A stretch of 64,000 bases of DNA, taken from Paenibacillus sp. FSL H7-0357. Lineage in GTDB: Bacteria; Bacillota; Bacilli; Paenibacillales; Paenibacillaceae. Positions within the stretch are counted from its first letter, which is position 1; every line of letters begins with the position of its first letter. The notes beneath the pieces were generated by a model, which saw only the letters and a list, made by a program, of their open reading frames with translations, did not search any database and had not been told where the DNA came from. The position numbers were made by a program, and so were the translations under genes. This document shows, in pieces, positions 1 through 64,000 of the stretch. The stretch is taken from positions 6,758,001 through 6,822,000 of the forward strand of contig NZ_CP009241.1 in NCBI RefSeq assembly GCF_000758525.1. Reading direction: 5' to 3'.

Positions 1-360
1 CTGAAATGAGTCTGGATACGTTTGCAAAAAGCTTTGAGCACGGTAATCTTCAATCAGAACGATATTCGGCAGACCCGATGCGCTTCCCGAGTTGAGGCCG
101 GTGTTCAGCTTCTGGATAATATCATCCTGGGCATATTCGATAACGTTGATTTTAGCATCCGCGTGGTCTTTCACATACGCATCCTTCGCCAGATTCATCG
201 CGGCGATATTAAAGTTTTTGTCCCATGCCCAGACCGTGATCTCCTTGGAGGTGCCTGTAGCCTCCCCATTGTTGGTATTTGCCTGGTTATTGGCGTTACT
301 GGAGCAGGCTGTCAGCAGCATAAAGCCGGCGAGCAGAAGAGCAGTAGCTTTTTTCTTCAT
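1..360 (-). CDS. ABC sugar-binding lipoprotein, N-terminal part
   Basis: Extracellular solute-binding protein of an ABC importer, probably for an oligosaccharide. Only the first 120 codons are here; the gene runs off the left edge. The start follows a GGGGGAT ribosome site. The product opens with a basic stretch, a hydrophobic segment and a lipobox ending LLTAC, so it should be lipid-anchored outside the membrane. An Asn-rich linker follows, then ITVWAWD, the usual first strand of family 1 sugar-binding proteins. The kinase/regulator pair just upstream on the same strand is the kind that controls such transporters, so regulation by that pair is likely. The substrate cannot be read from this fragment. 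Confidence 0.85.
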   Translation of the reverse strand, partial: MKKKATALLLAGFMLLTACSSNANNQANTNNGEATGTSKEITVWAWDKNFNIAAMNLAKDAYVKDHADAKINVIEYAQDDIIQKLNTGLNSGSASGLPNIVLIEDYRAQSFLQTYPDSFQ

Positions 361-385
361 GATGTATATCCCCCTAACGTATATT

Positions 386-399
386 TGAAAGTGCTTTCT
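386..399. promoter_or_regulatory. cre-like dyad in the lipoprotein leader
   Basis: The bases TGAAAGTGCTTTCT form an imperfect palindrome close to the catabolite-responsive element consensus, with TG instead of CG at the centre. It lies about 25 bp before the lipoprotein start, where a CcpA/LacI-type repressor could block transcription. Judged by eye only. Confidence 0.35.
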
Positions 400-564
400 T
401 TATCAAGAATATCATCCTGGTCCTTCATTTCGTTAGAAATTAATTTAGTTAAAATAGTGATAATATTGTCTTTGTATCCGCTTCCACGGAGAGTAAATTA
501 GCATTTATTTTCTCCTTTCGCACTTTTTTTAGGTAAATCCCCGTCCAACAAACATCGCACATAC

Positions 565-596
565 AAAAAACCGGCGCCGTTTATAGGGCGCCGGTT
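565..596 (-). terminator. Terminator after the histidine kinase gene
   Basis: A perfect 10-bp stem (AACCGGCGCC / GGCGCCGGTT) with an 8-base loop is followed on the minus strand by six Ts. It lies about 50 bp past the kinase stop and separates the two-component genes from the lipoprotein gene. Confidence 0.85.
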
Positions 597-646
597 CATG
601 GCGTGGCTTGGATAGTATGCTGCAAAAACACCGGTTCAATCCGTAG

Positions 647-2413
647 TCAGCAGGGAATTTTGATAGAAACCTTCGTCCCCTGCCCCGGTGTGCTGGAGAT
701 GGATACGCCGTAAGGCTCACCGTACAGCAATGTCAGGCGGTCATGAACGTTGCGGATGCCGATGCCGCTGAACAGCTGCCTGCTGACGGACGAGGCGGGA
801 ATCGAATCTTTGTTGTCCAGATCCATCCCATCTCCCGTATCAACCACCTCGCAGTGCAGCGTATCCCTGTCCTTCATTATGGTGACATAGATATAGCCGG
901 AGGTTTTGATATTGAACGCGTGAAAGAAGGCATTTTCGATAAAAGGCTGAAGAACCAGCTTGGGCACTTTAGCAGACATGCAATCCGGTGAAACGAAGTA
1001 ATCCACCTTAATGCGGTTGCCGTTGCGAACCTGATTAATATATACATAATGCTTCAGGTTAATAAGCTCCTCTTCCACTGTAATCGTCTCGTTCACATTG
1101 CTGATGGTATTCTGGAGCAGGGAAATCAGCGCATGAATCGTCTCTGTCGCCTGTTCCTTGCTTCCTCTCTGCACCAGAATATTGACTGACGCCAGCGTGT
1201 TGTATAGAAAATGGGGATTGATCTGCTGTTGAAGCGCAGCCAATTCCGCCTTCCGCTGCTCCTTTTGGGTCTCCACAAGCTGACCCACATAATCGTTCAG
1301 CTCTTTGAGCATATAGTTGTATGCGGTGCTGAGCTGTCTTGTCTCATAGGTGCCGGTAACCGACATGTAGTTATGGAAACTTTTTTTGGTCACATTGGAC
1401 ATTTTTTTAACCAGTGTGCGCAGAGACTGCGTCAGCCTCTTCGTCAGAAAATAGATGACGAGTACGGCTACGGCGGCGATTGCTGCAACGATCAGAAAAA
1501 TCGCCTTTTTGTCCAGCAGCGTGCCGATTGTCTGTTTCTTATCAATCAGATTCACAATATACAGGTTGTACGAAGGCAAATAGTCCGCCAGCACGATGAC
1601 CTCCCGCCCGCCGATGGAGAGCTCCTGGCTGGATTTGCCCACCTCGGCGATCTGCTGCGCACTCTCCAGCAGGTCGGGAGACATGCTGCCGATTTGCTCC
1701 GTCCGATTACTGGACACGATCAGGCCCGATGTATCCAGAAACATTACATCGTTTCCCTGACTCGTAAAGCTGGCGTAGTTCTTGCGGAAATCACTTTCAC
1801 GGGTGAACATATACAATGTGCCGTACGGCTTGGATAAACCCGGGGCGGTCAACGCCTTGGCGGCGACCAGATAACGGCTTTGTGAATTGAACGGGCTGGC
1901 GTCCATAAAGCTGTAGAAGAGCTGCCCATTGCGTTCCTGAGCGGCCTTTGTAATGGGATTGTTCTTCAACTCTTCTGAGGAGCCCGACCAGTAGGTAACA
2001 TCGCTGGTGTAGCTTCTTCCGTTCACACCCAGAATGGAGAGGCCGATATTGGTTCCTCCGATACCGGATTGAATGCGGTCCATCTGATCCCGCATACTGT
2101 AATACCGCTTGAAGTTCGCCAGTGAATTGATATCCTTCTCCGTCATGAAGCTTCTGATCACGCCGCTCTGCCCGACTTCAATAGCGCTGTTGACGGTTGC
2201 ATAATGGGAGTTCTCCAGCGCACTTTTGATCTGGTCGATAATCTTGGAATTGGTGATGCTGAAGGTTTGCACGAACAGCTTTTGGGACATTTGTACGGTC
2301 ACTCCGGTAATCAGGACGGTAACCAGAATGATGCTGATGACCATGACGGCGAATATTTTACTGAACAGGCTTTGATCCTTGAGCTTTGTGAGCCATTTCT
2401 CCGTTAGTCCCAT
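647..2413 (-). CDS. YesM-type sensor histidine kinase
   Basis: Membrane sensor kinase of 588 residues that should phosphorylate the response regulator encoded just upstream. A transmembrane segment at about 17-40 and another at 303-323 flank a ~260-residue extracellular, Cache-like sensor. A HAMP-like linker follows, then the His_kinase motif INPHFLYN with the phosphorylated His near residue 401, and a HATPase_c domain with an N box (PFIENAFFHA) and glycine boxes (GDGMDL, GIGIRNV). This is the full-length layout of YesM/LytS-type kinases linked to sugar uptake in Bacillus and Paenibacillus. It begins 21 bp after the regulator stops, so the pair is one operon. The ligand is unknown, but the downstream sugar-binding lipoprotein suggests a glycan. 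Confidence 0.92.
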   Translation of the reverse strand: MGLTEKWLTKLKDQSLFSKIFAVMVISIILVTVLITGVTVQMSQKLFVQTFSITNSKIIDQIKSALENSHYATVNSAIEVGQSGVIRSFMTEKDINSLANFKRYYSMRDQMDRIQSGIGGTNIGLSILGVNGRSYTSDVTYWSGSSEELKNNPITKAAQERNGQLFYSFMDASPFNSQSRYLVAAKALTAPGLSKPYGTLYMFTRESDFRKNYASFTSQGNDVMFLDTSGLIVSSNRTEQIGSMSPDLLESAQQIAEVGKSSQELSIGGREVIVLADYLPSYNLYIVNLIDKKQTIGTLLDKKAIFLIVAAIAAVAVLVIYFLTKRLTQSLRTLVKKMSNVTKKSFHNYMSVTGTYETRQLSTAYNYMLKELNDYVGQLVETQKEQRKAELAALQQQINPHFLYNTLASVNILVQRGSKEQATETIHALISLLQNTISNVNETITVEEELINLKHYVYINQVRNGNRIKVDYFVSPDCMSAKVPKLVLQPFIENAFFHAFNIKTSGYIYVTIMKDRDTLHCEVVDTGDGMDLDNKDSIPASSVSRQLFSGIGIRNVHDRLTLLYGEPYGVSISSTPGQGTKVSIKIPC

Positions 2414-2434
2414 TTCGGGCTCCTTCCCGCTGCA

Positions 2435-3976
2435 TTAGCCTTTCCGGTATTGACTAGGCGAGCTTCCCATCAGCTTGCGGAATACTCTGGTGAAATAGCT
2501 GTGGTCTGAGTAGCCCACAAGACTGCTGATTTCAGAAATGGATAAACCGGCATTTTCTTTCAGCAGCAGGCACGCTTTTTCGATCCGCACCCGGTTTAAA
2601 TATTCGTTGAAGCCCTCTTTGTTATGTAGCGCAAAATAATTAGACAGATAGGACGGGTTGAAATGAAACTGCCTTGCCACTTCGGTCAGCGTAAGCTGGC
2701 GTGAATAATGCTCGTCGATATACAGTAAAATTTTTTGAATGGCCGGTACTCCGCCGCGGTTCTTGGTTACGCATTCCGTCGCAGCTTGCAAAAACTGCTC
2801 AAGCCGTATCTCCGTTTCACCGATATGCCGTGCCTCATGAATGGAGCGGAAGAACTCATATTTGCTTTCGTCCAAGGCGCGGGCCTCGTAATGGAAATGC
2901 AGCAGCATTCCGATGATCTGAAACATACTGTGGCATAAAAACGATTTGAACTCGAACATCCCTGTATCTCTCCGGCCGGACATGGACGCGACATATGCGC
3001 TTAAGCGGCCGAAAGCCAAGTCGAACTCCTGCCGGTTCAGCTCTGCACCGAAGGCATCCTGATCGAAAGCGGGACCCTGCCGCCCCTCCTCGCCGTTATC
3101 TACCAGCAAACAGTGATCCGGGAGAAAGAAGCGGCGGTCCAGCAGCTTCATCAGATCATCCGTATAGATCGTATGCAGTTCACTCAGCTCAGTGAAAACC
3201 CGGCTGACCGCGAGATTCAGGAACATATTTGCACGGATGCCCGCGGTGAATACCTGATCTGCAAGACGGACGAGCGCCTCATACCCAGCCTCCTCCAGAT
3301 TAAACAACAGGCGGACATGCCCCTCCAGCGGAGACAGCCGGCGGAAGGTCACCCTGCTGCCGCTGCTTTGCAGCAGAGAACGAATGCTGTTCTCCAGCCA
3401 CTCCTCTTTGCGGCTATTCGCAGCGGGTTCGTCGCCCGTATCAGCAATTAGCAGCACAAATCCCGGAAAGGGGAATGTTACCCGCAGCGCTTCCTCGTCG
3501 TACTCCACTGGAAAGCCGGAAACCAGTTTGTCCAGAATATAGTCCGCAGATTGCCGCTTGTCGCTTCTCCAGTCCACATGCTGAAGCAGCGGAATCCGCT
3601 GCGCCGTTTTTTTCAGAACGGCAAGCAGTGAAGCGGCCTCCAGTCTGGGCTTCAGGATATAATCGGCAACCCCGCTTTGGAAGGTCGAACGCACATATTC
3701 GAACTCACTGAAGCTGCTGAGCACGATCACCTCAATTTCCGGATACATCCCCTTGACGAGCCGGATCAGCTCTTCCCCGTCCATCACAGGCATAACGATA
3801 TCGGTCAGGATGATATGCGGACGCTGTAATTCAATTAATTCAAAAGCCTCTCTTCCGTTGGAGGCCTCGCCCGCAATCTGAAACCCTTCCCCTTCCCAGT
3901 CCAGCAGATGGATTATCCCCTGCCGTACCAGCATTTCATCGTCCACCACCAATATTTTGCAGAACGTTGTGTCCAT
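2435..3976 (-). CDS. YesN-type response regulator with AraC DNA-binding domain
   Basis: Cytoplasmic transcription activator of 513 residues. The N-terminal receiver domain has the acidic pair VVDDE, the phospho-acceptor Asp near 59 in LTDIVMP, and a conserved Lys in the ILKPR context. A long middle region of uncertain role follows. The C-terminal ~100 residues form an AraC double helix-turn-helix, with the second helix typified by VGYSDHSYFTRVFRK. This is the standard YesN arrangement, and with the next gene it forms a two-component system, probably switching on the sugar ABC transporter nearby. A strong sigma-A promoter lies 127-155 bp upstream of the start. Confidence 0.92.
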   Translation of the reverse strand: MDTTFCKILVVDDEMLVRQGIIHLLDWEGEGFQIAGEASNGREAFELIELQRPHIILTDIVMPVMDGEELIRLVKGMYPEIEVIVLSSFSEFEYVRSTFQSGVADYILKPRLEAASLLAVLKKTAQRIPLLQHVDWRSDKRQSADYILDKLVSGFPVEYDEEALRVTFPFPGFVLLIADTGDEPAANSRKEEWLENSIRSLLQSSGSRVTFRRLSPLEGHVRLLFNLEEAGYEALVRLADQVFTAGIRANMFLNLAVSRVFTELSELHTIYTDDLMKLLDRRFFLPDHCLLVDNGEEGRQGPAFDQDAFGAELNRQEFDLAFGRLSAYVASMSGRRDTGMFEFKSFLCHSMFQIIGMLLHFHYEARALDESKYEFFRSIHEARHIGETEIRLEQFLQAATECVTKNRGGVPAIQKILLYIDEHYSRQLTLTEVARQFHFNPSYLSNYFALHNKEGFNEYLNRVRIEKACLLLKENAGLSISEISSLVGYSDHSYFTRVFRKLMGSSPSQYRKG

Positions 3977-4102
3977 GGCTTCTCCTTTTTACGAACAAAA
4001 ATACACTAAAAAACAAAATGAAACCCGCTTGATTAAGGGGTTCCATCTCATTGAAACAAACTTATCTATCAGAAATGAAACAGCTTTCATAATCTGATTT
4101 AC

Positions 4103-4131
4103 ATTATAGGTATACGCCCGGAGACTGTCAA
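4103..4131 (-). promoter_or_regulatory. Near-consensus sigma-A promoter of the two-component operon
   Basis: On the minus strand the sequence reads TTGACA, 17 bases, TATAAT: both hexamers perfect, with ideal spacing. It points at the response regulator gene and leaves a leader of about 120 nt. Confidence 0.85.
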
Positions 4132-4176
4132 TTGAGAGGGAGGAGGGCGATTAGGCTATAGTCCCCGACCGACAGT

Positions 4177-5967
<1,791 letters not shown>

Positions 5968-5995
5968 TTAAGGTTTGAGTAAATAAGAAAACGCG

Positions 5996-6023
5996 CAAAA
6001 AAGCCGCTCCACATGGAGCGGCT
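5996..6023 (-). terminator. Riboswitch-controlled attenuator before thiC
   Basis: A 9-bp stem (AGCCGCTCC / GGAGCGGCT) with a 4-base loop and a run of Ts on the minus strand, between the TPP riboswitch and the thiC ribosome site. It is the expected expression platform: TPP binding upstream should let it form and stop transcription. Confidence 0.85.
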
Positions 6024-6061
6024 CAAAAATCCATATAAGGCTAACGCCAACAATGAAATAA

Positions 6062-6165
6062 AGGTCCGACTCCACTTTCCTACGCTGGTATGATCCAGAT
6101 CAGGTTCAAGGGTCCAGGAATGCATTTTTCCCGTCTCAGCCTATTCAGGCTCCCCTAGTGGTTTC
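6062..6165 (-). promoter_or_regulatory. TPP (THI-box) riboswitch
   Basis: Read on the minus strand, this contains the signature blocks of the thiamine-pyrophosphate aptamer in order: CACTAGGGGAGCC, GGCTGAGA, then CCCTTGAACCTGATC and a closing strand around CAGCGTAGG. It sits about 110 bp ahead of thiC and is followed by a terminator hairpin, so it should reduce thiC transcription when TPP is plentiful. Confidence 0.96.
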
Positions 6166-6250
6166 TTATTTAGTTATGTTTAAGTTACAGAGAAATCCAG
6201 CAATTGTCAACCGGTGTTCTTAATAGAGCTTTGGATAAACATGTCCTCTT

Positions 6251-7069
6251 TTATGAAAAATGCTGAGCTATATTACTTAGATACTCTTCCTCAACCGTAT
6301 TTTTCTTCATACTTATGAGCATTTTCGCATCTTCTCCCACTACATAACGGAATTTGCTTGTACCGTCTGTGGCCGCTTGATAAATAGTGTCAGCTACAAG
6401 TTCTGGTGCCGAGGCATAGTCTGGAGCTTTTTCCATTTCCCCTAATTTACCCAGAAAGGCAGTAGTAAATGATTTATAATCCGTTAAGCCATCATTAAAA
6501 AAGAACTCCATCGATCTTCCGCCAAAGTCCGTGCTAATGGCTCCTGGTTCAATCAACTTTACTTTGATGTTTTGTGATGCTAATTCAAAAGATACGGATT
6601 CAGAAAAACCTTCTACCGCGAATTTAGTGGAGTGATACAGAGACATCGTAGGAAAGGTCACGATCCCTCCCATTGAAGAGATGTTGATTAGCAACCCTTC
6701 CTGATTAGATCTAAAATGAGGCAGCATGGCTTTAGTCATACTAATAAGACCAAAAACATTCACTTCAAATTGTCTGCGGATCTGCTCATCCGTAGCTACT
6801 TCTATAAGTCCCATTGTCCCATATCCGGCATTGTTCAGGAGAACGTCAATTTTACCAAACCGCTGAATAGCTTCAGATAATGCAGATTGAATGGTATCTG
6901 TTTTCTCAACATCTAACCGCAACACCAACACATTGTCCAATGTAATGAATTCAGTTTCTTTTTCAGGTGCACGCATCGTGGCTACTACGTTCCATCCTCT
7001 TTCAGCAAAATGTTTTACTGTAGCTCTCCCAATGCCAGATGAAGCACCCGTGATAAAAATTGTTTTCAT
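6251..7069 (-). CDS. Short-chain dehydrogenase/reductase
   Basis: Cytosolic NAD(P)-dependent oxidoreductase of 272 residues. The Rossmann motif TGASSGIG sits at residues 6-13, the structural NNAG follows near 80, and the catalytic YHSTK follows a conserved Ser (NISSMGG) near residues 130-150. This is a classical, full-length SDR. It starts 30 bp after the PadR-type regulator gene ends and follows AGGAGG, so the two are cotranscribed. The pair looks like a self-regulated stress or detoxification unit. The substrate cannot be told from the sequence. Confidence 0.9.
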   Translation of the reverse strand: MKTIFITGASSGIGRATVKHFAERGWNVVATMRAPEKETEFITLDNVLVLRLDVEKTDTIQSALSEAIQRFGKIDVLLNNAGYGTMGLIEVATDEQIRRQFEVNVFGLISMTKAMLPHFRSNQEGLLINISSMGGIVTFPTMSLYHSTKFAVEGFSESVSFELASQNIKVKLIEPGAISTDFGGRSMEFFFNDGLTDYKSFTTAFLGKLGEMEKAPDYASAPELVADTIYQAATDGTSKFRYVVGEDAKMLISMKKNTVEEEYLSNIAQHFS

Positions 7070-7099
7070 TAAAATTCCTCCTAAAAGTATCTGAATTCG

Positions 7100-7642
7100 C
7101 TAAATGCTGCTCTTCTCTTCCTCTAACTGCTCCATGCTTAACAATCCCTCGGCAATAGTTGTAAGTTTAGCTTTATATTCTGCTATCCCAATCTGGATGC
7201 AGATGATCTGGGCCGGGTGCATTTCATCTTTATAATGTGAATACTGCTCTAATAACTGATCTAACTTTTTTTGTGATTCCTCTTGTACTTGCTTCAACCA
7301 GAAAATCACCTTGTCATACCCCACAAATCGGCCAAAATAAAGCCTCATCATAAAATCGGATTTCTTACTACTGTCTCCCTCTAGTGGCGCTAGTAAATAG
7401 TCGTTAAAACAATCTCGCCCTTTAGCCGTTATGTTATAAACATTCTTGTTTGGCTTACCTTTCTGGGGCACAATTTCCTTGGTTATTAATTCTTCCTTCT
7501 CCATTCGGGCAAGCGTAGGATAAATCGTGCCATAACTAGAGCTATAGAAATTAGACAACACATTCTCCAATAACTGCTTTATTTCGTAGCCAGTCAACGC
7601 TTCTTTCATGAGCAAGCCTAAAATAACATCCTGACTGTTCAA
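7100..7642 (-). CDS. PadR-family transcriptional regulator
   Basis: DNA-binding repressor of 180 residues. The N-terminal winged helix has PadR hallmarks: LGLLMKEALTGYEIKQLL, then a YPTLARME recognition-helix region and a wing. The C-terminal half is the helical dimerisation domain of the PadR/Vir type (about residues 90-175). The start is a TTG after AAGGAGG. It is the first gene of a two-gene unit with the SDR enzyme and probably represses its own promoter, as members of this family often do in response to phenolics or drugs. Confidence 0.9.
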   Translation of the reverse strand: MNSQDVILGLLMKEALTGYEIKQLLENVLSNFYSSSYGTIYPTLARMEKEELITKEIVPQKGKPNKNVYNITAKGRDCFNDYLLAPLEGDSSKKSDFMMRLYFGRFVGYDKVIFWLKQVQEESQKKLDQLLEQYSHYKDEMHPAQIICIQIGIAEYKAKLTTIAEGLLSMEQLEEEKSSI

Positions 7643-7686
7643 GAATAGCTCCTCCTTATTTAAAACATCTACATATTACACTCAGT

Positions 7687-7716
7687 AATATATCAGACCA
7701 ATATATATCACGTCAA
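7687..7716 (-). promoter_or_regulatory. Promoter and likely PadR operator
   Basis: Minus-strand TTGACG, 18 bases, TATATT, within an AT-rich stretch that has a partial dyad (ATATATTG / TATATTA). It is about 45 bp before the padR-like start. Overlap of the dyad with the promoter would fit autorepression; the operator part is inference. Confidence 0.5.
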
Positions 7717-7731
7717 TATATAATATTTAAG

Positions 7732-7779
7732 CAAAAAAAACCGAGTGAAGTCAGCAGTGAATGCCTGAAATCAACTCGG
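7732..7779 (-). terminator. Terminator of the P-loop kinase gene
   Basis: Imperfect hairpin with CCGAGT / ACTCGG at its base, followed on the minus strand by a run of eight Ts, starting 14 bp past the stop of the kinase gene. Confidence 0.7.
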
Positions 7780-7793
7780 CTTGTCATTTGTAC

Positions 7794-8648
7794 TTAATTT
7801 GCTGAACTAAAATATTCTGATAAAATCCCCACCAAAACTTGCTTATAATCATTTAAGTCATAAGAAGAGTTATTTACTTTTTTCTTGGCTATGTTTATGC
7901 CGTTAAATATTTCTTCTTCCAATTCCCTTCTTGCCTTTAGTACCTCCAAGGTTCCTTCTAAACCTGTATAACCCTGTTTTTTTCCATACCCTTGGTTAGT
8001 ATAATATTCAATAAATCCCTCCGACCATTCTTTAGGTCTTTCCTTAACGGCCTTTCTGAAAGAATGATCAAGATCATTCTGCTCTACGTAAAGCAGCAAT
8101 GGATTCAGCCGCTCCACAATCGCTGCCAGTTCTAGAACATAATTTATAACGTCTTCCTTCTGTGCACCATATTTAATCATTCCAATGGTCACAGGGTTTT
8201 GTATAAAACAACAATCAAAAACAAAGGTGTCTGGGCCATTTAAAATATTCGCCGAAAATCCCTTCCAACGCTCTGTTATCAGTTTCCTGTTTTGAGCTAG
8301 CGACAATTCATAAACATCATTTTTGGCAACTGCCTGCAATAACTCATCTGGAAAATCCGGCCCATATTCATTTGCGATTTTTCGATATTCCAGGAAAGAA
8401 TGGCTACCTTGTTTAATCACACGATTATTCAACAAATCCCGAAACTTCTCATGGGTACCCAATAATTCATCGAATTCATTTTTCTCGAGACAGGCGACTC
8501 CCTCATAATCCGCTGGATGCTCCAAATCCCCTTCTAAAAACAGCTGAGATTTAAGGTTCATTTCCGTAAGAATTTCATGAACTAATTGAGCCGTTGTTGT
8601 TTTCCCGAATCCTGGTAATCCCTCAATCAAGACTAACTTCGGTTTCAT
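7794..8648 (-). CDS. P-loop NTPase, probable small-molecule or sugar kinase
   Basis: Cytosolic nucleoside-triphosphate-binding protein of 284 residues. It starts with LVLIEGLPGFGKTTTA, a Walker A loop of the adenylate-kinase-like class (GLPGFGKTT), followed by FLEGDLEHPADYEG and a Walker-B-like hydrophobic strand FVFDCCFIQ near residue 140. The rest does not match a family I can name. Similar orphan kinases occur alone in Firmicute genomes. It has its own ribosome site (TGGAGGG) and terminator, so it is monocistronic. The substrate is unknown. Confidence 0.7.
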   Translation of the reverse strand: MKPKLVLIEGLPGFGKTTTAQLVHEILTEMNLKSQLFLEGDLEHPADYEGVACLEKNEFDELLGTHEKFRDLLNNRVIKQGSHSFLEYRKIANEYGPDFPDELLQAVAKNDVYELSLAQNRKLITERWKGFSANILNGPDTFVFDCCFIQNPVTIGMIKYGAQKEDVINYVLELAAIVERLNPLLLYVEQNDLDHSFRKAVKERPKEWSEGFIEYYTNQGYGKKQGYTGLEGTLEVLKARRELEEEIFNGINIAKKKVNNSSYDLNDYKQVLVGILSEYFSSAN

Positions 8649-8720
8649 AATAAAATCCCTCCAATCATTAGTAGGAGGATATGTAGGTTAGGAGCGATAG
8701 AGATGCGGTTTCCCACGACA

Positions 8721-8748
8721 ATAAAAGCGGATACCCTAAGGTATCCGC
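8721..8748 (-). terminator. Hairpin, possible terminator of the cellulase transcript
   Basis: Perfect 9-bp stem (GCGGATACC / GGTATCCGC) with a 4-base loop, followed on the minus strand by TTTTATT. It lies 226 bp past the cellulase stop; no nearer strong hairpin is visible. Confidence 0.5.
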
Positions 8749-8783
8749 AGAATGGGTTTAAATTACACCTTTCCCTGCATACC

Positions 8784-8865
8784 CTGTAAGATTAAAGAAA
8801 AGCATGCCGAATAAAATAGTGTAATCACTATTACAGGCATCCTTTCGCATTGTTAATCTTTACAG
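8784..8865. repeat. 82-bp inverted-repeat structure between kinase and cellulase genes
   Basis: The ends pair (CTGTAA-g-ATTAA with TTAAT-ct-TTACAG). Inside are GCATGCC / GGCATCC and the palindrome AATAGTG-TAAT-CACTATT. The whole stretch can fold as one long imperfect hairpin. No gene is visible from 8649 to 8973. It may be a small RNA, a processed 3' leader or a MITE remnant. Confidence 0.4.
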
Positions 8866-8973
8866 AGTAATCCACATGATCAGGTTAACGCTCCTTTGTA
8901 TGCATCTCTATTAGTTAGATTAACATTGAGCAGAGATAAATACAATCCGGGAGCCTTCTTCAAACCTCCCCCG

Positions 8974-10416
8974 CTAGTCTAGTTGATACAGATTCCACTT
9001 TTGCGCGTTTGTACCATTGTCATCCCAAATTTGAACGTTGGTTCCATTTGCAGTACCAGCAGCAGCAACATCCAGAGCTTTCCCACTGTTGCTGGCAATC
9101 AATTTATAAGCACTTCCAACTTTAACAATGCTCCACTTCTGATTGGAACCGCCGCCATAACTCCATAATTGCACATTCGATCCATTGGCAGTCCCCATCT
9201 CAGCTACATCCAAACCTGTATTACTATTGACGTTAATAACCTTATACAATCCTCCGCCAACATCTGTGATTGTCCACTGCTGAGCACCCGTTCCGTTATC
9301 GTCCCAGATCTGTACATTTGTGCCGTTTGCAGTGCCTGCAGCAGCTGCGTCCAATGCTTTACCGCTGCCTACGTTAACCATTTTGTAGGTTTTACCAGAA
9401 ACGATACCATCACTTGGAGGCGTTGCTGACTTTATCTGCTCTCTGACAAATTTACCGGATGCCGTTAACTGCGCGTCAGACCAACCACCATAAGGGCTTG
9501 CGCCAGGCGTCAATGCAGCGGAGGCTTCCGTCTTATCACATAACGACCAGTTGGTCCAACTCAGTTTTCTGTCTTTCATAAAATCCGTCCATACTTTAGA
9601 TTCGGCAAGGAAAGGACCACCATCTCCGGAAGCGTCACTCGTTCCCCACTCTGTGATGAATACGGCTACACCTTTGTTCCTTGCATAATCAATACGATCT
9701 CTCAGCAATGAACCGTGAGTCCCGGCATAGAAATGTGTTGTATACATAATGTTGCTTTGGGCGATAGGGTTATTGGCGGCATCATGCACATCCTGGCTCC
9801 ATGTTCCGGTTCCTACGATAATGATTCCATTCGTATCAATGGATCGGATAACCGGGATCATTTCCTCTGCATATGGCTTAATGTGGCCGTTCCACGTAGC
9901 ATACCCATTAGGCTCATTGGCGATTTCATAGATCACATTCGGATAGTCCTTATACAAATTGGCCATTTCTGCAAAAAAACCTTTTGCCTGTTCTTTATAA
10001 ATATTCGGATCCTTTTCACCCAGCACATGCCAATCGATAATCACATAGATTCCCAGATCAATCGCAGCTTGTACAGCTTCTTTCACCTTGTTTTTTTGCG
10101 AAGGATCATTGATATAGCCGCCATCTTGCGTATACATAGCTGGCCGGAATAAAGTTATTCCCCAATTGTCTCTCATCCATTTCATGCTATCATAATTCAC
10201 GTACTCCCCAAACCATTGCAAACCATGGGAACTCATCCCCTTTAATTGGATCGCTTCTCCCGCCTGATTCACTAATTGGTTCCCAGAAACTCGCAGTTGG
10301 CCATTTTGGGCTACGACCGAATTAGCTTCGGCATTCACCTTTTGCGGGGGGACGAAAGATACAGTCATGAAGGTGATAATTAATGCACAAAAAACCGCAA
10401 TCATTTTTTTGAACAT
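8974..10416 (-). CDS. Secreted GH5 endoglucanase with C-terminal ricin-type lectin domain
   Basis: Secreted cellulase of 480 residues that should cut internal beta-1,4-glucan bonds. A signal peptide occupies about residues 1-30 (cleavage near NAEA). The GH5 catalytic domain (about 35-330) resembles subfamily 2: acid/base Glu168 in IYEIANEPN, nucleophile Glu256 in FITEWGTS, plus [11 protein letters not shown]. From about 337 to 480 a three-fold ricin-B repeat follows, with QxW motifs AQQW, NQKW and AQKW, probably binding sugar. Related Bacillus enzymes usually carry a CBM3 instead. The start follows AAGGAGG. It is transcribed alone, and a cre-like site lies about 315 bp upstream. Confidence 0.95.
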
Positions 10417-10887
10417 ATAAAGCTACCTCCTTAAATGGTTTGCTGTACTTTCCCGTGCTCTATTTTCCGAAAAGATCCATCCCCCTTCACAAAGTTTGCA
10501 AATCTATGGGGTATGTCTTGGTGTTTCATTAACAATGTAAAAGGGTGAAAGGAATGGCTTGAGGGATGGTAGTTATCTAATCGTTAGGGTGTAGTCGATA
10601 GGCATTATGAGGTGCATTAGCATATGGAGGCGGTTAGATCATCAGATCTAAGAAGAATTATCGTTCTAGCATAGCAGATATGATTAAGACACATAACATA
10701 TGGGGGTTTCTTATGAAATCCCCATGCTCAGAAAACGCTTACATATTCTGTTATATTATACAATCATCAATCGGTTTTTAATACCAAACGACATCAAATT
10801 TCCATAAAAAAAGTGAAGCGCTGTTTCATTCAGCACCTCACTTTTACTATGATGAAATTCAAGCAACACGCTCATATCTTGACGACT
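10417..10887. promoter_or_regulatory. 470-bp gene-free region with cre-like site upstream of the cellulase
   Basis: No supported gene. At 10730-10743 AGAAAACGCTTACA matches the catabolite-responsive element consensus at all but the first base, which would fit glucose repression of the cellulase. A small hairpin (GGGG..TTC / GAA..CCCC) lies at about 10702-10724. The cellulase promoter must lie here, but I see no clear -35/-10 pair. Confidence 0.4.
10805..10845 (-). terminator. Terminator of the DUF1801 gene
   Basis: Imperfect hairpin (AAAAGTGAGGTGCTG pairing with CAGCGCTTCACTTTT) ending in seven Ts on the minus strand, 43 bp past the stop of the DUF1801 gene. Confidence 0.75.
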
Positions 10888-11259
10888 TTATTTCCGCCAA
10901 AAGCTTGAACAGTCTGCCTTATCCAAAATATTAAACTCGATCATCTTCTCAAGTAATGAGAAATCAACCGGACTCTCCCAACGGATACGTACCAACTGCT
11001 TGGTATGATCATAGCCAGCCTGCACAATTTCAGCAGAAAAATGATTAATCCCTGCGATTTCAGGGGCAACAGCCATATGATGTTTGGCTACGCTAAAGCC
11101 AATAATGTATGTGCCATGATCGGTGAACATAGGCTGGTTCCAGCCAATTTTCGGCATTAGGTTTGGAAATTTCTTGATTACCCAAGCCAAAACCTCTTCC
11201 ACTCGCTCCCGATGTTCCGGGTTATCAATTTGCGCTAAATATTCTGCAAAAACTTCCAT
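10888..11259 (-). CDS. DUF1801 (YdhG-like) protein
   Basis: Small cytosolic protein of 123 residues with the DUF1801/YdhG fold. Typical blocks are present: an N-terminal helix with YLAQI, then [27 protein letters not shown], and a C-terminal section ending near FWRK. Relatives have been called iron chaperone or frataxin-like proteins on structural grounds, but the role is poorly established. Start after AGGGGGG. It stands alone with its own terminator. Confidence 0.75.
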
Positions 11260-11294
11260 ATCATGCCCCCCTAAAATAAAATTTATTTAATACA

Positions 11295-12185
11295 TTAGCA
11301 ATTATCCGTTTTTGATTTTCTGTAGGCTAAGGGTGTCATATTCATCTCCTTTCTGAATCTTTCTATAAAATAGCTGGTGCTGTTGAATCCAACCTTATAG
11401 GCAACTTCTGTAACATTAGATTCTGCTTGTTGCAGTAAGACTAAGCTTTTTTGTATTCGATAATCCATAACATAATTCAACGGAGTTATCTTTAACATTC
11501 GTTTGAAATATCGGCAGCATTCAGAACGGCTCAGTTGGCCTGCTCTTGCAATATCATCTAAAGTGATTTTTTCAGCGTAATGCAAATATATCCAACTCAA
11601 CATTTGCTTCATCCGATGGCTCTTTACCATTTCCATCTGGTCGTACTCTAATTGAAAGCCATTGATGATTAAGTTTTTCCAAATTAGTGCCAGGTGCATG
11701 GTAATATCAATTTCAAAGCAGGGGGATTTTTGTTGAATCCATTGATTTATTTTCACAATGGCATCTAATACATTTTTCCCCCAAGGCTTATCAGCATCTA
11801 TAAATAAATAGGGTAAATTAGTCGCTTGAATATAAGGGGTTACATAGGTTGTATACAGCTCTTGTGATAAAACGAAATGAGGAGAAACATTTAAACAGAT
11901 ATAGACGCAACCCGATTTATTCTTTTCTTCGGCCATGTGTAGGCAGCCACTATTTATAAATACCCCCTCCCCTTGTCGTACTACTAATTTTTCTTCATTT
12001 ATTTGAAAGATTGCTTCCCCTTTTATAACCAGAACAAACTGAATTTCATCATGCCAATGAAGCGGTATATATCCATTTATATTTTGATTAATCGTTGTTT
12101 CGTAACATGCAACCGGTAGTACGACCGTTCGATGCTCAGTAAGCTCTTTTAAGCTTTGATCAATCATGAAATTTTTAATTTGCAA
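11295..12185 (-). CDS. AraC-family regulator with cupin sensor domain
   Basis: Transcription regulator of 296 residues. The N-terminal ~90 residues form an AraC-type cupin (YIPLHWHDEIQFVLVIKGEA). The C-terminal ~100 residues hold the AraC tandem helix-turn-helix (ITLDDIARAGQLSRSECCRY and VAYKVGFNSTSYFIERFRK). Start is TTG after GAGG, or the ATG six codons on. It is divergent from an EamA transporter gene 109 bp away, and genes set up this way are usually regulator and target. The signal molecule is unknown. Confidence 0.88.
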   Translation of the reverse strand: MQIKNFMIDQSLKELTEHRTVVLPVACYETTINQNINGYIPLHWHDEIQFVLVIKGEAIFQINEEKLVVRQGEGVFINSGCLHMAEEKNKSGCVYICLNVSPHFVLSQELYTTYVTPYIQATNLPYLFIDADKPWGKNVLDAIVKINQWIQQKSPCFEIDITMHLALIWKNLIINGFQLEYDQMEMVKSHRMKQMLSWIYLHYAEKITLDDIARAGQLSRSECCRYFKRMLKITPLNYVMDYRIQKSLVLLQQAESNVTEVAYKVGFNSTSYFIERFRKEMNMTPLAYRKSKTDNC

Positions 12186-12294
12186 ATGACCACAACCTCA
12201 ATATATTTATACTTTAACATCCAATATAGATATAATTAAAAAGATTTTTCACCTATTATAACACTATTATTATATTATAAGGTGGGGAATCATC

Positions 12295-13212
12295 ATGGAT
12301 AGATCAGCCAGAAGAACAGGATTGTTTCTTGTTATAACAGGGGCTATATTTTGGGGGATTAGTGGTACCGTTTCAAAAAAACTCTTTCAGCAATTCACAA
12401 TCGATGTAAATTGGCTTGTAGCAACACGTTTGCTCATAGCTGGTGCTTTACTCTTAACCGTTCAGTTTTTCATAAAAGACCGTTCACAACTATTCAGTGT
12501 ATGGAAAAATAGAAAGACAGCTTGCCAACTCCTTGTCTTCGGTTTGGTTGGTATGCTCTCCGTTCAATACACGTACATGGCATCGATCAAATCCGGTAAT
12601 GCTGCTGTTGCAACACTATTACAGTGTTTAGCCCCTATAATGATTATCATCTATTTAATTCTTCGCAAACACATTGTCTTAACACGAAATGATTTGGTAA
12701 CTATTTGCCTTGCTTTAGTTGGTTGTTTCTTCTTACTAACAAACGGCTCGATCTCTCAACTATCCGTGCCAAAAATCTCAATAGTTTGGGGGCTTTTATC
12801 AGGAATATCCCTAGCTTTTTATACCCTATACGCAATTCCTCTCTTGAAGCAATACGATTCCCTCGTCATTGTCGGTTGGGCTATGATAATCGGTGGTTTC
12901 GGATTAAGCCTTATCCATCCACCTTGGCAGTCAGACTTTAAAAACTGGACGCTAGAAACCTATTTATACTTAATCTTCGTTATTCTATTCGGCACAATGA
13001 TAGCATTCTGGTTCTATATAGAAAGTTTAAAGAGCCTTTCAGCAAAAGAAACAAGCCTTCTAGGTAGTTTGGAACCACTAGCTGCTATATTAACAACTGT
13101 ATTTTGGTTAAAAGAGCCTTTTGGCTTTTTCCAATGGATTGGTACAGCATGTATCATCGGACTGATTTTGTTAATGACATTGAATAAGAAGTCTACTTCA
13201 AATAATCTATGA
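12295..13212 (+). CDS. EamA/DMT-family transporter
   Basis: Inner-membrane drug/metabolite transporter of 305 residues with about ten hydrophobic segments in two EamA repeats. The first repeat opens with [18 protein letters not shown], the second with [19 protein letters not shown]. Length is typical. Relatives export amino acids, purines or other small metabolites; the substrate is not readable. It is divergent from the AraC-type regulator, which probably controls it. Start follows GGTGGGG. Confidence 0.9.
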
Positions 13213-13355
13213 TTTTAAATATGAGGAATTCACCATCAGGTGGAGCGCCGTTGCCCGAGGCGAACTGTGAGGTAACCGGCCACACTGAATCGTTGAAAAT
13301 TCGTGAAGATTCTGCAATACTATCTATAAAATTATGAATTACGGGGGATTCGATT

Positions 13356-14243
13356 ATGGAAACCGTTGCGCCTAAAAGATATGACACACTGGTCGGCGCG
13401 CCGGCCGCCATCGCGGCGGGTTATCGCCATACCGTCGGGCTTAAATCAGACGGCACGGTGACGGCTGTGGGTGATAATAAATATGGCCAATGTGAGGTAA
13501 GCGGCTGGCGCGATATTGTGGCGGTTGCGGCGGGTAATGCTCATACGGGTAATGCTCATACAATCGGTCTTAAATCGGACGGCACGGTGGTGGCCGCGGG
13601 TTGGAATAAACATGACCAATGCGAGGTAAGCAGCTGGTGCGATATTGTGGCGGTTGCGGCGGGTTGGCGTCGTACCGTCGGGCTTAAATCGGATGGCACG
13701 GTGGTGGCCGTGGGTCGAAATAATGAAGGCCAATGCAATGTAAGCGGCTGGCGTGATATGGCGGCGGTTGCGGCAGGTGACTGGCATACCGTCGGGATTA
13801 AATCGGACGGCACGGTGACTACTGTGGGTAATAATCGGTATGGCCAATGCAATGTAAGTGACTGGCGTGATATGATGGCGGTTGCGGGAGGTTACCTTCA
13901 TACCGCCGGGCTTAAATCGGACGGCACGGTTGCGGCTGTGGGTTGGAATAAGCGTGACCAATGCGAGGTAAGCAGCTGGCGCGGTATTGTGGCGATAGCG
14001 GCAGGTAGTAATCATACCATCGGCCTTAAATCAGACGGTACAGTGGCGGCTGTGGGTTGGAATGAGTATGGCCAATGTAATATAAGCGGCTGGCGCGATA
14101 TTGTGGCGGTTGCGGCGGGTTGCGCTCATACCATCGGGCTTAAATCGGACGGCACGGTGGTCGCTGTAGGTGATAATCAATATGGCCAATGCGATGTAAG
14201 CGGCTGGCGCGGCATCCAAGTACCCGCAATCGGATTTATTTAA
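13356..14243 (+). CDS. RCC1-like repeat protein (predicted beta-propeller)
   Basis: Protein of 295 residues built almost wholly from seven copies of a 38-residue unit (114 bp). Each unit reads roughly HTVGLKSDGTVVAVG, then N..GQC.VS.WRDI.AVAAG. This is the short bacterial RCC1/alpha-tubulin-suppressor type, expected to fold as a beta-propeller. There is no signal peptide and no other domain. The DNA repeats are very similar and GC-richer than the DNA around them, suggesting recent expansion and perhaps transfer. Start follows GGGGGA. Function unknown; in bacteria such propellers usually bind protein or ligand. Confidence 0.85.
   Translation: METVAPKRYDTLVGAPAAIAAGYRHTVGLKSDGTVTAVGDNKYGQCEVSGWRDIVAVAAGNAHTGNAHTIGLKSDGTVVAAGWNKHDQCEVSSWCDIVAVAAGWRRTVGLKSDGTVVAVGRNNEGQCNVSGWRDMAAVAAGDWHTVGIKSDGTVTTVGNNRYGQCNVSDWRDMMAVAGGYLHTAGLKSDGTVAAVGWNKRDQCEVSSWRGIVAIAAGSNHTIGLKSDGTVAAVGWNEYGQCNISGWRDIVAVAAGCAHTIGLKSDGTVVAVGDNQYGQCDVSGWRGIQVPAIGFI
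13531..13560 (+). repeat. 15-bp tandem duplication inside the RCC1-like gene
   Basis: CGGGTAATGCTCATA occurs twice in a row, adding five residues (GNAHT doubled) to one repeat unit without breaking the frame. It looks like a recent slippage event. Confidence 0.9.
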
Positions 14244-14262
14244 TGGATTATCGTTAGGTACT

Positions 14263-14467
14263 CAGTCTACAACTTTATTTTCCTAGTCTACTGTATTTTC
14301 TCCGAACACCTATTTTCTCTTTGTAAGCATAAAAAAGTCGCTCAAATGAGTAATTACAATCTATTTTTTCAAGACACAAACCTTATTGTTAAGCTACTCA
14401 CATTAATGCCAATTACTAACTTTAATGTAATACTACAACTGAATAAAGAAAATAAAGTTGTAGACTG
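14263..14467. mobile_element. 205-bp element with perfect 20-bp inverted ends (MITE-like)
   Basis: CAGTCTACAACTTTATTTTC at 14263-14282 is repeated exactly in inverted orientation at 14448-14467. Just inside the left end are two weaker direct copies (AGTCTACTGTATTTTC, ACACCTATTTTCTC). Close relatives of the end motif recur at about 15929-15950 and 18487-18506. The interior has no gene. It looks like a non-autonomous transposable element; a target duplication is not obvious. Confidence 0.5.
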
Positions 14468-14513
14468 GTCGTGGGATCGAACAGTGTTATAATGCCAAAG
14501 TTTTATAAATAGA

Positions 14514-14549
14514 AAAGCCACATTAAGTATTTAACTCTAATGTGGCTTT
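14514..14549. terminator. Bidirectional hairpin
   Basis: Perfect 12-bp stem (AAAGCCACATTA / TAATGTGGCTTT) with a 12-base loop. It has the shape of a rho-independent terminator, although the T run is short. It separates the RCC1-like gene from the following minus-strand gene. Confidence 0.55.
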
Positions 14550-14563
14550 CGGACACGATCACG

Positions 14564-14623
14564 AACCCTCACTGGCTTAAGGGGCTTAGCCCCAGGTCCG
14601 ACGGACTTAGCCAGTGCAGGGTT
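14564..14623. repeat. 60-bp cruciform-like palindrome
   Basis: The outer arms AACCCT-CACTGGCTTAAG and CTTAGCCAGTG-C-AGGGTT pair with one bulged base. Two smaller hairpins (GGGGCTTAGCCCC and GTCCGACGGAC) sit inside, giving a three-way junction. No protein explains it. The bulged base and the trailing GTTATCTG recall folded integron attC sites, but this is not proven. Confidence 0.5.
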
Positions 14624-14656
14624 ATCTGCTGAGTTCACTTGCCCGAAAAACCTCTT

Positions 14657-14706
14657 ACAGACCAAGGGCCGTATGGGCTGCAGCGTGAATACCTTGTTAG
14701 ATGATG
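14657..14706. repeat. Cassette-boundary repeat, copy 1
   Basis: First of three ~50-bp copies placed right after the 3' end of minus-strand accessory genes. Plus-strand core: CAGACCAAGGGC, then CAGCGTGAATA, then TTGTTAGATGATG. See the copies at 15248 and 17695. The inner box GTTAGATG differs from the other copies. Confidence 0.55.
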
Positions 14707-14737
14707 TATCTGCCTTCTTGAACTACAGGCATAAGGT

Positions 14738-15217
14738 CTATATGGTGTTATAATAAATGTTCTTCATGTATTTTTGATCCCCATAACGAATCTCTTTTGG
14801 ATACTCTTCACTGTTGATCTCTAACTTCAGTAAATCATCATTACTCTCTTTTATTTTACTTTTAATCTCTGCCCTTGAGTGTATATTATTAAGTATATTC
14901 CTTACCCGCTTATCGTTATCATGTTTAATTTCACAGCGGACTCCTAATTTCACCATGTTATGCTGATCAGTAAAGTCATTAAACAAATCTATTAATATAA
15001 AACTATCCCTATCATCTTTCGTAAAAAATACAAAAACATCTCCCTTTCCTGCTCTGCTAGGTCCTTCGCCATATGATAAATACTGGTCACATAATTCCAT
15101 GAAATTAAATCTTATATTTAATTGTCTCATTAATTCTTCTAAACTAAATACCTCAAACGTGTCATCTATCAAATCAAAAAACGGTAGATAAAAAGAAAAT
15201 TCAATATATCTTTTCAT
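14738..15217 (-). CDS. Hypothetical acidic protein (cassette gene)
   Basis: Unrecognised soluble protein of 159 residues, acidic and charged, with no signal peptide or membrane segment. Start follows AAAGGAA. It begins with an aromatic-rich strand (YIEFSFYLPFFD). Size, AT-rich composition and solitary setting resemble immunity or accessory proteins found in gene cassettes. A boundary repeat lies about 30 bp past its stop and another just ahead of its start. Confidence 0.6.
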   Translation of the reverse strand: MKRYIEFSFYLPFFDLIDDTFEVFSLEELMRQLNIRFNFMELCDQYLSYGEGPSRAGKGDVFVFFTKDDRDSFILIDLFNDFTDQHNMVKLGVRCEIKHDNDKRVRNILNNIHSRAEIKSKIKESNDDLLKLEINSEEYPKEIRYGDQKYMKNIYYNTI

Positions 15218-15247
15218 TCTTAATTCCTTTCATTATTTAATAAAACC

Positions 15248-15299
15248 TGCCGGACCGAGAGGTGAATGCCCGAAGCGTGAACATGGTGTTATGCGATGG
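15248..15299. repeat. Cassette-boundary repeat, copy 2
   Basis: Plus-strand core: CGGACCGAGAGG, then CGAAGCGTGAACATGG, then TGTTATGCGATGG. The inner box GTTATGCG is the exact inverted complement of CGCATAAC on the far side of the same gene (about 15834-15841), so the gene between is bracketed by matched inverted boxes, as in an integron cassette. Confidence 0.6.
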
Positions 15300-15321
15300 T
15301 GCCGGCTTCTTTTAGATACAT

Positions 15322-15798
15322 TCAAGAACTTCTTTTGTATAAATATGTAAGGTTATTTAGGTGGTCATATTCAATTGTTATATCTTCATATCCCTCAATC
15401 TTTTCCAATTCAATTGGTACAACTAGTCTTTCGTAGTTATTTTTGTTGTTGATTACCATAAAATACGCCATTAATATTCCTTTTATCATGTTTTCGTGCA
15501 TTGGTTCTCTAACTAATAATTCAGAAATAAAAACATCTTTATCACTATCTCCACAATTCAGGGCAACATGATAGTCCCAAAAAGGAATTGTACTTTTGCT
15601 TCCTGCAGAACAAACAATAGGATACTTTGCACTAATAAAATTGAAAACGATTGAATTAACCTCGTCGATCGTTAGATTCTTTGTTTTTTTTATTGAATGG
15701 GTTTCATCGTTGTGAATTATTATGCAATAAGGGATGCTTGAAATATGATCTTTAAACTTTGTAACTAGTCCTTCCCTAAGATATATCGGGCCTATCAA
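15322..15798 (-). CDS. Hypothetical protein (cassette gene)
   Basis: Unrecognised soluble protein of 158 residues. Start is TTG eight bases after AAGGAGG. Alternating strands and helices (YCIIIHNDETH, TIDEVNSIVFNFI) suggest a small alpha/beta fold; there are no membrane segments and no catalytic motif I can name. It is flanked on both sides by the repeated boundary sequences described at 15248 and 15832. Confidence 0.6.
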   Translation of the reverse strand: MIGPIYLREGLVTKFKDHISSIPYCIIIHNDETHSIKKTKNLTIDEVNSIVFNFISAKYPIVCSAGSKSTIPFWDYHVALNCGDSDKDVFISELLVREPMHENMIKGILMAYFMVINNKNNYERLVVPIELEKIEGYEDITIEYDHLNNLTYLYKRSS

Positions 15799-15831
15799 GA
15801 GGATTCCTCCTTAATAAGATTTACAGCACTT

Positions 15832-15950
15832 TCGCATAACGTCTTATTTACGAACTTCGTAAATAACTCTATGTAGAGTATTCGCGAAATTATTGAGCTA
15901 TCCTGCCCGTTCGTTTAATCCCCTCGACGGTCTAATACTTTATTTTCTCA
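15832..15950. repeat. Upstream cassette repeat, copy A1
   Basis: About 120 bp shared with 18390-18510. Common blocks on the plus strand: ATTCGMGAAATKATTGARCTA, TCCTGCCCGTT, and GTCTAATACTTTATTTT. The end nearest the gene (CGCATAACGTCTTATTTACG) is an imperfect inverted match to the repeat on the gene's other side. Confidence 0.6.
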
Positions 15951-15988
15951 GTCTAAAATATTATTTTCTCCTTACACTTCCATTTACA

Positions 15989-16024
15989 AAAAAAGAGCCA
16001 CCCTGGGATTTCAGGACGGCTCTT
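15989..16024 (-). terminator. Terminator
   Basis: Stem AAGAGCC-ac-CCTG / CAGG-ac-GGCTCTT followed on the minus strand by seven Ts. It would end transcription from the small membrane-protein gene at 16240-16464. Confidence 0.65.
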
Positions 16025-16239
16025 GATATCTGTGTTGCTTTTCCACTTATTCTGATGGTGATAAAAATCCGTGAAACTAATTTAATTAACTGAACTTTCG
16101 CAGACCAGCTTGTTTTCTTTGATAAACGCTCAAGGCTGCTCTTTTATCCAGACTCTAATTCAGTCAAATCCAGCAATGCATGTTGCCTCAGCTACATCGA
16201 AGCTTGTTTGCCAATTAAGTGCTGCGAAGTTCCTTTCAA

Positions 16240-16464
16240 CTATGTATTCTTCTGCTTGGCAACTTGCATACCGCCGATGATAAGCATGATAATCCCAATT
16301 ACTGCTAGAATAATCCGAACTAAGAATGGACTCAATGAAAACACAGTTTCACCTTGCCAGTACAATCCGAACAACCTTTCATTCATCCCCACAATCGCCA
16401 ATAATGGCTTAAAAAACAAACTCAGCGCTAATAATACTATCCCGCAAATAATATTGCTATTCAT
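16240..16464 (-). CDS. Small two-TM membrane protein
   Basis: Unrecognised membrane protein of 74 residues. Hydrophobic segments occupy about residues 5-24 and 47-67, joined by a loop with KPLLAIVGMNERLFGLYW. Start follows AAAAGGGG with 10-base spacing. It resembles small immunity or stress membrane proteins of Bacilli but belongs to no family I can name. The surrounding DNA holds several broken genes, yet this one is intact. Confidence 0.6.
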   Translation of the reverse strand: MNSNIICGIVLLALSLFFKPLLAIVGMNERLFGLYWQGETVFSLSPFLVRIILAVIGIIMLIIGGMQVAKQKNT

Positions 16465-16605
16465 TGATTCAAAACCCCTTTTCCAATTAAGATAAATGAA
16501 GATTATTTCACAATAATACTTACCCTTGCATCAACTCTCCCCGTTTACGCACAATTCTGGCAGCATCAGCACTTTTTGATCTACCACAATTGTTTCTATG
16601 TTCAT

Positions 16606-16713
16606 TCACGTCCTTACCTTTTCATTCATCAACGTAGACTTCCCAGCCCCATTAGGTCCTAGCAACCCAAATATCTCACCGATCCTGAGTTTAGTCAGAA
16701 AAAAGTCGCGTCA
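16606..16713 (-). pseudogene. ABC transporter ATPase fragment (Walker A only)
   Basis: The minus strand encodes LRIGEIFGLLGPNGAGKSTL, an unmistakable ABC ATPase P-loop. A stop follows eight codons later and nothing matches the Q-loop, signature or Walker B. It is a remnant of about 25 codons. Confidence 0.8.
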
Positions 16714-16749
16714 CGATGCACCTGTGGAAGTTAATTTTTCAGCAATGGT

Positions 16750-16869
16750 CTATTCTCTTGTTGCTCGAATTATTGAATGCATCCCGACGGGGATTTGCTT
16801 TGTTGCCGCACAATATATTGCCAAAGCAAGTTCAACAATCCAAGCGATGATTAATAGTAAAGCTCCCAT
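16750..16869 (-). pseudogene. Truncated small membrane protein
   Basis: 39-codon reading frame with an excellent ribosome site (GGAGGAGGAG) and one hydrophobic N-terminal segment (ALLLIIAWIVELALAIY). It stops shortly afterwards. It is probably the 5' end of a longer membrane protein whose remainder is lost, since it runs into the ABC ATPase fragment. It could also be a real short peptide. Confidence 0.4.
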
Positions 16870-16974
16870 AAGACTGCTCCTCCTCCAGTTATTCTACTGA
16901 ACTCATCATAAAAAACTGCGAAAAGGATGTATATAGAAAAACGACAAGCTGCATCCACGAACCAATAAGATGCA

Positions 16975-17003
16975 AAAAAGCAGTAAGCATAGAGCTTACC
17001 GCC
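16975..17003 (-). terminator. Terminator
   Basis: Nine-bp stem (GCGGTAAGC / GCTTACTGC, one G-T pair) with six Ts on the minus strand, just past the hydrophobic open stretch ending at 17020. Confidence 0.65.
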
Positions 17004-17154
17004 TTCTCTTACAGAGCCTTAGGACAATAGACGAACTATGGCATAAACCACTGCAATTTCGATTGCAAGAGTGAGTGCGCCGGATACACTACTTACAGCA
17101 CCAATTAAGCTGCCAAGAGAAATCAAAAGGATCTCTAAGGTGAAGAAATCTTCT

Positions 17155-17433
17155 CACTTATTCCAAAAGGAGCATACAAAATAATTCCCGTTTGGCATGA
17201 TTTAAAGGTACTTAGCAGTCGGAATAAGGAGTCAGTATATTCTTGGAGGCTTGCTTTCTTCTGGGGATTTAAATGACAGAAAAGCTGCAATTCCATTATT
17301 GAAAGGGATCACTTCACAGTATCCAAACTACACATTTAAGTATGCAACTTTGGATGCAGGTTATGACTACGAAGCAATTTACCAAGAAGTGCGTAAAACT
17401 AAAGCACTTGCTATTATTGCATATAACCGATAG
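17155..17433 (+). pseudogene. DDE transposase fragment (IS4/IS1182-like)
   Basis: Decayed insertion-sequence transposase. Two overlapping frames encode pieces that belong together: IIPVWHDLKVLSSRN and then DLNDRKAAIPLLKGI, with LDAGYDYEAIYQE near the end. These blocks are typical of the DDE core of IS4/IS1182-type transposases. A frame change lies near 17230-17245. The N-terminal half and C-terminus are missing, and no terminal inverted repeats were found. Confidence 0.7.
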
Positions 17434-17694
17434 CGAGAAGCTGAATTACTTTAGCTTGTGACCGCATAAACAAACAAGCTCAGTTTAATGCAGCATAAAA
17501 TTCAAAAAATGAAGTTGATGAGATTGGAGTAGTCTATTGCTCTTTAAGGCAATGCATTATGAAATTGATTCATCTATGTATTCTTTATATTTGAAATTTT
17601 TAATCCCTATGAACTCGACCCTTTCTTATAATTTAGTGATCTTTCATTGATTAAGAACAAATTGGATGATGGGAGCTTATTTCCGAAATCCCTC

Positions 17695-17747
17695 GGGCAG
17701 ACCGAGGGACGATAACCCCAATGCTTGAATATGGTGTTATCTGATGG
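17695..17747. repeat. Cassette-boundary repeat, copy 3
   Basis: Plus-strand core: GCAGACCGAGGGACG, then CAATGCTTGAATATGG, then TGTTATCTGATGG. It lies 10 bp past the stop of the phosphotransferase-like gene. The box GTTATCTG has a one-mismatch inverted partner (CAGAAAAC, about 18390-18397) on the gene's other side. Confidence 0.6.
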
Positions 17748-17756
17748 ATACGCCAT

Positions 17757-18359
17757 CTAGGAAACACTAACATTTCTTTTACGTAATTTCTTAAATACCG
17801 AATATTCCTTATTGGACTTAATAAAACTTAATATCTTTTCGGCACATTCTGTTGGATTCATCTCTTCCGTATTTACTTCGAGGTCATATTCATCAAAGCA
17901 ATATACTTGGGTAAACTGTGAATCTGCTAGTCCAATCGGTCTATCTCCTCTTGTTTGCTCTCTTCTTATGAGTTCTTCTTTCGAGCATATTACACCTGTA
18001 AATAACGTAGGCTGATCGAAAAATTGATCAAGAAACTCATTAAACCTCTTTTCAGTGTTGATTATGGTATCTGCTATTACATTAAAACCCAATTCTAATA
18101 ACAATTTAATTGTCGAATGGTACACAGTGAATATAGAATCATCAACTATTTGAGAGACAACTTGATGATCTATTGCTTTTGGAGGTTCATCTGGAAATTT
18201 ATTGTTAATAAAATCATTGTAATTATTAAAAAAATCATCAATTGATAAATGATAAAAAAGAATCTCTTTCTGATTTATCAGTTCAGTCGATATGGAGGTC
18301 TTTCCGGAACTTGAAGTTCCATTTAAAAAAACTAATATCCCTTGCTTCAATTTAATCAT
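17757..18359 (-). CDS. Chloramphenicol phosphotransferase-like kinase (cassette gene)
   Basis: P-loop kinase of 200 residues similar to chloramphenicol 3-O-phosphotransferase: Walker A LNGTSSSGKTSIS at about 11-23, LSIDDFFN in the acceptor-binding position, NVIADTIINTEKRF where Walker B is expected, and a lid arginine region EQTRGDRPIG. Family length is about 180-200 residues, so it is full length. It might inactivate a drug or modify an unknown hydroxylated small molecule; resistance is not proven. Start is ATG directly after GAAGGG, or the in-frame TTG 9 bases later. Boundary repeats flank it on both sides. Confidence 0.8.
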   Translation of the reverse strand: MIKLKQGILVFLNGTSSSGKTSISTELINQKEILFYHLSIDDFFNNYNDFINNKFPDEPPKAIDHQVVSQIVDDSIFTVYHSTIKLLLELGFNVIADTIINTEKRFNEFLDQFFDQPTLFTGVICSKEELIRREQTRGDRPIGLADSQFTQVYCFDEYDLEVNTEEMNPTECAEKILSFIKSNKEYSVFKKLRKRNVSVS

Positions 18360-18389
18360 CCCTTCAAAAAATAATTATTTCGTATCTTT

Positions 18390-18510
18390 CAGAAAACGTT
18401 ATATTCACAAAGTTCATAGAATTATCCAACTCATAAAATATTCGAGAAATGATTGAACTATCCTGCCCGTTAATGAAGCGCCCGCCAGTCTAATACTTTA
18501 TTTTATTTGG
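18390..18510. repeat. Upstream cassette repeat, copy A2
   Basis: Second copy of the ~120-bp repeat at 15832-15950, sharing ATTCGAGAAATGATTGAACTA, TCCTGCCCGTT and AGTCTAATACTTTATTTT. The gene-proximal end CAGAAAACGTTATATTCAC is an imperfect inverted match to CAGATAACACCATATTCA beyond the gene's stop. Confidence 0.6.
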
Positions 18511-18531
18511 ACACTGACTACAATCCCTTCT

Positions 18532-18575
18532 AAAAAAAACAGCCCCGATGACCTAAAAAAGCATCATCGGGACTG
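18532..18575 (-). terminator. Terminator next to Tn7-type end
   Basis: Twelve-bp stem (CAGTCCCGATGA / TCATCGGGGCTG) with eight Ts on the minus strand. It abuts the end-like repeat array that begins at about 18577. Confidence 0.8.
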
Positions 18576-18576
18576 T

Positions 18577-18809
18577 TGTAGAAGTTCCACACATTTTTTA
18601 CTGGTTCCATAGTTTTTTAACTAGTTCTATACTTTCTTTACTGGTTCCCTACTTTCTTATCACCAGACAAAGATGATTCCGTTAAATAATAATGGGAAGT
18701 GAGATCCCGCATGCATAAAGCGGTTTCCAATCGTATATGGATAATCGGTTAAATAAAAGTGGAAAGTACCCCTCAAATATAAAGTTAAATAGAAGTGGGA
18801 AGTAAAACA
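18577..18809. mobile_element. Paired arrays of ~20-bp repeats resembling two Tn7-type ends face to face
   Basis: Four direct copies of a ~20-bp motif (cores RGTTCY at 18583, 18603, 18623 and 18643, an exact 20-bp period) read rightward: GTTCCATAGTTTTTTA, GTTCTATACTTTCTTT and so on. Three inverted copies (GGRAAGT cores at about 18695, 18762 and 18798, preceded by GTTAAATA) read the other way. The outer edges can be read as TGT...ACA. Four packed sites opposite three spread sites is how TnsB sites are arranged at the right and left ends of Tn7. The interior has no gene, so it may be a 233-bp deletion derivative. No clear target duplication. Confidence 0.55.
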
Positions 18810-18834
18810 AGCGGTAATATGAGCTTGTTTTTTT
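18805..18834 (+). terminator. Terminator next to Tn7-type end
   Basis: Stem AAAACAAGC / GCTTGTTTT with continuing Ts on the plus strand. It overlaps the right tip of the repeat-array element. Confidence 0.6.
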
Positions 18835-18990
18835 ATTTTGCATGATGATCTTTAATGTAATTATCAGAAGGTCCATTGCATTTTTTAGAATAGAAGGTTA
18901 GATTACTAAACATTCATTAAATTGTTAATCGGGAGAGTTTATAACGCGCTATGAATTATCTAAACTATAACGAACAAAAGCACTCGCTAT

Positions 18991-19320
18991 CTAAATCCTT
19001 CCCCAGTTTTTCACCAAATGATTAAAGATTTCTTCCTCTAATTGATTGCGGGGAACTTTCTTTCCAATAATTTCAGATGGAATAACACACGTTCTAAATT
19101 CTTTTATAGAATTTTTGACGATTAGACGAACGTGATCAGGCGATGACTTTACTACTTCAATTGTGCAGTTAATGTTACGATCTTCTACTAAAAATTCTTT
19201 AATTTTCTTAATCGTAGGAAGAATATCATCTAAAGTGTATTCAATGTTTTCCATCAATTTTAAATTCACATCACGTGCAAATTCGTCCACCAAGTCCGAG
19301 AATTTCTTGGATTCACTCAT
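18991..19320 (-). CDS. Hypothetical protein
   Basis: Unrecognised soluble protein of about 109 residues. I choose the internal ATG (MSESKKFSDLVDEFARD...) because AAGGAG lies nine bases upstream; the longer frame to 19380 lacks a site. It has an N-terminal amphipathic helix region and a C-terminal part with VKSSPDHVRLIVKN and a final NWGRI. It is divergent from a small gene 73 bp away and lies in the cargo side of the Tn7-like region. Confidence 0.6.
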   Translation of the reverse strand: MSESKKFSDLVDEFARDVNLKLMENIEYTLDDILPTIKKIKEFLVEDRNINCTIEVVKSSPDHVRLIVKNSIKEFRTCVIPSEIIGKKVPRNQLEEEIFNHLVKNWGRI

Positions 19321-19393
19321 AAAATATTTCTCCTTATCAAGCAGGATTTTTATAGGTATTTTACTATTAAATAGTATCAATAAAGGAACGGTG

Positions 19394-19582
19394 GTGCAAG
19401 ATATGCCTGTTTGTCATAAAAAAACAACGTTAAATTTAGAAATGACCGAAGGAGAATTTTTAATGATGAGGGACTTATTTACAGCTTTGCTGCTCACACA
19501 ACGCTGGCCTGATGGGTCAATTATGGATGATAAGTTTTCAGATTTCGCAAAAAAAGTGCATATTGAATTTAAGCGGATATAA
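19394..19582 (+). CDS. Hypothetical small protein
   Basis: Unrecognised protein of about 62 residues. A GTG start at 19394 six bases after AAAGGA fits better than the ATG at 19403. It contains NLEMTEGEFLMMRDLFTALL and ends HIEFKRI, and is probably helical and cytosolic. It is divergent from the gene at 18991-19320 and directly followed by a strong terminator, which supports it as a real gene. Confidence 0.55.
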   Translation: MQDMPVCHKKTTLNLEMTEGEFLMMRDLFTALLLTQRWPDGSIMDDKFSDFAKKVHIEFKRI

Positions 19583-19613
19583 AAAAAGGGAAGGTTAACT
19601 ACCTTCCTTTTTT
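19581..19613. terminator. Terminator of the 62-residue gene
   Basis: Stem AAAGGGAAGGT / ACCTTCCTTTTTT with a 5-base loop and Ts on the plus strand; A-rich on the other side, so it may work both ways. Confidence 0.75.
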
Positions 19614-19712
19614 AGTTTTATAACTAGGCATTGTTCTTTAAGCAAAATAATGTCCTTTACTAAGAATTGATTCAGTAATTCTACCTACTTATCTTGACTC
19701 TTGTAGTATTTT

Positions 19713-20003
19713 TTAAATTTCCATGAATATCAAAAACAATAAAATAATCATATTAATTATTAATATAGTAATACTATGAGAAGGAATATAGTTTGTTTTA
19801 TCAAAATTGAAAAACACAATTAAGAAAGATAAAATTATGAGAACGTATATGATGTAATAATTAAACACTAAAGAAAATTATACGATAAAAAATGAAGGGA
19901 CAATGACTAACCAAAACAAAAAGGCATTTTCGACCAGAAATAAAGCCATAACATTAAAACCTAATATGTAAAGCGAAAAAAATAACACATGTTTTTTGAA
20001 CAT
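19713..20003 (-). pseudogene. Small membrane protein interrupted by in-frame TAA
   Basis: A good ribosome site (GGGAGGGAAG) precedes an ATG at 20003. It opens a very hydrophobic frame (FKKHVLFFSLYILGFNVMA...) that stops at a TAA at 19878-19880 after 41 codons. The same frame stays open and hydrophobic for 54 more codons, ending ...LFLIFMEI. It reads as one three- to four-segment membrane protein of ~96 residues broken by a nonsense codon. It could still make the 41-residue product. Confidence 0.55.
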
Positions 20004-20053
20004 ATTACTTCCCTCCCCTTCTCTTAATTGGAGGTTTGTAATACCTTTCCTTT

Positions 20054-20212
20054 TTAAAGTAAATCTCTTTTATCTCCCTTATAGATAATTAATAACAGAA
20101 CTGCAAAGATAGCTGTATCGTTTAGCCCCGTATTAAAACCATCAAAATCATAACCCGTGGCCATTAAAAAAGCACAAAATAAGGTTGAAAGATACGCCAA
20201 TGGTTTGAAGAA
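20054..20212 (-). pseudogene. Fragment of a small membrane protein
   Basis: Open frame of about 52 codons with no proper start (TTG at best, or ATG at 20164), encoding LSTLFCAFLMATGYDFDG and a second hydrophobic stretch ending GDKRDLL. It lies 50 bp upstream of the frame at 20003 and may be part of the same decayed unit. Confidence 0.35.
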
Positions 20213-20255
20213 TCAATAAAATATTTCAAAAAATTTAAGTGCTTATATATTCACT

Positions 20256-20767
20256 TTACTGAGGGTGAATTTTATGTTTTATTAAATCTTCAATTAGGGA
20301 GTTGACCTCATTTTCAGTCATATTCCGTATTTTGCTTCCATTAATAAATTACTCTAAAACTAACTTTAATCTTCTAGTTGATTCTAACATCTCAGTTTCG
20401 TTATCAAGTTTCTTTCGGAGTTTTAAATTTATGATCAAAAGACTCATCCCTAACCCCACAATCGCAATACCATCGCAAATTATCGGTACCCATTCATTGA
20501 CGGCATCTGTATTAAACGTTTTTCCTCTAGTAAATGCAAAGATAATAAGGGTCCATAAAATGGATATTATAATAGCCTGACTATTCTCCAGTTCAGCAAG
20601 TAGAGTAATAATCAAAGACAATGCCCCAACCCCTATAAACCAAATGGGCGATAACATAGAATGAACTACAGGAATAAAGTTAATATTCCAATTACTATAC
20701 ATGCAACTGCTACCACACGGGTAATGTCCAATCTATTTCTTTCATTACGAATATCAAGTGGCCCCAT
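20256..20767 (-). pseudogene. Degenerate paralogue of the membrane protein at 22902-23378
   Basis: The ancestral frame starts at 20767 after AGGAGG with MGPLDIRNERNRL and a hydrophobic helix, shifts frame near 20655-20665, then continues IWFIGVGALSLIIT. A TAA at 20349-20351 stands where the paralogue has Lys; beyond it the frame still reads NMTENEVNSLIEDLIKH and ends HPQ. About two-thirds of residues match the paralogue. It is dead or truncated by two lesions. A small plus-strand gene lies divergently, as beside the paralogue. Confidence 0.75.
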
Positions 20768-20847
20768 TTCTATTCCTCCTATAAATTTCAATGCTTTTAG
20801 CTTTATTTAGATAATACAACAAACAAAGGAGGTTATTTGTTACTTAT

Positions 20848-21003
20848 TTGGAAATATTATTAATTCGATATATTTTAGTAATCGCAGCTCTCGTCAGTAT
20901 TTATTTGGCTAAAGTGCGTTCCGACCTTATAAAAAGATTGGAAATGCTCAACTTGCTCCTTATGGTTCTTCACCTCTTTTTGCAAGCCCTAATAGAAAGA
21001 TAA
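20848..21003 (+). CDS. Small single-TM peptide, paralogue of 23504-23656
   Basis: Fifty-one-residue product from a TTG start, too short for usual gene callers. It contains one hydrophobic segment followed by SDLIKRLEMLNLLLM, nearly identical to TDLIKRLEMVNLLLL in the copy at 23504. AGGAGG lies 16 bases upstream, which is far, so translation is uncertain. It is divergent from the degenerate membrane-protein gene and belongs to the duplicated block. Function unknown; the size would suit a holin-like or regulatory membrane peptide. Confidence 0.5.
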   Translation: MEILLIRYILVIAALVSIYLAKVRSDLIKRLEMLNLLLMVLHLFLQALIER

Positions 21004-21096
21004 AGTAAGCTAACATAAACATAATTTATAACATAACCGATACCTTATCCTTACAAAAAAAAGAACCTGTAGGACAATAGGTTCTTTTTTGCACCC

Positions 21097-21430
21097 TTAA
21101 ATATTTATACATTCTAGTCTAATCTCTTGTGCCACTGCTTCCGAAAAGCTTGGCCTTAACCCAGCTTTCCGAATAATTCTCCACTGTAGCACCAACTCTT
21201 TGTCACGGCGCAGTTCCTCTGCTACATACTTAACTCTACGAATTTGAAACTCTTCAAGAGTCTCCACAACCTGCTGTATAAATGCAGTTGTTAAAGGCAC
21301 TTTCTGAGAATGTTTTTGTACAATACCCAGCTCAGAAATCCGTTTACCAATCATACTGACGGATATACGCTCGGGATTTTCCCTGTTTGAAGGCTCCTCT
21401 TTGACTACAATGGGCTCTTCTCCTTTTATC
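21097..21430 (-). pseudogene. tnsD C-terminal fragment
   Basis: The last ~85 codons repeat the C-terminus of the intact tnsD at 23736 almost residue for residue (EEFQIRRVKYVAEELRRDKE and so on). DNA similarity continues to about 21415-21430 and then stops. It is the tail of a second Tn7-like element whose front part was deleted. Confidence 0.9.
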
Positions 21431-21551
21431 CTTTAATGTAGACTTAAGCTAGAATTTATCAGTAAAAGGAAAAGCCAAGCGAGTAATCAGGAATAGCCAC
21501 CTGATATCGTCTGGCAGAGATCTATAAATTCAAAGGAATTGTCAAAAGATA

Positions 21552-22031
21552 TTATCCTGTTTTCGCCTTCTTTTTCTCAATCTTTGGTTTTTCATTCATG
21601 GTTACAGGAATTCCTAGCGGATCAGCAACTAACATTAAATTATTTATTGTTCCGTTAATTGTATCAAGTATGTATTTCATATTTTCGTCCTTGTACTTCT
21701 CTTCATGATGAGTAACTCTTTTCATTGGGTCTCCAAGCGGAAGGCCGTTATAAAACATCTGCATGGTATACCCTGCTTCTGCTGTTTTTTTCAGAAGAGA
21801 ATCTGATATATCTACAAATGGTTCATAAATCAATGTAAATTTTACAAAGGCCTTCTTTTCGCCTTCTTCCACACCTTTACGATATTCAATCTCCATTAAT
21901 GCTTTAATTTCTTGAGGTCCACTATGTTCAAGAGGATTATTTTTCTTCTTAATTGCTTTAATAGAAGTGGAACCAATGAAACCAATAATAAAGCTGATGA
22001 TTATACTTAGAATAAAAACAGTCGTCGACAT
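21552..22031 (-). CDS. Hypothetical membrane-anchored protein (transposon cargo)
   Basis: Unrecognised protein of 159 residues. I choose the ATG giving MSTTVFILSIIISFIIGFI because AAGGAG lies seven bases upstream. One N-terminal transmembrane segment (about residues 4-22) is followed by a basic patch and a soluble, mostly helical domain ending in a Lys-rich tail (KPKIEKKKAK). It is probably anchored with the bulk in the cytoplasm. It lies between the two tnsD copies, so it is likely cargo. Confidence 0.6.
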   Translation of the reverse strand: MSTTVFILSIIISFIIGFIGSTSIKAIKKKNNPLEHSGPQEIKALMEIEYRKGVEEGEKKAFVKFTLIYEPFVDISDSLLKKTAEAGYTMQMFYNGLPLGDPMKRVTHHEEKYKDENMKYILDTINGTINNLMLVADPLGIPVTMNEKPKIEKKKAKTG

Positions 22032-22169
22032 TATCCAACTCCTTAACATTTATAAAAAATAAAGTAATTATTCTCGGTAATAATCCTATATATCTTGGGT
22101 CTATTGTACTACATGAATATTTAATCTTCTACTTAATTCCTTATAAAAATTCAATAGATTCCGAATTTA

Positions 22170-22844
22170 TCAAACCCAAAAGTAATGAGGTTTTAGGTCA
22201 GGAAACAATTGATACAATTTAAATTTGCTTCGGATTAAATCATTCGGTACACTTTTTTGCAATCCATACTCTAACGTAAATAAAGCAGAATAAATTGCAT
22301 CCCATTCATGTTCAGAGCAATTTTGCGGGAGAAATGTCTTACTAAATTTATTTAAGTTTCCCACATGTCTGATTTTGTTTATAAGAAAAGAATTCATTGT
22401 TTTCGAAGGAGCCTTTTTACTCAATGTGTACTTTGTTTTGGTCTCAGCATAATAAGCAACTTTAGGATGAGTTTCATTAATTATAGCATTGGGAAATTTC
22501 TTTGAAAGTAAGTCTCCAAGCATAATGCCCTGAGTAAGCATGGAACCACGTGCCCCATTAATAGAAAAAACACTACGATAAGCCAGTTTGTATTTCATTT
22601 TCAAATACCTATCCATAGGCCTCCAACCACATCTGTAAGTTGACCACCACAAACAAGAATCAATTCCAATAGCTATTACAGAGTCATTAGAACTGATAGA
22701 CATACTGATCCAGCGAATAATCGTATTTACTGACTTTTCGTTCTTTGTTTTAACATCAATGATTTTATTTCCTTTAAGAAAAATCAATGCAACTCCGTTT
22801 TTGTTTTGCCCTCCTGGATCGATTCCAATTACTACATCTCTCAT
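22170..22844 (-). CDS. DUF429-like predicted RNase H-fold protein (cargo)
   Basis: Protein of 224 residues with the layout of DUF429, a predicted RNase H-like nuclease family. The first strand is VVIGIDPGGQNKNGVALI (acidic Asp near 9), a second acidic site is AIGIDSCLWW near 60, NETHPKVAYY follows near 125, and SEHEWDAIYSALFTLEYG near 185 supplies late acidic residues. Length fits the family. Activity has not been shown for most members. In this mobile setting it may process nucleic acid or act in defence. Start follows AAAGAGGT. Confidence 0.65.
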   Translation of the reverse strand: MRDVVIGIDPGGQNKNGVALIFLKGNKIIDVKTKNEKSVNTIIRWISMSISSNDSVIAIGIDSCLWWSTYRCGWRPMDRYLKMKYKLAYRSVFSINGARGSMLTQGIMLGDLLSKKFPNAIINETHPKVAYYAETKTKYTLSKKAPSKTMNSFLINKIRHVGNLNKFSKTFLPQNCSEHEWDAIYSALFTLEYGLQKSVPNDLIRSKFKLYQLFPDLKPHYFWV

Positions 22845-22901
22845 TTAATACCTCTTTCATTTCATAATTTTATAGGATTCAAGTTAATTGCTATATTCAC
22901 T

Positions 22902-23378
22902 TTACTGAGGGAAAACCTTATGTTTTATTAAGTCCTCAATTAAGGAGTTGACCTCGCTATCAGTCATATTCCATATTTTATTTCCATGTATAAATTTCTC
23001 TAAAACTAACTTTAATCTTCTGTTCGGTTCTAAAATTTCAATTTCATTCTCCAGTTTCTTTTTTTGCTTGTAAAAAATGAGTAATAGACTAAATCCTAAA
23101 GTGAAAATAGCAATACTATCACAAATTATTGGTGCCCATTTATCAATGGCTTCAGTATTAAACGTTTTTCCTCTAACAAAAGCAAAAAGAATAATAGTCC
23201 ATATAAATGATAACCAAATAGCTTGCGTGCTCTCTAATTCGGCTACAGCCGTAAAAACAAGAGCTAAAGCCCCTACGGCTATAAACCAAAGTGGAGTTAT
23301 AAAAGAGTGTATAGAAGGAATAAGAGTGATAAAACTAGAACAAATAAATAAAATGCCCATTATTCCTATTATTTTCAA
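22902..23378 (-). CDS. Four-TM membrane protein beside tnsD
   Basis: Unrecognised protein with about four hydrophobic segments in the first 110 residues (GIMGILFICSSFITL, LWFIAVGALALVFTAV, IWLSFIWTIILFAFV, FTLGFSLLLIFY) and a charged cytoplasmic tail containing MTDSEVNSLIEDLIKH. The reading frame has only a TTG start with no ribosome site. A well-placed ATG with AGGGGGAG lies in frame at 23414, separated by a TAA at 23388-23390. So the N-terminus is damaged, or internal initiation is used. Its decayed twin is at 20256. Confidence 0.55.
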   Translation of the reverse strand: MKIIGIMGILFICSSFITLIPSIHSFITPLWFIAVGALALVFTAVAELESTQAIWLSFIWTIILFAFVRGKTFNTEAIDKWAPIICDSIAIFTLGFSLLLIFYKQKKKLENEIEILEPNRRLKLVLEKFIHGNKIWNMTDSEVNSLIEDLIKHKVFPQ

Positions 23379-23503
23379 TATATTTCTTTAGTACCAATTC
23401 TTCAGCGGATTCATTTATACTCCCCCTATTATTTTAGAAAATCTAAAGGTTATTAGATTTATTTAGATAATACAACAAATGAAGGGGGAGGTAAGTGATT
23501 TAT

Positions 23504-23656
23504 ATGGAACTAATAATAATACGTGCACTTTTAATAATTCAGGCTCTTACTTGTATATATTTTGCTAAAAAATATACTGATCTTATAAAAAGATTGGAAA
23601 TGGTAAATTTACTTCTACTAATTTCATACTTTTTTTTACTTACCATAATAAGGTAG
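23504..23656 (+). CDS. Small single-TM peptide
   Basis: Fifty-residue product (MELIIIRALLIIQ..., then YTDLIKRLEMVNLLLL) from an ATG downstream of GGGGGAGG (13-base spacing). Mostly hydrophobic with a short positively charged break, so probably a membrane peptide with one or two helices. It is divergent from the four-TM gene, and the arrangement is repeated at 20848. Conservation of the charged core between copies, with changes elsewhere, argues that it is or was a real gene. Function unknown. Confidence 0.55.
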   Translation: MELIIIRALLIIQALTCIYFAKKYTDLIKRLEMVNLLLLISYFFLLTIIR

Positions 23657-23735
23657 TAGTCTAGTTGCAAATACTACGATTATAACTAATCTCCTTAAAG
23701 AGCCTATAAAGTCATAGGTTCTTTTCGTTTTCATA

Positions 23736-25586
23736 TCAAATATTTTTACACTCTAGATGAATCTGTTGTGTAACTGCTTCCGAAAAGCCTGGCCTTAAAC
23801 CAGCTTTACGAACAATTTTCCACTGTAACACCAATTCTTTATCACGGCGAAGTTCCTCTGCTACATACTTAACTCTGCGAATTTGAAACTCTTCAAGTGT
23901 CTCCACAGCCTGATGTATAAATGCAATCGTTAAAGGCACTTTTTCTGGATGTTTTTGTAAAACACCCAGTTCAGCAATTCGTTTACCAATCATACTGACG
24001 GTTATACGCTCAGGCTTTTCCTCAGTTGAAAGCTCCTTTTCGACTACAGTAGTTGCGGCGATAAGCATCTGCTGGTCGCGCGCTTCCCAATTCACCCGAG
24101 TATCTGAATACTTTTGGGGTACCGTTATATCAGGTAACTGTTGATACAACCACTGGTTGTCATGCCGATAGAGCCAGGCAAAATCCTTTGGTGCCATTTC
24201 CCTAAGCTCTTTTCTGGTGGCCAGGGGATGAATTTGTTGCAACTGGAGCCATCGTTTTCTCCGCTTATTTCTCTCACGATCCTCAGGCACCTCTCGTGCA
24301 CAAATAGCTTCTTCTTGAACTCCCCCAGCCAATATTCTCTTGTATTTGATAACCGTACCTCTATCGCAACCAAGTACTGAGGCGATACTCGTAATCGTTT
24401 TACCTTCTGACGACAATTTAAGCAGTTGCTTCTCCCACGTTTTCCCGAAAACTTTGACTTCACCGATTCGGGATCGATCCTCTACCGTCCGATCGGGCCC
24501 ACGGCGGGAATATACAAATCCACAAGGACAAGAAAATGTCCCCATAGGCAGTCCTGTATCATAGTCCCGTGTTATCTTCACTTCACGAATGGTCGCGTGC
24601 CCGACATGACTTGCACCTCGATTTAAGCAAGGCCATGGCCCTTCACCGAAGGGAAGATATTTTATTTCCGTGGTAAAAAATATATCAGGACTCAACCCTA
24701 AAAAATGCATCATTAATAAATGTTGAATCGGATGTGCGGCTCCACGCTGTTTTCGAACCATTTTCAATAACCAATTTTGTTCCTTATAAATCACTTCACA
24801 ATCTAGTGATCTAAGAAAATCTCGGCCATAAAAACCTACAAAAGACCGCATAAACTTTTCATTATGAACCTTTCCTGAAAAACTTGCATAACCTTCCTGC
24901 TGTAAACAAGCGATATATTTTTCTCGGATCACCTCTAGTCCAATAATGGGTGGTTCATTTCTCAATAGCCAATACGCTGCATTGGCTAAAAAACGCTCAT
25001 GTTCCGAGGGATTATCCTGACTAACTTCCTCCCCTGAAGTAATCGCTTGTGATATATCAATAAACTCGTGTTTATTCTCTCGACTCGAAACTTGAAGTGA
25101 ACTAGTAAGAAGCCGCGAATAATGCTTATGACAAATGTGTATCCCAGGAATTTGGTGACTAATGTGCCAATAAGGTTCTCCAAATTGATTACAGTCTTCG
25201 ACTATGCACTCATGGCAATATCGCATATGAGAAAGGAAAGGAATACGACTAGCAAGTACACCAATAGTTGTATGTACATCACCATCCATCTTCATCTTCT
25301 CAATTACCTTTTCAGCACGATCAGGAGGTAAAAAGGGTGCATATAATCGATACAAGGTTAGATTTTGAATCATTCGTTCGGGAGTAAAATGTGTGCCCAC
25401 GGGGAGATTAGAGTGTAGTATAGAAAGCCTTGTTGGTAAATCGTAAACGGCAGATGCCGTTCTGCTTGAAAATGCATCCTGTACGGTTTCTTTACTACCG
25501 ATCATTACATTTCGGCTAACCAAATTGAATCTAGCTAAGACACTGTACAGCAATTCATCAGGATGAGGATTAAACTCAAAGATCAT
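23736..25586 (-). CDS. tnsD: Tn7-like target-selector TnsD/TniQ
   Basis: DNA-binding protein of 616 residues that should choose the insertion site and recruit TnsC. The N-terminal TniQ domain starts with FNPHPDELLYSVLARF; the zinc site near 120-155 is CHECIVEDC followed by ICHKH. A helix-turn-helix-like stretch near 400 (TSIASVLGCDRGTVIKYKR) and a long C-terminal region are characteristic of TnsD rather than the shorter TniQ of CRISPR-linked elements. It follows tnsC by 11 bp in the operon. The target sequence cannot be identified here. A truncated second copy of its C-terminus is at 21097. Confidence 0.92.
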   Translation of the reverse strand: MIFEFNPHPDELLYSVLARFNLVSRNVMIGSKETVQDAFSSRTASAVYDLPTRLSILHSNLPVGTHFTPERMIQNLTLYRLYAPFLPPDRAEKVIEKMKMDGDVHTTIGVLASRIPFLSHMRYCHECIVEDCNQFGEPYWHISHQIPGIHICHKHYSRLLTSSLQVSSRENKHEFIDISQAITSGEEVSQDNPSEHERFLANAAYWLLRNEPPIIGLEVIREKYIACLQQEGYASFSGKVHNEKFMRSFVGFYGRDFLRSLDCEVIYKEQNWLLKMVRKQRGAAHPIQHLLMMHFLGLSPDIFFTTEIKYLPFGEGPWPCLNRGASHVGHATIREVKITRDYDTGLPMGTFSCPCGFVYSRRGPDRTVEDRSRIGEVKVFGKTWEKQLLKLSSEGKTITSIASVLGCDRGTVIKYKRILAGGVQEEAICAREVPEDRERNKRRKRWLQLQQIHPLATRKELREMAPKDFAWLYRHDNQWLYQQLPDITVPQKYSDTRVNWEARDQQMLIAATTVVEKELSTEEKPERITVSMIGKRIAELGVLQKHPEKVPLTIAFIHQAVETLEEFQIRRVKYVAEELRRDKELVLQWKIVRKAGLRPGFSEAVTQQIHLECKNI

Positions 25587-25597
25587 TCGCTTCCCTC

Positions 25598-27325
25598 CTA
25601 TACCGCATAGAATTCCAATGCATTTCGAATGTAACCTGCTTCCCCTAATGCATCATAAGGTGGTTTCCGTACAGACAATGCCTGAGCATAAATTGCTCGT
25701 AAATCCTGGTCGGAGTAGGACACATTTTTATCGGCTCGTGATTTCGGGTTTCTTCCCACCTTGGGCTGACTCTGTTCTTCTTTTGAAACTCGTACCAATT
25801 CGAAAGCATCCCACATCGCTATTTTAATGTCATGACTAGCACCATTTCTGTCGAGCGCCTTTTTTGCACATGCTTTTGCTAATTCTTGTTCGACCCCCAT
25901 ATTGACAAGGTTCATCGCAATTTGTATCACTAACAATTCTTCATCCGCTTCACCAACAGATTCCACGCTCTCCAGCTTTTGCTGCATAGCAAGAGTATTC
26001 ATGCGACCCGATACAACCAGTTTTCCCCGCTGATTTTGGTAAAAATTATTGAGAAGATCTGCCTCTAGCGGAATAACATCCCCGTAAGTAATCAATTTTT
26101 CTTCATCACCATTTCGAAGAGCATCAAGGATCGGTTGAGCCGTTTTCATATGTGTTTTAGCAGTTTGTTTAATCAGTTGAGGTGTAATTTTCTCTACCTC
26201 TGCAAAACCAATTAAGGACCATTGAATAAGCATAAAGAGTTTAACAGCAATATCAACAATACCCTGCGACTGGTCATACATCATATCTCTAAGAGAATCG
26301 TCCAAAGGCGTATACTCACTGGTAAACTGATACTTCCAAAGCTTTTTAATGAACATCTCCCATTCACGATCGTCTACGGATAAAGGGGTCCATATCATCT
26401 CGCCTTGCGACAATCCACGTCGTACCTGCGCAAATTCCTTGGTCAGAATCTGCTGGGCTTTGTGGGTGCCAATTAGTATAACAGGGACTCCAATTTGATT
26501 ATTTAGCTTGACAAAGAAATTAAGCATTTGTTCGGCGCCACCACTGGCTGCTTTGTTTAGTCGCTGAATTTCATCAATGACCAAAACTCCAAGACCTAAC
26601 GAAGAGGCAATGAGCGACATCTCAGGTAGAAGCTCATCAGCAGAGCGTCTGCTCTTGTAAAACTTTCTATAAAAATCCGTACCCATAATGACATCTACGG
26701 ATTGAAAGAAATTAAAGACGAGCGCTTTGATTGATCCGTTATACGGACATTCAAGTTTCAACCATACAATCTGGTGACGTTCAAACCTATGACCGTTATA
26801 TTCATGGTGTACAATTAATTGAGGGTAGTACGCTAATACACGTTCAACCGATTTTGTTTTCCCAACTCCACTGGTCCCCACAATACTAAACCCAGTCGCC
26901 GCTGACGAAAGTACAGGCTTCGTGTAATCATCCTCCCCATCCCACTTTAACTCTGGATATGCGGAGCGTAGTTGTTTCGTCCACTCCGCAGAAAGTGGAT
27001 TACGCGTGACATAGCCTCCCCTAATCACCCTAGAGATTCTCTGATGCAAATCAAGCTGGTTAGGAGTAGGCTGAATTAAATTGGAAACGCGCTGGACAGC
27101 ATGTTGACGGTACTCAGGCGCCTGTTCACGTTCGGATTCCAAATACGCAGGTTCAAGCCGAAGCTGAACGGCCGCCTCTTTCGTGCTTAAAATTGGAGGG
27201 AGCGCAGCAATATATACATTATGCTGATGCATAGGGTCTAGCGATTCTGTATATCTTGCTATAGCTCTGTTTCCGACAAATGCATGGGTCCCATCTGCTA
27301 AAATTTGTTTTTTAATATCATTCAT
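25598..27325 (-). CDS. tnsC: Tn7-like AAA+ regulator TnsC
   Basis: ATPase of 575 residues that links target selection to the transposase. Walker A VGTSGVGKTKSVER lies near residue 145-158 and Walker B LGVLVIDEIQRL near 250, followed by sensor-1-like VILIGTHKA. I use the ATG eight bases inside the tnsB end because GGAGG lies five bases upstream; the longer frame has none. The gene overlaps tnsB by 8 bp, showing translational coupling. A short decayed copy of its middle part lies at 33448. Confidence 0.93.
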   Translation of the reverse strand: MNDIKKQILADGTHAFVGNRAIARYTESLDPMHQHNVYIAALPPILSTKEAAVQLRLEPAYLESEREQAPEYRQHAVQRVSNLIQPTPNQLDLHQRISRVIRGGYVTRNPLSAEWTKQLRSAYPELKWDGEDDYTKPVLSSAATGFSIVGTSGVGKTKSVERVLAYYPQLIVHHEYNGHRFERHQIVWLKLECPYNGSIKALVFNFFQSVDVIMGTDFYRKFYKSRRSADELLPEMSLIASSLGLGVLVIDEIQRLNKAASGGAEQMLNFFVKLNNQIGVPVILIGTHKAQQILTKEFAQVRRGLSQGEMIWTPLSVDDREWEMFIKKLWKYQFTSEYTPLDDSLRDMMYDQSQGIVDIAVKLFMLIQWSLIGFAEVEKITPQLIKQTAKTHMKTAQPILDALRNGDEEKLITYGDVIPLEADLLNNFYQNQRGKLVVSGRMNTLAMQQKLESVESVGEADEELLVIQIAMNLVNMGVEQELAKACAKKALDRNGASHDIKIAMWDAFELVRVSKEEQSQPKVGRNPKSRADKNVSYSDQDLRAIYAQALSVRKPPYDALGEAGYIRNALEFYAV

Positions 27326-29507
27326 CGAGGTCCTCCAATACATTTAAGAATGTATCACGCTTATTCGTTTTTGGACGTAAAATGTCATTTGTATCTTCCT
27401 CTTTGCGCGGTAATTCAATTACCTTGCTTATGTCTTGAGAAGATAATTTCTTTCCAATATCAAATTTTTCTGTCTCCCGATTAACTTCTTTTTCCTCTCG
27501 TCGATTATTTCGAATTTCTTTAGTTCTTGCCGTGTTGCTTTTATCTGATCGATTAAGCTCCGCATTAGTCTTTTGGGTAGCTTCGTCAATAATGGCATTA
27601 CGTTTAGCGCTGTACTCCGTCTTAGATTGTTGTGTTCGCGTGCCTGAAAGTTCTCTGTTTATTTTTGCTATTTCATTATAATCTCTGGCCTCTTCCAGCG
27701 TCGTTCCCTTGTATCTCGCTGAACGCCCTGTTAGTTCACAGCGTTCGAATCCTTGTCTATTCTTGGCTTGAATATAAATGACATCCGTACTTCTAAAGTC
27801 ATAGGAAATCTGAATTTTCCACTTTCCTGTTGATGCAGCTTGTTCAAACCATGCTTCTCTAATTGCAGTTTCACAAGAATAATACATATCTTCATATCTA
27901 ATGCCTTCACGTGTAACGGTTGCCTCATCTTTAGGCATAAGGTGAAAGCGAACAAAATCTGATGGAAATGTGCGAAGCCCTCCGCCACGATGTGGAATCC
28001 CCCAATTCCAAAGATCAGTTGGATAGGGACTAACATGAGCAGCAATCATGTCCTTATCCATTTCATAGTAATCCATATACTTCTCCAGGTTGTGCTCTAG
28101 CACGGTTTCAATGATGCACTTAGTAAACTCATCTAAAGTCATTTTTCCATCTAATCGATAATCTTTTTCCCCACGTTCACGTTGTCGTTTGTGCACCGCT
28201 CCTGGAAGCCATTTAATAGCCTTTACATTTAGAAGATTAAACATTTGTTCTACGTAAGGCTTCCAATCCGCACGATAAGGTGCAGCATTGAGAAGAGGGG
28301 TATGGAGACCACCCACTACATTATCCGAAGCTTTACTTTTCAGTTCCGCGTTATCGGCAATAATCGCCTTTGGTAGATGATGAACAGGCCACTGTTCTTC
28401 ATTGATGGAGATCCCGTATTGCTTACAATAATCGACCTTATTTTCAAATGCGTTGGCCAACGCCATGCGAGCGCCCGTCCAACTTGGTCCCTCTAATCCC
28501 ACGTACATTCCAACAATTAACCTACTGAATGCATCAATCACGACGTAGATAACGGGGCGACCAATGAGCCGCGTACGATCAAATCGAGATACTAAATATA
28601 CATCCCCAATCGTTGCATCGATTTGATATATCGAGCCTGGGCCAAAGTGTTCATCTATAGCCGAGTTAAGTACAGCACGACGTTTTAGATTATGTTTACG
28701 CATTCCCTCATTATTAATCGATCGTTCTCGCGCATTGTATGTTCTGTAATACCACGCTTTAAATGAAGCGAAAGTAGGCAGTTCTTCTTTTGGTGGCAGT
28801 AAGGGAATTTTATTTCCCTCTTTATCTTTTAAATCCCCTACACTAAAATATTTTGCAATCATCTCATCATAGGATTTCGGTAAAGATTTTCGTTTTTTTG
28901 GAAGATAAAACTGCTTTACTGATAAGCCAAAGATACGCTCAATATCTTCAGTAATATTAACACCTGCAGGTACATTAATCCCTTTAGAAAGCCTGGATGG
29001 CCTTCCTAACTTATTTCCGTTATGGCTTTTCTTTTTTCCTTTCCCTCCCTTACGAAAATGGGCCTGTGATACGGCACTGATCAGTTTACCACCAGCCCAA
29101 TATCGACGAAGGTATTTATAATATGTCTTTGCCGTCGCCCCACTTAACTTCATATGATCACATATTGCTGCCCACCGAAGCTTTTCATTGTATATGTCTG
29201 GCTCATCAACCACCAAATCTTTTATTAGCTCCCAAGCTTTATTATTTTCTTCCTGTTTTACTGTACTTGGAGATAGTGAAGAAACATTAAATCTTACATA
29301 AGGATCAATTTGCCGTACTATTGCTGCATCCTCATTCAAGGCACTTGAAATAGCCTCAACTTGGCGCAAATGTGGAAAAAACACCTGTTCCTCAAAGGGT
29401 GAATTAAGCCGAATTACGTAGCATTCTGTATAACTAGGATTGATCCAAAGTATTCGTTCCATGTACTCCGTTTCAACCCATTCAATCAGCATACCCACGG
29501 CTATCAT
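27318..29507 (-). CDS. tnsB: Tn7-like DDE transposase TnsB
   Basis: Transposase of 729 residues that binds repeats at the element ends and joins 3' ends to target DNA. The retroviral-integrase-like core carries Asp in YQIDATIGDVYLV (near 295), Asp in AIIADNAEL (near 385) and Glu in WKPYVEQMFN (near 419), a complete DDE set. An N-terminal DNA-binding region with KTYYKYLRRYW and a basic C-terminal tail complete it. It starts at ATGA overlapping the tnsA stop, so tnsA and tnsB are coupled. Confidence 0.95.
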   Translation of the reverse strand: MIAVGMLIEWVETEYMERILWINPSYTECYVIRLNSPFEEQVFFPHLRQVEAISSALNEDAAIVRQIDPYVRFNVSSLSPSTVKQEENNKAWELIKDLVVDEPDIYNEKLRWAAICDHMKLSGATAKTYYKYLRRYWAGGKLISAVSQAHFRKGGKGKKKSHNGNKLGRPSRLSKGINVPAGVNITEDIERIFGLSVKQFYLPKKRKSLPKSYDEMIAKYFSVGDLKDKEGNKIPLLPPKEELPTFASFKAWYYRTYNARERSINNEGMRKHNLKRRAVLNSAIDEHFGPGSIYQIDATIGDVYLVSRFDRTRLIGRPVIYVVIDAFSRLIVGMYVGLEGPSWTGARMALANAFENKVDYCKQYGISINEEQWPVHHLPKAIIADNAELKSKASDNVVGGLHTPLLNAAPYRADWKPYVEQMFNLLNVKAIKWLPGAVHKRQRERGEKDYRLDGKMTLDEFTKCIIETVLEHNLEKYMDYYEMDKDMIAAHVSPYPTDLWNWGIPHRGGGLRTFPSDFVRFHLMPKDEATVTREGIRYEDMYYSCETAIREAWFEQAASTGKWKIQISYDFRSTDVIYIQAKNRQGFERCELTGRSARYKGTTLEEARDYNEIAKINRELSGTRTQQSKTEYSAKRNAIIDEATQKTNAELNRSDKSNTARTKEIRNNRREEKEVNRETEKFDIGKKLSSQDISKVIELPRKEEDTNDILRPKTNKRDTFLNVLEDLDE

Positions 29508-30334
29508 GAAACATTGTTCTCCTTCCCTTTGTTATTTTGCATCTCAGTTCGTTCAACATAAATACACTTTGAAGGGTGAATCCGCTTGTTCAAATCAATA
29601 CTCCATCTCTTAGTAGCAATAAAATGCTGAACAGCCCATAGAGATGACCCGATTTCAAGTCCAAGCATCTCATCAACCCTTAGCGATGCTTCTGATAGCG
29701 AGTACCCATTCGGATGAATCACTTCCTTATATAAGGTAGGTTCAATTTGTTCTAACACATGTTGATTTTGATTAAACGGAGAACCTTCAAGTTGCCGACA
29801 TCCATGAAACCATTCAATATTTTGTGCCATTTCTTTAGGTATTTCTTTTTCAGTAACGATGCCCCAATCTACATCTCGTTCAAACCAATACATACGTTCT
29901 AGTTCTAGCTTATCAATGGTGCGTTTAGAGGCGAGTTGATTGGAAGGAAGAACAGTTCGTGCAATCATCCGATCATTTCCATCTTGATTAACATTGATAA
30001 CAAAATCTGTTGTCATAACCAGAAGTTCTTTTGTTTTAGAGTCGCTTGGATGTTTTATATTCAGCGCTACAGACAAATCGTGTGTTTTGTCGAGAGAGAG
30101 GGGATATTTTTCGCGGATGTCGCTCACATTATCAGACCATTCTAAGATATAGAAATAAAAACGCTCTAATTGAGATAAAAAGTGATGAATTCGCTCTGTT
30201 TTCCAGCCCAAAACTCTTCCCGATTGCGAATTGCTCCCCGCAAAATCTCGAACTGTGGTCCATGGCTTATAATTCTTTCCTTCCCCTTGTCCTAGTTTCG
30301 CTTTGATTTTATTTTTTGTAGTCATCGTTTGCAT
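29504..30334 (-). CDS. tnsA: Tn7-like endonuclease TnsA
   Basis: Endonuclease of 276 residues that cuts the 5' ends during cut-and-paste transposition. The restriction-enzyme-like core shows IREKYPL (acidic residue), TTDFVIN near residue 110 (catalytic Asp) and a later basic/acidic stretch. The C-terminal half is the TnsC-interacting winged-helix region. Presence of TnsA means clean excision rather than cointegrates. The start follows GAGGTGA. It is the first gene of tnsABCD; the right end of the element should lie upstream, between here and about 30.6 kb, but I could not see repeat sites there. Confidence 0.93.
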   Translation of the reverse strand: MQTMTTKNKIKAKLGQGEGKNYKPWTTVRDFAGSNSQSGRVLGWKTERIHHFLSQLERFYFYILEWSDNVSDIREKYPLSLDKTHDLSVALNIKHPSDSKTKELLVMTTDFVINVNQDGNDRMIARTVLPSNQLASKRTIDKLELERMYWFERDVDWGIVTEKEIPKEMAQNIEWFHGCRQLEGSPFNQNQHVLEQIEPTLYKEVIHPNGYSLSEASLRVDEMLGLEIGSSLWAVQHFIATKRWSIDLNKRIHPSKCIYVERTEMQNNKGKENNVS

Positions 30335-30603
30335 GTTGTCACCTCTTGGTCTTTTAATGTGCCTGTAAATAATCTTTAAATCCTTCTGGTTATGACAGCA
30401 TATTAAACGTTATTCCAAGCAATTGCATTCCAATATTTTTCCAACCTAAAGATTATCCAAAAAACATATCATAATGCGATTTAATAATCTTTTCTTTTCT
30501 TTTTTGGGTGATGAATTTTCAAAAAAAGTCCATATTATTCCCTGCCAATGACCTCATATTTCATTTATGTCCATAAAATGTGATCTCCAAAACACATAAA
30601 GAC

Positions 30604-30633
30604 AAAAAAACCCTAAACCATTGTGATTTAGGG
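30604..30633 (-). terminator. Terminator upstream of tnsA
   Basis: Stem CCCTAAA / TTTAGGG with a 9-base loop and seven Ts on the minus strand, 24 bp past the stop of the 154-residue gene. It insulates tnsA from that gene. Confidence 0.75.
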
Positions 30634-30656
30634 ATTACATTATTTATAACAGAGGA

Positions 30657-31121
30657 TTATTTATGAATTTTCAGGAAAAAGTTAAAGGCATAGAGATTTT
30701 GAAAAAACTGTTCTGTATTATTGCTTTCGCAGTGCATTACAGAATTATGAAACATATCTCTCAGCTCTTTCTGAACTGTTTCCTCATCCAAATGTTTAAT
30801 TATATTCGGGGGCAATGGTTGAGCATTACTAGAAAGGAATAGTAAATCCCTCCAGGTTTGTGGGAAATCAATTTTTTCTCCTTGAAGAGCATTTACAGCT
30901 CCATTTTGTTTTATTTCATCGAAAGTTAGTAAATACGCTTCAAGATAATCACTATTAGGTTTTGTACCGTGTACAAATTTCAAAACACGACCTTTAAGTG
31001 TCTTAGGTCTCACGTCTTTTCCGTATTGGAATTTCAATATATTTCTTAGTTTTTTAAGGAAAATCTTTTCTTCTTCATCGCTTAAGTTAAAAATAGCATC
31101 GCGAATATTCTGTATGTACAT
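30657..31121 (-). CDS. Hypothetical protein
   Basis: Unrecognised soluble protein of 154 residues, probably all-helical (YIQNIRDAIFNLSDEEEKIF at the start, a basic FQYGKDVRPKTLKGRV region and a late HLDEETVQKELRDMFHNS). I choose the ATG five bases after GGGGGT over the TTG two codons earlier. It has its own terminator. It lies between the tnsA gene and the RecJ-like gene and may belong to the mobile region. Confidence 0.55.
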   Translation of the reverse strand: MYIQNIRDAIFNLSDEEEKIFLKKLRNILKFQYGKDVRPKTLKGRVLKFVHGTKPNSDYLEAYLLTFDEIKQNGAVNALQGEKIDFPQTWRDLLFLSSNAQPLPPNIIKHLDEETVQKELRDMFHNSVMHCESNNTEQFFQNLYAFNFFLKIHK

Positions 31122-31127
31122 TTTCAA

Positions 31128-31651
31128 CCCCCAATCTTTTCTTTAGGATTTCTCAAAATATACATCTTTACAAGACAATTCTATCCAAAAGGCCAAAAAC
31201 CTCTTTTTCTATAGAATACTGTATAAAAACTGCAATTGAACATTTTCAATTTCAAAAAAATAAAGAGCCTATCGAATAGGCTCTTTACATGGTATAAGTC
31301 CAACTTCAGAAAAATAATAATATTTACTGAAGCATCCTCGGTTGTTGTACGCCAGGTTATTTTTGCAGCAAGCGATTCAAATATAAGTCTTATATTTACA
31401 TAGAGTATATTACTGGGTTATACCATACGCTTTGAAGATTGGGCGCTTGGCTATCTATTATTATAATTAATAGATACTACCTTTCCCAACAATTGATACA
31501 AGAGGACAGCTAGTATCACATTTATATATTATTTATTACTTATTTTCGTAGTTGTTAATTCATTGGTCATAAAAGAGAATAATTTGTATAAATTCTTCTC
31601 ATGTTTATTATGAATATTGAATGGTAATACCGTTTAGTGGAGGTGTTGTAA
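31128..31651. other. Gene-free region between the 154-residue gene and the RecJ-like gene
   Basis: Only one clear structure: a perfect hairpin AAAGAGCCTAT / ATAGGCTCTTT at 31262-31286, with seven Ts on the minus-strand side, so it is terminator-like. No gene and no repeat sites like those at 18577 are visible. Confidence 0.5.
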
Positions 31652-33307
31652 TTGCAGTGGAAATTACACGAGGATACACGCTTTTCTACGGGATTAATCC
31701 AGTATTACTCCCGTCAATTCTTACTTCCCACTTATTTAACGAAGATTCTCCTCTCTCGTGGGATTACAAATGAAGACCTATATTATTCCTATGCTTATCC
31801 CAGTTTAGCGGATCTCCATGATCCATTTCTGTTCAAAGAAATGAGAACAGTCGTATATCGAATCTATAGGGCTATTATGAACGGCGAACGGATTAGTATT
31901 TTCGGCGATTATGATGCGGATGGAATGACATCCAGTGCGCTTCTTTATCGTGCGCTGTGCAATTTAAAAGGTAGTGTTTCAGTGATAGTCCCCACCCGCG
32001 CCGAGGGTTATGGGCTCTCAGTAGAAACTATCGAGAAAATCGCAATAGAGAATCCTTCACTAATTATCACAGTAGACAACGGTTCTAATTCGCATGCGGC
32101 TTTAGCCGCTGCGGCAGCCAAGGGAATCGATGTTATTGTAACGGATCATCACGAGATCACGGGTGAACTCCCTAAATGCTATGCTTTTATCAATCCAAAA
32201 CGAAAAGATGACACCTATCCTTGTACCCACCTATGCGGAGTTGGGGTGGCCTTCAAAATTATTCAGGCGCTGTTTGCTGTGCGTAAAGATCTGGATTGGT
32301 ATAAACATGCCTGGGAGTATCTGGAGCTTGTAGCCCTGGGGACGGTCGCCGATTTAATGCCGCTTGTGGGCGAAAACCGTACGCTTGTGAAACTAGGGCT
32401 CTATAAAATGAATAACGATCCTTCAGAACCATTTAAGAAACTATTTCAGCTTCTACGGATTTCAAATATTGATAGCTCCACCCTCTCTTTTCTGATTGCT
32501 CCTATATTCAATTCGGTTGGGCGCATCGGTAATCCTAATTTTGCGGTTAAGCTCTTAGCAGAGAAAATAAGTCATGAAGATGCGATCATTTTTATGATTG
32601 ATCTAAACGAAAAGCGAAAATATCTAACGGATGTCCAATTTAGACAAGTTGATGAGACCATTCAGAGGCTACACCTCCATAGTCAAGATCTGATTGTTGT
32701 AGCCGATAAGCTACATGAAGGCTTGATTGGAATTTTAGCCGCTAAAATTACAGAGAAATATCAAAAGCCCACCATCGTGTTTACGGATCGTGGGAAGGGA
32801 TCTGCACGGTCGGTTTCAAACACGTCGTTTTCTATTGTGGACGCCATTCAAAGTTGTAGCCAATATCTAAAGACCTTTGGCGGGCATCAGGCCGCAGCAG
32901 GGCTTTCGCTAGAGCTCAACCAGCTTCCTTCCTTTACAGCTGCGATTCAAATTGCTGCTCGAAAACAATCCATCATCCAGCCCTCTAAAATGTATCATCA
33001 TGAACTCCCTATCCAGAGATTTGATGATGAACTCTTTGAGCACCATATGATGATGGAGCCGTTTGGCATCGGCAATGAGAAACCCCTTTATTCCAGTTCT
33101 GCAATTCCAAGTCATTATCGAGTGGAGCCTTTCGGCAAAAACCAAGTTCACGCTTCACTTCACTTTCATCGAAAAAAAGCTCTTGCGTTCTACAAAGCTT
33201 CTTCGTTTCCGAATGCCCAAAGTAAAGCAGTCGAATTTTTATATAGTGTAAATTCCTATCCAAGAAAAGATTTTATCGTAAACGATCTCAAGTTTTTTAA
33301 CCATTAA
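31652..33307 (+). CDS. RecJ-like single-strand DNA exonuclease
   Basis: DHH-family phosphoesterase of 551 residues, probably a 5'-3' single-strand DNA exonuclease. Motifs in order: SIFGDYDADGMTSSALLYR (metal-binding Asp, about residue 84-102), TVDNGS, VTDHHEI (the DHH motif), PLVGENRTLV, NSVGRIGNPN and the DHHA1 block FGGHQAAAG. It matches RecJ up to the DHHA1 region and a short OB-like end but is shorter than chromosomal RecJ (about 750-790 in Bacilli), so it is probably a second, mobile copy. Start is TTG eight bases after GGAGG. It lies between Tn7-like genes and a tnsC scrap. Confidence 0.9.
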   Translation: MQWKLHEDTRFSTGLIQYYSRQFLLPTYLTKILLSRGITNEDLYYSYAYPSLADLHDPFLFKEMRTVVYRIYRAIMNGERISIFGDYDADGMTSSALLYRALCNLKGSVSVIVPTRAEGYGLSVETIEKIAIENPSLIITVDNGSNSHAALAAAAAKGIDVIVTDHHEITGELPKCYAFINPKRKDDTYPCTHLCGVGVAFKIIQALFAVRKDLDWYKHAWEYLELVALGTVADLMPLVGENRTLVKLGLYKMNNDPSEPFKKLFQLLRISNIDSSTLSFLIAPIFNSVGRIGNPNFAVKLLAEKISHEDAIIFMIDLNEKRKYLTDVQFRQVDETIQRLHLHSQDLIVVADKLHEGLIGILAAKITEKYQKPTIVFTDRGKGSARSVSNTSFSIVDAIQSCSQYLKTFGGHQAAAGLSLELNQLPSFTAAIQIAARKQSIIQPSKMYHHELPIQRFDDELFEHHMMMEPFGIGNEKPLYSSSAIPSHYRVEPFGKNQVHASLHFHRKKALAFYKASSFPNAQSKAVEFLYSVNSYPRKDFIVNDLKFFNH

Positions 33308-33447
33308 TAATTTAAAAAAAGGAAAAAACTTACAACTAAATACAATAGGAGCCGAGAAAGTCGGCTCTAAGATGATGGCGCTATACTGTCTTAGTTAATT
33401 CAGGGCAGATAGTCTTTCCTACGGGTCAGGAACATAAAGACGAGATT

Positions 33448-33516
33448 GGGCAAAATCCTTAGTTAATATCCACTGGGCTTTATGTGCTAATTAGAATAAC
33501 AGGAACTCCAATTTAA
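33448..33516 (-). pseudogene. tnsC fragment
   Basis: About 70 bp matching the intact tnsC at about 26431-26501 at roughly four bases in five (shared blocks CTGGGCTTT, CCAATTAG/CTAATTAG, ATAACAGG, ACTCCAATTT). The frame is broken. It is a trace of another Tn7-like element on the far side of the RecJ-like gene. Confidence 0.7.
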
Positions 33517-33528
33517 TCCTTAAATTAT

Positions 33529-34830
33529 TTATAAATAATCATAGTAAAAAGTTTCGCCCATTTCTGAGCATAGTTCCTTAAATTTATTTTTTTGCAATTC
33601 ATTTTCCTGTAAGGTACCTTTTATCGCAGAACCAAATGTTCCGCTGGTATTAACATTATTCAAGACTTTATTGATATGTTTGACAACAACTGAATTTAAT
33701 TCTGCATTTTTAATGTAGAAAGGTAAATTACTTGTTTGATCATACCAAAATTGATAGTTCCATTTATCACTTGAAGCAGCTAGAATATAGCCTTCATATA
33801 TTTCGAAAAATTTGTATTTTTTTAAAATCAATAAACTTTCATCCGATAATTTAGATATGAATAAAAAGATATCTTCGGTAATTAGATTTGTCCAAAAGGA
33901 CTCGATTTCATCCTGTGGAATTTTATTATTTTTAAACAACCATTCTACAATTTCAAAAACTGCACTCGAGTTTCTTGATATTCTGCAAAACCTCGTAAAG
34001 TTATTTTTCCAAAACACTCTTAAAAAGCCATCGTTTCCTGAGAACTTTCTTATAATTGCAGGAGATACAGATATTATGTTCATGAACTCTCTCTGGTTAT
34101 TCTCAAGAAATTGTAATAGTTTTGTTTGTATATTGGGATCTGTATGTTCAGATAAATCAATCCAAAATTGTGTGACTCTGTTGTTTTCATAATGAGATAA
34201 GGGGATTTTTTGAAATAATTTTTTAAACAATTCGTTACTCTGATCGAAGTGAGCAACACTGGGTAACGTATCTACTAAATAAGTGTAGTCATTGCTGTAC
34301 TCAGCACATGTTGGATCAAAATGACGCCTTGCTACTTCAACAAATCCTTCAACTCCACTATCAACTATAAACTTCCCTAAATGGTTTTGTATAAACATCC
34401 ATAGAGCTTCTACTTGAGGATAACTAATTATATCCTTTGCATGAATGCACGCATTACGCTTATTTTTCCAAAAAATTGCTTCGTTTCGTATATCTCTATA
34501 TATTAGAAATGCTTGTTTCGAAGGTTTAGGCTTAACTTTTTTCTTTTCTACGTCATTATCGAAAGCTATTACTTCGTTCACTTCTATATCCCATTTATCT
34601 ATTAATTTAAGATTATCTTGTATTTCTGTCCAAGTTGAATCGGATATACCAGCTGGCTGTTCTGCACGCAGCAATCGATGTTTAACTATTATCTGAAATG
34701 CTAAATAGGACAACATAAAAGCACCACGGTATGCTGAAACTTTAAAACATAAAATAGCCTCTTCCAAAAATTCCTTTGCCTCATCCTCAATGTATTGTGT
34801 CTCTAACCAATTCTCAAAAGCTAATTTCAT
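33529..34830 (-). CDS. HEPN-like domain protein, possible RNase
   Basis: Protein of 433 residues. The N-terminal ~165 residues are helical (AILCFKVSAYRGAFMLSYLA) and end with RNACIHAK, matching the RNxxxH (Rx4-6H) motif of HEPN ribonucleases. The rest is a mixed helical region with no motif I know. HEPN proteins with large unknown domains are common in phage-defence loci, often as abortive-infection RNases. It lies downstream of the Hsp70/beta-CASP operon on the same strand, but a terminator separates them. Start follows AAAGGAG. The HEPN call rests on one motif and predicted helices. Confidence 0.6.
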   Translation of the reverse strand: MKLAFENWLETQYIEDEAKEFLEEAILCFKVSAYRGAFMLSYLAFQIIVKHRLLRAEQPAGISDSTWTEIQDNLKLIDKWDIEVNEVIAFDNDVEKKKVKPKPSKQAFLIYRDIRNEAIFWKNKRNACIHAKDIISYPQVEALWMFIQNHLGKFIVDSGVEGFVEVARRHFDPTCAEYSNDYTYLVDTLPSVAHFDQSNELFKKLFQKIPLSHYENNRVTQFWIDLSEHTDPNIQTKLLQFLENNQREFMNIISVSPAIIRKFSGNDGFLRVFWKNNFTRFCRISRNSSAVFEIVEWLFKNNKIPQDEIESFWTNLITEDIFLFISKLSDESLLILKKYKFFEIYEGYILAASSDKWNYQFWYDQTSNLPFYIKNAELNSVVVKHINKVLNNVNTSGTFGSAIKGTLQENELQKNKFKELCSEMGETFYYDYL

Positions 34831-34973
34831 TTTTATTTATTTCTCCTTTGATTTTTGTAATACACCGCTATCTATTCATATTAATATTCTTTATCTTAAT
34901 TTAAAGTGACATTCGATAGGAAATACCAAACCGTACAAATTAAAAGTGATGTAATTTTTTTAATCACTTCAAC

Positions 34974-35013
34974 AAAAAAAGAAGCACTACGTTTATTACG
35001 TTTTTTGTGCTTC
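34974..35013 (-). terminator. Terminator of the Hsp70/beta-CASP operon
   Basis: Stem GAAGCAC / GTGCTTC extended by A-T pairs, with seven Ts on the minus strand, 70 bp past the last gene of the operon. Confidence 0.8.
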
Positions 35014-35082
35014 TTTAAATACTAATTTATACAATGATTACTTATGGAAATTTAAGACCTTATCTCAACAATAGCTAAATTT

Positions 35083-36468
35083 TTAGGTTGGGGTATTATC
35101 ATAATTAAATTCTTTCGCCAACCATTCAAAATCCAAATTGGTTTCCTCTTCCCCTTGTACTCCTGATTCTGATAAGGTTTTTACTCGAAGCAATTCTTCT
35201 CTTTCGGATAAAAGCAATTCGTAATCCTTATTTAATCTATCTATCTGAGAGAGGGCTTGCTGTAATTCCTGCATTAATTTTAAATTATTACTGTTTTCAA
35301 TATTCATTTTATCCTTAATATCTTCGAGTTCTTGTTGTACTTGACGTAAATCCAGTTGAGAGGACTGAAGTTGTTTGTTTGATTCCTCACGGAATATCGA
35401 TTCCCGTTCAATAAGAAGCGTATTTGTCTCTTTCTCATAATTATTAATTTTGCGGGTAAGAGTGTCATTTTCGGCCTGTAATGTATCACGCTCTTTTCTC
35501 GTCTCGCCTAAAGTTTGCGAAATCTTACCCTGCTCCTTTAACTGATTCTCATAATTCTGATTTAATCGAGTATTACTCATCTGTAATTGATTAATTTCAG
35601 AAGTAAATCCTTTAATTTGTTTATTATTAGATTTTATGAGCTTCTCAAGATCTCTTAATTTTAGGGACTGGTTTTCAATTGTCACTTTTAATTCATTCTG
35701 TTCTTCTAGCAAGTTATCATAGAGATCTTTATACTCCCCATCTGACTCTTTTTCTTTATACATTTCTGATGCATGCTCTAACATTCGAATTGCACTTTCA
35801 ACGATCTCTCTGGGGTCATTTGGTAAGTCTATCTCTTTAGCATCATCAGAAGTATCATGCAAATACTCAAAATTATTACGGCTCAAATCCCCACCTTCTT
35901 TTTTGGGACTGTTATTAACTTGTGATTTGTTTAGCTTTTTATCCTCGACAGATAAAACTTGTTTGGAAATTAATTCTTTATAAATCGATTCAGGATGTTG
36001 ATCAACAAATAATTCAACGAGTAATTGTTTATGCAATCCATTTTTATAAAACCGAAGAATATTAATAGTAGTATGTGTTGGGATTACATTTTTTTCATAA
36101 ATCCCTTTGATATTTCGTACCACTTCATCAATTGTACGATCTGTTTTATTTGCAATAATATCCAAAGTGTTTTCCATGTAACTCAAATATGAATTCACAA
36201 ATTTATTGTATAATTCGTAATAATTGCTTAGGACTTGACTTAACTTTTCACGAAGGAGAACACTATCAACTTTATTACCACTCAGCTCAAGTTTTGAAAT
36301 TTTAATAGCTCTTAACAAAGAAACATTTCCGTAAATGATTTGAGAAATTTCATGATCTGAAAAATGATAGAGCAGAGCAGCATCAAGCAACTCATCTTTT
36401 ATACCATATAGGCCATCCATAGAAATATATGGGTTCTTTTTAACGGAGGACCCTGTTTTTCTTTTCAT
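35083..36468 (-). CDS. Coiled-coil protein, fifth gene of the Hsp70/beta-CASP operon
   Basis: Unrecognised protein of 461 residues. The first ~170 residues are globular and helical (YGIKDELLDAALLYHFSDHE, then TTINILRFYKNGLHKQLLVE). After an acidic linker, residues about 240-440 form one long coiled coil rich in Gln, Glu and Leu. No membrane segment or catalytic motif. Such proteins usually act as dimeric scaffolds or adaptors. It begins 1 bp after the HEAT gene ends and is followed by a terminator, so it closes the operon. Confidence 0.7.
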   Translation of the reverse strand: MKRKTGSSVKKNPYISMDGLYGIKDELLDAALLYHFSDHEISQIIYGNVSLLRAIKISKLELSGNKVDSVLLREKLSQVLSNYYELYNKFVNSYLSYMENTLDIIANKTDRTIDEVVRNIKGIYEKNVIPTHTTINILRFYKNGLHKQLLVELFVDQHPESIYKELISKQVLSVEDKKLNKSQVNNSPKKEGGDLSRNNFEYLHDTSDDAKEIDLPNDPREIVESAIRMLEHASEMYKEKESDGEYKDLYDNLLEEQNELKVTIENQSLKLRDLEKLIKSNNKQIKGFTSEINQLQMSNTRLNQNYENQLKEQGKISQTLGETRKERDTLQAENDTLTRKINNYEKETNTLLIERESIFREESNKQLQSSQLDLRQVQQELEDIKDKMNIENSNNLKLMQELQQALSQIDRLNKDYELLLSEREELLRVKTLSESGVQGEEETNLDFEWLAKEFNYDNTPT

Positions 36469-36469
36469 A

Positions 36470-38182
36470 TTATTCCCTCGTCTCTCGATTGATTGTTATT
36501 CTTCCTTGTTCTTTCTTCATTGAGCTAATAATATGATCTATTTCTCGGACGACTCGAACATCACTTTCAGTTCTTTTTGCATCATAAAGTACTTCTTGGG
36601 GGAGCAACTCTTTTTTCTTATTCACATGTTTACCAATCAACTTATAAATCTCTATTCGAAGCGCTGGCAGCTTTGCATAATCCAATCTTTTTATTATGAT
36701 TGGCCCTATATCCGAATTTAGTACATTGGCTTGTAGTAATCCACAAATAATAAACAGAGATTTCTCATCTGATAAAGTTAATAAACTCTCCGCTAACTTT
36801 TTGTGTTGGTAAGGTTGTAATTTTGCAACATGTCTCTGTAATGTACGCTTTTCAAACTCACTACCTTCAACTAACAAACTGACATACTTTAAAAAGGACT
36901 CCTCATTCCCAAGTGAAACCATACAATTAAGAGCCTCTAAATAAAGCATGGAATTTTTGTTATTTAAGTAAGGTTTTATTTGCTCTTGGACATTTTGATT
37001 GCGGTTACCTATAAATCCGATAGTCAATAAACACTCTTGCTTTACCTTAAGGTCATTGGAGGTTTTCAACTCCGATAACACATATGAAAGAACACCTTCG
37101 CTTCTTGTATAACTCAAACCACGAATAATAGCACGCTTCTTATCTGGAAATTCTTCAAGTGCCTGAACCAATACATTTGTTGAATGAGTCATTCTTAGTG
37201 AGCCTAGTGTCTGACAAATAGGAATCAGTAAGTTATCGTCGTCTGTCTCATTTAACACTTTTTTTAGCATCGGTATAGCATCTTCCTGAAATGAACGAAG
37301 TGCGGTTGTATAAATCGGTCCCAAAGGATATTTTTCATTTTTAATGTAAAGTTCAAAGATAACTTTTACAGCACTTGTTCCAAATTCTGAAAATCTATAA
37401 GCATTTTTTATCGCATGTTCAATTAAATCAGTCCGCCTTAAATCGAGGTTATTAATTTCATTGAAAATATCTGGAATAGACTCTTTCTTCGCTATATTTA
37501 ACAAGGCATCTAAGCTTCCCTTGAAATATTCTGGATCTGACATGCGTTTTAGCAATCCACTAACAGACTCTTGATCTCTAATGGAACCAGCAACCAAAAT
37601 TGCGAAATTAATATGTTGACGTATAGTGGCTTTTTCTAAAATCGCTTTAATAATACGTCTACCCTTCAAACTTCTGTTCGTCAATCGATTAAGCAATTGA
37701 ATGATAAGTGATTTGATTTTATCATCAGATAGGTCAAACTTACGACATTCTCTGAATAGAATAATGATTGACCTCTCTCCAAAGGATTCTATGATTCTTA
37801 CAGATTCTTTCCATAATTCTCCGTTAGTCTGATATGCAATATTTTCAATTGCTTGCAAAATAGTCTGATATTCAGACTCAGTAATGTTTTCATCAAGGCT
37901 TTCAAATGAAATATCTACGTAACCTAGATTACCGTAATACTCAACTTCAACAACACCTTTATTCTCATTTAAAGAACTTGGCCCTGTCATAAAATCTAAA
38001 AATTCCGCTTCGTTTTCTTGCTCTTCTATTTCAATTTGTTTTAAAATCTCTTCCTTTAATTCCTCCTCTTCCTTATCGCTCAATACATTTTTTTCCCTAT
38101 ATTCCTCTGATGGTGAGATCTCCTTTTTCAAGCTATTCAGTTTATCTAGCACTTCATCAGACATCCGATCAAATAGTGACAT
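36470..38182 (-). CDS. HEAT-repeat protein, fourth gene of the operon
   Basis: Protein of 570 residues. After a ~60-residue acidic N-terminal tail (many Glu/Lys), residues about 110-550 form successive helix pairs with HEAT/ARM character (AIPMLKKVLNETDDDNLLIP, CQTLGSLRMTHSTNVLVQAL, KVKQECLLTIGFIGNRNQNV). It should be a curved solenoid that binds protein or nucleic acid. Its start overlaps the Hsp70-like gene by 14 bp, so the two are translationally coupled and probably made in fixed proportion. It may be the partner that brings clients to the ATPase; that part is inference. Confidence 0.75.
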   Translation of the reverse strand: MSLFDRMSDEVLDKLNSLKKEISPSEEYREKNVLSDKEEEELKEEILKQIEIEEQENEAEFLDFMTGPSSLNENKGVVEVEYYGNLGYVDISFESLDENITESEYQTILQAIENIAYQTNGELWKESVRIIESFGERSIIILFRECRKFDLSDDKIKSLIIQLLNRLTNRSLKGRRIIKAILEKATIRQHINFAILVAGSIRDQESVSGLLKRMSDPEYFKGSLDALLNIAKKESIPDIFNEINNLDLRRTDLIEHAIKNAYRFSEFGTSAVKVIFELYIKNEKYPLGPIYTTALRSFQEDAIPMLKKVLNETDDDNLLIPICQTLGSLRMTHSTNVLVQALEEFPDKKRAIIRGLSYTRSEGVLSYVLSELKTSNDLKVKQECLLTIGFIGNRNQNVQEQIKPYLNNKNSMLYLEALNCMVSLGNEESFLKYVSLLVEGSEFEKRTLQRHVAKLQPYQHKKLAESLLTLSDEKSLFIICGLLQANVLNSDIGPIIIKRLDYAKLPALRIEIYKLIGKHVNKKKELLPQEVLYDAKRTESDVRVVREIDHIISSMKKEQGRITINRETRE

Positions 38183-39971
38183 CTGGTCTCATCTCCCTTT
38201 GTCGAATGTTTTTATTTAACGTTGCCTGACGTTCTTGGAGTTCTCTAATTTCTTCTTCCGTAAACTCATGTGATCCAATATTCACGTCGATCACTTCCGT
38301 TTCATCATTTTCAAGCCAAGCCTTTACAGCAACTTCTCTTTCAGTGTTGCAACTTACTTTTAACACTAATTTCGAGTTTATTTCTACAGGTTTTTTAAAT
38401 TCGATTATGGCAGATTTCAATTTTTTAACATGTATAGATTTAGCAAAGGGAGCTGAGAAAAGTTCCAGTTGCATTCCGTTCACCGTTTTTATATCTCTCG
38501 GACCATTAACAATAAACTTATCTTGAATGATGCGCTCAAAGGGTAATTTGGTTCCTTTTTCAAGAATAGCAACTGGATCACCCCCGACGATATCAACATA
38601 GATATTATTAGGAACTGTATTTCCAATAACATTTTGTCTGTCTTTATTATCCGATACATATTCTTTATTTCCTTTTAAGGAAATCTCATTAATCCGATAA
38701 TGATAAACAGCAGCTCCCCTACTAACTGAAGTCATTGGGTTGGATGATTTGAGCGGCTTAATTCGGCGATTGAAAATGTCATAGATGCGTTCTTGGATCG
38801 TTTGGTAATAAGTCATTCCACCTACCAAAAATACTGCATCAATATCTTCCAGTTGCATTGGACCCAATATTGTATTTTCAAGAGCGCTACGAATTGGCGT
38901 TTCAATATTTTTGGTTTGATTACCTTCAGCAAACAATAGTTTATTAATTATAGTGTCATAATCCTTTTTGGTTAATTTAAACGTTGTTACAAGCTCTGAA
39001 GGAAGTGTACCTGGAAGTGCTGCTGAGAAAGAAATATTATCGAATTGATCTTTGTTCTCGAAATATTCAATTCCTTCTATCCTTAGTTTTGACTCAATGC
39101 TGGTACTAAACTTCATTTTTGCCTTTTCAGCAATATCAGTTAGGTTGGATAACAACTGTATTACCACATCTCTTCCGAACTTTTGAGCAATAGCTTTCGC
39201 CGAAAGTCCTGATTCCTTAACAACTCTACGTAATAATTCATTCATAATTTCTGTATCAAAGTCCATTCCCCCAAGATCAGTATATTGAGAAATTGAAATT
39301 TCCTGTATATCTAGCTTTCCACCTTCTTGTCCAGAAACTTGTAATATAGATACATCACACGTTCCGCCTCCCAAATCAAAGACCATTAAGTTCTTCTTAC
39401 CTGATGAAAAATCAATTCTCCTGTCAGTCGGATCTAGCTTTTCTTCTTCATTTAAGAAATCGATTAAGGCAGCCGTTGGCTCAGGGATCATATGAATCCC
39501 CTCCTCACTGAATCCGCTTAATATAGCAGCTGTCTTGGTGGCATTTTGTTGTTGAAAGTCAAAGTTTGCAGGGATTGTAATTACCACGCTGTCGATTTCT
39601 TCATTTGGATAAAAGTCTTTCACTTGTGCTCTTAAGGATGAAAGAACATATGAAGAAACCTCTTCTGGTCGTATTCTGATATCATTAATTATCCACCCTT
39701 TATCCTGTCCGATAACACGTTTGGCTTCTTTTACAACAGAAGACGGAAAAACCCCACTCATTTTTTTTGCGAACTTTCCAACATACGGTATATTTTGAGG
39801 ATCTACATAAAGAACAGAGGGCAACAGAATATTTTGAATTAAAGAATCCCCCCGTTCATCTGTTTGTGTCACTTCTAAAGTTGTTGTTTCTATTTCACTT
39901 CTAATCGTTCTATGAGCTACACTCACGGTTGAATTAGTAGTTCCTAAATCAATTCCTACAAATCTTGACAT
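38169..39971 (-). CDS. Hsp70/DnaK-like ATPase, third gene of the operon
   Basis: Hsp70-family protein of 600 residues. The actin-like ATPase domain (about 1-430) is complete: phosphate-1 loop VGIDLGTTNSTVSVAH, AVITIPANF-type stretch (VVITIPANF), EPTAALIDF, phosphate-2 loop MVFDLGGGTCDVSIL and the adenosine motif AVFLVGGMTYYQTIQERI. A shortened beta-type substrate domain (about 450-560) follows; the long helical lid of DnaK is missing, replaced by a short charged helix. So it binds and hydrolyses ATP but probably works on dedicated partners rather than as a general chaperone. It starts 2 bp after the previous gene. Confidence 0.92.
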   Translation of the reverse strand: MSRFVGIDLGTTNSTVSVAHRTIRSEIETTTLEVTQTDERGDSLIQNILLPSVLYVDPQNIPYVGKFAKKMSGVFPSSVVKEAKRVIGQDKGWIINDIRIRPEEVSSYVLSSLRAQVKDFYPNEEIDSVVITIPANFDFQQQNATKTAAILSGFSEEGIHMIPEPTAALIDFLNEEEKLDPTDRRIDFSSGKKNLMVFDLGGGTCDVSILQVSGQEGGKLDIQEISISQYTDLGGMDFDTEIMNELLRRVVKESGLSAKAIAQKFGRDVVIQLLSNLTDIAEKAKMKFSTSIESKLRIEGIEYFENKDQFDNISFSAALPGTLPSELVTTFKLTKKDYDTIINKLLFAEGNQTKNIETPIRSALENTILGPMQLEDIDAVFLVGGMTYYQTIQERIYDIFNRRIKPLKSSNPMTSVSRGAAVYHYRINEISLKGNKEYVSDNKDRQNVIGNTVPNNIYVDIVGGDPVAILEKGTKLPFERIIQDKFIVNGPRDIKTVNGMQLELFSAPFAKSIHVKKLKSAIIEFKKPVEINSKLVLKVSCNTEREVAVKAWLENDETEVIDVNIGSHEFTEEEIRELQERQATLNKNIRQREMRPDVTI

Positions 39972-39973
39972 AT

Positions 39974-41401
39974 TTAATTTTCCTCTCCATCTTTAAATTT
40001 CATCTCAGTGACTAACGGGGGGATTATTATTCGATTATTCAACATCCACCCATATTTCAAAAGTTTAACTTTAATTTCGTCGGAGTCAGATGAAATGGGC
40101 CCGTTTGTTTCATAATTTTTAATTAATTCAGCACGAGTTACAATAAATATCTCGTTTATTTCTTTGAAGTTACTAAATTCTTCAAGTCCAATCGTTAAAT
40201 TCAAATTTGAAAAAAGATTCACTAATCTCCCTGTACTAATATTGGGATTATTCGGCTTGATGCCTTGACTTTCCTCGAATAAATCAGAAAGCAAATAGTC
40301 CCCTCTGCTACCGCCTAAAGCTTTCAATAGATTGCTGAGTACTTTTTCTTCAGTTTGACGTACACGTTCTTTTTCTTGCTCTAAAGCCATATTCAGACGT
40401 TTAAGTTCATCTTCCGCTATTTCCAATTTATTGCTATACTCTTCTTCAAGAACTGTGAGTAATAGATTACCGCCAGATTTCATTTTTTCCATAGCACGAT
40501 GAATGGAACTTAAAGCTTGATTTAAATCTTTTTCTACGGTTTCTTGTTCAGACGTAGCTCCCATAAGATCTATGGTTTCGTCAGAATTGCCTATCAAAGT
40601 TTGGCTATAAGGCAATGAATCAGTAATTCCCTTATCTATTTTCAGATTTTTTGCCGTTTGAGTGATTCCCTGTTCAGAATATCCGTGCAAATTGTCTATA
40701 AAGACCTTCATCAATTCTGAGGGTTTGCAATGTTTCGAAGATTCCAAAATTATTTTTTCCAGTCCTTCTGCAAAGCATAAACCATCAACATTAATTATTT
40801 TTTTATACGCTGCCATTCTACCATTTTTTCCTTTTTTCAATCTAAAACCAGCACCTAGTAAGTATTGTTGCGCTGGTTTAGTTTCTTCCACCGTATAATG
40901 CCAAGAAATGACTTCATCCACTAAAGAAAGAATTTGAATGTCATTTTCTCCTTCTAAGAAACATACGAAATAACGAATTAGGAGTTCAGTTAAAATTCTC
41001 TGATCAGGGATAAATAACTTACTTCCCTCTAAATCACCCTGGCAAATATAGATGAATGCCTTTCTAGCATGATTATATTTTAATTTGGTTAGTGACAAAA
41101 AGTTTGCACATAAATCCATCGTTAATTTTTGAGGTTCATCTAATTTATTCCACTCAGTTTTAATGAGAGAAATTAGTGTATCTTCATTTTCAATTTGTGG
41201 ATTCTCAAAGATTGTTTTTTCACAAAGGATTTGTAGCTTCCAATAAAGGTTATTGCGTTTATCAAAACTGTATAATGAAACTTTCCTTAATAAACTTTCT
41301 GTTTCTTCTCCAAACTCTTGAGCTAACAGTTCGAGAATCTTTTCGCTTCCCTTGCCATAATTTTTCAGGGAGAAATCTATTACTCGTTCTATCGTATTCA
41401 T
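39974..41401 (-). CDS. Coiled-coil protein, possible GrpE-like partner, second gene of the operon
   Basis: Protein of 475 residues with no named domain visible. The N-terminal ~270 residues are helical. Residues about 290-350 form a coiled coil (LKRLNMALEQEKERVRQTEE), followed by a short globular end with IKVKLLKYGWMLNNRIIIPP. A coiled coil plus small C-terminal domain beside an Hsp70 recalls nucleotide-exchange factors such as GrpE, but similarity is at the level of layout only. The start follows AGGAGG, 11 bp after the nuclease gene. Confidence 0.6.
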   Translation of the reverse strand: MNTIERVIDFSLKNYGKGSEKILELLAQEFGEETESLLRKVSLYSFDKRNNLYWKLQILCEKTIFENPQIENEDTLISLIKTEWNKLDEPQKLTMDLCANFLSLTKLKYNHARKAFIYICQGDLEGSKLFIPDQRILTELLIRYFVCFLEGENDIQILSLVDEVISWHYTVEETKPAQQYLLGAGFRLKKGKNGRMAAYKKIINVDGLCFAEGLEKIILESSKHCKPSELMKVFIDNLHGYSEQGITQTAKNLKIDKGITDSLPYSQTLIGNSDETIDLMGATSEQETVEKDLNQALSSIHRAMEKMKSGGNLLLTVLEEEYSNKLEIAEDELKRLNMALEQEKERVRQTEEKVLSNLLKALGGSRGDYLLSDLFEESQGIKPNNPNISTGRLVNLFSNLNLTIGLEEFSNFKEINEIFIVTRAELIKNYETNGPISSDSDEIKVKLLKYGWMLNNRIIIPPLVTEMKFKDGEEN

Positions 41402-41412
41402 AACTCCTCCTA

Positions 41413-43878
41413 TTACTTGCCTGTTATAAGTGAATAAGTTTTACCATTGAAGGCAGGAACAATTGACATATCGTTTCCTAAGTAGGCTAATAAATTAATC
41501 AAAGTGGGATAGATGATATTACCATCTACAATAGTCTGGTTTGGGAAGTAAGATCTTTGATGTTCTCCGTGCATTAGAAATACCTGTTTAGGGCTGATAT
41601 CCATGATTAATTTAAGAATTTGCTCTCGACTTGCATGAGCTGATAATCGAAATGTTTCTGTACTAGCCTTAAGCTGTTTTGTTACACCATTAATTTTTAC
41701 CGTTTGATCCTCTATACGATTATCAGCCTGTAAAAGATGACTGCCAGGGCTTTCTTCATCCATATATCCTGTAAAGGAAATGGTGTTTTGGGGTTCTTCA
41801 ATCATCTTCTCCGCATACCTTGCAGAGGCACTTTGATCCATCAGCATTCCTGAGCTTGCAACGATACAACTCCCACCTGTGGATAAATAGTCCTCATAAA
41901 ATTCATCAAAACTAGAACTAAGCTTTTGATTGGCATAAATATCTTTCGCACAAATAACTTCTTCTCCAAAAAGAGTTTTATCATTCTTTTCTTCATCAAA
42001 AATATCTTGATATACTTTACATACATCAATAACTCTTCCATCAATGAAGAGATTAAATGGCAAAAAGCGTTCCTTTTGGAATGCATCCCGAATTATCATT
42101 AATATCTCTTGCGCTCTACCTACGGCAAATGCTGGGATCAAAATATTTCCTTTGTTATTAATTGTTTTTCTAATGGATTCTGTAAACATCGTCTCTTGAA
42201 GATCCCTTGAAATGCTAGCATTCGTTGGTAGAAACCCGTATGTTGATTCAGTAATTAATATATCTACTTTTAAGTCTCTGGGAAGTTTTAAACCTTCAAC
42301 AGTTTTTTGATTATCAATTGAATAATCCCCCGTAAAGAGAATCGAGACTCCATCGATTTCTAAATGAATCGAACTGGCCCCCAAAATATGTCCTGAGTGG
42401 TAATAAGTAACTTTCCATTCTGTATTTTGCGATGGAATAGTGAAGGTCTTCCCTTGTTCAATTGTTCTTATGCTAAGAATTGCTCCTCGAACGTCATCCT
42501 CAGAGTAACCATCAGGATGCTTCTTATTCCCTTTCACAGCGTCCAATAACAAAATCCTCATTAATCTGCGAGTTGCCTCAGTAGTGTAAATCGGCAGCTG
42601 GTTATATTGGTTATAGATATAAGGTACAGAACCTGTATGATCTAAATGAGCGTGGGTGAGAAGTAGCGCATCTAGTTTTTCAAACGTAACTCCTTGTTCA
42701 AACATTGGAGTATAATCAGCATGGTAGTTTTCTTCATGTAAATGCATGCCTGCATCTAATAATAGGAAGTGTCCGTTGACGTTGATTAGTATAGATGTGC
42801 CCCCAATTTTCTCTCCTCCACCTAGAAATGTGATTTTACAATCCCCGAGAGGTGGCGTCTCCTTATTTGACTCTATTTTTTTTGATGTTCTCCAATAGGC
42901 AGAAATCACTTCTCGTTTATCTGAATGTTTTACATATAAATCTTCTAAGTGTTTGTGTAATAGTTCTGTATGTTTATCTTCTAAATAATTCACATATAAA
43001 ATGCCTAATGTTAAATCATTTGGATACGCCAAATAATCAGCCTCAATATGTTCAAGCCACTTTTTATCTTTTCTCAATCTCCATATGATATGTAGAGAGC
43101 CTTTTCGTTTTACCTCTAACGAAAAATCCTCAAAATGGCCAAACTCAATGCTAGAAGCAATAGTAGTATTTAATGAATTCTGTAATAAATCCTTATAAAA
43201 GATGGCAAGTACTTTCACTTCTCCAAATATTGGACCACTTATCTCGTACCAGTCATTTCGACTTACTAGATTTACAATTTCATCAAGTATAATTGCCCAG
43301 TATGTTATCTGCTGGATTTTACCCACTTCGATATTTCGCAAGTAAATTAGCTTTCTCAAATGAAACCTGGCTTGATTGAAGTTTCTAAAATGATATTCTA
43401 GCTCGATTAACAAAACTAAATAATCAATATATGGTTCTAAAAATCCAGTATTATTTCTAAATTCACTATCTACGTTACCCGCTAATCCCAATAGTAAATA
43501 ATATGCTTTTTCATATTGGGCTAATGAAAAGTACATCTCTGACATTTGAATAATTTCCATCGGGAAATGCTCAATACCTGGTTGATTAAGCAACCATTCG
43601 AGGTCTTCAGTAGACTGTCCCCCATATTTCCAGTAGGAGAAAAACAACGGAAGAAATAAACGTAACTCTCCCGATTGCCTAATGCCTATTTTTGCAAGGA
43701 GGTATGCATCCTGATATTTTTGAATGGACGCATAGAACTTGCATAACCTCTCAGTCATTTCTAAGTCCAAGTTGTCCATTTTTTCATATAGTCGATCATA
43801 ATATTTTTTAGCTTCGGACGGGTATCCACGATTTTCATAGAAAATAGCATTTTCAAAATTCTCTTCTAATGTGTTCAT
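41413..43878 (-). CDS. TPR-fused beta-CASP metallo-beta-lactamase nuclease, first gene of the operon
   Basis: Predicted RNase of 821 residues. The first ~330 residues are TPR-like helix pairs (YEKAYYLLLGLAG, FNQARFHLRKLIY). Then a metallo-beta-lactamase/beta-CASP nuclease of the CPSF-73/RNase J class: GGGEKIGGTS, the zinc motif LLTHAHLDHTG (near 410), SGHILGAS, FTGDYS, and beta-CASP motifs TESTYG, SAHAS and LMHGE. All metal ligands are present, so it should be active on RNA or DNA. I use the ATG after AGAGGGA rather than the one eight codons earlier. A TPR fusion at the front is unusual. Confidence 0.88.
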   Translation of the reverse strand: MNTLEENFENAIFYENRGYPSEAKKYYDRLYEKMDNLDLEMTERLCKFYASIQKYQDAYLLAKIGIRQSGELRLFLPLFFSYWKYGGQSTEDLEWLLNQPGIEHFPMEIIQMSEMYFSLAQYEKAYYLLLGLAGNVDSEFRNNTGFLEPYIDYLVLLIELEYHFRNFNQARFHLRKLIYLRNIEVGKIQQITYWAIILDEIVNLVSRNDWYEISGPIFGEVKVLAIFYKDLLQNSLNTTIASSIEFGHFEDFSLEVKRKGSLHIIWRLRKDKKWLEHIEADYLAYPNDLTLGILYVNYLEDKHTELLHKHLEDLYVKHSDKREVISAYWRTSKKIESNKETPPLGDCKITFLGGGEKIGGTSILINVNGHFLLLDAGMHLHEENYHADYTPMFEQGVTFEKLDALLLTHAHLDHTGSVPYIYNQYNQLPIYTTEATRRLMRILLLDAVKGNKKHPDGYSEDDVRGAILSIRTIEQGKTFTIPSQNTEWKVTYYHSGHILGASSIHLEIDGVSILFTGDYSIDNQKTVEGLKLPRDLKVDILITESTYGFLPTNASISRDLQETMFTESIRKTINNKGNILIPAFAVGRAQEILMIIRDAFQKERFLPFNLFIDGRVIDVCKVYQDIFDEEKNDKTLFGEEVICAKDIYANQKLSSSFDEFYEDYLSTGGSCIVASSGMLMDQSASARYAEKMIEEPQNTISFTGYMDEESPGSHLLQADNRIEDQTVKINGVTKQLKASTETFRLSAHASREQILKLIMDISPKQVFLMHGEHQRSYFPNQTIVDGNIIYPTLINLLAYLGNDMSIVPAFNGKTYSLITGK

Positions 43879-44444
43879 GGTCGCATTCCCTCTTTTAATC
43901 ATATAGACATAGTTAATATGTAATGAACTACTGCACCAGGATTGAAAAATAGTATAAAAGACTTAGAGATAAATCGCTTCCCATTTCCATATATAAGGCT
44001 ATAGACACTTACATAAAATAATAGCAAATTTTGTTGGATATTGATACATATTTTGCCACGAATTAATCTACTTATGAAAAGGAAGAATTTCTGACAATTT
44101 ATTTAATTTTCACTATCCATTTACTATTCAATTTGGTGGATTTTCAAAAAAAGATTTACTCAAAATAAATTTAAAAGGACTCTCCTAAGGGAAAGCCCTT
44201 TCTATAAGGGATTGCTTAAGCAAAAATTTTGATATATCTGCAATTTCAGTGGAAATTAACTCAATACTTTTCCCTATATGAAACAGGGCAATCGTATCCC
44301 TTCAGATCCCTGAAAGGCGTCGATGCCCTTCTAATCGAAAAGTAGTTTCGGTCTGAATTGTCGTCTGAGCACCCCCCATATCAATTCGAAAGGAGAATTC
44401 GCCCTACAGTCTAAGGTCCCAACGGATCTCCGCCTTAAAATGTG
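43879..44444. other. Leader of the operon, no gene seen
   Basis: AT-rich, about 560 bp. It must hold the promoter of the nuclease-Hsp70 operon; a possible -10 (TATACT on the minus strand near 43953) lacks a good -35. The stretch 44300-44430 is locally GC-richer and unlike its surroundings, perhaps a remnant of another insertion. No tRNA or ncRNA recognised. Confidence 0.4.
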
Positions 44445-44714
44445 CTAAATAATCTCGGTAAAGGACAAAACTGTTGATTGAAAGTGTATTCTATCGGTGT
44501 AATGGCATTCGTTGGAGTTAAAACGAAAACATCCGCAAAATTGGGTTCCCGACTGCCCCTCTTGATTATCTCCCCAGGTGTAAACATATATGGTACCATC
44601 GTTTTTTAGGAGCAGGACATGGCTTGCGGTTTCGCTAGCTCTTTGTATGGATTTCTGCTGGTTATCGCTGATTTGGCCTCCGTCTTCTAAGTAAATAAGA
44701 AAGAACACAGCCAA
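44445..44714 (-). pseudogene. RCC1-like fragment
   Basis: An 89-codon frame with one RCC1-type unit (SHVLLLKNDGTIYVYTWGDN, then EGQSG) followed by unrelated residues. A signal-peptide-like start (FYLVNPYLWLCSFLFT) lies just upstream in another frame, suggesting a frameshift near 44700. The remaining repeats of a secreted RCC1-type protein are missing. Confidence 0.55.
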
Positions 44715-44769
44715 AGATAAGGGTTAACTAAATAAAACATTTGATTCAAAATTTCATAACCCTCCTCCG

Positions 44770-45080
44770 TCATTGGGTCAATTGATGGACTACTTCATCC
44801 ACGACCTGCTGGAAGCCGCCGTGCGCCACGAATTGCTGGTAGGAAAAGTATAGGAAATACAGAAACACAAAAAATAATGCTATACGTACCCAAGCAGGAA
44901 CCAGCTCATTAAACACCCACAATCCCCACTTTAAAATGCCAACGACCACTGTTTTCAGGATTGTAAAGGGGGTTTTCACGAATTCATAAGCAATGGATTT
45001 ACTGGTATGATTGGTTAGGACTTCGGATGGATCAACCCCTTTTTCGCTAACTTTGCCGTAAAATATTCGAACAGTGACAT
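44770..45080 (-). CDS. Small membrane protein with apparent -1 frameshift
   Basis: The best start is ATG at 45080 after AGAGGAGG, 18 bp past the AAA+ gene, giving MSLFEYFTAKLAKKG. That frame stops after 21 codons. The -1 frame, entered at G-AAA-AAG-GGG (45039-45045), stays open to 44770: VDPSEVLTNHTSKSIAYEF, a hydrophobic segment (VRIALFFVFLYFLYF) and an acidic tail ending HQLTQ. Joined, it is a protein of about 103 residues with one or two membrane segments. The join may be programmed slippage, a mutation or a sequencing error. An alternative in-frame start at 45138 lacks a ribosome site. Confidence 0.5.
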
Positions 45081-45097
45081 GTTTTCCTCCTCTTCGA

Positions 45098-47575
45098 TTA
45101 CATCTGGTGAAAACCCGCCAAGATATCCTCGGCTCCAATCGACATTAAATCGCTGCTACCCGTTAATGCAAGACGATTGTTTTGAGCCATCCGTACTTTA
45201 TCAACGCAATTTCGCGCCCAACGGCCATTTCCCTCCAGCATACCGCCTTGGCGAGCGAAAAGAGCAGTAACTTCCTGTTCTAATGCCAATGCGGCTTCAG
45301 GCGCGAGCACAAACTGCTTGGACTGAAATGATCGCTTAACGATTTCTAGGATCTCGCTGGCACTATAGTCCGTGAATGTAAATCGAAATGGAATTCGTGA
45401 ACTCAGACCAGGATTTACCGAAAGCAAGTCTTGCATTTCCTTGCTGTATCCTGCTAATATGACCACGAGTTCACTTCGGTGATCCTCCATCGCTTTGACA
45501 AGAACATCGATCGCCTCCTTGCCAAAATCATTCTGGGAGTCTGAGCGCGCTAGGGCATAGGCTTCATCAATAAAAAGGACGCCGCCCTTGGCGCTGTTAA
45601 TAAGTTCTTTGACATTTGCCTCGGTATGGCCGATATACTTACCGATCATGCCTGAGCGATCAGTCTCCACCACATGGCCGTTGGCCAAAAAGCCCAGCCC
45701 ATTAAGAAATTTTCCAACGATTCGAGCGACCGTCGTTTTACCTGTACCAGGAGGTCCCGAAAACATCATGTGCATGCTGATCGTTTCCGTCGACACCCCT
45801 TGTTGCATTCGTTTTTGTTCCACTTCCACGTGATGGAGTATGCTTTGGACTTGTTCTTTAAGCGAAGTTAACCCCACCATGGCGTGAAGCTCTTGCATCG
45901 CTTCTTCGCGGAGCTCACGCTTTCCGATAGCCGCACGATTGATCTCTTGATCCCCGTAATTTCTCGGCATACCTGCGGCCAGCCGCAGATCGTCAGGCAA
46001 GATTTTCCCGACATACCGATCGGTGTTTTCCGCTGACACGCGTACATTGTGTTCTTTAACGATACGTTCTACAAAGTTTCGTGCCCAGCGGCCATTCCCT
46101 TGAATCGCTCCATTACGGTGGCAGAAATTCACAATCCCTTGGATTTCATCTTTGATAAAGCTGCAATCATAGCCCTTTGCTTCCAGCATGTACAGTGCAA
46201 TTTGCGATAGCTCATGCGGCGTATAATCGGCGAAAGCAAAGGTGTACGGTACCCGAGAGCGGAAGCCCTGGTTCATATCGAGGAAACGTTCCATATCGCT
46301 AGCGTAACCCGCCATAATGACAACCAGATCTTCTCGATAATCCTCCATCGCCTTGATGAGCACATCAATGGCTTCCTGGCCAAAATCACTTGGCGAGTCG
46401 GATTTAGCCAGCGCATACGCCTCGTCGATAAACAAGACCCCACCCCAGGCCGCTTCCAACAAATGAATCATTCTCTCTTCTGTCTGACCGATATGCGTTC
46501 CGACAATGCTGGATCGATCCGCTTCGATCAATACACGCTCTTCGATCAGATTCAGCCCATATAGCAAATCGACCATGATACGCGCCATTTCGGTCTTCCC
46601 TGTACCTGGGGGTCCTGAAAAGATCATATGTAACGTCGGTTTCGTCAAAGCGATCTTACCCAGTCTTTGGGTAATCAAATGGCCCTGCATTTGCTTCATA
46701 AAGCTTTGGACCTCTGCCTTGAGTGGAGCCAGCCCGACCATGGCGTCGAGTGCTGCTAACGCAGTATGTAAAACTTCTTCGCGATTGTCAGGGACTTCGT
46801 TTTCATCTTGGTTATCTTCAATCCACTCTTCTTCGCCATCGTACTCTTCCTCATCAGGCTGTTCCTGAACGATAGAATGTGTTGGTGCTGCAAGAACAGC
46901 AGCGGCTACAGGAGCTGGAGCTGACGCTGCAAAATCACGTTGAACGAGGCGCGCAGACAGCTTATAAACCTGCGTAGGTACTTCAGCTTGCGGCTGCTTG
47001 GTTGCTTGATATGCAGTCATTCTCGCTTGGTTAACAAACCGCGCAAAGAGCCAACCCCCGAACAAGACCAATAGTCCTCGCCAGCTTAGCGCAATGTGCT
47101 TGATTCCCTCAAAATAAAAAGGATAAAAAATGATGTCCCAGCCATCAGTTATCAACGGCGCCTTACCAACAAGGGTAGCCGAGAAACCATACATGACGAT
47201 CCAATACGAAAGCATACAACCTGTAAGAGGGACGGAGTCAAGGTTTTGATATCGCTGACGCATAATTGCAACGATAACTGCAATGCCTGCGGCAAGCCCT
47301 GCGATCGACAAACCAAAGAGGCCACAAGCAACACTAAAAGCAAAACAACCATAAGCGATAATGGCACAAATCTCCGCCACTTTTCGCTGGAGAGAAAGAC
47401 CTGATAAGAACAGAAAAAAAGCAGTGGCGCCATAGCAGAGAAATACGACTTCTGCATGATCAACAGCGGGATCGCTGGAAAACGCACCTAGTACAGCCAT
47501 AAACGCATAAATAGCAGTTAGGCCTAAAAGGACTCGATTTAATAGGTTAAGTGTACGATCCATCTCTTTTCCCAT
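45098..47575 (-). CDS. Membrane-anchored tandem AAA+ ATPase (CbbX/SpoVK-like)
   Basis: Protein of 825 residues. The first ~190 hold about six transmembrane segments (LLGLTAIYAFMAVLGAF onward). After an acidic linker come two AAA+ domains of the CbbX/SpoVK/EccA class: Walker A FSGPPGTGKTEMARI (near 315) and FSGPPGTGKTTVARI (near 603), each with Walker B GGVLFIDEAYALA and an arginine-finger region NGRWARNF/NGRWARNC. Such ATPases remodel protein complexes; two in tandem on a membrane anchor is unusual. It follows the B-box-like gene by 3 bp and is probably regulated by the divergent XRE gene. Not linked to other type VII secretion genes here. Confidence 0.85.
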   Translation of the reverse strand: MGKEMDRTLNLLNRVLLGLTAIYAFMAVLGAFSSDPAVDHAEVVFLCYGATAFFLFLSGLSLQRKVAEICAIIAYGCFAFSVACGLFGLSIAGLAAGIAVIVAIMRQRYQNLDSVPLTGCMLSYWIVMYGFSATLVGKAPLITDGWDIIFYPFYFEGIKHIALSWRGLLVLFGGWLFARFVNQARMTAYQATKQPQAEVPTQVYKLSARLVQRDFAASAPAPVAAAVLAAPTHSIVQEQPDEEEYDGEEEWIEDNQDENEVPDNREEVLHTALAALDAMVGLAPLKAEVQSFMKQMQGHLITQRLGKIALTKPTLHMIFSGPPGTGKTEMARIMVDLLYGLNLIEERVLIEADRSSIVGTHIGQTEERMIHLLEAAWGGVLFIDEAYALAKSDSPSDFGQEAIDVLIKAMEDYREDLVVIMAGYASDMERFLDMNQGFRSRVPYTFAFADYTPHELSQIALYMLEAKGYDCSFIKDEIQGIVNFCHRNGAIQGNGRWARNFVERIVKEHNVRVSAENTDRYVGKILPDDLRLAAGMPRNYGDQEINRAAIGKRELREEAMQELHAMVGLTSLKEQVQSILHHVEVEQKRMQQGVSTETISMHMMFSGPPGTGKTTVARIVGKFLNGLGFLANGHVVETDRSGMIGKYIGHTEANVKELINSAKGGVLFIDEAYALARSDSQNDFGKEAIDVLVKAMEDHRSELVVILAGYSKEMQDLLSVNPGLSSRIPFRFTFTDYSASEILEIVKRSFQSKQFVLAPEAALALEQEVTALFARQGGMLEGNGRWARNCVDKVRMAQNNRLALTGSSDLMSIGAEDILAGFHQM

Positions 47576-47578
47576 ACT

Positions 47579-48016
47579 TTACACACTCACATTTGCGCTA
47601 ATTTCTTGCTTCGTGGCTCGAATCACCATGAGTTCCTTAATATTTCGATAAATCGAAAATGGCGCGATTGCCCAGCCTAAAAACAGGGCCAAGACGGCTT
47701 TAAAGTAAGGGGCTGTTATAAACTTTCCAACGAACGAGTAGCCCCAAGGTACACTCAGCCCAAGATAACAATAGCCGATGGCTCCTACCACACCCGATGC
47801 TCCTGAGTGAACTCCAACATATACGCCAATAACAGCAAAGATGATGGAAATTACAAAACTAACGATTACTTTCCTCTTCGCCTGTTCATTATTCTCTAGC
47901 AGGCATTTTTCGCAAAGCATAACAGTAAATCGTTCCGAACATTCGGAACACATCCCTTTCCCACAGTTGTGGCACTGTGCAACCACACTCATTCCTTGAT
48001 GTTTGTAACAATCCAC
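47579..48016 (-). CDS. B-box-like zinc-finger membrane protein
   Basis: Protein of 145 residues. The N-terminal ~40 carry a cross-brace zinc site: YKHQG, then CHNCGKGMCSEC and CEKC, as in B-box/DUF2180-like fingers. Residues about 50-130 contain three hydrophobic segments (VIVSFVISIIFAVIGVYVG and others). Bacterial B-box membrane proteins of this type often accompany membrane remodelling or protease systems. It is the first gene of the unit with the tandem AAA+ ATPase. Confidence 0.75.
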   Translation of the reverse strand: MDCYKHQGMSVVAQCHNCGKGMCSECSERFTVMLCEKCLLENNEQAKRKVIVSFVISIIFAVIGVYVGVHSGASGVVGAIGYCYLGLSVPWGYSFVGKFITAPYFKAVLALFLGWAIAPFSIYRNIKELMVIRATKQEISANVSV

Positions 48017-48114
48017 CCATAGACCCCCTTTAATTTTTCCCTTAGTTTCCCAGATATTTTATCACATTGTTCCCATGAGGTACCATATTTAAATTTGTTC
48101 CTATCAGTCCGTTT

Positions 48115-48143
48115 TTGAGTCTGTCTTTATTCTTTAGACTCAA
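48115..48143. promoter_or_regulatory. Inverted repeat between divergent genes
   Basis: TTGAGTCT and AGACTCAA face each other across 13 bp, ending 17 bp before the XRE start. Two direct TTGTTCC boxes lie at 48067 and 48095. Either could be the operator through which the regulator controls itself and the AAA+ operon, or the repeat could be an mRNA hairpin. Confidence 0.45.
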
Positions 48144-48159
48144 AGAAGAGGAGGGACGT

Positions 48160-48504
48160 ATGAACATACTAGAAACGATCGGATTACGAATTCGAGAAAT
48201 ACGTGTAGAGAAACAATTGACGCAGGAAGCGCTCGGAGAGCGGATCGGGGCTTCGTATAGCTACGTCGGACGTATTGAACGGGGACAAAAAAATATTTCG
48301 CTTCAAACTTTGGAAAAAATCGCCAAAGCTCTTGAGGTAAGTGAAGCCGAATTCTTTACATACTCCCTTTCTGAGGAAACCAAACAAAGTGAAAAAATGA
48401 AAGAGATTCGGGAGATTACCGTCATGCTATACAAGCAGGATCTTCAATCAATTGTAAAGATTAAGCCTGTCTTACAGGAGATGTTAAAGCAAATGAAAAA
48501 ATAA
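48160..48504 (+). CDS. XRE-family transcriptional regulator
   Basis: DNA-binding protein of 114 residues. The N-terminal ~60 form a Cro/C1-type helix-turn-helix (RIREIRVEKQLTQEALGERI, SYSYVGRIERGQKNISLQTLE). The C-terminal helix is short and charged. I use the ATG at 48160 because GAGGAGGG lies just upstream; the longer frame from 48115 has no site. It is divergent from the B-box/AAA+ operon, sharing a 143-bp promoter region, so it is the likely repressor of that operon. Confidence 0.88.
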   Translation: MNILETIGLRIREIRVEKQLTQEALGERIGASYSYVGRIERGQKNISLQTLEKIAKALEVSEAEFFTYSLSEETKQSEKMKEIREITVMLYKQDLQSIVKIKPVLQEMLKQMKK

Positions 48505-48537
48505 AGTACTTGGCGAGTGCCAAGTACTTTATTTTTT
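48503..48537 (+). terminator. Terminator of the XRE gene
   Basis: Perfect 12-bp stem AAAGTACTTGGC / GCCAAGTACTTT with 4-base loop and Ts, starting at the stop codon. Confidence 0.85.
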
Positions 48538-48646
48538 CCTAATTCTTAGCTTTGATAGTTCATTATAGGAATAAATCCCCATAGCTATCCCTCTCATATT
48601 AATAACACACCCCTCTAAACAGTAATCCAAAATTTCAACTGTTAAA

Positions 48647-49561
48647 TTAGCGATATTCCGAACCGCCACCCCATATTTGGCGCCCACCTGTATGGGCAGA
48701 TTTCATATGTTTTTCTTCCTCTACTGATTCCATATGACCTGGTTCCTCAGCATGATGCCAAACGAATCCTTCGGGTGTTTCTCCATTCTGAATTTGCGTA
48801 ATCTGCTCGGAATTAAAGTTAGCTGCTAATTCAGAATTAGTCACAATTTCATTAGCTAATTGATCATTTAGGTAAGAAAATTGCACATCATCGGTTTGCA
48901 AATACAAACTCTCAGGAAGATCATAGTCATATACCTCATTAAAATCAGGAAAAACTCCTTTTGCCCATTGTCCATCAGGCAATTGTATTGTTTTCACTTC
49001 ATATGGCACACCTGTTACTGGATGCTCCATACCTGCTAAATCCGAGTTAATGGTGTCTAATACCTCAACTTCAGATAAGTTATTTGTGGGTTCAGCCAAA
49101 CCCGTGGCATCGGCAACGCCATCTGCTCCATCTAAAATATCGAAGACCCCGATAGCAAGAACACCAACCGCCGCAGCCATTCCAATTTTTTTTGCTCCAC
49201 TTTTAACTTGATCCACATTTCTATTTTTAATACCAACTATCACATTCTTACCGTTTTCATAAACGTAGCCCACGCCATGACCGACATCTTTTGCTGTACT
49301 TAAGGCAGCATCTCCAAGCTCGAAGAACCCTTGCTTAACTTTATAATCATCCTTCTGGTAGAGTCCTACACCAACATCTACAGTTCCGCTTGCAATTATA
49401 CCAAGAACAACCCCCGTTTTCGCAGTAGCACGTTCAGCCCCATATCCGATTTCTTTAATCGTTTGGCTGTTTGTTACCTCTCCTACTACCCTTACCGTTC
49501 CACCAATTGCTTTCCCAGTTACTTTTCCTGCGACCAACCCTAAATCTTTTAAAAATCTCAT
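48647..49561 (-). CDS. Putative toxin with C-terminal WHH-like HNH nuclease
   Basis: Protein of 304 residues. The first ~150 are Gly/Val/Ala-rich with weakly hydrophobic helices (GKVTGKAIGGTVRVVGEV), possibly a membrane-interacting or delivery region. The end contains the signature of WHH/HNH-type nucleases: GEVPW-like context FVWHHAEEPGHMESV, then KHMKSAHTGGRQIWGG, with histidines placed to bind metal and activate water. This matches nuclease domains of polymorphic toxins. An immunity gene would be expected next to it; the 207-residue gene upstream on the same strand does not look typical. Start follows AAGGAG. Confidence 0.65.
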   Translation of the reverse strand: MRFLKDLGLVAGKVTGKAIGGTVRVVGEVTNSQTIKEIGYGAERATAKTGVVLGIIASGTVDVGVGLYQKDDYKVKQGFFELGDAALSTAKDVGHGVGYVYENGKNVIVGIKNRNVDQVKSGAKKIGMAAAVGVLAIGVFDILDGADGVADATGLAEPTNNLSEVEVLDTINSDLAGMEHPVTGVPYEVKTIQLPDGQWAKGVFPDFNEVYDYDLPESLYLQTDDVQFSYLNDQLANEIVTNSELAANFNSEQITQIQNGETPEGFVWHHAEEPGHMESVEEEKHMKSAHTGGRQIWGGGSEYR

Positions 49562-49849
49562 AAATGTTGACTCCTTCTAAATGTTAATACTTAGACATCG
49601 TTATATCGCCTGTTACTTCTTTTGATCTTATTAGAAAATCACATAAAATCAGAGAACTTTTCATAGTAATTCATGGTTTAAACTTCATTGTTGCCAATCT
49701 ACTTGCCAAACTTATGTAAAGATTCACCTATTCGTTAAATAGTTTTTCAGAAAATATTACCTACTTCTATCAATTCATGCTTTACTAGGCTATTCCTCCC
49801 TATAGGTTCCAGAATTTGAGAATACAATAAAATTCCCTTTTCTACTCCA

Positions 49850-50473
49850 TCATCTACGCTTACCAGTTCCAAAACTGCCTGATACGCGATAATTCATTGC
49901 ATCTTCGGATTTAACGTCAGTATTCCTCTTTTTTGGGGCTACTTTTTTCATTTTTTGATTAGAATCTCCTGACAATCTAATCCTCTCCTCCTTTGACATC
50001 ATATACCATTTTACCGCTTGAGGATCTTTGAGCTTTTGCCTCATTTTTTTGTTATTGGTTTTACTTACTAAAGAGTCATTATCCTTACTTTTCTTCAACT
50101 TCTTATTAGCAAATTTTTTTTCTATATTTATTGGACTTGCCTTTTTTACTGCTACCTTAGAACTCAACGTATTCATATGTTGTTTTGGATACAGCCACTT
50201 GAGATCAAATCGTTTTTTATCATCAATAATGAAATACTTATTGCCATTAATATCTCTCATCGCAAGCTGGATAAATCTATGCTTGTCTTTAATAAAAATT
50301 GAATTAATGAAATCGATTCGGTCCTTTTCAAATGGAATTGGAAACAACACACCTGTCTTCTTATCTTGTTGACTCATCACTTTTGTAAACATTAGTTTTG
50401 AATGTATCAACTCAGAATAGGCATCAAATTGAAAACTTCGAGATTTACTATTCATATTTATTGTTTTTTTCAA
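49850..50473 (-). CDS. Hypothetical very basic protein
   Basis: Unrecognised protein of 207 residues, strongly basic in its second half (ANKKLKKSKDND, KMKKVAPKKRN) with a more regular N-terminal domain (SELIHSKLMFTKVMSQQDKK). There are no membrane segments. The charge suggests nucleic-acid binding. Start is TTG 11 bases after AAGGAG, or the ATG six codons on. Its stop lies 288 bp ahead of the WHH-type toxin start, with nothing clear between. Confidence 0.5.
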   Translation of the reverse strand: MKKTINMNSKSRSFQFDAYSELIHSKLMFTKVMSQQDKKTGVLFPIPFEKDRIDFINSIFIKDKHRFIQLAMRDINGNKYFIIDDKKRFDLKWLYPKQHMNTLSSKVAVKKASPINIEKKFANKKLKKSKDNDSLVSKTNNKKMRQKLKDPQAVKWYMMSKEERIRLSGDSNQKMKKVAPKKRNTDVKSEDAMNYRVSGSFGTGKRR

Positions 50474-50842
50474 AATAATCGCTTCTCCTTAACCCTGAAC
50501 TATTAAATGAATATGAATAGAATAACTGTTCTATATTAATAATTCGAGACTTGACAATAAAGTCCTGTATCATTAAATTCGTATGTCATGACAGTAATAT
50601 CACAGCAGAAGCCTCTTACCTTTACATATATATTTCTTTCAGATCAGATTCACATTATTCAGAAAAGCGTTTGTTATTATTAAAATCAATAGAATTAGCT
50701 ATTGGAAATGCGATAAAGCATTTTTATCCACACGTAAATATAATATAGATATGCAGATTTGCATATCCAATATTTACATTATACGAATAATGTGCTATAA
50801 ATGACTTGTACCTAAATTTTCCAATCGAAAGGTGATGCTAAC
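50474..50842. other. Intergenic region upstream of the dynamin-like gene
   Basis: A weak plus-strand frame ending at 50748 encodes SHYSEKRLLLLKSIELAIGNA and may be the tail of a lost gene; it has no convincing start. The promoter of the HTH-dynamin gene should be at about 50750-50820. Nothing else seen. Confidence 0.35.
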
Positions 50843-53092
50843 ATGAATGATTTTGATTTAAAGGGGTTTAGAGAAAAACTGGGTTACACACAGGCAGAGC
50901 TTGCTTCAGTCCTACAATGTGGGCAAGATTACATTTCCAGGATGGAAAAGAACCCAGGAAACATGTCACTCGAATTCTTTATGAATCTATGTAGCGTGGC
51001 TCGTATGCTACCAAATGACGTTTTAAGCAACTTTAAGTTGGAACAGCCCAAAGCTCTTGATATCCCTAATGTATATGGTGAAGAAGCACTAAAGAAGGAA
51101 GCCTTGAGATATTACATAGCTCCGAAAATGAGAGACTACATTGAAAAGCCCGAGTATCGCTCAGCAATAAATAAAATCAATGAACTGGATGAATTAATTA
51201 ATATTTATGGAGCCAAACCTCTTGTCGCATTACTTGGTCCATCCGATGCTGGAAAAAGTACTATGATTAATAGTCTTACAGGTATCGATGCTTTGCTATC
51301 TCAATGGACACCAACAACCTCATCAACTGTCTATATCAAACATATAAATGACAAACCCTCATGGATGGGGAAAAATAATGTGAGTATTTTCAAAGCAGAA
51401 ACACATGATAAGGGTTGGAACTTTAGGAAAATTCACGATATGAACTATTGTAAAGCACATATTCTACATATTGGTGACTATGACATCTTAGAAAAGTATT
51501 GTAATAGAAACTCTGAAAATTCCCATAGAGAAGTTGACTCTGCTGTCGTATATTTAGATTCAAACATCTTATTATCTTGTGACATCGTCGATCTTCCAGG
51601 ATTTGGTACAGAGGAGATGGATGATACAGTAAGAGCACAAAGAGCTAAGGATGAAGCAGATATCGTATTGTTTTTATGTCAGAGTAACAGTTTCCTAAAT
51701 AAGCAATCTGATATTTTGTTCTTAAAAGACGTAATCCGTACGTTACCTGTTATTAATACGAAAGAAATTCCGTTGCTTTCAAATCTATTTGTTATTGCTT
51801 CTCAAGCCCACGTAGTGGGTCCTGAAAAAATTCCACATGTATTAGAAACTAGATCTTTGGCATTTTCCGAGCAACTTTCGGATGAATTAATTAATCAAAT
51901 TTTCAATATTAGCAAAAAGAACTTTGTTGAGATATTCAAACGGAGATTCTTCTCTTACTCCCTTGATAATCCAGTTCTCCGTGAAAAATTTGAAAATGCA
52001 TTTAGGGAACTTCTTGTAAATTTATTGCCTACTATTAGAAAGGCAAAATTAAATAAAGCTATTGATGATTTCAAAATAGAATCTCGAACTATATTTTCAA
52101 ACGAAGTAAAAAAATATGAGGCGATATTGCAAGACCGTGAGAATTCAAGAAAAGAATATGAGAAGGCTGTTCAGGATAAGCCAAAAAAGTTCGGGGAAAT
52201 AAACGTTCTTCGAAATCAACTCATAACCTTTATTGATAAGTCTCATAAAAGTAATACACTAGAAATTAAGCTTTGGGAAAAGGAGAACATTACGGAACGT
52301 TATATCGTGGATTTAATTAATGAGAAGAAATACGATAAAAAACAAGCTAAGGAATATCTTCTTTCCAATATCTCAGATCTTTATTATGCAAAAATGCAAG
52401 AAATACTCAAAGGTAGCGTTTCAGAGTTTAACAACATGTTAACTCAATTTTTTGAAGAGGTTGAGAAAAAGGCAAATTCCTTGAGCAAGATATCTGTCGG
52501 TGAGGTTCAAATACCATTTGATTTTAAAGGTGCGCTTGCTGGTGGTATTGCTGGGGCTACTGTACTCGGAGGCTTAGGATTATGGGCAGCTACTGTTGGT
52601 AACCTGGGCGGTTATATTCTTGTTGCTAAAGGCGTTAGCTTACTAAGTGCTTTAGGAATTTCAGTAGGTGGGACTGCGGCGGCAGCTTCCTTCGTAGCAT
52701 TAATTGGTGGTCCAGTAACCATTGGTATTGCATTAGCATTAGGGGTGTTTGCGATAGCTACTTCTCTATTTGGCGATGGCTGGAAAAAACGACTTGCTAA
52801 AGAAGTAGTGAAAACGCTAGAAAAGAAAAAGGTTATCAACTCCTATTCAGACGCGATCGCTAAGTTTTGGAATGACAGTAAGATCGGATTAGGTGAAGTT
52901 GTTGAAGAAATTCTTCGTAAAATTGATGAACACTTGGAGAACTTAAAAACAATAATTGAAACTAATGATCCGAAAACTATCGAAGATATGATTGCATTGA
53001 ACAAAGGGTTAGAGGATTTTTTCGGACAACTCCCCTGGGAAGGAAGTGAATCAACCGTTTTATTAATTGAAAACAACACGGGGAAGTATTAA
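50843..53092 (+). CDS. HTH-fused dynamin-like GTPase
   Basis: Protein of 749 residues. Residues 5-60 are a Cro/C1-type helix-turn-helix (FREKLGYTQAELASVLQCGQ). Then a dynamin-family GTPase: G1 LGPSDAGKST (131-140), switch region TPTTSST, G3 VDLPGFG (249-255), followed by long helices with coiled-coil character. Residues about 575-660 are Gly/Ala-rich and hydrophobic, probably the membrane-binding part, and a helical tail follows. Bacterial dynamins act on membranes, and some protect against phage. Fusion to a DNA-binding domain is rare and might let the protein sense or regulate. It lies between BREX and the AAA+ locus on the opposite strand. Start follows AAAGGTGA. Confidence 0.8.
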   Translation: MNDFDLKGFREKLGYTQAELASVLQCGQDYISRMEKNPGNMSLEFFMNLCSVARMLPNDVLSNFKLEQPKALDIPNVYGEEALKKEALRYYIAPKMRDYIEKPEYRSAINKINELDELINIYGAKPLVALLGPSDAGKSTMINSLTGIDALLSQWTPTTSSTVYIKHINDKPSWMGKNNVSIFKAETHDKGWNFRKIHDMNYCKAHILHIGDYDILEKYCNRNSENSHREVDSAVVYLDSNILLSCDIVDLPGFGTEEMDDTVRAQRAKDEADIVLFLCQSNSFLNKQSDILFLKDVIRTLPVINTKEIPLLSNLFVIASQAHVVGPEKIPHVLETRSLAFSEQLSDELINQIFNISKKNFVEIFKRRFFSYSLDNPVLREKFENAFRELLVNLLPTIRKAKLNKAIDDFKIESRTIFSNEVKKYEAILQDRENSRKEYEKAVQDKPKKFGEINVLRNQLITFIDKSHKSNTLEIKLWEKENITERYIVDLINEKKYDKKQAKEYLLSNISDLYYAKMQEILKGSVSEFNNMLTQFFEEVEKKANSLSKISVGEVQIPFDFKGALAGGIAGATVLGGLGLWAATVGNLGGYILVAKGVSLLSALGISVGGTAAAASFVALIGGPVTIGIALALGVFAIATSLFGDGWKKRLAKEVVKTLEKKKVINSYSDAIAKFWNDSKIGLGEVVEEILRKIDEHLENLKTIIETNDPKTIEDMIALNKGLEDFFGQLPWEGSESTVLLIENNTGKY

Positions 53093-53185
53093 AAATCGTT
53101 CAGTAACTAAGTATTCCTAATTGGGAATACCAAGTTTCTACCCCCTCATACCTGATTCTATAGGCGCATTAGCACTAAACATGGA

Positions 53186-53221
53186 ACAAAAAAACAAAGG
53201 ATGTCTCAGAGACATCCTTTG
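53186..53221. terminator. Terminator between brxL and the dynamin-like gene
   Basis: Stem GGATGTCTC / GAGACATCC flanked by AAA...TTT, with seven Ts on the minus strand. The convergent genes brxL and the GTPase could share it. Confidence 0.85.
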
Positions 53222-53387
53222 TGATCATAATGCTGTTATTTCTCACTTCGTACCCAATCTCCAATTGGATCTCCATCAAGCTAATATACTCCAATAACCG
53301 TATTCCATACCTAACTAGAGATCATAATAGCCATCTTTTTCATCATTATATGTAAGGTAATAAACCATACCATAATTCCAAAAATAA

Positions 53388-55442
53388 TCATCCCACTCCC
53401 AGCGCTTTAAATACAGCATCTGTTGGATCTGAGTAAAATACTGGCTGTACTTTAATAAGTAAGTCAGGCGGTACAGTCTGAAAGTCCACTACAGAAGAGG
53501 CAGGTATTAAGACTTTTTTCGCACCTGCATCCACACAAACCTGAAGTGTATTGGCAAATTCCTCGACCCTAGCAATTGTTCCACCAACAGTCATACTTCC
53601 AAGTACAACCATGCTTTCTTGAACTGAGCGTTCTAATGCGCCTGAGCATAATCCAATCAATTCAGCTATTGCCAGTTCACTCGTCAGCCCGATACCCTGT
53701 AAATCACTAATATGCATGAGATAGTCCTTCGTTTTTGTGCTAATCGAGCTACTAATACTTTTACTATTAGATGTAAAATATCGGTATGCTGTATCCAAGC
53801 TTTCTTTTGCACCTCTATGAGTCCCTACACCCGACTTTTCGAACTTACCTGTTCCTGAGACAACTTGATTCTCCAGCTTGTATACCCCAATCATACCAGA
53901 GTCACCATGTCCAACCGTATATACATGTCCAGGCTTATCCATTCCTTCAGGTATCAGTTTACCACCGCCTTGTTCAGGCACGGAGACATATTCTTCACTA
54001 AGCATTTCCTTGTCTACATATGAGAAGTGGACATCATAAAACTCCATACCACCGATCTTTTTGAGTTGTTCCTTGACCCGTCTTCTTCCCTCAAGCGCGT
54101 ATTTCAGGATCTCCTCTACATTCTCTCTCGTATATTCTCCATTCGGATACAATAGCTTAATAAACCCTGATACTGTTTTACGGACAGCTATAACATCACG
54201 CTGATTCAGGTTATTTCCAAGCCTAAAGTAGCGATCAATCGCATCTGCAAATGAACGCTTCCGCATTTCCCTAAAATATTCGGCCATGTAATCAACAATG
54301 AATCCATACTTATCTGTAAAGAATTCTGGCCGCATTTTTGGAACTTCCCAACCTGGCAAGTAGTAATGCATTCGATCGAAGAAAGCTGAATCGTTTGCCA
54401 TTGCTTCAGGAAATGGTGCAAACAAATGAGATGTCTTGATCAACGAATCTAGGCTTTGATTGATGTTTCCGAGGAAAACCATAGAAGCAGATGCTGCCTT
54501 TTCCTCTCTGCCGCGTGCAAACGATCCAGATGCCATGTAATCCTTCATAATCTGCACGCCATCTTTATCCTTCATCTGGATTCCAGCGACCTCATCGAAG
54601 CTTACAGTGTCCCACATTCCAACAAGTCCAACCTTCTTCGTGGACATGTTATAGAACAAATTGGCTACAGTCGATTGGCCACCAGATATCAAAATGGAGT
54701 TAGGTGAGATTTCTTTATAAACATGAGACTTACCCGTTCCTCGTGGTCCCAATTCACACATGTTGTAGTTATTCTCAACAAGCGGCACAAGTCTAAGCAA
54801 AAGATGCCATTTCACTCTATACTCAAGCTGAGTCGGTTCCATCCCTGTCGAGCGAATAAGTACATCGATCCATTCCTCTTTCGTAAAGCCCTTCCTGCCC
54901 TCGAGCACCTCGTTCAAATCCATATTGGGCATTTGAATTGGCTTTAGGCTACTGATACTGAATGGATTACTGTTCTTTACTTCTTCGTCAAAAAAGTATT
55001 CCATCTTGAGCATACACCATATCCCACCAGCAAGGAGTTTGTCGTACTCCTTTACATAGTTCGGTGAGATCGGTACACCTTTAAGACCTAAATTTGAGAA
55101 CTCCGCTTCGTAGGTATCAATCTTTGCATTCAATGTTACAGAAATCTTATCAATGATGGAGTATTGACCCTGCTCACGAATTTTTGATTTTATCTTCTCA
55201 GCTTCATCAGGTCGAACAAAATTTTCTGAGAGGATCTTCTTAACTCGTTCTATTCCTTCTCGGATGTTATCCTCATCATCCGTTGCCGCATACATGCCCA
55301 GCAAATATTCAAGGACGTAAACAGGGACATTCGCTCCTTCTTTCATGAGCTTAGTTAGATCCTTCCGAACGACTCTTCCTGAAAATATATCATTTAGCTT
55401 CCGATCTAAATCCAATGATTGTTTTTCGCTTATTGGTTCCAC
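53388..55442 (-). CDS. brxL: BREX protein BrxL (AAA+/Lon-like)
   Basis: Protein of 684 residues, last gene of the BREX type 1 locus. The AAA+ core has Walker A GPRGTGKSHVYKE (near 232), Walker B SFDEVAGI and a sensor FLGNINQ. The C-terminal ~200 residues are Lon-like (MVVLGSMTVGGTIARVEEF, KKVLIPASS). The classical Lon serine motif (PKDGPSAG) is not obvious, as in other BrxL proteins. BrxL forms DNA-binding ring complexes and is needed for phage exclusion in type 1 BREX. Start is GTG after GGGAGG, 18 bp past pglZ. Confidence 0.95.
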   Translation of the reverse strand: MEPISEKQSLDLDRKLNDIFSGRVVRKDLTKLMKEGANVPVYVLEYLLGMYAATDDEDNIREGIERVKKILSENFVRPDEAEKIKSKIREQGQYSIIDKISVTLNAKIDTYEAEFSNLGLKGVPISPNYVKEYDKLLAGGIWCMLKMEYFFDEEVKNSNPFSISSLKPIQMPNMDLNEVLEGRKGFTKEEWIDVLIRSTGMEPTQLEYRVKWHLLLRLVPLVENNYNMCELGPRGTGKSHVYKEISPNSILISGGQSTVANLFYNMSTKKVGLVGMWDTVSFDEVAGIQMKDKDGVQIMKDYMASGSFARGREEKAASASMVFLGNINQSLDSLIKTSHLFAPFPEAMANDSAFFDRMHYYLPGWEVPKMRPEFFTDKYGFIVDYMAEYFREMRKRSFADAIDRYFRLGNNLNQRDVIAVRKTVSGFIKLLYPNGEYTRENVEEILKYALEGRRRVKEQLKKIGGMEFYDVHFSYVDKEMLSEEYVSVPEQGGGKLIPEGMDKPGHVYTVGHGDSGMIGVYKLENQVVSGTGKFEKSGVGTHRGAKESLDTAYRYFTSNSKSISSSISTKTKDYLMHISDLQGIGLTSELAIAELIGLCSGALERSVQESMVVLGSMTVGGTIARVEEFANTLQVCVDAGAKKVLIPASSVVDFQTVPPDLLIKVQPVFYSDPTDAVFKALGVG

Positions 55443-55460
55443 TCGTCTTCCTCCCTTCCT

Positions 55461-58019
55461 TTAAAAATCAAAATCACTAACAATACCTAAGTTAATCGAA
55501 AACAATGTTTTTTCTACGATAACATTCGTCTCATCATCTTTGGTAATAAGATAATAGTTGCTATTCCTTTCATATGGTATCGACTTCAGAGCAAATCGAA
55601 GCTTAAATGTCCGTTCATCTGGCTTATCTGAGGTACGATCACATATTAGCATTTCCTCATTACTAATTATGGTATCCGTCTCGTCTACCATATAAATCTT
55701 CACTGTCCGAGGAACTCGTTTATCCTCCACTTTCTCCGTTTGGAAAAAGGTTAAATTGAACAGACTATTCGTGATCTTTCTTGTTGTGTTCGTGAGCTTC
55801 ACGTCCACCTTCTCGATTTCACGACTGTTTTTCTGTCCACTACGGATATTCTTAAATGAAATAAGTGGCACGACTATCTCTTGAAGGCTGGCCCCCCCGT
55901 GAACAAAATTGGCTCCAGCTCCTTGTATTTTGAAACGGATCGTCGCTTTAGGAACATAAGTCGTGATCTGGTGTTCGTTTTTTATCAGGCTATCCATATT
56001 GATATCAAGTAGACCGATTCGTTCTCCTTTTTCTCGCGACAAAAGATATCTCCGTTTGACCTCGAAGGCTTGAATACCTTCCTTTTCAATCTTGTCACTC
56101 TCTTCTAAGGCATCACGTTGATATACAAAACCATGGTCCGCAGTGATGAAAATGTTCGTACCGCTCAATTCATCCTTGATAATTTTAACAATATCGTACA
56201 ATTCATCTATGGCTCTCTCCGCTGCTGTGAACGTATAAACTTCTGTTGATGCCTTGTCTCCCGTTGCATCAATACTATCGTGATAGATATACACCAGTTT
56301 TTTGCCCTTGAAGGTTTCCCTGCGACCACCTTTATTCATGTTCTTCAGTTCTTGAAAATGAATTGAGGTGCTATCTGCTACTTCCGCTTGGAGAATACTA
56401 ATTCGATTGTCCATGCCACTTGATGACTTACCATTCACCAGCACATTACCATTTAGATCGATCTCAAGGTTCATATGCGGAAGCAGTGATGCCATCCCCA
56501 TCTTCGTAACAGAAGGGACTACACCTAACAATGGTTGAATGTTACAAGCTCCTGTCGTCTCCGAATTCAGCTTGTCGGTCAGTTCTGACGCTATCTCATA
56601 ACGCAGAGCATCCGATATGATAACAAATACTCGATCACCGTTAAAAATTTTTGGTGCGACAAAGCTTCTATAGAAATCCTTCTGGCTTTGAATACCTGAC
56701 AGTACCCAGCTGGATTTCAGCTCATCATGTATAGCGGCAGACCAATGGGAACTTAATTCGCCCATATACCAGTTCGTATAAAGGTTTTCAACCATTGTTT
56801 TTAGCTTTTTCAATATTTCGCTATTGGAGTCATTATCATAAGCAACATAAAACTTCCTATAGAACATGTCCATTTGGTGATAGTCATTCACATATGCTCG
56901 GTACATCTCCACCGCTTGCGCTTTCGGAATGCCCATACTGTATTTCTTGTGAAATTCGAACATCTTAACAGTGTAATACAGGGCTTCATAAATGGATTGG
57001 TAGCGCTCGTAATAATGCTTCGCTCGACGTAGGTTTATCAGTTTCGTATACATATCATAGTCTTCCAGTCGCTCCTCCAGACTGTTTGCGATATAGATAA
57101 TGATAGCTTTATCGAAGTATGGAAATGTATCCGCCGCTTTGAATTCCTCTACAGGAAGTTGATTCACAATATCCAATAGTTTAATTTCCTTCTCGACGAT
57201 TTCAGCATACTGGTCATACACATGACAATCCGTTTTATGATGCATCCAGTGATCGATGAACACTAACGCATTGGACTTGTTTCGAATAGCAATATAATTC
57301 TTGACCATTGATAGACGTTCCCCATTGAACGCATGGCTAACTGCAGTCACGGTCAAATGTATAAACAACGTTTTTAGTGACTTTTGACTTTGCTCATAAC
57401 CATATCGTTCTGCTACTACATTCCAAAACACATCTGACCCAACGTACTTTGAAATCGAATCCAGGTATTTGTTTTGGTTGTCATCAAGCGTATCCATAAG
57501 AACAGCTTTCAGGACATCCTCGAAGTCAGGGATCTTTAGATTGCATAATGCACTCATCATGACTAACTCAATAGTACCTTCAGTAAACGCAGATACCTCC
57601 AACCCTTTGAATTTCCGAAGCCGCTCCTTACTCCCGAAGAACTTCTCGTATTTCTTCACCGAACTCCGTAGTGATGGATCAATATTCAATTCATTCATAA
57701 TGAGAGATATCTTATCTGCATAGAAGGTCTTTGAGTACAGAATCGTATCCAAAAGCCAATTATCTTCCATACTCATGTCCAGGTTGGAATAGATCAAGTA
57801 GTTAGAGATCGGATCCTCTTCTTCGAGTAATACCTTCGTATAGAAGCTGTTACCTTCAGTCAGCATATGTACCTTGACACTCTCTATGGAAATCTCATGT
57901 ATATATTCAGTAAATTCCTGATCTTTATCGAACCAGAAAATAATCTTTCGTTGTTCGCCCTCATTGAGAGGTTGTAGAAATGCTTCTTGCAATGCTTTTG
58001 TAACTTCATCCAGATTCAC
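55461..58019 (-). CDS. pglZ: BREX alkaline-phosphatase-like protein PglZ
   Basis: Protein of 852 residues, the hallmark BREX gene. The PglZ domain of the alkaline-phosphatase superfamily begins with VFVIISDALRYEIASEL (metal-binding Asp, near 468) and continues to FITADHGFVYQRD (Asp-His). The long N-terminal helical part is typical of type A PglZ. Its enzymatic role in BREX is still unclear, but it binds other BREX subunits. Start is GTG ten bases after AAGGAG. A small HEAT-repeat gene separates it from pglX, which is unusual. Confidence 0.95.
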   Translation of the reverse strand: MNLDEVTKALQEAFLQPLNEGEQRKIIFWFDKDQEFTEYIHEISIESVKVHMLTEGNSFYTKVLLEEEDPISNYLIYSNLDMSMEDNWLLDTILYSKTFYADKISLIMNELNIDPSLRSSVKKYEKFFGSKERLRKFKGLEVSAFTEGTIELVMMSALCNLKIPDFEDVLKAVLMDTLDDNQNKYLDSISKYVGSDVFWNVVAERYGYEQSQKSLKTLFIHLTVTAVSHAFNGERLSMVKNYIAIRNKSNALVFIDHWMHHKTDCHVYDQYAEIVEKEIKLLDIVNQLPVEEFKAADTFPYFDKAIIIYIANSLEERLEDYDMYTKLINLRRAKHYYERYQSIYEALYYTVKMFEFHKKYSMGIPKAQAVEMYRAYVNDYHQMDMFYRKFYVAYDNDSNSEILKKLKTMVENLYTNWYMGELSSHWSAAIHDELKSSWVLSGIQSQKDFYRSFVAPKIFNGDRVFVIISDALRYEIASELTDKLNSETTGACNIQPLLGVVPSVTKMGMASLLPHMNLEIDLNGNVLVNGKSSSGMDNRISILQAEVADSTSIHFQELKNMNKGGRRETFKGKKLVYIYHDSIDATGDKASTEVYTFTAAERAIDELYDIVKIIKDELSGTNIFITADHGFVYQRDALEESDKIEKEGIQAFEVKRRYLLSREKGERIGLLDINMDSLIKNEHQITTYVPKATIRFKIQGAGANFVHGGASLQEIVVPLISFKNIRSGQKNSREIEKVDVKLTNTTRKITNSLFNLTFFQTEKVEDKRVPRTVKIYMVDETDTIISNEEMLICDRTSDKPDERTFKLRFALKSIPYERNSNYYLITKDDETNVIVEKTLFSINLGIVSDFDF

Positions 58020-58054
58020 GATTTATCAACTCCTTTTTCATCAGGCTAAAAACA

Positions 58055-58084
58055 GGGATATACCGATATTAACTGGTATATCCC
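58055..58084 (-). terminator. Hairpin ahead of pglZ
   Basis: Stem GGGATATACC / GGTATATCCC with a 10-base loop and TGTTTTT on the minus strand, 36 bp before the pglZ start. It could partly end transcripts from pglX or uncouple pglZ from the inserted HEAT gene. A related sequence lies at about 58810-58841. Confidence 0.55.
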
Positions 58085-58099
58085 CATTGTACCCAATTT

Positions 58100-58240
58100 A
58101 TTAGATTGGAGCGAGCAAGCTTCAAATTTAGTATATTTGACAGTAACACAGACATACAGATCTATCTCAAGCTGTATATTATATCTGTCATGTGATGAAA
58201 TTTTTATTAGTGTATCACAGTTCTCAAATCTTTATGAAAA
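58100..58240 (-). pseudogene. Duplicated 3' tail of pglX
   Basis: About 140 bp resembling the last codons of pglX (58960-59100): shared GATTGGAGCGAGYAAGC, TCAAATTTAG, GACAGTAACAC/TACAGCAACGC, TGTCATGTGATGAA. It is degenerate, with several base changes and broken frame. With the similar hairpin regions it shows that the HEAT gene is framed by a repeat of the pglX end. Confidence 0.75.
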
Positions 58241-58355
58241 TGTTGTTAAACCTTTTTTCGATTTTCCTTATTTATCCTTGATTTAATTCCCCAATTTACA
58301 TCTACAACACCCTTAAAGAAAAATAAAAGGATGCTAATCTTGTATTCTTAATAGA

Positions 58356-58724
58356 TTATTTTGAAAATGACTTAACGATTACCTCAACTTCACTTCTTAC
58401 ACCATATGCTTTATCTTCCAAAAACGGTGTAACAATGTCGATAGCTTCCTCTCCTAATAAATAATAAATACACTTTATAGTTTCTATCCTAATATGCCAA
58501 CTCTTATTTTTTAAGAATGGATATAGACTCTCAACATTTTCTTTATCGATTATTCTACCATATGCTGTTAATGCATCTAACTTTGCATATGTAGGCCCTT
58601 CTTCGACTATCTTCTTAAGATCATTGGCAATTTGAAAATTATTCTCATTACGAATAATTTCATCAACAGTTTTTTTCCTAACCTCCATATTACTTGATAG
58701 TATTTTTTCTATGTATTCATTCAT
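58356..58724 (-). CDS. Small HEAT-repeat protein inside the BREX locus
   Basis: Protein of 122 residues made of about three HEAT-like helix pairs (KLDALTAYGRIIDKENVESL, WHIRIETIKCIYYLLGEEAI, YGVRSEVEVIVKSF). No catalytic residues. Start follows TTGGAGG. It lies between pglX and pglZ, where BREX type 1 loci normally have nothing, and is framed by a duplicated pglX tail. It might be an accessory or immunity-type protein binding a BREX subunit or a phage protein; this is inference. Confidence 0.7.
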   Translation of the reverse strand: MNEYIEKILSSNMEVRKKTVDEIIRNENNFQIANDLKKIVEEGPTYAKLDALTAYGRIIDKENVESLYPFLKNKSWHIRIETIKCIYYLLGEEAIDIVTPFLEDKAYGVRSEVEVIVKSFSK

Positions 58725-58963
58725 TATTCAATACCTCCAAACCTTGATTTCAGACTTTCTCAACAGTATAAACAGCAGTGAGATTCAAGAGACAATAATT
58801 GTGAAAAGTAAGGATACACCAGTAAACTGATATATCCCCATGTTACTTCACGACAGTGTTACTAATTTTTCCTGATATTTCCTAATAAATTCGTAAATAA
58901 TTCATGTACTCCTTCCTACTATAGTTAGCTCACCAAAATAATGATATATTTAATTCACCCGAT

Positions 58964-61900
58964 TTATTTGATTGGAGCGAGTAAGCTTTCAAATTTAGCG
59001 TAATTTACAGCAACGCCGTCGTCCAGATCAATTTCAATCTGCATATCTGCCATGTGATGAAGCTTCTCGTCATATGCCCGAAGTTCTTCAATCTTCAGTT
59101 CAAGTGATTTCAGTTCTTTCTTCGCATTGGCAATTTCTTTTGTCGTACCTTCTCCAATAATAACATCAAGAAGAGACTTCTTCTCAGCATCCATCCGAAT
59201 CTGAAGTTCATGCAAATAATCCGTTCTAATTCTCGACAGAGTAGATTTGTCATAACGGTGCATGTAGATTAAACAGTTAAATGCTTTTTGCTTACCTGAA
59301 GTGAATAACCAGTAAATCGGTTTTTTTCTATAAGTTTGTAGGTGATCCTTAAAAAACTCATTTAGAAAGTACCTTCTAATTGCTTCCTTCGCAGTTTCTC
59401 CGTCTTTCTTTCCGAGGGACTCTGCGATAAACTGTAAATTTTTCTCTAATGACACCTCTCCAAATGTAACTCTTACAAACTCAGTAAACAGTGAGGTTAT
59501 ATCCCCATCCAAATATTGATCAGCTATAGGGATGATGTTATCTTTATCAATTTTAATTGAAATGTATTTACTTAAATCAAATTTCCCACCAGCAAAAATA
59601 AGTCCTTCTACGTCCAAAGAGTATCTCCCAAACATGCACCCAATCGCATAAGAAATGAGACTTTTCATATCACGTTTTAAATCTGCTTTTCGGATACTCA
59701 CATCTTTATCGTCCACATCATGAGTTAGTTCTTTCTGCAAACAATAAACCTCAATAAAAATTCGATTTAGTTCCTCTTCATTACTTTTCAGTTGTAAAAA
59801 CTGCCTTTCAGTGAAATTACTCCACTTTTCAAATGCATCTTCTATATCACCATTTTCAACCTTCCACTGAATCAGAGGATGCTTCATAAAGTCCCAACTT
59901 GTTTCGAAATTATCCCAATCCATCCGAGAAATCTTTATGTTTTCTCTTACGATATTTGAAATATCATTTCCGCCAAATTTCAAAGGCAAGTTTCTTATGT
60001 CGTCAGGCATAATATTGATAGTGGGATTATAAATCTTCATTATATAATTACTTACTTTTGTATTTAGCCACCCCATTAAATTTAGAGTACCTATCTTGTC
60101 TTCTTTTTGTTTAGAATAAATATTATTCGAGGCACTTTCTGTGATAAACCCTTCTGACAGCCATCGATAACTTGTATCTGAGGATGAAACCCTTGAAATT
60201 GTAATTGCTTCTTCAAAATTGTATTCAATACCTCTCAAGGTTGCCCTCGGTTTCCCCTTATGATCTACGAATGTCTTTAAATTTTTACCATCATCTTCCC
60301 AATCTATTACGTAGTCTTTGTTTCCGTACCATTTCCTAAAAGATCCCCCTTTATTACAAGGAAGCCACTTACTATTATTACAAAAATCAATTTCGTGCCA
60401 GTAACGAATAAATTTTCCATTTTCACCTGTCGTGATTCCATTTCTCACTTCATAGTTAGTTGAAACTGCTTGGCTCTCTTCAAACAGATTTAAAAGTGAC
60501 TCATTTAACCAATATGCAATAGGGATACCTGGGACTTTAGCAAAGTTTCGTTGATCAAAACTATAACGTTGAGAGACTATTTCATTATTTGCGGACTTAA
60601 TAAGCATATCTCTTTTATCTTTTGCAGTTTTCTCATCAATTAATCTAAGAAATATACCCTTATTATTCGGCAGGTATTCTCTCCTCAAAACAAAGGCTGT
60701 AGATTGAACAACCTCCCCTCCTATTTCTTCAAAGGCTCTTGTGCCCAAGTGCACCATCGTTGAGATTGTCTTTTTTCTAATTATCTTCTCCCGTAATTTT
60801 TCGTAACTCGCCAAAAACATCCAAGAATGTTGGTTAACAGCTGCATAATACCCTTCTGCTTTCAGGTAGTGATCAATTTCCATAAAACAGGCAAATAAAT
60901 CTGATTTTGAGTCTGGATAATTTTTTTTAAGGAAGTCAGATAAAACTAAATTCATATTTCCATATCCCATATATGGTGGATTAGTCACTAAAACATCATA
61001 CTGTGTGACCATTATATCAGCCTGTCTTAGCAACTGAGGTAATAGGCTAAGCACTTTTTCTCTTATTATTACTTCAAATATATCTTTCGCTGGATTAACT
61101 TTAATGTGATCTAATCTGTGCTCCAGAAAAACCCTATCATAATCAGCAATTTTTATTAAAGAACCATATGTTTTTGCATTTAGAAACTGCTCTACAAACT
61201 TTTTCACTTTATGATAATTAGCACCTTCTTTTTCTCCTGCAATAAAAGCTAATTCCTCTTCATTAATTAAGTTTGTTTCTTCAATAGGAGCCAAATGTAA
61301 GGTTAAGCCTTCCTTTTCAATACTTCTAAAAAATCGTTTATTATAGGCAAGTGCTTTCATAACAACAGAAAAACATGCAAGTTGATATGCTCGGTGATCA
61401 ATGTCTAATCCATAAAGATTCTTCTCGATAATCATTCTTGGTATTTCTGTCTCCATATAACCACATTCAAGATATATTTCATATAGAACATCAAACAGAT
61501 AAACAAGAATATGTCCCGATCCCATCGCTGGATCAAAGCATTTAATATCTTCGATCCTTAACCCTTTATTCGTATTCGAAATAATTTTCTCATCAAAATC
61601 TTCACTTTCACATGAATTTATGAAATACTCCCAATTCTCGGTTAAGCTGCTATGCTCTTGATGTGATTCTGTCCAATACCGACCTAAAGAGTTCTCAACC
61701 ATGTAACGAACAATCCAATCAGGTGTAAAAAGTTGAGTTGCAAAAGGGATCTCTTCTACTTGGAACTTTTTCTTCTCCCTAAAGACCCTTTCTTTCTCCT
61801 CGGAAATATAAAATTGATAAAGCCACCCAATAATCTCAACCTGTTCCCAATGAAATTCTGGAATTGCTGTTACATCAGTCATTGCACGTAAAAATGAATC

Positions 61901-62455
61901 TTTCCCTAACAATCCACCAGGAAACAAAATCTCTTTGTAGTCTTCAATCGTCTCAAACATAAATGGAAGATACTTATTTAAATTATTACACTGTTTGATA
62001 ACCAAATACTTAAATAGATCTTCTGTTTTATTGTTAAGCTTCAGATCATACACCAATTCTTTATCAATATCTAAATCAACATTTAGTGCCTCTCTAATAA
62101 TATCAGGTTCATTAGTATTGGAATAACTGGATGATAACACTCTTACCTTTGTAGGAAGATAGTTGTTCACTTCCATATATCTCAATGCAGTAAAGCGATT
62201 GAACCAAGTATATGCAACCTCTTCTACAACTTGCGTATACCCAATTTCCTTAATTCGAGAGATTAGTTTCTCCCGTTGCTTCTTTTCTATCGCCGAGAGC
62301 TGTTTACCATCAATATAGATAGCATCTGAACTTTCAAATTGAGCCTTCTTAATGTTTTCTACCGTAATGCCTATTTTAAAAGCCCTCGCTTTGACTTTCT
62401 CAATCAACTCTTTGCGTGCATTTGTCGCAAAGTTTTTTAATGCTGTCTTATTCAT
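58964..62455 (-). CDS. pglX: BREX adenine-specific DNA methyltransferase PglX
   Basis: Protein of 1163 residues that methylates an adenine in the BREX recognition site to mark self DNA. The N-terminal methyltransferase has the SAM-binding motif CFDPAMGSGHILVYL (near 303) and catalytic NPPYMGYGN (near 490). Two-thirds is the specificity and helical C-terminal region, ending with a coiled coil (KKELKSLELKIEELRAYD). The full BrxX/PglX length is present and the frame is intact. It precedes the HEAT gene and pglZ and follows brxC by 77 bp. Confidence 0.96.
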   Translation of the reverse strand: MNKTALKNFATNARKELIEKVKARAFKIGITVENIKKAQFESSDAIYIDGKQLSAIEKKQREKLISRIKEIGYTQVVEEVAYTWFNRFTALRYMEVNNYLPTKVRVLSSSYSNTNEPDIIREALNVDLDIDKELVYDLKLNNKTEDLFKYLVIKQCNNLNKYLPFMFETIEDYKEILFPGGLLGKDSFLRAMTDVTAIPEFHWEQVEIIGWLYQFYISEEKERVFREKKKFQVEEIPFATQLFTPDWIVRYMVENSLGRYWTESHQEHSSLTENWEYFINSCESEDFDEKIISNTNKGLRIEDIKCFDPAMGSGHILVYLFDVLYEIYLECGYMETEIPRMIIEKNLYGLDIDHRAYQLACFSVVMKALAYNKRFFRSIEKEGLTLHLAPIEETNLINEEELAFIAGEKEGANYHKVKKFVEQFLNAKTYGSLIKIADYDRVFLEHRLDHIKVNPAKDIFEVIIREKVLSLLPQLLRQADIMVTQYDVLVTNPPYMGYGNMNLVLSDFLKKNYPDSKSDLFACFMEIDHYLKAEGYYAAVNQHSWMFLASYEKLREKIIRKKTISTMVHLGTRAFEEIGGEVVQSTAFVLRREYLPNNKGIFLRLIDEKTAKDKRDMLIKSANNEIVSQRYSFDQRNFAKVPGIPIAYWLNESLLNLFEESQAVSTNYEVRNGITTGENGKFIRYWHEIDFCNNSKWLPCNKGGSFRKWYGNKDYVIDWEDDGKNLKTFVDHKGKPRATLRGIEYNFEEAITISRVSSSDTSYRWLSEGFITESASNNIYSKQKEDKIGTLNLMGWLNTKVSNYIMKIYNPTINIMPDDIRNLPLKFGGNDISNIVRENIKISRMDWDNFETSWDFMKHPLIQWKVENGDIEDAFEKWSNFTERQFLQLKSNEEELNRIFIEVYCLQKELTHDVDDKDVSIRKADLKRDMKSLISYAIGCMFGRYSLDVEGLIFAGGKFDLSKYISIKIDKDNIIPIADQYLDGDITSLFTEFVRVTFGEVSLEKNLQFIAESLGKKDGETAKEAIRRYFLNEFFKDHLQTYRKKPIYWLFTSGKQKAFNCLIYMHRYDKSTLSRIRTDYLHELQIRMDAEKKSLLDVIIGEGTTKEIANAKKELKSLELKIEELRAYDEKLHHMADMQIEIDLDDGVAVNYAKFESLLAPIK

Positions 62456-62532
62456 GCGTACTTTTCACCAACCTATATTGGAATGTGTATATAATCGTTA
62501 AGAGCCGTGGCCTATGACCACGGCATACTGTA

Positions 62533-64000
62533 CTAATCAACAAACTCGATTTGTTTGTTGCTCTTAATAATCTGTTTCAGCTTTACAGACAATGTGTCCA
62601 GCAACATATCCACATCTGCTTCTGTACGTAAGGTCTTAGTAGCAAGCAGGTCATTCACTTTCACTCGTTCTCTCTGAGAAACAGGCTTTACTATAACTGG
62701 AGATTTATCTCCTCCACCGCTCCCTCTAACTGGAGGCTCCACTTGTTGCTTTTCTTCAAACTCACTAATTTCACGATTGATAATGAGTTCTTGTTTTTCT
62801 TTGAAGGCCGAGCTTTGTGTTATTGTTGCATCCACCTTAAAGATATCGACAAGCTCATTCATATTGCTGTATAGATTCTCATAATAAGCTTTAATTCGTT
62901 TTTTTGTCTCATCAGATACGCCGTCTTCATTTGCACGTAACGTTAGATGATTCAAATCCAACTGAATAACATTTTTCGCCGCTACTTTCTTTCCTTCAAG
63001 CACACCCTGAATCTGCTCATCGATTTTATTCACAAGCTCAGGAATATCCTTTATTTGGCGGTAAGGTTGTACTTCCGTTAGGATCTCATGCAGCTTTTCA
63101 GCATAGCCTTTAATCTCGTCACCTGATAAATACACATCATTTTCCTTATACTTCTCAATTGCATAAAGACCTTTGTCGAAGATTTCCTTTTGGGACGCGA
63201 AGAAGCTCTTCACATATGTAACGTCTTCTTCCCAATCTAATAGGTTGTCCTCCAGATCACGAAGCTTAGTGAAAAATGATACGTTATCCAAATTCTTCGT
63301 AAACTCGTCAAAATACTCAAGACCACGATCCAAGAGACTACCGCCTGGATACTTTCTTCCTTCATAGCGGCTTTTGAGTGCTTTAATCTCGATTACTTGC
63401 TGATCAATTAGATGACGAATATCCTTGATCAGACCATCTTCATCATCCGCCAGATCTGTTTTATTAAATAACTGCTTACAGATGTTTTTCGCAACTTTCA
63501 ATAATGCTTCATCAACGATAACTCGTTTTACTACAATGGCTTTTTCGACCTCACTCGTCTTGGTCAATGCATTAACGGTATTACCATCTTCAGGATCCAA
63601 ATACTCTGAACTGAGTCGAATTCGGATTCTCTGTTGTTTCATTAACTCTGCTATTAAACCTGATATGTCAAGGTCCTTCCAACCATATGGCTTATCCTTG
63701 TAGCGATCCAATAACATTTTTACTCTTACTTGCTTTTGAATACTATCCTGCAAACTGATAAACTCCATGACTTCTTTTACAGCTAACTCATTAGCGTTCG
63801 CCGCCACCCCATCTATAGTCAATTGCTCCGTATTTCTTCGTAAAATCGAAATAAGATCCTTCTCTGAGTCAAGAAACGTCTTCACATAACCAAGCTTTGT
63901 ATACACATTCTCGACCAACGCTTGAAAACCAGTATTAACTCGTTCTTTAACCGATGATCCTTTGATCTCTGCCTTATTACCGTTTATAAAAAACGTACCG
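62533..64000 (-). CDS. brxC: BREX ATPase BrxC (C-terminal part)
   Basis: The last 489 codons of the BREX P-loop protein BrxC/PglY, open at the right edge: codons before the apparent TTG start at 63918 stay in frame (SSVKERVNTGFQALVENVYT). The Walker motifs are outside the window. The visible region is helical, with coiled-coil stretches, and ends LKQIIKSNKQIEFVD, consistent with the C-terminal half of BrxC (about 1200 residues). Its position directly upstream of pglX supports the call. brxA and brxB should follow beyond the edge. Confidence 0.9.
   Translation of the reverse strand, partial: GTFFINGNKAEIKGSSVKERVNTGFQALVENVYTKLGYVKTFLDSEKDLISILRRNTEQLTIDGVAANANELAVKEVMEFISLQDSIQKQVRVKMLLDRYKDKPYGWKDLDISGLIAELMKQQRIRIRLSSEYLDPEDGNTVNALTKTSEVEKAIVVKRVIVDEALLKVAKNICKQLFNKTDLADDEDGLIKDIRHLIDQQVIEIKALKSRYEGRKYPGGSLLDRGLEYFDEFTKNLDNVSFFTKLRDLEDNLLDWEEDVTYVKSFFASQKEIFDKGLYAIEKYKENDVYLSGDEIKGYAEKLHEILTEVQPYRQIKDIPELVNKIDEQIQGVLEGKKVAAKNVIQLDLNHLTLRANEDGVSDETKKRIKAYYENLYSNMNELVDIFKVDATITQSSAFKEKQELIINREISEFEEKQQVEPPVRGSGGGDKSPVIVKPVSQRERVKVNDLLATKTLRTEADVDMLLDTLSVKLKQIIKSNKQIEFVD

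Follow-up and report, generated by a model that had tools for sequence, protein, structure and literature searches.

The question raised by this locus is whether five adjacent genes, which join a beta-CASP nuclease to an Hsp70 and a GrpE-like protein, constitute a defence system that has no name. The initial annotation proposed such a system. ORF calling in the window, i.e., the whole stretch of 64,000 nt that was analysed, places the five genes on the minus strand between 35083 and 43878, with intergenic distances of 11, 2, -14 and 1 nt in order from gene 1 to gene 5. Thus the description of a tightly spaced, single-strand gene set holds. The features are as follows.

41413..43878, minus strand: gene 1, TPR-like N-terminus and MBL/beta-CASP nuclease (ORF open from 43902, 829 codons)
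41503..42870, minus strand: catalytic MBL/beta-CASP/RMMBL portion of gene 1 (approximately residues 345-800, numbered on the 829-codon ORF, with every ligand in place)
39974..41401, minus strand: gene 2, helical N-terminal domain, disordered linker and predicted GrpE-fold C-terminal half (475 codons)
39974..40540, minus strand: predicted GrpE-fold half of gene 2 (residues 288-475)
38169..39971, minus strand: gene 3, Hsp70 with intact ATPase site and SBD-beta, without lid (600 codons)
36470..38182, minus strand: gene 4, HEAT-repeat protein (570 codons)
35083..36468, minus strand: gene 5, coiled-coil protein (461 codons)
34971..35016 (approximate limits), minus strand: terminator hairpin and T run 3′ of gene 5, from folding of the strand

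The ORF of gene 1 opens at 43902, and the start at 43878, which has AGAGGG upstream, is the more plausible of the two. The single terminator claimed for the operon is a 10-bp hairpin with a T run (-13.5 kcal/mol, z -2.75; 2 of 200 shuffled sequences are equally stable), although it is absent from the consensus-scanner list for the window. As had been described, BREX and Tn7-like genes adjoin the operon, with PglX, PglZ and BrxL on one flank and TnsA, TnsB, TnsC and TnsD on the opposite flank.

The MBL, beta-CASP and RMMBL domains of the gene 1 protein all exceed Pfam cut-offs, and the ten motif positions D383, H417, H419, D421, H422, H505, D526, E552, H756 and H778 are identical in the 8 proteins compared. 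A nuclease with all its ligands is therefore well founded, but the TPR fusion is less so, with a Pfam match to TPR_14 at E 0.095. The nearest solved relatives in a PDB ranking are INTS11, CPSF73, aCPSF1 and Cas14. The protein is assigned to the CPSF73/INTS11/Cas14 class and not to RNase J, whose profile TIGR00649 scores 66 bits against a cut-off of 400; the PDB ranking points the same way. Identity with Cas14 (NF045584, 196 bits, cut-off 800) or with aCPSF1 (TIGR03675, 248 bits, cut-off 580) was likewise rejected. CPSF73, INTS11 and aCPSF1/FttA, which share the catalytic class and motif set of gene 1, are housekeeping 3′-end or termination nucleases and are not known to have Hsp70 or GrpE partners. 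RNA may be the substrate here as well.

The gene 3 protein matches Hsp70 in Pfam with 145 bits. The family profile aligns to DnaK across the NBD and SBD-beta, ending near DnaK residue 491-526, and the protein itself terminates about 20 residues past the end of this alignment. Because the alignment stops there, the Hsp70 lacks the alpha-helical lid, and its ATP-site residues show no variation among the 10 Bacilli proteins compared; a lid-less Hsp70 with an intact ATPase, as first described, is upheld. The genome also encodes separate DnaK-like and GrpE genes elsewhere, and the cassette Hsp70 is 33% identical to the DnaK-like protein. A J-domain was not found by Pfam in the five cassette proteins.

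The gene 2 protein has a helical domain (residues 1-243), a disordered linker and a C-terminal half (residues 288-475) made up of a long helix, two helices and a beta domain. In a fold search of the whole PDB with this half, the top 11 chains are all GrpE (E 4e-4 to 1.6e-2), and the first unrelated chain appears at E 0.38. Sequence profiles give a different result: the protein has no Pfam match to GrpE PF01025 up to E 0.1, and hhalign against GrpE yields E 0.16, compared with 0.18, 0.27, 0.38 and 0.39 for the other four cassette proteins as controls. The GrpE-like layout is therefore borne out by the modelled fold but not by sequence profile. Since the C-terminal half is modelled with a GrpE fold, the cassette has its own Hsp70 and a probable exchange factor for it. 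The predicted pair resembles housekeeping DnaK-GrpE in its Hsp70 ATPase and SBD-beta and in the GrpE fold, but it has neither lid nor DnaJ, and a helical domain is fused to the GrpE-fold half. Gene 4 encodes a HEAT protein, as annotated, with HEAT_2 above the Pfam cut-off. The gene 5 protein is a coiled coil with a helical-looking N-terminal part, and in several relatives it carries an acidic FDNKP tail.

Genes 1-4 are found together, in the same order, in 11/11 related loci located through the nuclease (Bacillus, Exiguobacterium, Brevibacillus, five other Bacilli and two plasmids). Gene 5 is recognisable in nine of these; in L092 it is assigned by position, and it is not recognised in L086, where the N-terminal part of the nuclease is either absent or separate. 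In L085 genes 3 and 5 are broken. Pairwise distances among the five proteins correlate with r 0.89-0.99 over 45 pairs, calculated from the window together with the 9 loci that carry the complete set. When an Hsp70 of 35% identity served as query in the reverse direction, the nuclease adjoined Hsp70 in 9/9 other genomes; outside Bacilli the gene order differs, yet the two genes stay together in all nine. Rare co-occurrence, the outcome that would have counted against the initial proposal, is thus not what is seen. A search of genome contigs gave at least 80 nuclease-matching loci. Of those listed, four have the set; the remaining 76, many of them short, hold another beta-CASP protein (27-35% identity), and no set gene besides the nuclease was detected in them, the one exception being L037, with an Hsp70 match at a distance of 7 kb. 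As supporting evidence only, from hand-paired lists, 19 of 27 gene 2 matches come from genomes whose longest contig has the same length as that of a nuclease or Hsp70 match. In the nuclease tree, 12 Bacilli and plasmid proteins form one clade (SH-aLRT 92). For all Hsp70-linked nucleases, single-origin support is 62 with long branches, which is compatible with a common origin and supports it weakly.

Within Bacilli, copies are sparse and patchy. The cassette is present in 1/60 relatives and 1/398 genomes of the phylum, in both cases the window's own genome, in 2/344 genomes (own genome counted) and in 3/397 of another sample. Two family samples (2/17 and 2/36) repeat three of the earlier cases and add one. 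Two copies are plasmid-borne. A search of viral contigs with the nuclease found no relative, and phage records match the nuclease core only, at up to 28% identity and 53% coverage. Plasmids searched with the other Hsp70 subgroup gave no match.

Recognised defence genes lie close to 8 of 15 loci, a raw count without a control set. They comprise BREX; PDC-S68 with an OLD-like ATPase; PDC-S02/Mrr; NERD-UvrD; Mrr with GmrSD; pPIWI-RE; BrxD-like genes joined to the operon; and Cas8b. The Pfam neighbour scans took in 32 of 122 flanking ORFs, with large ones preferred. At four of the 15 loci (L005, L093, L094 and L097), no recognised defence gene is present among the 2-3 neighbours scanned at each. 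Taken together, we estimate a probability of about one half that this is a horizontally moving defence cassette, in which an ATP switch of the Hsp70/GrpE type, encoded by the cassette itself, would gate a CPSF73-class RNA endonuclease effector.

A different picture is seen in f81, a family of the same phylum and another class. There the Hsp70 occurs in 17 of 20 genomes (with a broken frame in two of the 17), and the locus is syntenic in the 6/6 cases read, where its neighbours include genes for Dak, Lit and an FtsH-like protein, among others. At one such locus no defence gene was found among 7 neighbours scanned. Pfam detects only the MBL part of the f81 nuclease. The gene set is thus a fixed locus in this family, which weakens the defence role first proposed, although the sparse distribution, plasmid copies and defence neighbours speak for it by context. 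A non-defence machine for RNA processing or RNA/protein quality control should therefore be considered, in which the Hsp70 and exchange factor would place the endonuclease on ribosomes or misfolding nascent chains, so that the faulty transcript is cut, and which Bacilli would swap as an accessory stress function. The intact ATPase and modelled GrpE fold suit genuine chaperone cycling, and the nuclease class includes housekeeping RNA 3′-end endonucleases. However, the rarity of the Bacilli copies, some of them on plasmids, the defence genes at roughly half of the loci, and a cell that already has DnaK-like and GrpE genes of its own make this explanation rather unlikely.

Comparison with known systems did not reveal a named counterpart, in agreement with the initial annotation. 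PADLOC gives weak matches to single proteins only, and those to JetC, HEAT-ARM, PDC-M61B and RTasMBL were dropped, as they look like coiled-coil, repeat or superfamily similarity. No cassette protein exceeds an NCBIfam (June 2026) cut-off, and no description of this gene set was found in open-licence PMC literature. The closest parallels are found in CoCoNuTs, in the GAP1-N2/Hsp70/GrpE conflict systems and in type VII CRISPR; no named system matches. In the portions consulted of PMC10910872, Cas14 of type VII CRISPR-Cas is likewise a beta-CASP RNA endonuclease effector, but it is RNA-guided, acts with Cas7/Cas5 and crRNA, and bears a C-terminal adaptor where the cassette nuclease has an N-terminal extension. 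No Cas genes were matched in the operon or ten flanking genes, and no regular CRISPR array is present among the repeats listed for 20000-64000. Predicted GAP1-N2 conflict operons, mostly from Actinobacteria and Firmicutes, also place an HSP70 gene beside a GrpE gene (in the cassette, Hsp70 by profile and GrpE by fold only), but are built around a GAP1-N2 GTPase, accompanied by FNIII-DnaJ or TPR proteins, according to the available text of Kaur et al. 2020 (PMC7159879), where the word "lactamase" does not occur. Pfam did not match a GAP1-N2 GTPase in the operon or ten flanking genes scanned. The available part of a HEPN paper (PMC3710099) holds nothing that bears on the cassette.

CoCoNuTs (Type III) suggest another function. 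Their CnuD joins an Hsp70 NBD/SBD to HEAT-like repeats and to coiled coils, and its operon is a candidate for defence with RNA as the proposed target, as given in excerpts of PMC11090510. By analogy, the cassette Hsp70 would bind foreign or aberrant RNA directly, with the beta-CASP nuclease in place of HEPN/McrC nucleases. But the same excerpts describe McrB/McrC and helicases, where the cassette has a beta-CASP nuclease and a predicted GrpE fold, and report degenerate ATPase motifs in CnuD, with hydrolysis doubted, whereas the ATP-site residues of the cassette Hsp70 are kept. Pfam matched neither an McrB GTPase (NxD motif) nor McrC/DUF2357 in the five proteins or ten flanking genes scanned, and this mode of action is improbable.

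The second Hsp70/GrpE-type pair beside the housekeeping pair also brings to mind a decoy, whereby the cassette would mimic the phage-exploited host DnaK/GrpE and tampering would fire the nuclease. Chaperone-dependent sensing of phage has a precedent in bNACHT25, which requires DnaJ and DnaJ-DnaK coupling in the sections seen of PMC12169576. However, the cassette Hsp70 would be a poor copy because it has 33% identity and no lid, and a decoy is very doubtful. That unrelated genes happen to lie side by side in a defence island, here between BREX and the Tn7-like region, is refuted by the conserved order, congruent distances and reciprocal linkage.

If a defence cassette is accepted, its action may be envisaged as follows. 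The Hsp70 and its GrpE-fold partner would undergo ATP cycling on a complex that HEAT, TPR-like and coiled-coil regions keep assembled, and with SBD-beta only, binding by the Hsp70 would be of the fast-exchange type. At rest the nuclease would be inactive. Infection, through phage proteins or chaperone takeover, would alter Hsp70 occupancy, and this would free or re-order the nuclease, with RNA cut and infection halted. The Hsp70 may load or control the nuclease, as was suggested at the outset. In this full form, the cassette would be an immune machine that uses neither a guide RNA nor a GTPase nor a second messenger: an ATP-cycling Hsp70 reserved for this task, together with a GrpE-type exchange factor of the cassette, would sense infection and switch on the CPSF73-class RNA endonuclease held on scaffolds of HEAT, TPR and coiled-coil type. 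This is a tentative possibility.

Predicted conflict operons with Hsp70/GrpE pairs have already been noted, as has the involvement of DnaJ/DnaK in the sensing of phage; a nuclease effector tied to an Hsp70 and exchange factor was not found in open-licence PMC literature. Should the role prove to be housekeeping, the cassette would still represent an unnamed RNA-processing complex. If the immune role is true, chaperone occupancy would be the direct trigger of RNA-cutting immunity, and since the nuclease is a bacterial cousin of eukaryotic INTS11/CPSF73, chaperone control of this enzyme would matter beyond the cassette.

The five cassette genes lie on a single strand (minus, 35083-43878) at the positions proposed in the initial annotation and are separated by 11, 2, -14 and 1 nt. 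A hairpin followed by a T run is found 3′ of gene 5, at about 34971-35016. The start of the nuclease gene suggested in that annotation, 43878, is probably right; the first open ATG is at 43902. Upstream, a terminator-like hairpin on the same strand (44202-44173) separates the operon from an AAA ATPase gene, although this is weak, since the terminator scan yields about as many sites as shuffled sequences.

Searches with the nuclease led to 11 further loci: four genome contigs (among the matches listed), two plasmids and five other genomes. The order nuclease, GrpE-fold protein, Hsp70, HEAT protein is kept in all 11. The coiled-coil gene comes next and is recognizable in 9 of the 11 loci examined; it is assigned by position only in locus L092 and is not recognized in L086, where the N-terminus of the nuclease is absent or separate. 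Both the Hsp70 gene and the coiled-coil gene of L085 are split in two. Pairwise distances of the five proteins correlate at 0.89-0.99 (45 pairs, from the window and the nine loci with all five).

A reverse search with an Hsp70 labelled Clostridium putrefaciens, 35% identical to that of the window, matches 10 of 398 genomes of the phylum, the window's own included. The remaining nine are all in other classes of the phylum, and in every one the Hsp70 gene adjoins a family nuclease and a HEAT-position protein, which is common to all nine loci although the HEAT profile detects it in only six. At L136-L138, three of these loci, the GrpE position holds a related gene and the nuclease stands at the end; the gene 2 profile (E ~1e-11) picks up two of these related genes, and the third clusters with them. 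The other six loci, from f81, a family of another class, have nuclease, Hsp70 and HEAT genes together with a coiled-coil-like gene of 316-329 residues and a further one of 498-501 residues.

The nuclease has MBL, beta-CASP and RMMBL domains (Pfam), and its N-terminal 340 residues show at most a likeness to TPR (TPR_14, E 0.095). The solved structures closest to its family profile are INTS11, CPSF73, archaeal CPSF/FttA and Cas14; RNase J ranks far behind all of these. Ten checked motif positions are identical in 8/8 nucleases, including four from outside the Bacilli. A different large beta-CASP protein, which in most cases has a long extension at its C-terminus, is present in many Bacillota, Chloroflexota and cyanobacterial genomes among the matches listed (L009-L068); the other cassette genes were not detected beside it in these matches.

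The gene 2 protein matched no Pfam or NCBIfam family. In its AlphaFold2 model (29 sequences, pLDDT 76), a disordered linker joins a helical N-domain to a helix of 76 residues, which is followed by two further helices and a small beta domain. In a Foldseek search of 350,542 PDB chains, GrpE occupies ranks 1-5 (E 0.013-0.084), and the next chain is unrelated (E 0.10). With the C-terminal half modelled separately (31 sequences, pLDDT 81, pTM 0.52), ranks 1-11 are all GrpE chains (E 4e-4 to 1.6e-2), and the first unrelated PDB chain appears at E 0.38. A sequence test against GrpE was negative, thus the likeness is at the level of fold; the initial annotation, which had guessed GrpE from the layout, is borne out by predicted structure and not by sequence.

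Profile residues 1 to ~578 of the Hsp70 align with the NBD and SBD-beta of DnaK and the alignment then ends, thus the lid is missing. The residues of the phosphate and nucleotide sites do not vary among 10 Bacilli proteins (from the window and nine loci), and L086 has the same ones; four non-Bacilli Hsp70s retain them apart from K69, which L135 replaces by Q, and K285, for which both L134 and L135 have R. The cell's DnaK-like protein is 33% identical to the cassette Hsp70, and its gene adjoins a GrpE gene at 5.88 Mb, separate from the cassette at 6.8 Mb. The mechanism is constrained by the intact CPSF73-class metal site, an Hsp70 still expected to cycle ATP, and the matching exchange-factor fold. 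Since a chaperone that only binds RNA, the role suggested for CnuD of CoCoNuTs, would need neither ATP cycling nor such a fold, the Hsp70 is proposed to be the ATP-timed sensor or switch that governs the nuclease-containing assembly.

Among 60 relatives the cassette is found in the window's own genome only, as it is in a gene 2 search of 398 phylum genomes, with a fast-evolving query that misses distant copies. It is present in 2 of 344 genomes of the window's family (own counted) and 3 of 397 of another order of Bacilli; family samples gave 2/17 and 2/36, three repeating earlier finds and one added. The window's family holds one other copy, whose nuclease shares just 36% identity with that of the window, versus 50% for the Exiguobacterium copy, and this sequence comparison therefore suggests that the cassette has moved by transfer. 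It is also found on two plasmids. The Klebsiella plasmid copy, 86% identical to two Bacillus copies and in a 33% GC stretch, points either to contamination of the record or to a recent acquisition from Bacillota.

Pfam was used to scan 32 of the 122 ORFs that flank the 11 loci, chosen with a preference for large ones, and eight neighbours of L136-L138; PADLOC was applied to selected neighbours. Recognized defence or restriction families are near 8 of 15 loci, a count that is context and not a statistic because there is no control rate to set it against and the choice favoured large ORFs:

Window: BREX, starting 9.5 kb away
L006: PDC-S68, OLD-like
L007: PDC-S02/Mrr
L008: NERD-UvrD
L086: Mrr, GmrSD-HNH
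L092: pPIWI-RE
L136: two BrxD/SngB-like ATPase ORFs, 1409-3580, directly upstream, same strand as the re-ordered cassette
L138: Cas8b

A ResIII-type helicase (L085), a dynamin pair (L095) and an AAA protein (L137) are arguable; no recognized defence gene is among the 2-3 neighbours scanned per locus in L005, L093, L094 and L097. Other features near the cassette are as follows.

Window 20246 and 21099: 300-bp stretches repeated at 22892 (79%) and 23738 (87%), of which the latter falls within the TnsD gene; a second TnsD-like copy seems to have left a remnant in the region 20246-25586
Window 31652-33307 (+): RecJ-like DHH exonuclease, between Tn7-like genes and cassette
Window 33529-34830 (-): 433-residue protein that belongs to no family (AbiV matches at no better than E 0.077), also between Tn7-like genes and cassette
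Window 48647-49561 (-): Colicin-DNase/WHH nuclease gene, with relatives (E ~1e-50) directly 3′ of gene 5 in L093 and L097, closely related genomes
Window 50843-53092 (+): HTH and dynamin-like GTPase with LeoBC/LeoA similarity, between cassette and BREX; the pair in L095 is likewise dynamin-like
L005 19395-21407 and L006 19094-21106: 670-residue proteins, 65% identical, that combine dsRNA-binding and RNase III-like domains and are encoded at each locus by the first gene listed after the cassette

On the basis of mobility and neighbours, we give a defence role for the cassette a probability of about 0.5. Counter-evidence comes from f81, where 17 of 20 genomes carry the Hsp70 gene (its frame is broken in two of the 17) and nearly all of 20 kb is syntenic across the six loci read. 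One of these loci was scanned, and the seven genes around its unit encode oxidoreductases, a sigma-54 regulator, Dak1, Dak2, Lit and an FtsH-like protein. Only the MBL part of the nuclease at this locus is detected by Pfam; the ten motif positions nevertheless align. This is how a fixed function looks, and on it is based the rather unlikely reading that the cassette serves in quality control. The f81 copy may be a defence locus that was domesticated, or it may indicate that the original role lay in RNA metabolism.

Chaperone pairs in conflict operons have a precedent, since Kaur et al. 2020 (PMC7159879) find HSP70 accompanied by GrpE in ~14% of GAP1-N2 GTPase neighbourhoods. CoCoNuTs (PMC11090510) combine Hsp70, HEAT and coiled coils as the cassette does, and their CnuD is reported to have degenerate ATPase motifs and has a proposed RNA-binding role. 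Type VII CRISPR (PMC10910872) likewise has a beta-CASP effector. By the features tested, the combination in the cassette fits none of these known kinds, and there is a real chance that it represents a new kind of system.
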